Source: Eopsaltria australis
Lineage: Eukaryota; Chordata; Aves; Passeriformes; Petroicidae
Assembly: GCA_034509425.1 (NCBI GenBank)
Contig: JAVTVJ010000002.1
Coordinates: 1 to 64,000, forward strand
DNA length: 64,000 bases
Direction of reading: 5' to 3'
In this document: piece by piece, positions 1 through 64,000 of the stretch
Numbering within the stretch: position 1 is the first letter of the stretch
Layout: each line of letters begins with the position of its first letter
The notes under the pieces: model-generated
Database searches by the model: none
Seen by the model: the letters and a program-made list of their open reading frames with translations, nothing else
Told to the model about the DNA's origin: nothing
Position numbers and translations under genes: made by a program

Positions 1-2683
1 ATCTCAGATTTTATTTTAGTTTTGTTTTTTCAGCTAGCATATGGCAAAAGGTATCTCTTTTCCTAGAGGGGAGAGGGCAGGATGCTCAGCTTTCACTCAA
101 ACAGAGCATGAGGGTTCAAAAGCCTCTGGGTGCAGTGGTGTCTGCTGACACCATGTCCTGGTTTCAGCTCTTGCATAAGCAAAACTAGAGACAGGGCTCT
201 GCAGCCATGCCTGCTGCCCAAAATGAGCCTGTGCCCAGCATCTGTAACCCAGGATCAGCTCTGGGGAAAGAAGTGCATGGCAAGGGGCTGAATGACCCCT
301 TGGGAATTCCCCTCCCTCCCTGGGAGCTGCACGGGCACTCAGCCCCGGTCCCTGCCTGAGCCATGCCCCTTGCCTGGCTGGCTCCCTCACTGACCTGGCT
401 CCATAGGCTCAGCATCCCTTCTGCTTTGGGCCCAGACAAACCCTTGGCCTTGCCTGTGTCCAGACAAGCCCCTATAAAATCTTAAAATTCATACACCAAG
501 CACACCAAATTAAAACACATAGACAAGTCTCCCTGGTAACTGTATATAAAGCAATTACTAGAGATACCTCTAGCCATGCTGCTATATCTAGCAGCAGCAG
601 CTTGTTTCACGCAGGTTTGTTTAATCCAATCACTAGCATATTAATAATAAACAAAATAAAGCAAAAAAATAACTGGGGAGATGGTAGAAATATTCTTCAG
701 GGAAAAATTGCATGTGGGGAGAGATCACATCACCAGGGAGTCTTCTATTAGAAAAATATGTAAGATTGGAGCAAGACTTAAACCCCATGCATTTTTTCCA
801 AAAGTGAACTCCTTACATATCATTACACAACTCACAATTAGAAAAGAAAAAGTGTTTCCAAAGTCTAATTCCTTCCTTGCATAAGTAACCTACTTCAATC
901 AGTTTATTTACTTGTTGAAAAAGTACCTGTCATCTTAACACATTTCCTATTGCTCTCTTCTTACAGGAGGATCACTCCAAGGATCACAAGTGTTTTTCTA
1001 AATTAACATGCTGTAATCTGCTAGCTTTTTAAAATTCATATACTACATTAGGCCTTATTAGATAAGAAATCTGTCTTCCTCCCACCACGTTCATCCTGCC
1101 AATGAGTATCATCCCTGACACTTTCTGATAAATCAGGGTTAGACATAAGGAAAACAGTATTCCACTGAAACTGCATCAGGAAGTTTAGCCCAGCAACATC
1201 TAATTACTCAGATGGAATACAATGCAAATAGAATATAACATCCTGGTTAAAGACAATCTGGGACCTCACCACCGATTTCTGTTTAATGGTATCTAGTAAC
1301 AAGACCCATGAGAAAGAAACTCTACATAACAAGAGACAAATAATCTTCCTGTAGGCTGCAGCAATTGGTTTGAGTTGGTAATTAAATTATTTCCTACTTA
1401 TTGTTTGGCAGAGTGTTTTGGGATATTTGAACTGCAAATAATTCCACTGTTACTGCTTTCAGTGTTAACAAGGCATTTTTCTCATAAGTATTGGGAGGCA
1501 GCAAACAAACATTGACAAAGAAAGCTGCAACAGAAACCCAAAGCAGGTTGTGGTATTGGGGAGGCAGCTGAAGTGCAGAAAAAATTATGAGTATTTCTCT
1601 TAGTGTTGTGGTTTTGGTGTGGGGCGTTCTATAAATAATATCTTTTTATTTAAATGGCTGCAATTTCAGGAATCAATCTTAAAAAACTGATATTAATCTC
1701 CAAGGCTGTGAAACCCATCCACAACTCTTCAGCTGGATTTCAGTTCAGTGGATGCTCCAGTTTTAATGGGTATTCTTGATACTACAAATCACAGGCACTG
1801 AGGAGCTGCATTTCTGAAAAAATAGATCATGTTGTCTGGCATCCAGCAGCTGAAATTTCAGGGTTAATTTTGAAAAGCCAACCCTAAACAGCCTGCAAAA
1901 ATGTTCACAGAGGGATGCAGAGGCTGGGGTCCAGGGTGGCAGGCATTGCTCCGGGACACTGCCCATGGCCTTGGGCGGGGGCACACCATGGGCACAGCAG
2001 TACATGATGGGAACAGACTGCATGGGCTCCCACTCACTCAGGGAGTTCTTCAGCTTACCCACAGGTGCCTTTTAAAATCACTCTCTTGACTGAGCCAAGG
2101 AAACAGGAACATGCACTGGTGCTGTAATAGACTGCTTTTGGTACATTTGCAAATATGCATTTATGCCAGAAAAATGCCTTGTTTACATTATAAAGAGTAC
2201 TCCCTTAATGAAGCACTTTCTTAAAATATCTCCTCATACTGACATGTTACTTTAAGCTCTCTCATTTCCTCACTTTAATTACTTTGTCTTAAGGAGCTTT
2301 ACTTGCAGGAATTATATTGGAGCTCCTGACTACAGTATTACCAAACTCAAAGTCTGTGGTTCATAGCCATACTTTCTTTGGGCATTGAAGCAGCATCACT
2401 GCAGTTTGCAGCAACAGACACACGCCATGACTTCTACAGCACTATAAGTGTTTTCTGCCCCTTCTTAGCTCAGCTCCTCTTTTCCATTCAGTTCTCCTCT
2501 GCCCTCCCATCACCTCATTGCTGTACTACTCGGCTGCTTCCCTGCTAAAGCATCTCTTTTCACATCTTTCCTTTTCATGAAAAAAATTCCCAGTAGTGTA
2601 TTAAAGTCTGTATGTCAGGCACCTCCATGAAGTTGATGTAAGACGCAGTGAGAAAAAGCAGCAAGATAAATAATTAGAAACAT
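1..2683. other. Intergenic, no gene seen
   Basis: Open frames up to 99 codons show no family motif. A TATATAAAG at 540-549 has no recognisable promoter context. Nothing else was recognised. Confidence 0.6.
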
Positions 2684-2888
2684 TATGAGGAACAGCTGCA
2701 GGAGCTGAGTTTGTTCAGTCTTGAGAAGAGGAGGCTCAGGGGGACTTCATCACTCTCCACTGCTCCCTGAAAGGAGGCTGTGGTGAGGTGGGGGTCAGTC
2801 TCTTCTACTGTGCCTGCAGTGAGAGGATGAGAGAAAATGATCCTAAATTGACACAGGGGAGATTCAGATTAGATAATGGAAAAAACTA
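2684..2888 (+). mobile_element. CR1 LINE fragment
   Basis: The run ATGAGGAACAGCTGCAGGAG, then GAGAAGAGGAGGCTCAGGGG, GAAAGGAGGCTGTGGTGAGG and TGGGGGTCAGTCTCTTCT, is the conserved CR1 3' region in sense orientation. It fades after 2880, before the usual terminal microsatellite. Confidence 0.85.
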
Positions 2889-5800
2889 AGGAACTGCAGT
2901 TGCTGCATTTTTGCACAAAGACATCCTTCCTGGAATGTGTTTCACAAACATGGCATCTTATTGTTCTGTAAATACCACTGTGTTAGCCTTTTAAAAAGAA
3001 AAATGAGAGGGAAAATCAGCAGCATAATTACTGAGAGAGGTATCACCAACCAAGGAGCACAGAAAATAGAGACGAGGGGGTGTAGCAGACTCAAATTATG
3101 ACCCTCACTTCATCGGAGAGGTGAGTTTTTCTGTTTGACATAATTCGACAAGTTAAAGTTTTTCAGTACAGAGTAAAGTATTCTAAAGAATATGATCCTC
3201 TCAGAAAAAAAATTTAAAAAAAATAAGACAATTAAGGAAAAAAGGTCCTCATCAAAGTGTTCATTGATGTGGAAAAACCAGTTTTTTAAAATAAATAAAG
3301 CTAGCAATTCAGTGGAGAATTATTTATTATCTCTGGCATTCACACTCCCACTGGTGCTGTCACCAAGTGCAAGTACAGGTGGAATAATAAATACATAAAT
3401 ATATATCATAAAAATAAATAAAATAAAAATTATAATATTATAATAATTAAAAATATATAAAAGGAAACAAGCTCACATTTTATGATGGGACAACAATTGT
3501 TAGAGTTTTTTCAGTCATGTTTCAATGTAGAAAATGTGCAGAATTCTGCTTCACCAGTTCTAATGCCACAAGGCTGTAATTAATATATTCCAACTGTATA
3601 TCTGCAAAGGCAGAACTAAGGCAGAAAAATGTATGAAACTCATACAAAATCTGGACAGAGCGTATTCATTCTTATCAGTATTTAATTAAATATAAATCAG
3701 GTAATTAAAACAACTGCCAGCCCATTCTATCCTGGCATTGTTCTGTTTCTTTTTAAATATTTGAAAGGCAACATACTCCTCCAAAGACTTTTTTTTCTTT
3801 AGAAATAAAAGCCAAACTCTAATTTCTTACGTGTCTTGACACGGTGATGACAGCTCTATAAACAGGTGTAATTGTAGAAAACTGAGTTTTCTATAATTTC
3901 TGATGTTTGATTTTGAACACACCATTGCAAAGAAATATTATGGAACAAGTTTTGAAAGCTCACTTGCTGTGGCTGGGGGATGTGTGTTTATGGTGCTGCT
4001 GCACCACAAGCCACCAAAGATCAAACCCTGGGATGTTCCTGGGGCTGTCATTGAGAGGGATGGTCCAGTCCCCTTGCTGAAGAAGCCTTTGGGCTGCACA
4101 CACAGATGTCATCGGTGTGGAAACCCTCCCCACCAGGCTGGGTTTGCAGTCTGTGCATGTCCTGTCAGCAAACAGGTGGGTGCTGCCACATGTGGAACTG
4201 GCTGGAGAAGGAGCGCTCAGTTTGGGCACAGAACACCATCAGATGCATCCCGACAAACACAGGCAAGAGCACAATATGAGAGCTGTTGTCCAATCTTGGG
4301 CAAAGTCTGTTTTGATCAAAATGAAATTCATATGGATAATTTGCTATTCTGGAGGTATATAAAATGATAGCCTTTTTTCCCATAGTGTTTAAGAAAATCT
4401 AATTTCTTTTAACACAAGAAATCAGGGAGTTAATTAAACCCATCCTTCACTCCACAGTGAAAGTTAAACCAGACCCTAATGTTAAATAAATGTACTGAGA
4501 ATTGCCAGTCTTTGATTTTGGACAGCATTCCTCTTGTAATTAAATTGTGTCTGAACATAATCAGGTTACTTTTTGCCTCTTACTGGGATTTTAGGGACAT
4601 CAAACACCCCTTCAGTAACAGAGTTGCAGTGATGGATCCATTTCACCCACCAAATTAGGCAAAACTGTGTTTGGGCTGCCAGTGCCAAAGCTTCCTCCTC
4701 CTTCTCTGCATGCTGAGAGCACTGCCAGGGCAGTTCCAGCACTGCCTGCACCACTGCTGAGGTCAGGGGTATTTCTGGGGCCTGGCTTCAGAGTCAATAC
4801 ACGACTCTCCTTCAGAAGCATCTTCTGAAGAGTGAGTGCACAGCATGCAGTGTTGAGGATGTGGAGGAGTCATTAAAGTGCCAAAATATTACAGACTGCC
4901 CTGCTAAGTGGATGTGAAAGATCCCTGCCAGGAGATTAAGATCTTCAGAGACTGCCCTAAAATGAACTTGAGAGAGCACTTTCTGCAGTAATTTAATACT
5001 AACAGGATTTATACATTTATTTTTAAAAATCCTTCTGCATGAAAAAATTCCCAGTGCCTTAGTGACGGCATGCCAAGAAATCATCCTCCCTGGTCTCAGC
5101 CTCACTGCTGAGAAAGGAGTCTTACAGGAATCCAGAGTCAATAATCTCAGCACAAAATGAGGTTGTTTGCTTTTTTTTCTATAGGAACAACAGAGAGAAA
5201 GAGGAAGAGTTTGAGGAGAAGAGGAATACAGGAAAGCAATAATAGGTGCTGTTTAAAGCAGAATTCAAAGTAGTAAATAACACAAACACTGAGCTGAATA
5301 CCTGCGTTGGTGGAGGTAAATATGTTGGTAGGAAGGCAGAAAGTGGAATGTGCCATCATACAAATGCTTTTTCCTCACATGTTAAAAATAGTGAAGATAA
5401 GTGCAGTCTCTTCATGGCAAGAGGAACTTTTTATCCCCAGCACTTCTGACAATCCAACAAACATACAGAATCCTGAATCAGCGGAGATCTTTTCCATTAT
5501 TCTTTTCCACTCCACCTGCCCTTCCTTCCCCCACCCATGGATGTGTGTTGAGCTGGAGTGTGGTGCAGAAAACAGCCCGAACTTCCCCAGGCTTTCTGAA
5601 CAAGCCTGTCCTTTGTCCCCATTGCTGGTACTGCCAGCTCCTGCATTGTAAAACAGTTTTCAAAGGGAGGGTGGGGAGCCTGCAGGGGCCATACCCACCA
5701 CAGCCATTTTATATTAAATCCTAAAGGTGCCATCAGAGCACCCCTCAACCCCTATAATTGCACTCCTACAGAATGCAATGTCTTCTAAATTATTCAGTGG

Positions 5801-8039
5801 CTCCCAGGGTAAATTCCTTCACCCTGGGTCTCAGGAGCACTGGCACACACCATGCTCACTTCTCAGCAGCACTGGGGAGACAGATGAGGCTCCTCATTGA
5901 CAGTGCCTTGACACACTCAGCTCCTCCAAAACACCACTGATCAAGCAAGGATGTTCTCATTTTTTTAGCTAAAAGATGCATGCAATCTTTACTCCACTGA
6001 TTATGACTATTCCTATTTCTCAGCTGGGCATCATGTCTTCATCACAAGCTTGACCCCACTCAATTTCCTTGTGTCAGCCACTGCTCAAATTGTCCTCATG
6101 TTAGTCATGACCAATCCAGGCTTGGGATCAAATGTACACTTCTCTACAGACCCAGTTCACATGAATTCTATTTTTAAAACCATCAGAGAATCCAAATAAA
6201 CCAACAAGTTCTGCTTAAGCACAGATTTCTTGTTGCAATAGAGATTGAACTTTCTTCTCTCAGAGATCAGTGGCAGACACAACAATTATAATATATACCT
6301 TTGTCAATGAGACAAAGCTCACCAGTCCAAACCTCCAACCCTGAAAGTGGTGCCAGGCACAAAGACCAACTGCCATACAACTGGGAAAAACCACCATGTC
6401 TCCTCCAAAGTGTGTTTTACATGAACAGGTAAAAGAAATGCAATATACATAGGGAAGAGAGGATAGGATGCAGAAAAAGCAACTGGTTAGAAAAGGTTTT
6501 AAAGCAGAGAAGAAGGTGGCAGCTTCTGTTGTCTGTTCAAAGTTTCCTTGTAAGACTATTCACCTACCTTATGTAAAAGGCATCTGTAAAAAGTTCAAAA
6601 GTTTCCACAAAGATCCCTACAAATCTAATTTTTGCCTAGATGCAGAAGCAGTTTAAAGCTCCTTTCAGTCTATTCATTTTCTTGAAGTAGATCCAGATTA
6701 AAAACAATCCCTCCAAAGAAAAAAGAAAATCCAAGCACCTATTAAATCCATTCCCTCTGATAAATCTTTGTATCTGTATCAGGTGTCTTCAGTTCCCACA
6801 ATCCCCATACTTCAGCCTGCCATTCAATGATTTTATTAAATGGTAACTTCTTAAGAGATTAAATGAAGATTTATTCTTTGACCCATATTCCTCTTTGCAG
6901 AAATGATAAGTTTCTGATACTCTCTTGAGGCTGAATGGAGGTCAAAGCAATTGTAACTGATCCTGTACACATTTAACTCTTACAGAGACTAATATTTGCT
7001 GACTGTATGCACTGACACCCTGTGTAAGTCACCTGAAGGAAAGCTACCCAAAGCTTTCAATCTTTTCAGCCCTGCAGCCTTGTCTCCCTCCACAGGACAG
7101 TTTCCAGTGATGTTTGGTGCCACAGCAGCATCCCAGCAGCATCCCCTGCCTGGGGGCCCCCCAGCACAGCTGCTGCCTTTGCACTTGCTTAGCCCTAGCA
7201 CTAATCTGTCTTGCTATAAAACCTCCTCAGCTCATTCTGCAGATGCACTTTTACCTGGTCTGCTGGCTTGTATTCAAGAAACATGGCCATTGTGGAGCTA
7301 GTAATAACTTAGAGCAGCTTTTTAGTGGCAAATGGTACTGCAGAAATGAAATAATTTACATCCCTTTAAAATTTTTTGATTGTTCCACGCTAAATATTCT
7401 TATATTCATTATTCTTATATTTAAATGTGATAGCTCATTTTGAAATTACTTGTGCAAAGCTAGTGTCAAAATAGTTCAGGTAAATTCTCTTTATTCACAA
7501 ATAAATATTTAGATATTTACCATTTCATTCACCCTGAGAATTTAGGGGACTGTAAACAACAAATTATTTTACAACAGGCACAATTGCTATTATTTTGTCT
7601 CATCAGTCTTCATACCAATTAAACTGACCTTATGCTGAGCAGCAAGCTCTGAAAACTTGGGCTGCTGTATACGTGGAAATACAGAGAATTTTAATCAGCC
7701 ATGACATACCCAGCAGTGTCTGTCTGCTGGCATGGAGGAAGCTGCCTAGCAACAATGCAAAGAAATCCTCCAATAACCCTGGCAGATCACAAAGAGTCTG
7801 TTAAAAATGGTAATCTCTCTCATAGACAAGTAGAGATGGTTTCAATTAAGGACAGCAATTCTCAACTTGTTATTTATACACAGTGAACTAAAATAACATT
7901 CATATAGTATAAATACAATGTGAAAAGGCCATGCAAAATTACTTAGAGATGTAATTTGCAGTACTTAATTTGATATTCACATCTGTAAGCCTTTTGTTTT
8001 GCTTAACAGCAAAAACATTCCAGCTACACTGGAGCTCAT
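2889..8039. other. Intergenic, no gene seen
   Basis: Holds the AT-rich tract at 3382-3462. The longest open frame (3903-4367, 154 codons, plus strand) has no recognised domain, splice context or promoter, and overlaps frames of similar quality on the other strand. Confidence 0.6.
3382..3462. repeat. AT-rich low-complexity tract
   Basis: About 80 bp made almost only of A and T (AATAAATAC, ATAAAAATA, TATAATATTATAAT). No regular unit is present. Confidence 0.85.
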
Positions 8040-8185
8040 ACAAGATAGAAATCTCAGCAAATAGGGCTGGAATGGGCTCAAGGGGTTGTTTAGTCCATCC
8101 GCAAGCACCAGGTCAGGATAAATTATATATAAACCATTCCTATCAATAACACTGTACTTGTTTCCCAAAACCTGCAACTAAGCAG
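8040..8185 (-). mobile_element. Old CR1-like fragment
   Basis: GGGCTGGAATGGGCTCAAGG, GTTTAGTCCATCC and a later TTTCCCAAAACCTGCAAC follow the order of an older CR1 3' end read in reverse. It is diverged, so the ends are approximate. Confidence 0.5.
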
Positions 8186-8265
8186 TACACAACTTCCCTT
8201 GGCGCTCTGCTCAGTTGCCTGACTCTCCCAAAAATTAGAAAATGTTGGGAAATCTCTAACATGGA

Positions 8266-8520
8266 CAGAATAGAATAGAATAGAATAGAATAGAATAGAA
8301 TATGTTGGAAAGGACCTTAAAGATCATCTAGTTCCAATCTCCCGCAGCCAAGGGAAGGGATACCTCCCACTAAACCAGGTTGCCCAAAGCCCCATCCAGC
8401 CTGACCTTGAATACTTTCAAAAATGAGGCATCCACAACTTCTCTTGGCAACTTTTTCAATGCCTCACCATCCACACAGTAAAAAATTTCTTTTCACAGGA
8501 AACCTCCCTTGCTCCAATCC
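8266..8520 (-). mobile_element. CR1 LINE 3' end with (AGAAT)n tail
   Basis: A tract of AGAAT repeats (8267-8301) is followed by GTTGGAAAGGACCTTAAAGA, CATCTAGTTCCAATCTCC and GGTTGCCCAAAGCCCCATCC. This is a CR1 3' end read in reverse, with its terminal microsatellite expanded. Confidence 0.88.
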
Positions 8521-8843
8521 TGCTGGCTGTAGTGGAGCATACATAAAGAAAAATACACACTCTTTTAGGAATTTCTGATGTACTTGGAAATGGCTATCAT
8601 GTATCAGTCTTCTGTTGGATAAACAGCTCCAGCATTGCTCAGGCTTTCCTTATACAGCTCATACATCTTTACTGGCCTGCTTCCTATTTCTTTTTGATTC
8701 TTTCTCCAACTCCTTATACTCCTTCTTGCCTTGTATGTTGAGTAAAAGCACCCTCCCAATCCAAGTTGGCAGAGATAGCTCTAGGTCTGTGGCCATCACT
8801 TCTCCAGGCATTGCAGAATGCAGAGGACCTTTCTCTTTCTTCC

Positions 8844-8905
8844 TCTCTTTCTCTTTCTCTTTCTCTTTCTCTTTCTCTTTCTCTTTCTCTTTCTCTTTCT
8901 CTTTC
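8844..8905. repeat. (TCTTTC)n microsatellite
   Basis: About ten near-perfect TCTTTC hexamers. They create false open frames of Ser-Leu, Phe-Ser and Lys-Arg repeats on both strands. Confidence 0.95.
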
Positions 8906-9983
8906 CTCCTACGGATTCATGTCCCTTGTGTTGCTGGTGCTTTTCATGTCCCTGAGCAATCCTCACCTCTGGCCTTTCCACAGAAAACTGCGCCAGTAGA
9001 AGGACAGGAGCTAGCAAAGGGTGGAGTTGCCCACCCAGGGTGGACCCTCCCCTTGTGTGAGATCCCATTTCTCCCCATCAAAGGGCAAATATGGGGCTGG
9101 AGGCACCAAGCCCCTGCATGGGCTTTTGCCTCAGCCCTGCAGCCCTGCCTGGTCGGGCAATGGAATGTGCCCAGACCAACAGTGTGTGTTGTGGCCAGAT
9201 TTGCATCCACTCCAGGCAGTTTATCCTCTGGATAACAGCCACTGCTTCTGTCCAGATGGAGCCCTGGGATCCCAATGGGATGTGTCCTTCCTGCCTCAGT
9301 CCAGCAAAGCACCAGGACGCCACGGCAGCCCTCAGCTGCCCTGGGCAGTGCTGGCTGCAGGCAGGAGCACCCATACACAGATTTTGGTTGCCCCCAAAGA
9401 CTAACTCATTAAAGAATTAAAATTTAATGCCTTTAGAGATTGCATCCTGGCAAAACAAAGTCCCTAGTCTCTCTTCAGGAACAATGAATCACTTTTTTCT
9501 TGATGAAACAATGAAAAGACTCAGAGTTTTCCAGTGGATTAGCATAAACCTTTATCCTAACTTGGCAGAGCTGGAAGCAGCAAGGAAAAGAGCCCAAGAA
9601 AGGAGTAAACAGAGCACCTCAGTACCTGGGATTGAAACACTTGAAAAAAATTCACTGCTCAACACAAGCTGTCAACCCCAGTCTTTAGAAACATGCATTT
9701 TCAAATTCAGAACAAAATGCCAAAGAAACCACTTTAATGTTGTTGACCAGATGTTTATATTTTGTTGATATTTTTAACAGTCACCTGACAACAGTTAATT
9801 CAGTGCTTTGAAGAGGGATGTCACTATGTAAAGTCTTGCTATTGGTGTAATGATGAATGGACTTCACTGCTGAGTTTGATAAATCAAGATCCTTCTAGAT
9901 CCTACACAGCATGTGCATACTTACTGTGCTACTGCAAAGTCTGCATGCAGTCTTTCATGCCACTAGCATGAAAAACTAGCTTT

Positions 9984-10022
9984 CATATATGTGTGTGTGT
10001 GCTTGTAAATATATATATAAAT
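9984..10022. repeat. Short TG/TA simple repeat
   Basis: TATGTGTGTGTGTG followed by ATATATATATAA. A looser TATA-rich stretch follows at 10055-10090. Confidence 0.7.
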
Positions 10023-13000
10023 TTGTTAGGGGTTCTTCCAAAACATACCAAATACATGAATATATACACATATAAATGTATTTATATATTTTTGTCACAT
10101 TAGATAGTCAATTGTCACCAAAACAAAAGTCTGATTTCCTTTTTACTTATTATTAATGTGCCTGATTTCTTAGCTCGTTGGTTTTTATTCCACTGCTCTT
10201 CTTGCTGGAAGTGGAGTTTTGATTGTGGCACACTCTAGAAGCAATGAGAAAATGTGATCATTCTCAAAGGTCTCAGTTAAATGCTCTGTAGCTCATATTT
10301 ATCAGTCAAGTCCAAACCTTTAAATTTGACTACAAAAGGCAAAACTTTCCTACCTGTCACTCTCGTTTCTCCTCTTCAGGAAGCTATGCCTTGGTGTGCT
10401 AACTCTCAGCCTTTGTACAAACCAAAGTGGGTATTTTGGAGTTTTAATAGAGCTTAAGCAATGGGTTGCAGACCCATTTCTTGTATCTGCATATTTATTC
10501 CAGCAAGGGGAAGCTTTATACTCAGGGGCATTCCTTTTGTTGCTGGCAACATAATAACATTTGCTTAATTGTGTTTTATTAATGTTAATATACCCACAGG
10601 CTCAGACTCTGCCCGCACATTTTTGTAAATTGAATTAAAGGAAAAATGAATCAGAGTTAAAAGACAGCTGATTAATTTTATTCACTTGCTTAAGGGGCTT
10701 TAAACCAAATGGTCTCCACGTTTATTTTTCTCTAGAGAACAGACTTTATAGCCACAGGGCTAAGAGAAACATGTCAGTAAGCCATTTTCATTGCCATGTG
10801 TCAAAGAGAGCTATTTAAAGCACTAAAGGAGGGACATTAGGGAGAGGTGCTTACCCCCTGCTCTGAACAAATGGCAGGGTTATACAGCCATGGTCTCTCC
10901 TGCCTGCTGCTGAGATCAGAGGGCTTTCATTTTTTAATGAAGCTCTCAGAACAGCCCCCAGAGCCTGCTGCCTGAAACAGGCAAGGACACAGGCATAGCA
11001 CAAACCCACTAAAAAGGGATGTTTTAGTCCACACAAAATCCAACTTATTAGCAGATCTGCCTCAACACATAGTGTAACTTAAAGGCTATTAATGAACTTT
11101 TTAATAGGCTTTTAGCTAGTTGCAGAAAAGATCAGCTCTTGAGACAGATTTCTCATTTGGAAATAAATATAATACATTAGAGACGCCTCCAGTGGATGTA
11201 TATTTATACAAAGCCTGGGCTGAAATATCAGCATGGATGTGGGGCTGTTCGGTAGGAGCCTGCCAGCTATTGAGAAGGGTCTGGCCTGAAGAGACCCTGT
11301 ACAAAAAAGATGTTCTTGTAGCCCTCCTTTCAATGATTCCTTCACAACTTCCTATTCAAAACTGGTAAGTCAGAAAAGATAGAAAGGTAAAAATCTAAAG
11401 AAAAAAAGATTGTTCAAATATATGCAAAAGTGAATGGCTTGAGCCCCTCTGTGTCTGGAGAAGCTACAGCAGATGTCCCTTATCATGACTGGGACATCAT
11501 GTCAGGATCAGGATCTGACTATTCTCCTATCTGTTTTGGCAGCAAGGGAGTTGGAAATGGAAATCCCTAATCCATATGGGAAGGATTTCCACTCTTCTAG
11601 GTCCCGTGATCATGAGATGGGCTGGAGAAGGGTCCCAGGCAGCAACAAACCATCTTCACCACATGGCCATGGCCAACACTCTGTGTAAGAACACAGGCCA
11701 CCTTACACTTTCCCTCCTGGTTAATCCTGATGCCTCAAGTGGTTCCCTCCTCCTCTTCCCACAGCTAATGACACATGAATAATGAAAAGGAGAAGAAAAT
11801 GTAAAATTTCTGGGAGTAGAGGAAGTTATTAATAAGCTCTCCAAACAACCTGTGAAGTGTTTTGCAGGCTTTTTCACATTCTGTGTTCCAGACAAACCAG
11901 ATATATATTCCAATAGGTCTTGCATGCTGCATGCATTTGGCAAATACTCTGCTACATCCCAGCCCATGAGACACCTCCACGTGCCACCAGGCATAATCAG
12001 CAAAGCCATCCACCAGGTCAACAGCCACTGAAACGTGGGAAATTTGGGGCACAGCTTTACAGCTAAGGGTGACAAATTCTTCCCTTTTGGTCTCTGTGTG
12101 TGTGTCACCAACACAATATCCTGGTGGAATTTTCACACCACTTGGATAATCATGGTCTCTACCAAGCCCCCAAATAAGGTCTCTGGCCACTTGTAGGACA
12201 TGGGTGCTCACACCATCCTGGACATCCACACCACACCATGGACACCTCACACACCCAGAGGATTACGATGCTAGCTGTACTGCAGCCCAGAGCTCTTCAT
12301 TATGCACCCCCACTCCAACACCCTGCGCTGCTTCTTATCTTTCACTGGTGTATCTCTACAACAATGTTCAGCCTTGTGTTGGTGAACGAGAGGGATTCAG
12401 GGCAATCTGGCAGAGCTGTTCTGTTTGCAGGGCAACTGTGACATTGATTGGAGCTTTGCCCTCACTTCATTGAGAAGAAAACAAATTCTGATTCTGTATA
12501 CAGAGATTTTCTCCCAGACTTGTAGCATTTTGGCCTGGCCTCTCCTGCTCAAATAATGGTAGGACAGCTAAGGATCTGGAACTGCTTGCTCTTTGCCTTC
12601 AGAAATGAAAAAAACACAAATGTATGCACATGGCTTTGATTTCTCTAACTTAGCATAGTGTCTGTTTAATCTCTGAGTATCTATATTTCTGAAAATAGGG
12701 AAAAGTAGACTTGGTCAGGGGTCAGTCACTTCAGAAGTGCTTGTTTTCCATTAAAATATCCAGCTAGGCATTTTTAAAGAGTAAACAGACCAGAAATAAG
12801 ATTCTTATTCTTCAGCACAGAGCTACACACTATGGAGATGGCTGAAAGCTATGAATTTGCATGTTGGTATTGGTGTTTGTGGTGGTGACTTTAGACTGTG
12901 GCACAACACTCGAGTGCTTTATTGATTTGAATATTTCTGGTAGCAACACTTGCACATCAGAGAAGCCTGTTGAAGGTGAGGAAGTATGCAGCTTGATGGC

Positions 13001-14911
13001 AAATTCAAAATAATGAACAGTGACACAGATAACATATTCAAAACATTGTTAATACTTAAGCTTTCAAAATGCTTCATAGTTTAGGAAACTTCTGGGGAGC
13101 TCTGATTTCTGATTAAAAGCATCAATAAATTGAGATTAAAACACTAAGCTATTATGTTGCTCTCTAACTGTTAAATTTAGAGCAATTTCTGTCTAAAGGG
13201 AGTGAGATGTTGGGGGTTCCTTGCCTCACTTTTTTTTCCCATTGAAAATATCTGAAGTGGTGTAAGATTTGAAATGCATCTCCCATACTTAAGGATTCTA
13301 TTTACTCACTAGGATGCACAATGGAACTTTGACCCTCATAAAAATGATAGCATGACATATTCCTTGATTCCATGACTTTGAAATGCAGGACTATCAGGCT
13401 CTGAATGAAAGAAAAATGCAGCTGTCACTCACGTTCCTGTCTTGGCAGGATGGAAACCTTTGGAGCCTGTCACAGCTGGGTGGGAGCTGACCTTCTCCTT
13501 GCTGCCATTCAGCCTGCTGCAGGCAGCACACGGAGACCTCCAGAGCCATGCAGGGCTCTCAACACCCACACAGAAAAATGTGTGGGATTCCAGGATGGCC
13601 AGTGCATCCCTGGGCTTCTCCCAGCAGACACAGATGCTTTTTAGTATTCTTCCATGCTTCAGGCTGACGGAGGCAGGGATGAAAGAGGAGAAATGGCACT
13701 CTGCAGAGGGCTCCTCCTTTTAGTCCTTTATGTCCTTTGGCCCTAATGCAGTTGTTTTTCTCTATCATATACAGTGCAGAATAAAGATTTATGATGACAA
13801 AAATCCTATTTTTAAAACTACAGCAGAAGCAGTCACTTTTCAGAGAGCTCTGGGCAAGCACAGCTGCTGTCTGGGACTTCTGGCTGGTGGGCCAGGTGGA
13901 GCCAGGCTGTAAGCAGACACTGTTCCTTTGATCTCAGCAAGTGATGCTCTTCCTTGTACTCCTGCTGAGCTTGGCCTGGAGTGCCTAAAGCCCTATAGGA
14001 GCTCATCAGCAGCCTGAGAACTTCCCAGGCCCTGCTGGAGACCCCTGAGGATGGGTTCACAGGAGGAGCCTCACTTCTGAACTTGCCCTGTCAGAAGGAG
14101 AGAAATGGCTGTCATTTAAAAATAGAAATAAAGTTTCTACAAAACCCGGGCACACAACTCCCATTTGCTTGCTTAAATTACTTCCAGCTGAAGAGGCAGT
14201 GCCCCCAACAGCTCCTGAGTGGTAGGAACTTCATGCTGAGAAGGCCATGCAAGCTTTGGTAATGCTCAGAAAGATGCTTTAAAACTAACACAGATTTGCT
14301 GTCTCATAGGAAGACCCCAAGGTGCTCCCTTTGCAAAGGGAAAAATGTGCCATGACAGGACTACTGTGCACACTTACAGTACAAATGCTGCTCAAAGAAA
14401 GCACTTAGCACGTGCATGTGAGTGAGGAACCCAACCCATCTGCACAGCACTGCCCCACTCTTCACTGGATGCCACCACAGCAGCCAGTCATTGTCTTTGG
14501 AAGGGTCTGCCCCAAGCAGGAGAGATGCTGCTTACAGCAAAGACTTTAAATAGAAACAATCAGCAGAACAACTGACTCCCTGAATTGACATTAACCAAAC
14601 TGCAGCCTTGATGGGGAGTTATCCAGTCTCACAAGACTGTGCTGTTTGCTGTTGAATGCTGGGGAGCTCTGATCCAGAGATACCTTTTTCCTCCTGTACC
14701 TTCAATCCACTGCATTGCACCATTGGAAGAACATGAGAAACAGTGCAAGATCCAGCTTTAGATGTGCATGTCTGCATAACACACTAGCAGTGCCTCTAAC
14801 AAAATGTCAAGAAAGCATCTCTGAGTACCACAGGGACTACAAAAAGGGATACAAGTTTCCTTCAGCTAATTTACCAAGGTCTACCTATGATTTGTGAGAT
14901 TATTTCTACTG

Positions 14912-14916
14912 CAACC
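14912..14916. repeat. Target-site duplication, left copy (CAACC)
   Basis: CAACC lies immediately before the TG of the 5' LTR. The same five bases follow the 3' LTR at 18173-18177. The match does not extend to six bases. Confidence 0.9.
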
Positions 14917-15209
14917 TGTTACAGTGGTTCGGAACCAGAGGACTTCCGGACAGGTTCCAGGGACAGAGGGTTTCCCCCCGGAGCTCCCAGGGGCAGCAGT
15001 TGGACCACCAATCCACGGACCCAAGCTCCTGCTATTGGTTACTGGACTTGTCTGTTATGTTTCCCCGCTCTGGGAAATTCCCTGTCACTCCATAGTTCAT
15101 TCGTTGTTCTCTCTGTTCCCCTCCCCTCCCTAAACCCCATTTGATCATGTACCCCAGCCCCTCCCCTGTATTGTCCCCTGCCCTCATCCTATTGGGTGTT
15201 GTTCCTCCC

Positions 15210-15216
15210 TTAAATA
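15210..15216 (+). promoter_or_regulatory. LTR TATA-like box TTAAATA
   Basis: TTAAATA lies 53 bp before the LTR AATAAA and about 20 bp after an inverted CCAAT box, the spacing expected for an LTR promoter. The same site in the 3' LTR is at about 17894-17900, where it could drive outward transcription into flanking host DNA. Confidence 0.6.
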
Positions 15217-15268
15217 CCGATGTAATAAGCTGCTCTTGGCTCTTGGTCCATGTGCTCCCTTTGGAGGC

Positions 15269-15274
15269 AATAAA
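15269..15274 (+). terminator. LTR polyadenylation signal AATAAA (5' copy)
   Basis: AATAAA sits in the sequence GAGGCAATAAACC, just downstream of the TATA-like box, marking the R region. The functional copy for the genomic transcript is at 17953-17958. Confidence 0.75.
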
Positions 15275-15491
15275 CCTACCGAAATCACATACCAAGAGAC
15301 CTCCTTCTCTGGTAGTTCTTTGCTGTTTCACCACGCTCCGGGGGCAACACCTCCCCGGACCGAACGCGGGCCAGCTGTGCTCATAGTCAGCACTCCGAGG
15401 AAGTCTTCCAGATCGCGAACGACTTCCTAGGGTAGCGCTAGGACTCCGCTGCCGGTACCAGGGTGGGACTGAAGCAGGGAACGCAACAAAG

Positions 15492-15510
15492 TGGCGCACC
15501 GAACAGAGAC
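15492..15510 (+). other. Primer-binding site, degenerate tRNA-Lys type
   Basis: Three bases after the LTR end comes TGGCGCACCGAACAGAGAC. From memory, the tRNA-Lys3 site of betaretroviruses and lentiviruses is 18 bases; this one fits with one inserted A and one G-to-A change. Lysine is the best assignment I can make by eye; another tRNA is possible. Confidence 0.65.
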
Positions 15511-15987
15511 TCCGACCTCTCGGGGTTCCCTGCGAGCGACCTGGATACGCAGCAGCGGTCCGGACTGCGCCTTCGGGACGTCGCTCCCCTAGCGAGAACT
15601 TCCGCGTTTTAGCGGGGGGCTGGCAGGGGCCGTCAGCAACCGTTCTGGAGCGTCTGAAGTGTGTACGCTAGCTGAGCGAACTGACGAGACCAGAGACCCT
15701 TGCTTTTTTGGATGTTTCTCCCTCCGGAGCCGGTGACGGCAACTGAAGCCGGGATCGAGGAACCAAGACCCGCACGGAGCGGTGAGGTTTGGCGGCTGCG
15801 AGGCGCGGTGGGAAAGGACCAGGATCCGCGCGCGGCGGCGAAGCTCGGTGCCCGTGATAGCGGCGGGAAAGCCACCGAGAACCGAGCGCAGACGGTGAGG
15901 TCTAATCCGCGATAGGCAGCGGGAATCAGGCTCGAGGGAGAGTTTTGTACCATATAAAAAGAGCAAGGAGGCTTTTATTCGGAGACA
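15511..15987 (+). other. Proviral leader, GC-rich
   Basis: This untranslated leader of about 0.5 kb between the PBS and the Gag-like ATG is rich in CpG. It contains two good splice-donor matches: CG followed by GTGAGG with GT at 15782-15783, and CG followed by GTGAGG with GT at 15895-15896. A packaging signal would be expected here but cannot be identified by sight. Confidence 0.7.
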
Positions 15988-17418
15988 ATGGGTATTAAGC
16001 TGTCCCGAATAGAGCAGGAGTTTTATGTCCAAGTTAAAGAGACCCTAAAGTTAAAAAACGGGAATGCTAATAAGAAGGCTTGGAAACGTTTTGTTAAATG
16101 GATCTTTGCCTATGTCCCTCTTGCTTCTGCTTCTTCTGTTAAAACTCTGAGTTTTTGGGAGTTAGTAGAAAAACGTTTAGAGGCAGTGGAGAGAGGGGGT
16201 GATGTTTCTGTCCGAAAATTTTTCCCGTTGTTGATTGTAATTTGTTATACTTTGCGTAATTGTCCTGAAAGTTCGAAATCCCCGACTCACCCACCCCACG
16301 TTCCTAATTCCCCTTTTCCCAATCCCTCTTCCCCGCTACAGGGAAGTGCGCCCCTCAGTTCTCCCCGCTATGAGACTGATTCCCTCATAGCGAGCTTCAC
16401 CCCAAACCCTTTCTCCGAGCCCTCAGTCAAACTCGCGCCGGCTGCGCTCCCCCATTGTTCCGAGTTTAAAGATGGCGGCGGCCTCGTGGCGCCGTGCCTA
16501 CACCCCTGCGCCCACTGCGCAGCCTCACACCGAAAGCCCGCGAATCCTCCCAGCCCCTCCCACGGCTCCTTCCCCTTCGCGTCGATTGGCCCCGCGTCGG
16601 GCTCCCCCCCCGCGGCCGATGATGTCTTCGCGTCGGGTCCCTCCCCTCGCGCCGGAGGTCCCTGCCCCAGCCCGAGGGAGATCCCCGCCCCACCGCGAGC
16701 CTGGACTGCTCATATCAACTGCAGTCCCACCCCTAACCACCGCCCACTTCCAGATCCCCACGCTCCCTCGTTCACACCCCGGGATTGGGGGCCGAAAAGT
16801 GGAGAGGCTGAAGCCTGTGATGCAGCCGGTCAGCCAGACCCTGCAGTGGCATCAGGTGTGCACAGCCCTCAGGGTAACAACCCACGATGGGAATCACAGT
16901 CACCTGCAGCCTTGCGAGAGCCTAGCAAAGTGGAGAGAGAGCTTGGGAGAGATTCTCCTCACTTAAAAGGTGTGCTGGTCCCATCTGACATAAAAACAAT
17001 CCTGACAGGCATTTTAGTTAAGGTTCAGTATTGGGTGTGGGAAAAGATATGGAAGCAGCAGCTTCAAAGCCTGCTGAACAGTTCTAATCACCCTCCACCT
17101 AAGTCTTCCACAGCCTCCTGGACACCACATGCTCCAAAAGCTGAATCCACTGTGTCCTGCTCTCCATCACCACCCATGCCACTGGAGACCCCATCAGAGG
17201 CGATCCCAGATGACCAGTCACTTGAACCACGATGGCTGAAGTTAGTAGGCATCACAACTCTCCACCCAACACATCCACCAGAGCAGATCCAGTCGCATCC
17301 ACCAACAGACGCTGCTCCACAGAGATCAGCGTGGAAGAGAAGGAAAAAGAAAACTCCAAACTTCGACAGTCATCAAGAAAAATCACTGAGACCCTTCTTC
17401 TTGATATCTTCCCCTTAG
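15988..17418 (+). CDS. Gag-derived ORF: MA domain, proline-rich region, CA remnant
   Basis: This is an open frame of 476 codons. It begins MGIKLS, fitting the N-myristoylation pattern (G2, S6), followed by about 90 residues with aromatic and basic spacing like the betaretroviral MA (Gag p10) domain, for example KAWKRFVKWIF and TLSFWELVEKRL. Residues of roughly 95-320 are rich in Pro, Ser and Ala with no clear fold. Residues of about 330-360 (PSDIKTILTGILVKVQYWVW) resemble the conserved capsid N-terminal segment that has a Pro-Asp start and a later Gln-Tyr-x-x-Trp. A basic cluster WKRRKKK lies near residue 450. No CCHC zinc knuckle or capsid C-terminal homology motif is seen, so it is not a complete Gag. 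MA could still direct membrane binding; any function of the rest is unknown. Confidence 0.75.
   Translation: MGIKLSRIEQEFYVQVKETLKLKNGNANKKAWKRFVKWIFAYVPLASASSVKTLSFWELVEKRLEAVERGGDVSVRKFFPLLIVICYTLRNCPESSKSPTHPPHVPNSPFPNPSSPLQGSAPLSSPRYETDSLIASFTPNPFSEPSVKLAPAALPHCSEFKDGGGLVAPCLHPCAHCAASHRKPANPPSPSHGSFPFASIGPASGSPPAADDVFASGPSPRAGGPCPSPREIPAPPRAWTAHINCSPTPNHRPLPDPHAPSFTPRDWGPKSGEAEACDAAGQPDPAVASGVHSPQGNNPRWESQSPAALREPSKVERELGRDSPHLKGVLVPSDIKTILTGILVKVQYWVWEKIWKQQLQSLLNSSNHPPPKSSTASWTPHAPKAESTVSCSPSPPMPLETPSEAIPDDQSLEPRWLKLVGITTLHPTHPPEQIQSHPPTDAAPQRSAWKRRKKKTPNFDSHQEKSLRPFFLISSP
16270..16830 (+). other. CpG-rich segment inside the Gag-like ORF
   Basis: This stretch has CpG density far above the rest of the window outside the provirus. 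It contains AAGATGGCGGC (16469-16479), the YY1-type motif typical of housekeeping promoters, and an inverted CCAAT in CGATTGGCC (16584 on). It encodes the proline-rich part of the ORF. It may be viral coding sequence or a captured host CpG-island fragment. Confidence 0.55.
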
Positions 17419-17516
17419 ACTCTCCTGAAACCTACCCCATGTACCTCCCATACCCCAATCATTCCCAGTCCTGTAGAGAGACAATGATTTAACAATGTTT
17501 GTTTGTTTATTTGCAG

Positions 17517-17582
17517 ATTTTCAAGACTTTGCTTTGGATTTTAGTTATTATCTTCATTGTACTAACAAATCACTTTCTTTAA
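17517..17582 (+). pseudogene. Env transmembrane C-terminal remnant (22 codons with stop)
   Basis: The sequence after a splice acceptor (pyrimidine-rich tract ending TTATTTGCAG at 17516) reads IFKTLLWILVIIFIVLTNHF and one more Leu before TAA. The hydrophobic run followed by a very short tail and a stop just before the polypurine tract is where a retroviral Env TM protein normally ends. The frame closes upstream at a TAA at 17490. It may be only a splicing and 3' sequence remnant. Confidence 0.5.
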
Positions 17583-17584
17583 GT

Positions 17585-17601
17585 AAAAAGACAGGGGGAG
17601 A
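17585..17601 (+). other. Polypurine tract
   Basis: AAAAAGACAGGGGGAGA lies directly against the TG of the 3' LTR and is all purine except one C. This is the plus-strand DNA primer site of retroviruses and fixes the 3' LTR boundary. Confidence 0.88.
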
Positions 17602-18172
17602 TGTTGCGGTGGTTCGGAACCAGAGGACTTCCGGACAGGTTCCACGGACAGAGGGTTTCCCCCCGGAGCTCCCAGGGGCAGCAGTTGGACCACCAATCCA
17701 CGGACCCAAGCTCCTGCTATTGGTTACTGGACTTGTCTGTTATGTTTCCCGCTCTGGGAAATTCCCTGTCACTCCATAGTTCATTCGTTGTTCTCTCTGT
17801 TCCCCTCCCCTCCCTAAACCCCATTTGATCATGTACCCCAGCCCCTCCCCTGTATTGTCCCCTGCCCTCATCCTATTGGGTGTTGTTCCTCCCTTAAATA
17901 CCGATGTAATAAGCTGCTCTTGGCTCTTGGTCCATGTGCTCCCTTTGGAGGCAATAAACCTACCGAAATCACATACCAAGAGACCTCCTTCTCTGGTAGT
18001 TCTTTGCTGTTTCACCACGCTCCGGGGGCAACATCTCCCCGGACCGAATGCGGGCCAGCTGTGCTCATAGTCAGCACTCCGAGGAAGTCTTCCAGATCGC
18101 GAACGACTTCCTAGGGTAGCGCTAGGACTCCGCTGCCGGTACCAGGGTGGGACTGAAGCAGGGAACGCAACA
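17602..18172 (+). repeat. 3' LTR of the provirus
   Basis: This LTR is 571 bp, directly after the polypurine tract. It starts TGTTGCG and ends CGCAACA, a perfect 7-bp terminal inverted repeat that the 5' copy has lost. Its AATAAA at 17953-17958 would end the viral transcript. Confidence 0.95.
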
Positions 18173-18177
18173 CAACC
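18173..18177. repeat. Target-site duplication, right copy (CAACC)
   Basis: CAACC lies immediately after the CA end of the 3' LTR and is identical to 14912-14916. This shows a single integrase-type insertion that has not recombined with another copy. Confidence 0.9.
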
Positions 18178-21100
18178 TTCATCTGCACATCACATTATTA
18201 ATACACTGTCACATGGGATCTCATAAATTCCCTGGAAGAAACTTTGGTCTACTCTGGAAAGCACCTCATCCGCTTTTGATATTGTAAAATATATATCACA
18301 CTAAGTCTCAAAGATTAGATTTTACTTATATCAACAAACCCTAGGCTCTAGTAACATATTATTAGTCTTAAAAAGTAACTGTGTACATACATATTTTAAC
18401 GGGTCAGTTATGCCTGTTACTTAAATGAAATATGACTGTAATTACTGAAAAAACACATTTACATTTTCAAAATGTTGCAGGCTCAGGAGAACTTCTTAAA
18501 GTTGTTATGAATAATCTGTTGATTTTATTGACTACAGCATATTTTGTTGACTTTCAACTGCAAACTGGTAAGAAGGAGTTTCAGAGGTCAGGAACAGTTC
18601 TCACTGAGCTAAATGCCAGAGAGAGTCTAGTTCATGCTTGTCACTGGAAAACATCTTTTCAGAAGTGTTGCTACAAATTATTAGCTTCTACGCTGACCTG
18701 TGCTGCTTATTGGAGGAAAACCTCTCACTCTGAAATACCCTTGACCTTCTGCAAGAATGGCAGGCAACAAGAAACTGGACTAGCTCTACCTATGCTTCAC
18801 CTCTCCTTGCATAAAAAATCCTAGGTTGTCACCTTTTCTGAAAATCCCTTTTAGAAGTAGATTAATGTTATGGGGAAGTAGAGAATTAAATTACCTACTT
18901 CAGTTTGAACAGTGACAAAATATTTTCTCAAAACTTGTATTCAGTTCCAGGATTTCCTCCTTGTTTTCCTCAACCTAAAGTTTTCAGTCTTTAGACAAGA
19001 CCCTCGTCCTAGAGTGAGCATGGGTTTAGGACACATCCTCACATAGCAGTTTTCTCCCTGGGTTTTTGGTCAGGTACAAGCCTTTCCCACTCCCCTGAGA
19101 ATTTGCAACAACTACTCAATGCATCGTTATAATTACCTAGTTTGAATTCTTGCCGGTGTTCCTGGCAGCTTCCATCTATCTTCAGGTACTCCTCTCCCTT
19201 GGGCATGCCAAAATGGAGCCACTGTCTAGCCAGGAAATAAACATTTCAAATAATTGATCTAATCATTTTACACGACTTGACCAACCATTGCAAGGAAACA
19301 TTGTCTGTCTTTTGTCACAGTCAGGTTCAAAATCGTGCGTGTGCTGCTTTAGCCCTGCTACATTTCATCCAGCCATAAGCACTGTCAATCACAGTTGACA
19401 CTAAAACATGCAGAAGAATGATGCAAATGGTTTGTTACCAGCAAGGGAGCAAGCCCAGGCTGCTGGCAAAAGAGCATGGAACAGGAGAGACAGCCCCTGC
19501 TGCTACTGCTGGAGGGCTGCACAAATGAACCTCATCATCTCATCATGGCATGTCTCTCATGTCAGCAGACACAACGAAAGATTGGTACTGCAAATGGCAC
19601 AGCTAAGGCAGGGTGCTGCTGGGAACAGAGGCTGGACCTCTCAGCAAAGCCTATTCTATGCCACCAACCCGCTCCACACCACAGACTAGCCAAGTGCTTG
19701 TAGCTTGCTGCATTTCTGGCCTGCTGTATGCTTTGGCACTCAAAAAGAGAACAGCAACCAACAGCGGGCAGAAAAAAACTACAGTATGTATCTGCCAGAG
19801 ATGAAGCTCAGTCTTGTGAAATGTTGAGTATCTGTAATCTGTGCTACAGTCAGCTGGATTCAGGGAAGTTCAGCATCTCCTTTTAAGGATGTAATAAACA
19901 ACAAAATAGATACTTAACTAGACAGATCCGATGTGTTAGCTGGTGTCGCAGCTGGTGGTATCCCATTTGCCTCAGATGATGTTCTGAATATACTGCCCTG
20001 TTTTAGCATGGTAACATTAATCTGAAAACTCTGAGTGAAAGTGGGAATTTTGGCCTTTAATCTAACTAGAGTACTTTTCCCAAACATTGTCTGAAAAAAT
20101 CTGATTCCAAGTGTAGGGACAGGAACCACAGGAAGAAAGCATTTTTGTCAACAGCCTGTTTACATGCAGGATTCTCCATGAGCTGTACTCAGGTAAAAAA
20201 AATCTGTGCTCCATGTAGTAATAATTGTGAAAAAAATATGGTTTCTTGAATGGATTCTTAAAGATACCTTAAAGGAGCTACTAACTAACACCACAACTCT
20301 GTGACATGGAGCCATTCAGCCCAGCAGGGCACTGAGTGCTGCCAAGAGTCATTGTAATTAACTATTTCATGAACAGCCACCAGATAAAGCACAAAGGGAG
20401 TGAGGGGTCATTTTGATGACAAAACCAGATGATGTTCCAGAGAGACAAGCACAGTGTGTTAGCAGATGATTGGAGCTGAAATTCCAGAAAGGATACACAG
20501 ATGTGATGCCTGACACAGAGAAAGGGTAATGTTTTCCACCATACCTCCAGCTCTGTCCCACAGTAGTTGTCAGTAGAGACTTGGTCAGTCCCACCAACAG
20601 GTAGTTACCCAAGATAGGGTTCTCAAATATATCAGAAAAAAGCAAAATCCCATGAAGAGGCTTGAGGCCCATAAAACCAGCTTAAATCACCTCTGCATGG
20701 TACAGGTATGTAACCAAGTGCCACTTTAGGCAGGCTAAAAGTCTGGTCTAGTAAAGAGAACACACACTAAATCTCTATGGTTAAAAGCTTATGAAACAAT
20801 TTACAGGTCTTTGACTCCAAAAAAGCTGCAGATTTGATATACACAAACTTTTCCTGTCTGTAGCACTCTGATTCCTATGAACAAATGCCTGTCATTAAGG
20901 AACAAAAATCCCCAGACTACAATTTTTACAATTCTATGTTGATCTAATAAGGAAATAAATAGGTTTGGTAGGTGCCTTAGGAAGCAGAGCTGAATGAGGG
21001 AGTGACACTTATGTGGGTTAACAAGAATGTCTCCCAAAGGAGAAGTGCAATAAGCTGTGGAGTACCCTGCCATTCACTGCTTCCCATCACCTTTCACTCC

Positions 21101-21787
21101 TGGTCGAGTGTCACACAGAAAGAGCATCCCTAATGTTCATAATCTAAACCTGATTGTGCATCAAATTGATTCTGCTGTACAGAAGAGACAGGGATGGCTG
21201 CCAGGCAGGCTTCCTGCTGGGATGTAAGCAGAGCTCAGCTCCAGCCTGGTTTGTCTCGGTGTCACAGGGCAAGTGAGAAGCGGCACATTGCCCCTCCATA
21301 CCGAGATTCCTCCCTCCCTGCTCTGAGACACTCGGCAGATGCTCTGCTCTTCCCAAAAACACTCATTTCTTCCCAGCTGGACAACAAAGTGACCATAGAG
21401 AATTAATCTGTAGAGGCTTTTGCTGCTTAAAATTAGTGCAAACTCAGGCAGATATGTTCTCTGCTGTTCAGCTTCCTGGCATGTTCATTTCCTTTAGCCT
21501 GAACTGTGGATTCAGACAGATTTGCTCTGATCAGATTCTCAGTTTTGGGTAAGATATTCATCAGTCTCCTCTAATTTATTTCCTTATGTTTAAGTGAGGA
21601 ACTTTAATTTGAGTTTTTCCCATGTTATGCCTATTAATAGTATTTTGCTCTCAACCTCTCTGCCCTCTGATCACACACATATGCTTTGCAAAAGCCTGAA
21701 AACATCTTTATTCTTTGCCACGGAAGCATGCTACCAAACAGCAAAAAGAAGCTTTCCCTTGAATTTTCTCTTCTGCACTAAAATACT

Positions 21788-21862
21788 CCAAAAAAAACCA
21801 AAAAACAAAAAAAACCCAAAAAAACCCCCCAAAAAACCCAAAAAAAACCCAAAAAAACAACC
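21788..21862. repeat. A-rich tract with CCC runs
   Basis: Runs of 6-8 A alternate with CC, CCC or CCCCCC. On the minus strand this gives several GGG runs with 6-8 nt T loops. Confidence 0.9.
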
Positions 21863-24800
21863 AGAAATAATAGTTTTCCTCTTTTCCTTTGTGTTCAATA
21901 GTGTCAAAACAATGACTATGTACCTGTGGGGCAGTGGAGCTCTGTGACAGAAAATAAGCAGAAAATGGTATTTGGGACCCTTTAAACTGAAATCCCCAAT
22001 CCCCAGCAGTACTAAAGGTTAAGCTGCTTTGAAAGTCACTTGGCAGATACAGTAGCTTAAAATGCTCTATATAGGAAGATGTTAATTAACTTTTCAAAAA
22101 AGATACTACCTTGCAGGCACTGCTTTGTCATTGCCAGCTAAGGACAGTTCCCTGCCTGGCTCTAGGGACCAGAGGCAGGGAAACAAGCTGCCTGTGAGCA
22201 TCCAGGAGTGCGAGAGGGAAGGCAAGGAGCCAAGGGACTGCAGCTCCCCACAGCCTGAGCACACCTCACCCCGTGGCTCCATACTGCTCTGTGACACTGG
22301 GAGGCACCAGGGCAGATACCAAAACAGTGAATGCTTCCCAGTCCAGTGGTCTTGTTATGGGGAAAAGCAGAAGGGAGTGGGAGGTCAGGAAAAGATGGGA
22401 AGGAGGAGAGAGAGGCACTGATGGCTTCGTTTCTCTCTTCTCCAGATATGTTCTTTACAAACAGGCATGGGGAAGCAGAAATGCAATGGGAGCAAACATC
22501 TTACAGACCTCAGAGCTGGGTGAAGTTGATTATCAAGAAATATAGCAGGGGAACATCCATTTTTTAATAAATATATCTCTCAGGCCCAGGAAAACTAAGA
22601 ATTTGTCAGAGCTCTAGGTCAGTGAGCAAGTAGCCACCCTTTGCTGTTAGTTCTGCTTTTGCATTCTTGCCCACAACTGTTAATACTACACTGCTTTTAC
22701 ATTATTCATACATTGACAGATGTGGAGGCTGGACATGGAAATGTAGAAGTTAGGAGATAAAAATTATTTTTTTAATTAGCTTTGAAAAAATTCTTATTTA
22801 TCATTTTTGTACAGAACCTTCCTCATTATATGAAAGAAAGAAAGAATTACACTTTAGGAAACAGTAAGTTACAGTTCAGAGACCCGTACACAGAAACTCA
22901 GATAATATACAACATATATAACTTTAGAATCCAGTCAGTATCCACTCCAGGAAAAACTAGCTAAAAAACAAACTCATGTGTGACTGGATACAACCACTAC
23001 CTATAGGCAGCCACTGATATTTTTAGTAGTAACTAATGAAAGTCTACCCTTGATGCTATTGCACAGAACAGGCTTCTTACCTAGCCTCAGAGGCACAAGG
23101 AGCACAGCTGTCAGGGGGCTGCCAAGGCAATTTGCTTGATGCAGAGTGAATGTTACACGCCTGCGTGCACAAGCACACATGCACTCAGAGAACTCCTCGT
23201 TGGGCTTAGCTGCAATTAGGAACAGGGGAAAACTTGCTTGAAATATATTTATTTTGATTAAAGGCTTTCATTTTACAATATCCCCACTTCTCTTTTTATC
23301 ATATCATCCCACAGACCTTGCTACTGGTCCATTTAATCCAATAACTTTTCTCCTGAAAGAAGTCAGCATCAGACATGATCTCTCAAGTGGGCAGGTAGGG
23401 ATACCCTGCTGGAAGGTGCCCTTGCAGTGCTGTAGCAGCTGGCATGGGGACAAGACATGCCAGAGCTTACAATGAATTGCATGTGGTTCATGCACACATT
23501 TGTCAAAACAGGCAAACATAGTTTGCTACGATCTCATAACAATATAACAATAAAATATTCAAAGCTTCATTCAGGAGGAAAGCAAGAGCAAAGGGATGCA
23601 CTGGGACTTTGCTCCTCTTTCCCACTTCCCTACTGCTCTATTGCCCACACACTGTGAACACTCTATCTGATGCTATATAAACCAAGCACAGATACTTTTC
23701 ATCAACAGCACAATGCTACAAACATGCAGTTAGACTGGGTCCTGTATTTTTCATCACTTTTTTGGACATATAATGCATTGTCATACTCCATTTCATGAAG
23801 GTTGGATGTAGTTTGCCTCTCCTTGTGACCTGTTCTTCTATGCATCCTTACTATGTCCTTCTTTGTGAACTCACATTTGAAAAGTCCAATTTGGTTCCAC
23901 AGAATTTTCTCCAGCCTTTTAAATAATCTTCACCACCTCCATTGCAAATGCCCAGAAGGATTTGGCATGTTTTTTCTTGAGAACTACCAGAACTGGAACA
24001 AGTATTCTAGAAGAAGATGTCCCATGAATTTATGGGTTGACATGATGTTCTGGATATTTTTGAAAACTCTTTCAAATCTAGAATTTTGCTTGCTTTTCTA
24101 ATCTCTTTTATCAAGAGCTAGATCCAGTCCAGTTCTTCTAGTGGCAGTATTTTTAAACTATATAATCTCTACTGATGTGCATTCCTACACATTTTCATGC
24201 CCACCTCATGGTCAGTAACCTCTGGGAGAGTGCCAGAGTGCTATCCAAAGCCTTTTGGTGCACTCAGGCTGTCAGATGGTCCTTCCTGCCAGGAGGATAC
24301 AAAAATTAGAACCTACCTATACCAACAAAGGTTTTTGAGCAAAAGGGAGGATAAATTAAAAGTCCATCATAACCCTGCTTTATAGAGATTTAAAGGGTAT
24401 TGTTTTCTTTTCTCATTTTAAATGTTACCAGAAATTTAAAATCAAAATAACCATAAAATGCTTTATGTTTCAATGTGCCAGATTTTAGGATACAAAATAT
24501 CACAATCAGATGATGAACTTTACAGATATGGGCAAGTTTTCTTTAAAGCATCAAAATTCATAGATATTTCTCTTTAAGAACATTTTTGCCTATCTAGTAT
24601 TTCAATGGGAGTTGCAGAAAATTCTTTGTGATGTAAAATGCCCACTAATTACCATGGGCCTAAGCCAGCTTCAGAATAATTGGTGAGATTCAGAGATCAG
24701 CAAGATGAAAACTTGGTGTCCATTTGCATATGTCAGAAACTAATCTCATATGTCTGGACATTTACTGATGTGTGTTCTCTGCAACTGCTTCTGTGGAGAG

Positions 24801-27800
24801 AGGAGGGCAACTAAGATACAAGCTTTACAGAGACCCTGAAGTGCTTCACTTTTATTGGGAGACTGCACTTGGAAGCTCCAAGCTGTCACAGTAAAATCTG
24901 AAACTCTTCCTACATTTAAATTGGGGCAGACAGCAGTTACAGCATCGGGAATATTGAAGTGTTGGGATTTGAGCACAAATATGTAAACTCCAGGGTGTTT
25001 TCATTAGGAAACCACTTGAAGGAATTGTTGCAGTTTTATGAAATTTTGGAGTAAAACCGTGAATGTTTCTTACATTATTTACTAATTTTGGTGAAGTGAT
25101 GAATGCCTTGAAATCTTATTTAAATGATGGCAGTTTAGACTTCTTAGCATGACTTAAGATCATGTCATACTTTGGCTTGGAAACACAAAACACTTTTCAT
25201 AAAAAACAGCCTAGCGATCCCAAAAACTAAAGTTTCTGTCAATAATAGCAAGAGTTCAGTCAAAAATTTAATGAAAAACAGTGGGAATAGGTAAAATCTC
25301 ATATTCAAGTCCACCATTTCTTTTTCAGAACAAACAGACCTAAAACCTTGATTTCAGGTAGCAGATAGCTATAATTAGAACAAAAATATCTGAAAACCAC
25401 TTGCCTCTACTAAAACGTTAAAAAAACAGAGCATACCTCAGTTTTGGATCTGCCACACACTGTTGGGGACTGGGTTGAAGCACTAATGATGGCAACAGCT
25501 CCTGGTTTTGATTCAGGTGACCATTTCAAGTTTAATCCCATTCCATACACAGGTCTTAATCACTGCTGCTACCATACACCAAAAAATACCCACTTCCCTG
25601 TCTTCACCATCACCAGTCACCTTCACTGCAGTGCAGAAACAAGAATCCCCCTTTCAGGAACAGGCCACATTCATGTGCAGACTGAAATCTTCCAGTAGAT
25701 CCTGCTTCTAGATTGGCCCAGAAGCCAGTGAACATTTTCTATCTGCACCTCATTATATAGAAATTCCTGTCAAGGCTTTATGGCCACTCCATCTGAAACA
25801 GCAACCAGAAGGGAAAAGACCATAAGGCACCTGCACAGGCTTATGTGAAACCGCATTTCATCTTTAGCAACCAGGATAAGGTATGACTAAGAGCTGCAAA
25901 GGGTAGAGGTTAAGAGAGCTAGGGAAAAGGTCAAGAAAACCAGCAACAGAAGGAAAAGGTTACTCTGCATAGCAGGCATGCCAGTTTGCAGGTCTGTTCC
26001 TTAGGGAATCTGCACAAGCCCCTAACCATGATGCTTAATATTTCTGCACATCTCCAATAGAAACATCTAACTGCTGGAATTCTCAATCCAACATGTATCC
26101 CACATGCTGTCCAGTAAAACTCCACCTTGCTGGGTTTTTCCATAAATATGATCAGAGTAACCCTTTTATTTTTCTGTTTGCCTGAAATAAGGCTCCGGAA
26201 CAGCCTGGTCCTGCAGGCAGGATCCCCACAATCTATTCTCTACCATCCCTGTATCCTCCTTTCACCACCCACAGCCTCTTCTCTCCCCTCAGTCTGTCTC
26301 TTGGCAATAAATCATTCACTGTGTCAACCTGTGAAACAGCTTTGCAAAGGGTGAACAGAGCTAGCAGAACCATCACCTCCTGCACACAGCAGGAATGTTG
26401 CTGGAAGAATTGGTGCTGCCATGCACTGGTAGGGCACACAGGGCTCTTTACTCCCCCATTTCTGTATTTCTGAAGGCATGTCCTGAGCAGACCCTGCAGG
26501 GAAGGGGAGATGCCTGACCATCCACAAACTAGGACACTGCACAGAGACAGCCAGAGCTTTTGCTGTGTTGGAACAGGAGGTTTCTACAAAAGCAGAGGTC
26601 ACTGGTGAGTTCTGTAAAAAGCATCCAAGGAGATGCCCATGGGAACTGGTGAGCATGCCAGGGGCAGCCAGCAGCAGATCCCTCTATGTGTGAAAAACAA
26701 CAGCCAAAAAAATAAAAAGAACATAAAGGAGAAGAAGAGGAGAACACCAAGAAATTATGTGCAATGAAATACACCAAGGCAAACAAAACTAATGTTAATT
26801 TACTGGAGGAAAACAAGAAGAAAAAGATTATATAATACTTGGAAGAGGAGATTGACAGCACAAATTGTCAGAGACACACACAAAAGAGTGGAAAGGTACA
26901 GCACATAAAGACAAGGAGCAGGGAGGAAAGTAGGAGAAAGTAATGAATGGGCAAGATGGTATTCTGTGGTGCAAAGAGAAAACCTCTTGAACACAGTAAC
27001 CAAGGACCAGAACAATGTGAAAACTGGTGCTCAAACTGGGATAATCTCAGCTCTCCCAGAGACCAAATAAGCTGTCATGTATGGGGGGGAAGGAGAGTGG
27101 GACAAAAAATCATGTAATAGGGACAAGTCAGCCTTACTCTAGCTCATGGCATTGAAGCTTTGAGAAGCATTCCCCAAAAAAATTGTGCAGAGTGTAGGAG
27201 AGGAATAACTTACATTTACAAACTCACAACACATGCTGCGAGCCAGGCAGCACAAAAAGCAGCTTATCAGAGTGGACATCAGCCTGGTTAATATCTGCTC
27301 TTCTCTGGTACATCAGATCCCAGTGAGAGGGGGAGCTTAGTCCATCCTGCATAGTGCAGTGGAAAACGCTGCCTTCATTAGCCACTGTTCTTTCAATTAC
27401 CCAGCAGCACTGTGCCTCTAGCAAACACAGTTTTTTCCACAGAGGGGGTTGGAGAAATGCACCAACTGAACAGAAATTACAACCTAGGTTCCCTGAATCT
27501 GGGGACTGATTCAACAGTTAAATTGCAATATTTGGCAGCTTCTCAAAACAGGGTCTAGTATCTCTTCCACAGTATGAAAACCTCTCACAGTAGTTTTCTG
27601 GTCACAAGGAAACATTGAAAAATATTGGCACCAAATATTATACCAAACATAACTGCATCCCAAGATGACAGCTGAGCACCAGGAAGCCAACCAGGAGCTT
27701 GGCCTGTTTCAAGTGCAACATGTCATCAGTGGCCTTTGCATCACTCTCCACCTCGGTCTGTAGCCCACTTGTTCACAACATCAAACCTGCCTTCCATGCA

Positions 27801-28089
27801 GTGGCTGGAAGGGATCCACAGCTGCATCACCAAGTGTTAGGTATGAGGTTGAGGCTCAGTGGCAAGAACAGGTAGCTGAGCATGGAGCAGCAAGGCCAAG
27901 CAGCAGGAGAGGATATGTCAGAGCATAGGATGTAGGGCAGTAGTGAGCACCTGGCCATGGTGCTGTACCTTCAGAGCTCAGTACATGAAATGCTTTCTGA
28001 AAATGTGTATCATTGGCAGAGGATGGCTTGGTCTTGCTTGATCTTTGCAGCTCTTCCTTTGCGTCAGCCAAAGTACAAGTGAGCCACTG

Positions 28090-28110
28090 TACAAGGGCCG
28101 GGCCCTTGTA
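28090..28110. other. Perfect 21-bp palindrome
   Basis: Two 10-bp arms, TACAAGGGCC and GGCCCTTGTA, are separated by a single G. The stem does not extend further. Confidence 0.9.
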
Positions 28111-28659
28111 GTCTGCTGACAGGACTTTTGGTGTTTGCAGTGGTGTCAGTGGGAAACAAGTCTGGATTGCTCCATGGCAGATCTCTGCTTTACCAGTTAT
28201 CGGCCTGAGAGGGGTGTCTCATGCTCCTGACCCCCACAGAGGAAGATTTGCTGGAGTTGCCTTGTTTTAAGAGCTTGATTTGCAGACCTCTGGGTCTTCC
28301 AGTCAGATGAGACAGGCCTGCACATCTTGTTTGTTTCTCAAGTACATTACCCAAGGGTTGCTTGTCAGGGTGTGGATTTCAGATAATTTTTTTGCAAGAT
28401 CCGATGGCTCCAAGATGTTTCTGTGAAGATGTGCTTGTGTCAGCTGTATTACATTCCTTTTTCTTCTTTCCCCTATCCAATACCTGAGATGGATGAATCT
28501 GCCTTAAAGCAGTGAGCGGGGCTGTTCATTCCCACAGAACTCTTGTTGTTACTTGCACAACAGGGTTCAAAGTGAATAGACAGCTCTAGCAGGGAGATCT
28601 TAAATCAAGCTCTCCTCAATCTACAGCAGCTCAGATAGCAAACTGCTGCTGATCAGTCC

Positions 28660-28945
28660 AATCAGCCACATCCAAGAAGAGTTCAAAGGAGAAGAGGTGC
28701 AGGAAAAAAGCTACCAGAATTGTCAGGGGAGATTAAGAAAGATGTCCTTGCTCAGCCTCTAACTAAGCAAAAACTGAAAGGTGATAGGATAGCTTTTTAT
28801 AAATATCCCTCGAGGAAGGGGAATACCAGGGAGTGAAAAGAGCTATTCAAACTGGAAGACAGCCTTGGAACAAGAACAAATGGTTATAAATGGGCCTCAA
28901 ATAGTTCTAGGATGGAAATTGAGTTTTTAACCGTTGCAGTCATGA
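28660..28945 (+). mobile_element. Old CR1-like fragment
   Basis: TTTATAAATATCCCTCGAGG, a GGGAATACCAGGGAGTGAAA block and AACAAGAACAAATGGTTATA follow the order of an ancient CR1 3' region in sense orientation. Divergence is high and the ends are uncertain. Confidence 0.5.
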
Positions 28946-30620
28946 GGATCTGGCACAAGCAAGACTGTGAACAGTGTACTGAGGCAAAGCACCTAATTTC
29001 ACAGTCTAAATGTTCAGGAATATACCTTCTATCCTTAATTCATCCCAACAATTTAAACTCAAGGAAATCAAGAGGAGGAAGATGAAACTCTTCCTCCAAA
29101 TCTGTTGGGGGAAAAGTCCAACAATCATCGAACAACATAAATGAAACTGGTCTCTGACAAATGGCATGCACTGACAGCTCCTCTGTCACAAGGCAGAACT
29201 GAAGGAGGCTGTGACCATCAGATGCAGACATTTCCTCAGTGGGCACCACCATACAAAAAAGCTCAGTCTGAGCCACATGAGATGGCCAAGCACTTCCTAC
29301 TCACATTCAAAGCAGCAACAGAAACAGCCCTCAAAAATCTACATGTGAAGGGGAAAGCAGATAACTCTCACTCCTTTTATTCATGGTGCAAAGTCTTTGA
29401 AAGAGAACACAGCTGCAAGACACCCACAGTAAGACTGGTAGACACAGCACCTGGTTTGCCAAGTTGCACACAGGGTAGCAGAGCATAGCCAAAACACTCC
29501 AATGAGCCCTTGTGCTGGCCAGAACCCTAGGACAGACCTGGCTCACCTGTGCTTTCAAACAGGCACACTGAAATGCCTCAGACATCTGCAGGAATGACTC
29601 ATCACAAGGCAAAATCATGAACCAGAGCCAGGCAAACAGTTGCTGTCTGTAAACAAAAACAACAATAAACAAATAACCAGAATTGCTGGAAGTTAAATGC
29701 TGAATAAGTAAGATCAGAAAACAAATTTCCCCCCAGTCCATTCTGGCTGTGTGAAGAAAGTGTCCTGTTTTCTGTCCATCAGCAGTCTGGTCTGCATGGT
29801 GCCCTAGGAAGGCCCCCTCCTTTCCATCATCTCAGAGGCCAAGCTATGGTCTTCTCTTCCACAAGTCCCTTGGTCCATCCATGCACTCTGAGTTCCCTGT
29901 TTGCTCACTCTCTCCCCTCCTCTCTGCCCTGTCCTGAACCACCCACACTTCTCCCAGATGAGGCACATCTTTCCATCCCCAGGCATGGAAACTCAACTTG
30001 TTCAGCCAGGCTGAGGTAAATAGACATTCCTCTTTTCTTACCTGCCATACCTTTTTAAATAAAATGTGCAGCACATATTGTCCTTGTCCACAGATAGGTG
30101 TGAACATTCCTAACTTCTTTGTAAGTCACATTTGCTAACACAAGGACTTATTTCCTCAGGCACATAATCTTCCTTAATCAAAGAAACTGAAAGGGTAATA
30201 TCAAGTAATGTGACTGTAGTACCAGAACTTGTTTGGCATTTGTTGTATTTAAATTCTTTTTTTTTTTCATAGCTACATTCATAATTTCAGGCTTAACTAT
30301 TCTTGCAAAGTCTTTTTTCACCCCAAGAATAATAAGCATGAAGATCCTCAATACTCCTTCCAGTCCTTCTGCCAACTGCTCTTGAATTTGCCTTCATTCT
30401 TTGTAAATATTTGAAGGGCAGCTATCTCTTTGTAAACAAAACACTAGGCTTTCCCTGTTTGCCTTGGCTAGGATACTTGTGTTTATGAATGTAGCTAAGC
30501 TTCTATTTTATGACTATAAAATACCCTCAATATTCATCTTTCTGCTGATAAACAATTTTTTATACTGGGAAGCACATCAGAAAGACAATGTCAAACCCCC
30601 AATCCAAAGTAGCACCTTTT

Positions 30621-31125
30621 CACAGGATCATAGAATCATTTAGATTGGAAAAGACCTTTAAGATCATCAAGTACAACTGTTAATCTAACGCTGACACATG
30701 TACCAATAAACCATGTCCCCAAATGCCATATCCACACATTTTTTTGATACCTCAAGGGATGGTGACTCAAGCACTTCCCTGAGCAGCCTGTTCTAGTGCT
30801 TGGCAACACTTTCCATGAAGAAATTTTTCCTTAAACCTTCCCTGATGCAACTTGAGGCCATTTCCTCCTGTTCTATGACCTGTCATCTGGGAGAAGAGTC
30901 TGACCCCCACCTGGCTACAGCCTCCTTTCAGGCAGTTGTAGAGAACAATAAGGTCACCCCTGAGCTTCTTTTTTTCCTGGCTAAACAACCCCAGCTCCCT
31001 CTATCACTCCTCATGGGAGTGCTCCAGGCCCTTCACCAGTTCCCTTGGTCTTCTCTGGACTCGCTCCAGCACCCCAATGTCCTTCCTGAATTGAGAGGCC
31101 CAAAAGTGAGCACAGGATTCCAGGG
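30621..31125 (-). mobile_element. CR1 LINE 3' fragment, about 500 bp
   Basis: This starts CACAGGATCATAGAATCATT, the reverse of the CR1 terminus, and continues with GATTGGAAAAGACCTTTAAG, the CCCTGAGCAGCCTGTTCTAG block, and CTCGCTCCAGCACCCCAATG. It is the longest CR1 copy seen and has the standard layout. Confidence 0.92.
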
Positions 31126-34100
31126 CTCTGTGTGTATGTGACAACCTTAGAAGATACTCAAATGTATCTGTGCTTCTCTTGGTAGAATCTCGGGGTCCAC
31201 ACACCTCTGGGACCAATCCTTTCCCCACAGAGTCTCTAGACTAAAGACATCCTCTCTCGATTTCTCCCCAGGACAGAACACCTCTATTTCATTCCAGAAT
31301 GGCACAACAATTTTATAATGTTCTTTCTGATAGCATTTTGTACTAAAACAAAAAAGGCTTCCTTGGAAACCAAGATCAGATTATTAACATAGTCATGTGG
31401 ATTCTTTGTTAGGGCACTTTTGTCACCTCTTCTGCTGCTCCAGATTCGAATTGTCTGATGAGAGGCTAAAGAACAACAAATGGACTTTCTATTTCCAGCC
31501 AGTAATGCACCTATCAATCTTCTTTGCATTTACCCTGCCTTCCACCTTCATCAAATTCAGTAGCATCTGCAGTTGACACCCACTGTGTTCTGCACTACTT
31601 CTTGGGCAGCATTCCACCGAAAATACTGAATGGAAATGTCCTTGTAAATATTTTAAAAGGGAAAAAGTGGAGTCTGTGCAAACAGAGATGTGACGCAATG
31701 AAGTTTTTTTGTTCTTTTGATTTAGTTTGGTTTGTTTCTTAAACTCTACAGTTATAATTACTTTGTGAGTGCACAGAACAGTCAACAATAGGGGCTAGTT
31801 TTGTATGGAAAGGCCTTTAATCAACAATTCTGGGTTTACATTTTTACTAGCAACTGAATGCATATGAGCTAAAGGAAAAACCTCACAAACAGGACAGCAG
31901 ACATTAAATTTTATTATAGTAGCTTTGACTCATTGCCATCTAGGGAAGGGGAGATGCTTAATCGGAGATCTGAAATTAATTTGCTTTATATTATCCTTCA
32001 AACTGGAAAACTACTTTGGAGTACCAAGATTATTATCACATTCCCAGAGAGCATATAAATGTCACTTTCTGAAAGTCAAAGTTGAAACTGCAAACCGCAA
32101 AGATCTAATATTGTTACCACAACATTTATTACAGTCACATATCTTTATATTCCAGCTATTGCTGTTACACTAGAAGTTTGCTAATTCTTAAACATCTGCT
32201 GTGTGTTCAAGATACAAAAGAAGATGAGCTGTCTGCCTTGGGGGGGCTGTACATTTGGGCATATAATAAATCACATTGGGAATAGAAAGGAAGCATATTT
32301 AAGTCTTGCCATGAGGGGAAAGAACACCCTGCTGTATTTTAGCTGTTTCGTTATAACCCACTGGTATAAACACTATTTTGGAATAAAAGATAACAGAGGA
32401 AGTTATTCCAGAATGCTTTTGAGAAATGGGTATTCATAAACAGGCAGCATGTCAGTTCACTTCTGCAAGCTGCCTCTCAGTGTTTGTGTGTATCTGTGTG
32501 CATATCAAAGGAGAATGAGACTTTGTTTTAATACAGGACATCCAGAGAGAATAGGAACTCAGAATGGGAGCCAAAACCAGAACTCAAAGGGCCATTAACA
32601 CTCTGCATGTTCTTTCCCTGAAAGCTGATACATAAATATTTTTAATTCCTGTACCAAATATCAAGGCTCATTCATATGTGATGACAGGAGATTTAAAATA
32701 AAATTCTGAGCTTGAAGCATGGAAATGTCACAAGGGCTTTAAAAGCACTGCTCCTCATTGCGAGACAGGTAACAGTTAATATTTTTTTCATGTAGTGATT
32801 AAGAGCTCTCCCTGTCACCCATCTTTATGTAATCCTAGCGATACACAGTGGTGGGTTGCTAGCACAGAAGCACATAAATCACTGCTACAATGCTGGGAGA
32901 CAGAATCTGAAGTGTGTGGGAAGAAGTGCTATGGAAAGTGTACCCCACAGACAAGCTGAAGAAGGGAGCGTGAGGAGAGAGAGACAGGCTAATGTTACCA
33001 GTGCCCCAGAATCCCAAAACATGCTGTTGGAATCCCATCCAGCTTCTGCAGCATGGGAAGGGGTAGACAATAGTGCAAAGAGCATCTCTCCATGGTTAAG
33101 ATCTGCTTTTAATAACAGTTACTTTGTCAAGTCAAAAAGAAAGTAAATGGCAAGCAATTTGCTTTGGGCTGGAGTTAGGAGAAAACTTTCACCTACCCAG
33201 ATGGAGTTATATAAGGCTTCATGTTTTATCAGATCACTTGTCAGCTCCAGACAACAAATACTCTTTAGAAAGGTCTTACTTGCCCTCACTAAGAAGTTCA
33301 GGGCTTCAGATTCTGGAACCACAGTGCCACACAGCCTGTGCTTCTCCTAAGGGTGATGCCCAAGCACTCATCCCACAAATTAGTGGAAGGTGGTGGGAAT
33401 GGATGACTGTTTTATGTGCTTTGGGTGGCACATTCTTCAGCTGTGCCACAGCCTCCACGCAGGTCCCCTACCTGCTCTCACTAAGCAGCAGGGGCTCTGA
33501 TCTGCCTTGTGGCAAAGGCCCCCTCCAGTGTCTCACCTGCTGTTTGTGACTCCTGGCATGCACCAAGGTGCACCCCCATAGAGCTTCAACACATCCACCA
33601 GGGAGTTTGCAGCATCACATTTTCTGTGAGGAGGAGGGAGGTATTCCTGCCCAAGCCCGTGCCCAGGCCTACATCCTTCCTCCATTTCCCCAGACCAGCT
33701 GCACAGTTGTTTCAGGCTTCAGGGAAAGGTTTCACTCAAAAGGGTATGGTTATCATTGCACTGAAACATTTTGGAACTGGCAGAGCAGCTGTGTGGTAGT
33801 CCTCACTTCCCACTTTCCAAAGCATTCTCTCTCACTTCTTTCTACCTTGAAGTATGGCTTGTTTGTCAATGAGTCTCTGTGAGGAGGGAAGCCACAGCCA
33901 AGGCAAGCAGGTCTGCTCCTTTCCTGGCATGAGATTTGGGATGGTGCACAGCCCATGTGTTCATCCCAGCACCCTGTGCATGCAGTTTCTCTCTTTCCAC
34001 CATATTTCACAATAGGAGGAGCTACTGCTTGGCTCCTGTGTGTAACCCACAAGAGGCTGCTTTCCAGAGGGCCTGGGAGACTGGCCAGCAGCACTGCAGA

Positions 34101-35365
34101 GAGCTGTGTGAACAAGGGACACTAAATCTGGAGACAAAGCTGACTTCTAAAGGCTTCTGTTGCTCTGTGTGGTGCATTCAGCAGGCTTCAAACCACCACG
34201 GGAGCTTCTGTGGCTGCTTGTCATCATGCCTGCTTCTCATGGTGGATTATTGGAGGGCAGAAGATACAATAAACTCGAGGAAGGCAATTTGCATTTCTTA
34301 AAATGCTATGGCATAAAATGTAAATACTACTAACATTTCCCATATCAAACTATAGTTTTTGTGTGATTATCTTAACATTCGGAGATCTGGCTCTGACCAG
34401 TGTCGTGAAGCTCCTACTGTGGAAATTGCTTGGCTGGGGAATACCTGTCTGTGGTTTATATGGGATGCCTCTGCCAGGAACAACTGCAGGTTTTTGAGCT
34501 CAGCAGCTGTTTACTGAAGGTAGGTCACCTTGGGAAAATCAAGCTGGAAAAGGGAAAGGACAGAAGGAAAGCAGAAAAACATCCAAGAGCAAAATTAAGA
34601 GATTCAAGGGCAGGGTGAGAGTAGGAAGTAGGAAGACTGAGTGAGAGGCTGTTAGCACAGAAAAGAGAAGGCAAATCACAGTCTGCTTGTGTACCTACCC
34701 AGAGACAGAGGGACTTCCAAGGGAAGGGCAAGCTCTACCTACAGGACACTGCACTGGGGAGGGTGTCTTGCCCTGGGTGCTCAACCCACTCTGTCTCCCC
34801 AGGAAAGAAATCTCAGAGGTTCAGAAGTTCTGCACAAAGCTGCTTCATCTGATCACAAACCACAGTCTGACTGCAAAATCTGTTTGGGTGGGGATTTGTC
34901 TTCCTTTGTCGATCTTTCATCTCCTTTAGGACTGAACTTCCGGAGGGAGAGGACACCAGGCCAACAATAAAGGGTTGTTAAGTTTGATGATGACCTCATC
35001 AAGGGAAAGAGAGACTGCCATCATGGAGTGGTGTGGCTCTTCACAGGTAGAAATTACTCAGTCAGAGCTGATTTATGTTCCTGGGTCTGAGGCTTGGGAT
35101 TCTTTCCTCTGCTCATTGTTGCACTCTCAAAAAAAAACCCCCAAACTAGCATTTGTGATGTTTGATGTGAAAAATATCTTTCATCTGTAAAGGTGTAAAG
35201 CCAGAGTCCATGCATTGGTATGACTTTGTGGGAAAACTCTTGCTTAGGTCTGTTCCCTGTGTGTTAATTATAACAGGAACCTATTTCTCTGCTAAGCTTC
35301 AAGTTACGCCTCAAGCAATAAAGGTTTGTTGGTAAGTAGACAAAACCATTAACAGAAGCAGGAGC

Positions 35366-35419
35366 TATATGCTTTTTATATATAAGGAGTTATATGCAGC
35401 TTTTTTATATCTAAGGAGT
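35366..35419. repeat. Imperfect tandem duplication
   Basis: TATATGCTTTTTATATATAAGGAGT is followed directly by a second copy with four inserted bases and small changes. Two adjacent AT-rich copies of 25 and 29 bp. Confidence 0.7.
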
Positions 35420-37776
35420 GGCCCATGCCTGGGCAAGTCAGAGAGCTGCAGCATTAGCACCCAAACTGTATAAAAAGGAAAAGTTGCAGGTTCACTGAAA
35501 AAGGAAGAGAGAAAAAGAGGACTGTAGTTTTGGCATGGAGCTTTGTTTTGTTCCTGCTCCCCCTGTCCTGGGTGGAAGGATGGAGGAGTCAGTGGGCACA
35601 GCACAACCTTCCCTGTCCCCACTGCACCCCTGTCAGTCCCTGGAAAAGTCATGGGAGAAGGATGCTGGGAAGCAAAGAATGAGTCCGAGGACACAGAGAA
35701 CTAATAGTACAGGAAATTTCCTGGAAAGTGCAAACTAAACACTTGAAGTAAAGCAAAGAGTTGCCTCCTACTCTCAGGAACTGTATCTCACACTGCATTG
35801 TCTTTAATCATTACTCAGGAACAATGACATGCAGTAATCTACTTCCTCAGCTTCATTTTGCATTAGCATGACAGAGTCTTATCAAAATAGAACTACTGGG
35901 ACTGCAAAACAAACAATTAAAGCTGAATGTTTCTAATTAAATCCAGTAGGATGAACACATTACAATGAATGTCATTTCCAATAGTGTCTCCAGAATGACA
36001 AAACAAAGTGGCTGTGAGTGGTACACCCCACAGAGCAGCACCACGTGTGCTTGTGTGGTGCTTCCCCTGAGACACCCCTCCAAAAGCTGCTGGCAAACCA
36101 CGTGCAGCTTGGCCTCCCTCCTGGAGCAGCATCTTTGAGCCACCACCACAGTGGCAATGGTCACAGATGGCACTGTGCCATCCTTGTGAATTCAGCAAGG
36201 ACACCTGCATGTCAGGGGGAACCCAGCCTGACTTTAGCAATCAGGGTGTTCTGGTAAAAGTGGCAGGGCACAGCAGTTAAGGACATCTGAGTGTCCTTCT
36301 GCAAGGTGCAGAGATGGGAACAGAGAAAGGCCTTTGGGGAGTTTCCTTCAGAAATCCTCCCAGAAAAATACCTGAAATTATGTTTTGCAAAAAACCGGTC
36401 GTGTTCTGTTTGTGAGGCACAAATGGCTTGAGTCAGCTTTAGGAGGAATGAGTTAGTGGTGAGCAGCCAATAGCAGGATGGTAATATCTGTCTGAAACAG
36501 CCTCAATGCCCTCAACACCCAAACAGGATCTCAACAGAGGGCACCTGAAGCTGACTCCCTTCCCCAGAAAATTACATATTTTCAAGCAAACCAGCACAAG
36601 GTGGTAGGTGCTCCCCTAGGACCAGTATTAGGCCACCTGTAATTATGGAGGAACTCATTCTGGGCAGTCTAAATTTGAGATGCTTTTTCTCCTCTGTCCC
36701 TGTTTACCTTTTGTCTTTTCCATTTTTTTGTGTGGAAAATTACCTGCCCTTTCCTCCTGTACCAAGGCTGCTTCTGGTAATGGCCAACAGAAAATAGGTC
36801 CCAGCCACCACGGCCAGAGCGCGTGGTGCAGAGCACTGCCAGTGCTGATGAGAGGAGCCAGATGTCTTGAGCAATGCCATCTGTGACATTTATCCCTAAC
36901 ACTCGTGGTTTGTGATGTACCAAACACTGACAGGCATGGCCAGGGGGCTAGGAAGGACTGCTGAGGCAGCTGGAACGTTCACCACAACCCGTGGGGAAAG
37001 GCAAGAAAGACAAGGCTGGACATCTTATTCAGAATGTTCTCCAAACACAAAACACACAGTGGCAGTGAGTTAACTTCTTATGTTTTTGGGGTTTGTTTTG
37101 CATTCCTGGTGAGGAGAAAGTAAAGGAATTTTAAGATGTTGTGAAGGACAGCTTGTGTAAGACTGGCTAAGGTGAGGCTCTGGATTTCACTGCCTGGGAT
37201 GATGGTGGGATCCAGCACTGGAGCATGGATTATCTTGTCAAGTACAGGCTTGGCTATCGTGTAAGGATTGATGTAAGGATTTGTGCCACATCTGAACTGC
37301 ATAAAAATCAGGCCTGTGCTGAACACGGACTGGTCAGCATACCAATGGGACTCTGCTGTATTTGTTCTGCAGAAAAAAACTTGCAGCAAGGTATTTATAG
37401 GAAGTCCATATGTAGAAGAATATTGTTAAGCACTGGAAACAGATTGCAGTCCAGAGCAAAACAAAACATGGAGAAATAGTCATTATTCACACAATCATAT
37501 ATATATAGCATAATCACCCACAAGGCTGTCAAATGAGGCCAAGCCCTGTTGCATTTTTGGCAATCAGTAGGCAGTGAAGCCATGTGTCCCTACCAGGAAG
37601 ACAGGATTTGACCTGCAGCAGCACCTGGGGACAGTATGGGATAAGCCTGATGGGAACTGGGCTACTTTCAACACTGTCCAAGATCCTCTCCCCAGGACAT
37701 GTTGACCCATGACCTTAATCAGCCATGGCAAATCTGGGTAGCAGTAATGAAGTTTAACCCCCACACCCATGCCATC

Positions 37777-37890
37777 ACAGACTCACAGAATGGTGGAGGT
37801 GGGAAGGGACCTCTGGAAGTCACCTGGTCCAAGCCCCCTGCTTGGACCACCCAGAGCAGACTGCCCTGCACCACGTCCAGCTGGGCTATT
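37777..37890 (-). mobile_element. CR1 LINE 3' fragment
   Basis: CAGACTCACAGAATGGTGG, GTGGGAAGGGACCTCTGG and GGACCACCCAGAGCAG form a short CR1 3' end in reverse orientation. Confidence 0.85.
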
Positions 37891-39169
37891 CTTCCTCATA
37901 TCTTTATTTACAAAGTTTATTTTTTTCTTAAGTTTAAGTAATGTGCTGTACCAATCAAAATGTCTGGGGAAGATGTGCAGTGACAAAGACGTAACAAGAG
38001 TAAAGACAAAATGCTGTAAATACTTTTTTTTTTGTCCAGTCACATGGACAACATCAGAAAGCATCTGATAGGCAGCAAATCAAACAAAAAGGGCAGAAAC
38101 ACATATGGAAATACACAAATACATAAAACATGAGGGGCAGGAGGAATGCCTTAAATACTGTGCAAAACTGACTTCCATTAAGCAGCAACTGAAAACATCA
38201 TTGATGCAACACTGCAAGAGTTGGGCCACATTTCTCCTCAGATGGGTTTGACCATTCTTTGATCTTTACCTTGTTCCAGACCACTCTCTTTCAGACTGAC
38301 AGGTTGATGCTTTATTTGGAAATAGAAAGAATGTCAAGACACTTTCCTGAGGGATGCCTTGTGAACACGGTATTTTAGGAGTCCCTGGCAGGGTCTTGGC
38401 CCACACCATGCGATACTCTCCTGGACAAACCCCAGACGTGGGAGGTAGTGCTGTCTCAGCAGGTGCTGTGGATGCAGCCCCACTCCAAGGGTGAGATAAC
38501 AGTGCAAGACCAGGCTGCCCCTGGTCACCTTGATCTTGGAACAGCCAAAAACCATGGGCGCATTTCATTTAATACTGTAGGTGTGACCTTGAAGTCTAAG
38601 ATGCAATGGATGATCTTCACAAAACCAAAATATTTATACAGCAACACAGTGACAAATGTCCATCACGGGATCAAGAAAAGTGAGAAATTCTATGTTTATT
38701 TATCTGAGTAGTTAAACATAGCATGTGTCTCAAAAATCAAATTCAGGACAAATGAGATCATGCAGCAAGCAGGTTTCGCTTCATATTAAGCAAACCCTAA
38801 AGACTTCAAAACACGTGTTCTTTATGCCACAAGAACTAGGCTTTTGATTATTTACCTTGTGCTGATGCATTTGAAGAGCTTCCCAGTGGCTGCTGAAGGG
38901 GCTGTTACCCTACTCCATGTGGTTCCACTATACCTTGGCTCTCAGCTAAACACCCTCTCCACACCACCACAGTGACTGGCCCATGCTACATGTGCAGGGG
39001 CTGGCTGGGTAGCCAAAGCTGAAATTTGACTCACTGTATAGTTTGTTTTGGGAGGTACAAACCTGCTCATAATGAAAATCTAATGTTCTGTGATTCATGC
39101 TCCATTGAAGTTTGTAGAAGTCTTCATGGTCATGACATTTATTAGCAAAGTAACTGGTACACTCCTGGT

Positions 39170-39253
39170 TATTTAGAGCCAGCTAGAATTATCTTGATGA
39201 GTTTTCTTGGCTACTTAGAGCCAGTTAGAATTATCTTAATGAGTCTTCTTGTT
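39170..39253. repeat. 42-bp tandem duplication
   Basis: Two adjacent copies share TTAGAGCCAG, TAGAATTATCTT and ATGAG, offset by 42 bp and differing at a few positions. Confidence 0.85.
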
Positions 39254-41768
39254 GGGAGTTCTCAAATAATCTTCTCTATACAACAAGAGCAGTTCACACT
39301 TACAGACCAAAATAGGTCTCAATCAACCCACAAATTCCAATTATAGATTTATGGGTTTGGACATTGCCTATGGACTAAGCTGTTGAATAATATATTAACA
39401 AATTGCAGTGATAACCTTACAAATGTGTTCAAAATTATTTTCTTTTATGTATTTCTTTCCCACCATGTTATTTCCTTCAAAATAAAAGGTCTGATTTTGT
39501 CTTCTTTTTCACAGTATTTTATTGTAGTCCTAGACTGTTTATCTTTCCTGTCATCTATTTGCACCTCAGAACATTGCTGAGAACAAAACATTTTTTTTAA
39601 AGATAGCAATTGACAGATAAGAGTTTTAATTTAATACAACCACAGAATTATTAGTTTTGGGCATGACAGCATCAGCAATGACACATTCTTATCCAGTAGA
39701 GTTGTTACAGACCCATTGGAAACTTGGCAAAAGCAGGGAAGCCAAGATTTAATCCTTTGAAATTGTATCCAAGGCCTTCCTTCCTGAACCTCTCTAAATT
39801 TCCTGATGGCAACTAAAGCTCAGACCAACACTAAACTGTTGAATTGTATTTTGGGAGAATTCCAGTATTTTTGCCATGCTTTACTGATGAAGTTGCATTT
39901 CAACTAACACAGATTTACTTTAAAATGCATTTTTTTAGCCTGTTTGTAAGATATTTCAAAACAACTTAGGTAAAAGGGATAATATAAATAAACATTTTTG
40001 CTCAGGTTAACCAAAAGATTTTTCTTTAAGCATATGCTTGTTCACAAGCAAGTCAAAATTCTATGGTTTTTAAAGGAAGATGCTAAAGAAAATGACTTCA
40101 TACTTTGCTTGTCCCATGATTTGTGCAATACATTTTTACACTAACATCAAAAAGATGGAACTCTTGGAAGATGAACCATAACAACTTTGAAATTTGCTTC
40201 ACGTGAGCAGAAAATTCTTTTGAAGTCTGATGTGAAATTAAATTATGGATGTTAATGCAATTCCACCCTGTTATCCAGTACACACAGTTCTTCAAAACTT
40301 AATCAAGAACAGGCACTGAATTTTTTTAAATGGATGTTATTTATTAAAAATTAAATGGAGATTATGCTCTAAGTTACAGTGGTTTTGCTACCTTAAAACC
40401 CACCATGAAAAGAACTGTATCTCTTTGATACATTTCATTTTACCTAATATATTTTTCACACAGCTTGTTCTATGTGAATGGTAACAAGGATGACCCTAAA
40501 AGCAAAACTAAACTGTCTTGTTGCAGCCTAAAAGCAGTGAGGATACAACCAGTCAATTCCTCTCTGTTAGAGACTTCCACTTACCTGAGACCCTTCTCAA
40601 TTTACTGAAGTAAACTCACTCCTGCAAACATCCCAAAAACAAAACGTCAGAGTACCTGTGCCTGCCCATGGCATCTTCCTAGTGCTTACTATACCAGGCA
40701 GCAAAAATAGGAGCAAGGAGTGGAGCTGGGAAGGGAAAGGGACATGCAGAGTTAGGAAAGACATTGTTTGCAAAAAGGATACTTTAGAGGAAAAGAAGGT
40801 ACACTGAGACTGTAATAACAAATATCTGAGAATTTAAATACACAGCTAAAGTTGCAGTTTCATAATATGACTGCAGTAATGTACGTGGTCTTTTTAAAAA
40901 GCTGGGATTGAATTTTTTTGTGAATGGAATTTCCATGTGGAAGAAACCAATCCCTTCCAGTAACATCCCCAGCACCCATCACCTTCTCCCCCAGCTTACA
41001 CTGGTGTAACAAGAGGTTGCCAGGTCCCAGCTGATGTCTCTTACATGCATTTATTTTCTCCTGCTGTAGTAGGAGATGCTGACATCTCCGCCTTCAAAGG
41101 AGGTGGGAGGACTTGGAGCTTTTTTCCTTAGATGGAAGTGACAATATGAAATAGGGATAGCCAACTCATCACTTGCAGAGGATGTGCCAGTTCCCCTCCC
41201 AGCCCCAGAGGAGCAAACCAGAACACGGGGGCCACTGAAGACGCTGTGCTAAAATGTAGGGAGAGAGATCAATAGCAATAAGAGCTGTTCCTATCACCAC
41301 AGTGTGAGACACACTTGGCACATGAAAACATCAGATACTTCAGGCTTCTCAGTGCTGAAGCCATGCAAGCTAAAAATAAATTCCCTGAGCACTTTCCACC
41401 AAGCAGAGGCAAATCTGTCATCCCAAGAGGTGGGTCTGACAGATCAGATAAGGCAGATATGACAGAACTAATGAACCAAGATGTGAAGCTGGTAACTGGA
41501 GAGTGAGGGCTGGCCTTGAGTGGGCCCAGCTTAGAAAACTGAAAAGAGGTTTCATGCTGGTTTGGTTTTCTTCTTCCTTGAAAAGTATCCTTCTCCTTGC
41601 AGGGCAGAGAGGAAAAACCCATCTCCAAAACAATTGTCTACCTCCCAAGCTAAGCTATGAGATACGTATGGTAGAAAGTGACTTCCTCCAGGTACCACTC
41701 CCTGAGAGACACGAGGCTGCACTCAAGATCTGGTGCTCCTCAGAAGGGACGTGCAGCTGGGGATCCAC

Positions 41769-42184
41769 TGTGAGATATACTCACTGATAAAGTTGAAAAA
41801 AGACAGAATCATTGAAGCAAGACTATTTATTAATGTAAACGAGCCAGCTGAGTCAGGTGCATCTCACTGAAGAGGCACATCTCCCCTTAAAATGCACAAA
41901 CTTTTATGCCCTTCCCTGGCCCGTGGGGGTCTCTGTCCCTTTTCCCTTGGTCTGGGTACTCAGGAATTCACATTCTTTCCAACAGCCTACTGTGCTCAAA
42001 CCAGCACCTCCTTTCTCTTCTCCCTTCTCTCCTTAGCAATGAGCATGGGTTCACTCCCCTTTTCCTCCCTCTCACACTCACCAGGCCTGGCCTTGTGCTG
42101 TTCCACCTTTGCCTTGGTGACACGAACACATGTTCTTGTGGCTGGTTGCAATGGCTGAAGCAAAACATTATTTTATCCCTCACA
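41769..42184 (-). mobile_element. Solo LTR, 416 bp, minus strand
   Basis: Read on the minus strand it starts TGTGAGGGATAAAATAATG and ends GTGAGTATATCTCACA, so its ends form a 6-bp inverted repeat (TGTGAG/CTCACA). Flanks are TCCAC at 41764-41768 and TCTAC at 42185-42189, a 5-bp target duplication with one transition. Inside are a TATA-like GCATAAAAG (plus strand CTTTTATG near 41908) and an AATAAA about 80 bp further on (near 41833). This is a complete U3-R-U5 layout. I do not recognise the family. No internal viral sequence adjoins it. Confidence 0.8.
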
Positions 42185-42189
42185 TCTAC

Positions 42190-45100
42190 CAAGTGTTTTC
42201 TCAGCTGTGACAGCCTTGGAATCATCATGAACCATTTCTGTTTCTGGAGGTTCCTCATTGTGAACTGATAAATTTAATGCCAGACATTCATAATCTGCTC
42301 CAATTTCCAGTATGACTGGCCAAAACTGCTCTCAGGAGGTCTCAAATCAGGCCCAGTATCTTGTGGGTTAACCCAAATTGTTCCTCAGAAAGCCACTTTC
42401 AAAGGCTGAAAGGCAAGATCTGGTGCTGAGCCAATACCAGACATATGGGTCATATGTCCCTGTGTGTATAGGGGATGAAACAACTTGAAGCACTATCTTG
42501 TATCCATGTGCAGAGTTTAACTGTCCAGCATGGACACAGTTCCTGCCAGCCACACCAGCCCCTTTTAGCTGCTGCTCTGGAGCAGAGCCTGCTCTGGGTA
42601 GAGACAGACAAACCACCGTGGTTTGTGGGGGTGCAGGGGAGGACTGGAGCACGTGAAAGCCAGGTTGTCTTGTGACCTCTGAAGAAGAGAAGGAGAATGC
42701 ATGTGCTAAATGATGGCAATGCAGCGGCTACAAAGCTGCCATGACTGTTCTTACCTGTTGCACTTAATACCTGCAGTTCCTACTCGGCACTGTGCTTGGG
42801 AAACCTTTCACGATTCACCTCTGGAGCTTTCAACACAGGAAGTGTGACTGAACTGCTCCCTCGGGCCATTTTCAGGGATGACAAAGTTTACCCAGAGGAC
42901 CTCAAAGACTCTGAAAACTCTACAGCTTCTCCTTTCTTCTGACTTTAGTGTTGGGCAACACAGGTCTTGCAGCAAAACCAGGAAATTTATCGGGTCAAAT
43001 CTGCTGTGCATCCACCAATGTCCTGGTCTCCAAGACATTTTTGGAGGACTTCTTAGCTTGGGGTTAGAGTCCTGCACAATGAACATCATCTGGAGCTGCA
43101 GTGTGGGCATTACCAGAAGCCCAGAAGGATATTGTGTATCCCAAGGGAACACAGTTAATTAAGTGCAATCTTCCTCTGATTTCTTCACATAAGAGATGCC
43201 ATGAAATTTCTTAATCAGCAGCCTAAACTTGTGTGGCTGATACTCTGTGGGTTTGGAAGAGAGCTGCAAGGACGTGAGGAAGGTGTAAATTAAAGTAGGT
43301 CACATCAAGATTATTTTAATTTACTTCTTCCGGTGCTTGCAGAGTTGGCTTCCACTTCAGCTTCTGCCTCAAGCACCCCAGCTCATAACTTACATTAATT
43401 AGGCCCCTAAAGCAAGATTCATGCTAATATGTAGGCAGAAATACAAATACAATTTTAGTGCATTACAGTATGATTGCCCAGCAGTGATGCTTATAGCCCA
43501 GTACCCCTGCAAAACCAAAAGCAGTGCATAAAACATCCCAGTGCTATGGCACCAGTGCCCATCTGCTTCCTCGGGGAGCTTCTCTGGGCAAAAAGCAAGT
43601 GCCTCAGTGGCACAAAAGCAGGATGGAATGGTCAGCACCCATCCCAGGGGCCATCAGGATGAGGAGTTGGTTTTCACCCAGGGCAGGAGCAGAAAACCCT
43701 GCTCAAGGGGATGAAGGGAGAGAAGGAGATGCCAGGTTTCTTGGTGGCATTTCCCTCCCATGGGCACAACTCATCGCTAGCCATGCCAGCCCCTGAGCAG
43801 GAGGAGCCACTGGCACCCTGAAGCAGCTGGCATCCACTTCCCTGTGGGAGGATGCCACATCATGCAGACCAGTGGCCCTGGGAAAAATAACTCATCAATC
43901 ACTAATGGAGAGTCACAGGAGATGCTCCTACTATGTGGGAGTAGATGCCAAAGAACAGCTGAGCAGGGGGCTGTGGTTTATTTTTAATTTTGTGCAGTAT
44001 ATTTGCCTTCCACATGATCCTCTCATTCTTCCTCTCCCAGCACATGTAAATAGAGAGACAGTAAATGGCACACTCGGGTCCCAGCAGACTGAGCCACGGC
44101 ACAGAGCTGCTGCAGATCACCGAGCTTGCTGTGGCTGTCTCACAGACCCACCTGCACTTCATGGAGACATCTTCCTTTTCCTCACACCCCAGAGCAAGGT
44201 CAGGTAAGAGGCTGCAGGGCAGCCCCACAGGCACATTCCAGCCTGTGCTGCTTGTCTTGGCTGACGGATCCGTGCACAGCACGCTCCCAGACCACCACAC
44301 ATTTGGCCACTGAGGAAAACCTCTGGATGCAAAACCCCTTCCTGGATAGAATCATGTTTCACTCCTGGAAAGTTTATTGGCTAATCTACAAGGGCTCTCA
44401 AATAAAGTTTATGAGCCTGTAAACGCTCCCTGCCATGAAATGGCCCCAGGAGCCAAGGATAACCTGTGTGAGCTTTACTGCAGCCTTTTACCAGGAGCAG
44501 TGCTGGGATGTGGTGCAGGCTGCTCCAAGGGGCCGTGGGGAGGGTAGTTGTGAAGCAGGGAGACTGAGCTCCTTGCTACAAACATCACCAGCTGCCTTCA
44601 GCCCTGACTGCTGTGGTGGCACTTGGGCCAGCTGGCAGCTGGGGTGTCCCATGTGGATGGACACCACCCTGGAGGTATTTACTGCTCCTGAACCAAGACC
44701 TATCACCCTCTCACAACCTTGTGTTCTTGCCTTTCATTGCAAAAGCCAGGCAGTTGTGGCAAAATTAGGACAGCTGCTGCTGACAATTAGCTTCAGATAA
44801 GGTCTTCAGGGTGTCCAATGGGAAATAAATGAATGCTGTTCAAGCCAGCACTGTAAAGTCCCCCTGGCAATCCCTGCCAGACCTCACCCTGCCAGCAGGC
44901 ACCAGGCAGCCAAGCAAGGGGCCCTGCCACCCTCTGCTTGCAGGGCTGGGTCCCCACCAATGCAGCCCAGCCCAGCCCAGCCCAGCCCAGCCCAGCCCAG
45001 CCCAGCACAGCACTGCACAGCACTGCCCTGCACAGCACAGCACAGCACAGCACAGCACAGCACAGCTCAGCACTGCCCTGCACTGCACAGATCAGCAGAG

Positions 45101-45439
45101 CAGAGCACTGCACAGCACTGCATTGCACTGCAGGAGGGCTGGCACACTCTGCCAATGGACTGCAGCTTCATAGCTTTCTGGATTTATTTTAAATAGATGT
45201 TTGTTCTAGTGTAGTCTAAACCACTGCTGGCCCTCAGGGAAGGTGAATACCTGCCCAGCATGGCACAAACTCCACCTTCATTCTAACTTATCCTGCACCT
45301 CACCTGTGTGTAAGTATTACTTTATGCAGAAAGAGCAGAGAACGGGACTTTATAGGTGCTCAGCACACCAAAGCCACACTTCCAGTCTCATATATGTCAG
45401 GCACTGACTGGGTCCAATGTTTCCAGTGGCTCCCCATGA
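42190..45439. other. Intergenic, GC-richer, no gene seen
   Basis: Ends with the CAGCC/CAGCA repeat. The frames of 80-120 codons around 44793-45196 are products of that repeat. Confidence 0.55.
44963..45130. repeat. (CAGCC)8 followed by CAGCA-type repeats
   Basis: Eight perfect CAGCC units (44963-45002) pass into CAGCA-type pentamers with CACTG interruptions up to about 45130. The minus strand of the first part is (GGGCT)n. Confidence 0.95.
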
Positions 45440-45668
45440 TACTGAAAGAAGGTAGTCTTGAATTGGATATTAGGAAGAAATTGTTTACTGTGAGGGTGGT
45501 GAGGCAATGGAACAGGTTGCCAAGAGAAGCAACCTGAAAGTGCTCAAGGCCAGGCTGGATGAGGCTTTGAGCCATCTGGTTTAGTGGAAAATGTCCCAGC
45601 CCATAGCAGGGGAATTAGAACTAGATAATCTTTAAGATCCCTTCCAACCCAAACTATTCTGTGATTCA
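45440..45668 (+). mobile_element. CR1 LINE 3' fragment
   Basis: TTGGATATTAGGAAGAAATT, GTGGTGAGGCAATGGAACAG, GATCCCTTCCAACCCAAACT and the terminal ATTCTGTGATTC are the conserved CR1 3' end in sense orientation. Confidence 0.9.
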
Positions 45669-48600
45669 GTGCTTCTTTACTCACCAGTATCCCATGTAAG
45701 GATCTGCCTTCCCATCTCTGAGGTCTATGGAAAATGCTCCTTACTCCAGCCACAGCCATCCATCTGCACAAGCAGTATTGGTGTTGAACATCACTGATGC
45801 ATGTGCAATTGTGGCAAATTTCCATTTTTCAGCCTCACAAACAAAAGTAAATGTTTGGAGGAAAAAATTGCCTTTCTTACTCCTGACCAAAAAATTGACT
45901 TCTTGTGTGGTTGATGTGAGACTAACCAGACCCTGTTAATTTGGACCTACACTCAGCAGTAACAGGGAAATGAATTAGCAGCCATGACACAAAACAAAAT
46001 AGAAGTGGGATCAATTGGTCTCTGTTTTATGGGCTTTGGGTAGCACCATTTGAGCCTAAAATACAGTCAGCATGTGCCAGTGCTGCTACTTCCATCTAAA
46101 GGATGTGGAAGAGAAAGACTTGCTTATGCAGGTATCATACCACAAAGTACAGCATCACCAAGAGTAAATATAGGTTAATATTCTAAGTAACAGAAGAGCT
46201 TTAACATACCTCTCAAGAACCTCATGTTTTTAAAGTATGTAAATCTAATGGGCCTAAGGTGAATAAAATCAGTCAGTGGGGGGGAAAAAGAAAAATAAAA
46301 AATCAAGACTGCTAAAAATACAATTATTTTTTAATTATGCATAGGAATTTTTATCCAGTGACTTTGTGTTGCAAACAGGCACTGCAGTAGGCCATGTCCT
46401 GCTGTGAGAATCCCTGCATTTATCTCAGCAGCACCCAGTGTTTCCCCATGAATTTGTCTGGCCTCAGCAGCCTGTTGAGAGCTATAAAACATCCTGCCTG
46501 CACCAGATGCAGGGTGTGCATCCCATGGATGTGGCCCCCACCTTACAGCCTTATAGCTCTGGGCGTTACAAGGAGGAAGACTCATCACCTTGACCCTCTG
46601 CCTGGGTGCAGGGCTGGTGGCATTGGCCAGCTGCTGTCCTTTCAAAGGTGCTCCAAAGGCAGGTGACATCCTCACTCTGCCCTCAAACCCTGCTCAGTGT
46701 GGGAGGAGCTGGGAAAACATTTTTTGGCTTTACACCCTGCTCTGCTAACAAGGAATTAAGCAAACTGGACCAACTTCATGGAAGGGGCTTCTAACAACAG
46801 GAATCTTGAAGAAACAAACCAAGCAATGCTTTTTTTTCTGTGATGATGCTAATCCAAAAACAAGGCACATTTGGTAGTGGCTGTAGCATCCCTCCAGACA
46901 CCCATCAGCCCAGGGAGGGATGACTAAGCAGGAGACAGAGGGATGACTGAGCAAGGAGCAAGACAGCTCTGTCAGGGCTTATTGTAACACCCGCCAGCAA
47001 TTTCACACACTGAATGAAGCAATTTAATAAAAACAGTCAGGTCTCCAGTCAGTCCAATAAGCTGTAATCTCACTCTATTTCTCTTCAAATTGAAAGAAAA
47101 AAGAAATCACTAACTGATAGGCAAGCCTCTTCTCACAGGGCAGAAATCCTTGCTATAACAACTCTAAACTGGTGCTCCTCTGCACCATGGGTTTTATCAT
47201 CACCCTGGGACCCTGCAACCAAGATTGGAACTCACCTGTACTCACTAACCAAGCTTAAATTCATTAATGGAAACTCTTCTCCATAGTTACCTAGCCAAGA
47301 GGAACTCAACAGCTGAGGTAAACTTTAAAGAAACTTCCCTGCTTTCCTGGAGCCTCATTTAATGCCCATTCTCCCTTACAATCCCAGCAACCCAGATTTC
47401 CTCCCACCTGCAGAACTGAGATATCTGAGAGAGAAGTAGGTATTGGGGGAGTTTCTGTGCATCAAAAGATGGTTTAGATGTCCCTGAATTCAGGTCTGGT
47501 CTGGAGGAGCTGCTCCACAGCTGCCACTTTCCCAAAGGACACCCCCAGTCCTGCTCCATACTATGAGGATCAAAGCAAGCCTGAGCTCAGCAAAAGTTAA
47601 CTCAGTAGCAAATAGACCAGTAAAGGGCCATCAAATGCTAGACACCTAGTAATGAAACATTGAGTTTAGTAGAGAATCATACTTGGTCCAAAACTGTAAA
47701 TAACCTCTTCAAAGAGATCTAAAGCCTTCTGTGTCCTGTGTCTGCCAGGGCTTGCCCACATGCACAGGTATGCTTTGGGGGATCAGGATCTCTCTCCATT
47801 GAGGGGCTGTGGATCAGAGCAGAGGGATCTCAGTCCTTAGCATTGCTGCTGCCAAGGTCAGAATGGCAACAGCCCTGGTGGGGCTGAACTTCCAGGGCTC
47901 AGGCCTCCCCAGGTCTGCTCTGGGCTCCTCACGTTGAACACTGGCAGCAAATATTCCCAGTACTTGTGATTTTCCAGGCCCCCAAAGCTACTTCTGCCAT
48001 GACTTCCAAGTGAGCAGATGGCAGCACCAGTGTTACTATTCAGTACTTGTATTAGATATTTGTTAGTCAGTATTTGTGCAGCTCACCATTGGGTTCAGTT
48101 CCCCAGAGCTGGGGTGATGAAGCCCCCAGGGAAGCTTTTGCAGGTCATGAATGACCACACAAGCCTGTGTATGATGACCACTTTTGTGGCACAGCTGCTG
48201 GCATCTAAGCACTGAGGAGTGAATGGGCTGTCACTCCCACTGCCACCAGTGCATTTTTTGCTTGACGTACTTTTCCTACCCAAGGCATGTCACTGCCTTC
48301 AGGATTCCCCAGCCCTTCCCTGAGTGGTCTCAGTCTCTCAGGAGGTGGCTGATGTGCCACCTCAGTCTGCCTTCAATTAATCTTTCAAAACTGCCTGTGA
48401 AGCACCAAACAGCCCATCCCACTCTGGAGACCCCCATGGCAGAGGGAGCAGTGGTGACCATCATCAGCCAATGGGCCCTGGACAGGCTGCTTGGTCACAG
48501 ACCTGCAGACACAGCAGGTGGAGAGCCTGGACAACCTCCTGCATGGTAAGGCCATCAACTGTGGGAAGGAATCTTGCATTTCCTCATAAAACAACCCAAG

Positions 48601-51600
48601 TATAATCTCTTCAGAACCATGTCTGTGGGCTAAAGAATAGTGATGGAGAGGCAGACTTTCCCTGAAGCTCTCAAGTTCAGCTTAGGCTGCGGTGCCAGAG
48701 GCTTTTGTCAGATCAGTAAAAAGTATTTGGATGTTGAGACTTGTTCTTAACACTTCTCTTGGATCTGCCAATTGACAAGAAAAAAAAAAATCCCACCAAC
48801 TCCTCTGCTATCCACCCAGAGCCTCCAGTGTGATTTTGGGAGCCTCATCACTAAAAGAAGTAACTTAAGGATGGCCTAAAAGGGGACCTGGTTTGACGGG
48901 CTTTAAAAAACCACATCAGCCTCATGAGCATGCAGCCTGCTCTGAGCCAGGCTGGGGCAAGCAAACATGGCTCTGGTCAGCATCTGCCCCCTGTCTGACA
49001 GGCCAGTGCTTCTCTGCAGGCCTTTCCTCTGGCACTGGCACTGCACACTGGGATCAGCAAGAGCCAAGTCAAACCAGGCAGGACTCCAGCCTGAGCCACA
49101 GCTGGAAGGGCACGGCAGCACCCTGCCAGCCATCACAGAGTGGGCAGAGCAGCAACCAGCAGAGCTGTTTACGGCATCCCAGCAGCCTAATTTTGTCAGG
49201 AGTAGGAGTAGGAGTAGGAGTAGGAGTAGGACTAGGACTAGGACTAGGACTAGGACTAGGACTAGGACTAGGACACGACATTTAGGAGAGACTTTCAAGG
49301 ATAGCCTTTGAGCAGATCACATCACAAGCCATCCAGCTGTCATTGTGGCAGCACAGATTTTTTTCTGATATTCACTGGGCACCAGAGGGACAGAATCCAA
49401 AGTCAATCCCTGCTGGTGAAGTCACGGGAGCATGCAAAATAACTTTCCATCAATCTGTTGATGTTTTTTCATTATCTGCTGGTGAGGACCTCCCCCTGCC
49501 TCTGCAACAAGAGGCATTTCCTAAAGGAACAGGCAAGGCCCTTGAACAAGCCTCAAAGATGGCCTGTCCTCATGGCAGGAGTCAACACGTCACCCTTGAT
49601 GCTGGGCTGGTCCATGCAGTTCTCTGGGGCAGCTCTCCTACTTCTACAACCTCACTGGAGATGCTGCAGCAGTTATGGGAGGCCATTCCCACAGTAACAT
49701 TAACCAAACTGTTACAGCACAAAAAGGGATTGATGTTACAGATTTGTCCCCGTGAACCCATCAGCAGCCACACTAGAGCCCATGCAGTGATGAATGGTGC
49801 TGGCCAAAGCAATAGAAGAAGGAGATTTCCCAGGTAAGTCCTTGAAGCATATTTGTACAAAAGGATCTGCAGGGCAGGAGCACCTGGTCAGCAGCACTCC
49901 ACAAGGAGCTGTGATATTGGCAGCACTGCTGCCTGTCATGGAAATCTCATGTCTGTCACTCACAAATCCTCTTATTTCATTAGAAGGGTCAAAATTCAAC
50001 AGGGAATTCCTAAGCTCGCCCACATGAGTACACTTAAACAGCCAAATGCCAAAGTTACTCTTCAAAGCAGAAATGTGTGCTCCACTGGCCAAAACCAGCC
50101 ACTCCTGAGATTTTCCTGCATTTCAAGCTGAAAAAACTTCAGCCAAAGTTAGCAGAGCACAGTTCTATCCTCAGGGCAGCCCTGGTTCCTACAGCCAGTT
50201 CATGTGTGATGGGATGGGACTGCTGCCCATCTGTGCCCAGGCTGTACTGCTGCTGTCACCTGTGCCCAGGCCGTGGGAAGCAAGGCAAGGCAGCAGCTGC
50301 CAGAAAATCAGGAACAGCATCTCTTAAAGGCAATATTACAGTGCCCACCTTGCCCTTCTGCTCCAGGGAGAGGGTTTGCTACAGCCTGACATTGAACAGC
50401 TTCTCCCCTCAGCTCTGCTGGAGCGTGTGTGTGGTGTGTGTGCACATCCCTGTGTGCCAGACGTGCACACCTGTACACACAAACATAGAGTCTGTACACA
50501 CATGTGGGCACTCCTGCAACGTGCAGCACGGACAGCCAGCCCCAGGCACACGAGCATCCTCCTGGCAAACACTCAGCTACACCAAATACTAACGCCTCAG
50601 CATCTCCAGTGACTGCCTCCCAGGAGGAGCTGTAGGTAATAGTGACAGAAACATTAATATTTGCTGACTCAAGGGCTCCACCAGGAGGAGAAACCAGCCC
50701 AGATCATCCCCTTAGGAAGGCTAGAAGGAAGATGCTCCTCTGGCAGGGTGGGTGACTGGCAGGGAGGCCACGTTTGCTCTTTCAAAGCTATCATGATTCA
50801 GAGACAAGGACAAGAAGTGTGGTGGAAGTGGATCAGCACAGTGTCAGCCGGCCAGGGGCTGGCTGCAGTTCTGAGGGTGCTGCCACACACACAGCATCCT
50901 CATCTGCTGCAAAACTCTTACCAGTCCAGAAACACTCAGAAAGAGGTTGCTAATTGCCCTGCCTTCACCCACTTTATTTCCCAGCAAGGACTGGGAATCC
51001 TCACTGACCTACTGCACTCAGCAGTGGTTTCACAGCCGTGTGCTTGTGGCTACTGACAATCAGCTCATGGGATTTGCTGGGAGGCACACGTCTGCTTGAA
51101 TGGGAACAATGGGAACTACAGGGGCCACTTTGGAATTTAAAAAGGGGAGAATTCTTCCCACAAGCCTCAGCTCCCATTGCAGCCCCCAGAGAGAGGTTTC
51201 TGCTCATTTGACCCTTGAGGACATGTTCTTCACCATGAGACAAACACCTACAGGAGGCACCTTCTCTGTCGCACTGGCTCTAGTGAAGTCACACACCAGC
51301 CTTATTCCAACTCAGAGCACACACACCACAAACACTGAAGGGATGTTTCGCACCTTTTCTCCCCCACACACACCTGTCAGGCTTTTTTAAGCTTGATGGC
51401 CGAAGCATGAGACACACAGAGCCCTCAGAGGCCCACTGAGTTTCTGCCTAGTACCCAGCACTGGCGGGAGAAGGCACCTTGTGCCCTTCATGTCTGTCCC
51501 AAGGAGGCACAAAAGGGCTGGAGGGACAAATGACAGCCCTGAGAGTGCAGACCCAAGCAGGTGTGAAGCTGTGCCAGCTCCGACCCAGGTGATCAGTGCT

Positions 51601-52029
51601 TGGCTTCAGGCAGGTGCCTGGCTGGCCCCAGCTCAGGCTGTGCCCAGGCAGTCAGCGTGCCTACCCCAAGGGCACGATGCCCTTGATATATCAGATACCA
51701 CCCACTGCAAATACATTTTCGGAGTGTTTCTTCATTGAATCTTACAGACTCCCAAAAGATTTCTCCTTGAGACAGAAAATCCCAATTAAAAACAAAAGAA
51801 AACAAACAAACAAAAACCAAACCCACGTGTTTCTTCACTAGACTGCAAAACCTATTCCGAGGAACAAGAAAGAGCAAGTCAAGAGCTCCAAAAGGTGCAA
51901 GACAATATATGGAACACTCAACTTTCTCCCACAGCTCAAAAGCTGTGAATACTCACTTACTCCGTCACATCCCAATTTTATCGCTTTGGATTTCACAAGG
52001 AAGCATGTAACTTGTAAATGAAGGCATGG
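45669..52029. other. Intergenic region downstream of RRM2B
   Basis: Contains the GGAGTA/GGACTA microsatellite and a GT/CA-rich patch near 50420-50515. Open frames of 164 codons (49343-49837) and 171 codons (50077-50592) on the plus strand show no recognised domain. Confidence 0.55.
49199..49274. repeat. (GGAGTA)5 then (GGACTA)7 microsatellite
   Basis: Five GGAGTA units (49199-49228) are followed by seven GGACTA units (49229-49270) and GGAC. The single G/C difference separates two uniform blocks. Confidence 0.95.
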
Positions 52030-54117
52030 GCTTCCCCACACTCAAATTTTATTGAAACTAAACACATATTTTACACACAAATTGAGTGGGAGCTGTTGTA
52101 CCAGACTTTGGTATCTCATATACATTTACAGAACCTGAGCACGTTGGAGTTTCATATTAGAATACTCTCATCATAACTCACAAGACTCAAAATAAATGCT
52201 TTTTAGTACATCCAATGACATAATCAGTTCCATTACTCCAACAACAGACCCATTTACAGTATTTTCCTCTTTCTCCACGCTCAACCCAGTATTTCCAAAA
52301 GGCACTGGGTTTCACTTCTGAGTTCACAGTTCTCTTGCAGTTCCAGGATGTTAGTGAGGGCCACCAGTTCCAGCTTTTCTTGGTACTCTCAGCATTCCAC
52401 TCTGCCCTCTTCCAAGTACCTTATGTAAAATGATGCAGGCTCTTCTATAGGAAAAAAAAACTGTTCCATTTCCATGCTTAGTACATACTCCTTATCTTTT
52501 ACAGAGACTAAAAAAACAGAGTCAATTTTGTAGCTTATCTTTACAGCAGGAACAGTTGTCCACTAGAACTCTGCTAAGGCAGTGGACCTGTTTCTTAGGT
52601 ACCCAGGACGATGGCTGATCTGGACAGGCAGGGAAATAACACATGACCCCATCACTGATAACCCTGGGCTGTCAGTTCAGCTCATGCCAGCAGCACAAGA
52701 TGTTTGCATCAGTAAGACTTACAAAAGCTCTTTTACAAAATGCTGAACATTATGAAAAATGCTTGGGTTTAATAAAGCAGAACCCTTTGTCTAGCTCTTG
52801 TACGCTCACTTCATCTTGGAAAATAAAGAGCCTGTCTATTTGCAGATAAACCAGGTACAGCTGAATAGCATCCCTTCCACCCCAAGTGCTAGTGCAGCAC
52901 ATTAGCCACTCTTCAGTCACTCCATTCTCTGTGTGTGCTATCAAAAAATTACAGTTTTCAGGCACACAATCAAAACCCAAACAGTCCTTTGTAAGATGCT
53001 GCCACTCCATACTACTTCTGGGTTTGTTTTTCAAAGGCTTAATACCTTCTTGCAGGAGCTCTTCTGTGGCAATGGTTCCAATGGTTCACATTAAACACAC
53101 GACATACCTTCGAAAGTTATTGGGTGCTTCCTTACAGCCCAAGCAGTTTGCAGCACCTCAAGGAATAACCCCTTGGAAATGACAAGTCTTCTCACCCCTC
53201 CAATGCACAAGTGCAACCAAGAAGAGGAGAATATCAGATCACCCAGCATGACAGGGGAGATGGACAACACCCAGAGCTGGCTGTTTCAGTGTCAGATGAT
53301 CACAAACACAACTACAGACTGCTCAATAAGGCACTTGATCAGTGAAGCAAGGAAAACCAGGCAGCACAAGCCAAAGAACAGGATGTGGTTTTTCTCCACT
53401 GTTAACAGGTGTGCCTTTTCAAGGACCATTCAAAGTCCACTGACCTGTTCAGTTACTGCTGTAAGACAAGAATCACATGCATTTGAATTAAATGCCTACT
53501 AAGACCCATCAGTTTTCCAACCAGAGCAAAATTTTTTCAGACAGAACCAAGGTTAATGGGGAGATTAAACTTAATTCCTGGGTTTAATGATATTCTATAG
53601 TTCAAACCTCATTAATGTCTTCCCATGTACAATTATTACTGTATCTGCAGCAGGATGAAACAGAAGAGCTTTTACTCTAGATCAAATCTATGAACATGAA
53701 AACAGAAAACAGGAAAATAATTCATAACAACATTTTTACATGGACCGATACCTCATCTGGTTTTCAGATCAAAATACCATAACATGAGGTAAATATGCAG
53801 TTTGCTTTCTTTAAACATGACTGAAGTCTTAAAAAGTAGTAGTGTCCATGTCATTTTTAAAGACAGCATTGACAGCAGATGAGTCAAGGGAATCTTATAA
53901 GGCCATGCTTTTACAAACCATATAAATTTTTTACAAATGATCCCCCGCTTTTTCAAATGACCCAGAGAGAAAGATATTTACTCCTCTGACAAACAACATG
54001 AAAACCCAGGAAAAATATCCCAGTAAGGTCTGATTTCCATGAGAGGAAATTAAGTCAACTTCACAGCATAAAGGGAGATGAGGAAAGGGAAACAATCACC
54101 ATTCATTTGTCAGTTTG
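52030..54117 (-). other. RRM2B: RRM2B 3' untranslated region (inferred)
   Basis: From the stop codon to about 52030 I found a single canonical AATAAA on the minus strand, at 52053-52048. Weaker ATTAAA variants occur near 53583 and 52766. No splice site or other gene was recognised between them. The UTR would be about 2.1 kb. It contains an unexplained open frame of roughly 100 codons (see findings). The end point is inferred from the signal, not observed. Confidence 0.6.
52048..52053 (-). terminator. Candidate RRM2B polyadenylation signal AATAAA
   Basis: The plus strand reads TTTATT, which is AATAAA on the gene strand. It is the only canonical hexamer found in the 2.1 kb after the stop codon. 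Cleavage would be expected 10-30 bases further left. Confidence 0.6.
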
Positions 54118-63951
<9,834 letters not shown>

Positions 63952-64000
63952 CTACCAAAACCAGAAAGCATGGCAATGAGTACAACAAAACAGTCCTGCA
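63952..64000 (-). other. RRM2B: RRM2B intron 3, 3' end (partial)
   Basis: The last 49 bases of the window are the pyrimidine-rich 3' end of intron 3 on the gene strand, leading to the TTGGTAG acceptor of exon 4. The rest of the gene lies to the right of the window. Confidence 0.85.

Follow-up and report, generated by a model that had tools for sequence, protein, structure and literature searches.

A young, non-autonomous ERVK-like family and its likely env-less helper in a bird genome

The passages of PMC6466679 on IAP elements describe mouse IAP 1Delta1 as an env-less class II element that needs other IAPs in trans, has gag and pol fused in an open frame by an internal deletion, and is the source of most new IAP insertion mutations. 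Mouse ETn, a non-autonomous element, is mobilised by the related, coding-competent and env-less MusD, according to the passages on this pair in PMC6466679 and PMC10089650. For cattle, the parts of PMC10924933 on ERVK[2-1-LTR] report pervasive recombination within and between C-type and D-type forms, read there as co-packaging, as well as observed germline mobilisation; in about half of the C-type copies env and the remaining genes are all intact, and the D-type has its central segment replaced by a piece of an old retroelement. Abundant non-autonomous mysTR-related ERVKs occur beside autonomous ones in the deer mouse and are thought to be recombination-born (PMC10089650, passages on these elements). 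Recent songbird expansions of ERVK, with young insertions and solo LTRs, are described in passages of PMC10542752 and PMC11009239; neither paper uses the word 'non-autonomous' in its main text, and their ERVK passages hold no short/long pair. No such pair in a bird was described in the open-access literature surveyed, which covered titles and the starts of abstracts for part of the matches and few subscription papers.

Here we analysed a provirus in a 64,000-nucleotide stretch of Eopsaltria australis DNA (the window; Table 1). Judged from its sequence, it belongs to a young, repeated family of non-autonomous ERVK-like elements, which very probably move in trans, packaged together with an env-less helper with which they swap segments. 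Like mouse IAP 1Delta1, the bird short form is an env-less class II element with an open gag-pol fusion made by deletion and would depend on relatives in trans; unlike IAP 1Delta1, it carries four deletions, includes a pro piece, has lost the capsid C-domain and the zinc knuckle, resides in a bird host and displays no constraint in its shared polymorphisms. It resembles ETn and MusD in pairing a non-autonomous short form with a related coding, env-less element that would mobilise it, and differs from ETn, which has no coding capacity, in keeping a 476-aa frame from its relative's own genes. As in bovine ERVK[2-1-LTR], a presumably competent and a defective form recombine, each within itself and with the other; in contrast to the bovine D-type, the bird interior is deleted and not replaced, and the bird case is known from sequence alone. 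Whereas the mysTR-related ERVKs mainly share the 3' region, the bird forms share near-identical LTRs and leader and are collinear over the rest. Young ERVK insertions and solo LTRs in this genome match the songbird expansions. A bird case in which a parasite of an env-less retroelement and its likely helper occupy the same genome, with crossovers between them visible, can now be set beside the mouse and cattle pairs. With short/long pairs of this kind one can test how defective elements come to outcompete their helpers, and whether they gain from a fused Gag frame.

Table 1. Features of the short provirus and its deletion junctions (positions in the window)
Feature	Position	Strand	Basis or remark
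Short provirus, complete	14917..18172	+	3.26 kb, LTRs, PBS and PPT
5' target-site duplication CAACC	14912..14916		Sequence; same letters at 18173-18177
5' LTR, TG...CA, 572 bp	14917..15488	+	LTR pair alignment
TATA-like TTAAATA in 5' LTR	15210-15216	+	Sequence
AATAAA in 5' LTR	15269-15274	+	Sequence
Leader stretch almost the same as in full-length copy C998	15489..15772	+	4 substitutions between them
Primer binding site (PBS) TGGCGCACCGAACAGAGAC	15492..15510	+	Sequence; small variants in relatives
476-aa open frame (476 codons)	15988..17418	+	gag, pro-frame and integrase-tail pieces
Junction J1	17083..17084	+	540 bp lost, capsid to zinc knuckle; gag frame preserved
Junction J2	17136..17137	+	About 59 bp lost; gag frame joined to pro frame
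Junction J3	17272..17273	+	About 3.2 kb lost (pro to integrase); pro frame joined to pol frame
Junction J4	17380..17381	+	About 110 bp lost near integrase end
Polypurine tract (PPT) AAAAAGACAGGGGGAGA	17585..17601	+	Sequence; found in relatives too
3' LTR, 571 bp	17602..18172	+	LTR pair alignment
3' target-site duplication CAACC	18173..18177		Sequence; exact copy of 14912-14916

Between the two LTRs there were 5 substitutions and 1 indel, as a preliminary description of the locus had counted; four of the substitutions are transitions and one is a transversion, the indel is a single base, and identity is 98.95% over 572 bp (K2P 0.88%). Chance was excluded because of this identity and because the same structure recurred at other loci with different flanks. 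The exact CAACC flanks, PBS and PPT of that description were all found in place, and its 2.1-kb interior measured 2113 bp. With small variants, the PBS site was also present in both full-length copies and two other short copies; it presumably resembles the betaretrovirus tRNA-Lys PBS, with one inserted base and one mismatch. The PPT site, with a C/T variant, was also present in C998 and four other short copies. Scanning the window for Rfam families and tRNAs returned no matches. At the flycatcher rate of 2.3e-9, taken from a passage of PMC10542752, the provirus would be about 1.9 My old, an estimate drawn from only 5 substitutions; the earlier proposal of about 2 My holds at its own rate near 2e-9, on the same five changes.

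We scored the best 40 LTR matches of 1566 candidates; these came from 33 loci, comprising 27 with the short interior, 4 solo LTRs and 2 of about 7.2 kb. Leaving aside L029, at a contig end, 26 short copies were parsed; both figures include L015, without which they are 26 and 25. With up to 3 edits allowed, J1 and J3 were present in every parsed copy (26 of 26) and J4 in all but one (25 of 26). J2 had two nested forms, 10 of the 26 copies carrying 45 bp more, which makes a 14-bp form (aligned in 4 of these 10). LTR divergence ranged from 0.00% to 4.33% across the 26 copies and was at most 0.35% in six, but the copies were chosen by LTR likeness to the window provirus, so ratios and ages lean young.

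The search for full-length relatives with matching LTRs, suggested in the preliminary description, yielded two, C998 and C246, each about 7.2 kb. They were read in pieces, from which their coding content is known, and the frames were open in the pieces read. Those of C998 contained Gag_p24, Gag_p24_C and zf-CCHC as well as RNase H and integrase domains, and those of C246 contained RT, thumb and integrase domains. The integrase frame ends 158 bp (C998) or 172 bp (C246) before the 3' LTR, and env is therefore absent from both. C998 and C246 were 99.3% alike over 1.5 kb of interior, and their LTR, PBS and PPT are the same as those of the short form in this genome. In the PDB, the C998 Gag piece best matched 8c9m 'Gag protein' (E=2.8e-19), followed by ERVK-8 and ERVK-24 Gag (E about 6-8e-14). 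The best matches of its integrase piece were 7usf, 3jca and 5cz2, which we take to be MMTV integrase structures. By best match rather than by tree, Gag and Pol of the long relatives thus appear closest to class II (betaretrovirus-like) retroviruses. Target duplications of 6 bp, an ERVK/class II trait, were found in 19/26 parsed short copies; that of the window copy is 5 bp, one base under the family rule.

The first 365 or so codons of the short form's frame are gag and cover the Gag N-terminus, a proline-rich linker and part of the capsid N-domain; a gag tail, a pro-frame piece and, in the pol frame, the integrase C-terminal tail follow. This make-up, with Gag, Pro and Pol fused in one frame, recalls mouse IAP 1Delta1. 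The only domain match was a weak Gag_p24 at aa 329-372 (E=1.2e-4; 22.4 bits, under the Pfam cut-off of 24), and the collinear map places the loss from pro to integrase. The provirus had been credited with only a Gag-derived frame, which is right for the gag portion and leaves out the two pieces that follow. Likewise, the claim of 'no pol' stands for RT, RNase H and the integrase core, all missing from the short form, but not for the integrase tail, which is pol-derived; nor are cis signals all that was kept, the open fused frame being retained as well. Searches with the 476-aa frame gave no homologue in the PDB at E <= 1 and none in the protein collection at E <= 0.001 (7994 candidates scored). 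No matrix family was recognised in its N-terminal 95 aa, where a single match at E=0.19 lay below the cut-off, and the gag start of C998 drew just five chance-level PDB matches (E 0.56-0.81). An env end was considered for the region just upstream of the PPT and ruled out; integrase ends there in the long copies.

Compared with C998, short copies mostly scored 95-100 per 100 bp through the LTR and early leader, and 25-96 per block past the early leader (mosaics excepted). The 3' limit of the shared leader segment may mark an old crossover at about 15705-15773. Three short copies, L017, L023 and L036, are mosaics with long-form segments; the gag start of L017 is full-length-like. A four-gamete test of 22 of the 26 short copies, from which L015 and the three mosaics were left out (as they were from the shared-polymorphism test below), gave at least 36 crossovers, or 23 without CpG-prone sites. 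In the LTR tree, three long-copy LTRs fell among short-copy LTRs, some of which were about as near to them as they are to one another. Gene conversion between integrated copies, or errors in the assembly, could account for some of this recombination in place of template switching.

Mobilisation in trans, proposed earlier for this provirus, is the best reading of the shared junctions and full-length relatives. An older relative of the helper would have lost about 3.9 kb stepwise (J1 to J4) and been left with a short open frame of fused pieces. The LTRs and the initial ~280 bp of leader would be the helper's, either present in the replicating short form from the start or brought into it by RNA template switching. 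The short RNA would be packaged, reverse transcribed and integrated by the proteins of a longer env-less relative, with C998 and C246 as candidates, and the short form would have kept exchanging segments, both with the helper and among its own copies.

Other origins were weighed against this one. A single deleted provirus, or copies spread by segmental duplication instead of retrotransposition, could account for copy C1 (L015), whose left flank is the same as that of the window provirus. However, C1 is probably the window locus represented twice, i.e. an assembly artefact, and the matching 6-bp duplications of 19 parsed copies were all mutually different, and therefore mark separate insertions. 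Together with the shared junctions, which also left standing the family that the preliminary description had set against one deleted provirus, these duplications rule that origin out, and we give it almost no weight. We hold equally little belief in a reverse-transcribed spliced RNA as the source of the short form. Several separate gaps against the long form would fit splicing, but GT...AG ends, judged against C998, are absent from all four junctions, and the J2 gap, at 59 or 14 bp, falls short of intron size; this origin was rejected. Constraint on the LTR and early leader, instead of recombination, might explain why short and long forms are alike there, LTR, PBS and packaging sequences being functional. 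Yet similarity drops abruptly within the non-coding leader, at the putative crossover, clear long-form patches lie elsewhere in the three mosaics, and long-copy LTRs are interspersed in the tree; constraint is accordingly improbable, if less so than the two preceding origins.

A further rival account concerns the fused frame, whose protein might help its own RNA in cis, as reported for IAP 1Delta1, and so make the short form common. J1, J2 and J3 each join in coding frame (gag-gag, gag-pro and pro-pol), for which chance, by our reckoning, gives about 1 in 27. The fusion stays in frame across the deletions, and it was open in 14/26 copies, with or without the 45-bp segment (4 open copies with it). 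Stops made up 0/69 of the shared polymorphisms vs 5/108 of the singletons, a weak contrast, and dN/dS was 0.50 between short and full-length gag. Values of 0.53-0.54 were obtained for 17 more distant short-short pairs; these include mosaic L017, and the low ratio of distant pairs may reflect the helper's history. Against cis help, dN/dS was 0.77-0.86 in 74 closer short-short pairs, and the shared changes (19 synonymous, 50 nonsynonymous) were 27.5% synonymous vs 28% expected without constraint and resembled the singletons (23 synonymous, 85 nonsynonymous; Fisher p=0.37). No purifying selection on the 476-aa frame was found in these 69 shared changes. Three copies with an 84-bp in-frame deletion were all broken elsewhere, and a 5-bp deletion common to L018 and L026 breaks the frame, though it lies within a slippage-prone repeat. 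On balance, cis help is a doubtful cause of the abundance of the short form, and slightly more doubtful still is the broader proposal that the fused Gag-Pro-Pol frame yields a functional product, one that either benefits its own RNA or interferes with the helper. If that proposal were true, a bird ERV would have independently evolved IAP 1Delta1-like parasitism of an env-less retroelement.

As regards CR1 elements, the CR1 microsatellite was looked for and not found, and the CR1 3' end was nowhere matched exactly in the 47 loci; when up to 3 mismatches were tolerated, this 3' end occurred twice in the window and once in L045.

The short provirus belongs to a repeated family whose copies share deletion junctions, sit at separate insertions and have lost pol, and which has long relatives with pol as well as mosaic copies. 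The assembly has a bird-like size of 1.17 Gb in 5919 contigs, with the window at C2:1-64000. It was queried with the 5' LTR of the window copy; 40 of the 1566 first-look candidates were scored, and apart from the window's own LTR (100%) all matched at about 99%. The preliminary description had called for a search of the same genome for short-interior copies and full-length relatives, and both were found. Behind the 40 matches lay 33 loci, namely 27 short proviruses, two full-length elements (C998 and C246) and four solo LTRs, a sample picked for LTR likeness to the window copy and not a census. No interior was detected beside the solo LTRs within 1.5 kb (L003) or 2.75 kb (L019, L022, L034). 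The parsed set comprised the 26 short copies with both LTRs at least partly in the fetched stretch; L029, at a contig end, was left out. The window copy itself is a complete short provirus with LTR pair, flanks, PBS and PPT as first described.

Features of the short provirus and its surroundings in the window
Feature	Position	Description
Short provirus	14917-18172	
LTR pair		572 bp (5') and 571 bp (3'); 5 substitutions and 1 indel between them
CAACC	both flanks of provirus	5-bp duplication
PBS	downstream of 5' LTR	AAG between PBS and LTR
PPT	directly adjoins 3' LTR	
Junctions J1, J2, J3, J4	17083/84, 17136/37, 17272/73, 17380/81	deletions relative to C998
Tandem repeat, 23 bp	16654-16699	inside the frame; slippage spot
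Inverted pair	8292-8491 / 45475-45660	about 77-80% identity, with CR1-like 3' ends
CR1 3' ends	8303-8328, 45624-45649	2 mismatches each to the bird-type CR1 motif; 0 in 100 shuffles
Tandem array CAGCA	44963-45122	x32
Tandem array AGGACT	49198-49274	x12.8

Pieces of C998 encode both capsid domains (N and C), a zinc knuckle, RNase H and integrase, and those of C246 an RT with thumb and integrase; the frames are open in the pieces read. The C998 Gag piece best matched 'Gag protein' 8c9m, followed by ERVK capsids. Integrase ends only 158 bp (C998) and 172 bp (C246) short of the 3' LTR, and env is therefore absent there. Aligned to C998, the short interior proved collinear except for four missing stretches of about 540, 59, 3200 and 110 bp, none of which has intron ends. 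The expectation that other copies would share the deletion junctions was borne out, with J1 and J3 present in 26/26 parsed copies and J4 in 25/26. At J2, 16/26 copies have the 59-bp form and the remaining 10 hold 45 bp extra, the gap relative to C998 being a nested 14 bp in the four of these that were aligned. The two nested forms indicate that the deletions were stepwise, and loss of 14 bp followed by 45 bp would be the simpler order.

The joins fuse a 476-aa frame, which opens with about 365 gag codons and runs on into the gag tail beyond J1, the pro frame beyond J2 and, beyond J3, the integrase tail read in the pol frame. By our own reckoning, all three joins would keep the coding frame by chance in about 1 of 27 cases. 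The frame is open in 14/26 parsed copies, and indels of 1 or 5 bp near the 23-bp repeat are among the frame breaks (L016, L018, L026, L031). An 84-bp (28-codon) stretch is missing from L021, L030 and L036, none of which is open; the 45-bp segment accompanies this deletion in L021 and L036 and is absent with it in L030, which suggests crossovers between short subfamilies. In 22 copies, the 69 shared changes (19 synonymous, 50 nonsynonymous) gave no sign of amino-acid constraint, their ratio being as expected without it, and the 108 singletons (23 synonymous, 85 nonsynonymous) did not differ from them (Fisher p = 0.37). Stops made up 0/69 shared changes versus 5/108 singletons, a contrast that is no more than suggestive. 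In pairwise comparisons of the 14 open copies, the 74 closer pairs gave dN/dS values of 0.86 and 0.77 and the 17 more distant pairs, mosaic L017 included, 0.53-0.54; against full-length gag it was 0.50.

Short copies were also compared with C998 in 100-bp blocks. Over the first 800 bp (5' LTR and leader) most blocks scored 95-100, with scattered blocks at 90-95; L027, a copy with a truncated LTR, had blocks of 54 and 86. Beyond 800 bp, three mosaics aside, blocks ranged from 25 to 96, with the minimum where indels interrupt; the C246 interior remained at 96-100, the first 572 bases of its row being C998's own and uninformative. In the window copy the match falls off between 15705 and 15773 and resumes at about 17560, shortly 5' of the PPT. 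Of the mosaics, L017 resembles the long form over its initial 1.6 kb; in L036 two adjoining blocks score 100; and a 3' stretch in L023 is long-like and lacks J4. Long-copy LTRs (n = 3) were placed among those of short copies, and mean LTR distances were 1.6% (short-short), 1.3% (short-long) and 0.7% (long-long). The four-gamete test gave at least 36 crossovers in the 22 short copies, or 23 without CpG-prone sites.

In the mechanism we propose, proteins of the long relative would package and copy the short RNA, template switching in mixed particles would generate the crossovers, and the helper would be the source of the LTR and leader in the short form. A pattern of this kind is interpreted as co-packaging in a bovine ERVK study (PMC10924933). 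The same need for a helper appears in accounts of ETn/MusD, IAP 1Delta1 and bovine D-type elements (described as helper-dependent in parts of PMC10089650, PMC6466679 and PMC10924933); the short element would work as they do and is of the same kind, yet outside those families.

The LTR divergence of the window copy, 0.88%, corresponds to about 2.2 My at the 2e-9 first assumed and about 1.9 My at a flycatcher rate of 2.3e-9 (given in a passage of PMC10542752), so the initial age of about 2 My holds, although, with five substitutions underlying it, the error could be twofold or larger in either direction. Divergence in the remaining copies spans 0.00% (L039) to 4.33% (L014), and 6/26 parsed copies are at or below 0.35%. 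Duplications are 6 bp in 19/26 parsed copies and 5 bp in the window copy. In L042 the 6-bp duplication is preceded by two extra bases (AA) at the U5 end of the 3' LTR, as if integrase trimming of that end had failed. At the right ends of L016 and L017 the 3' LTR runs straight into a PBS and second leader, an arrangement resembling a tandem LTR-interior-LTR-interior array, and one flank is missing in L023 and in L030.

The left flank of the provirus (1-14916) recurs essentially identically on another contig, C1: L044, a 10-kb stretch there, differed by a single gap and 0 mismatches (99.9% identity), L045 was 100% identical over 2176 bases, and no differences were found across 12167-15140. Downstream of the flank, C1 carries a short provirus with slight differences (L015) and then another right flank, and the parsed flanks of L015 have no matching duplication. 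Since CAACC does match on the window path, a misjoin at the repeat is the likelier explanation of C1, and a rearrangement a possible one; L015, counted among the 27 and the 26, is probably the window locus a second time.
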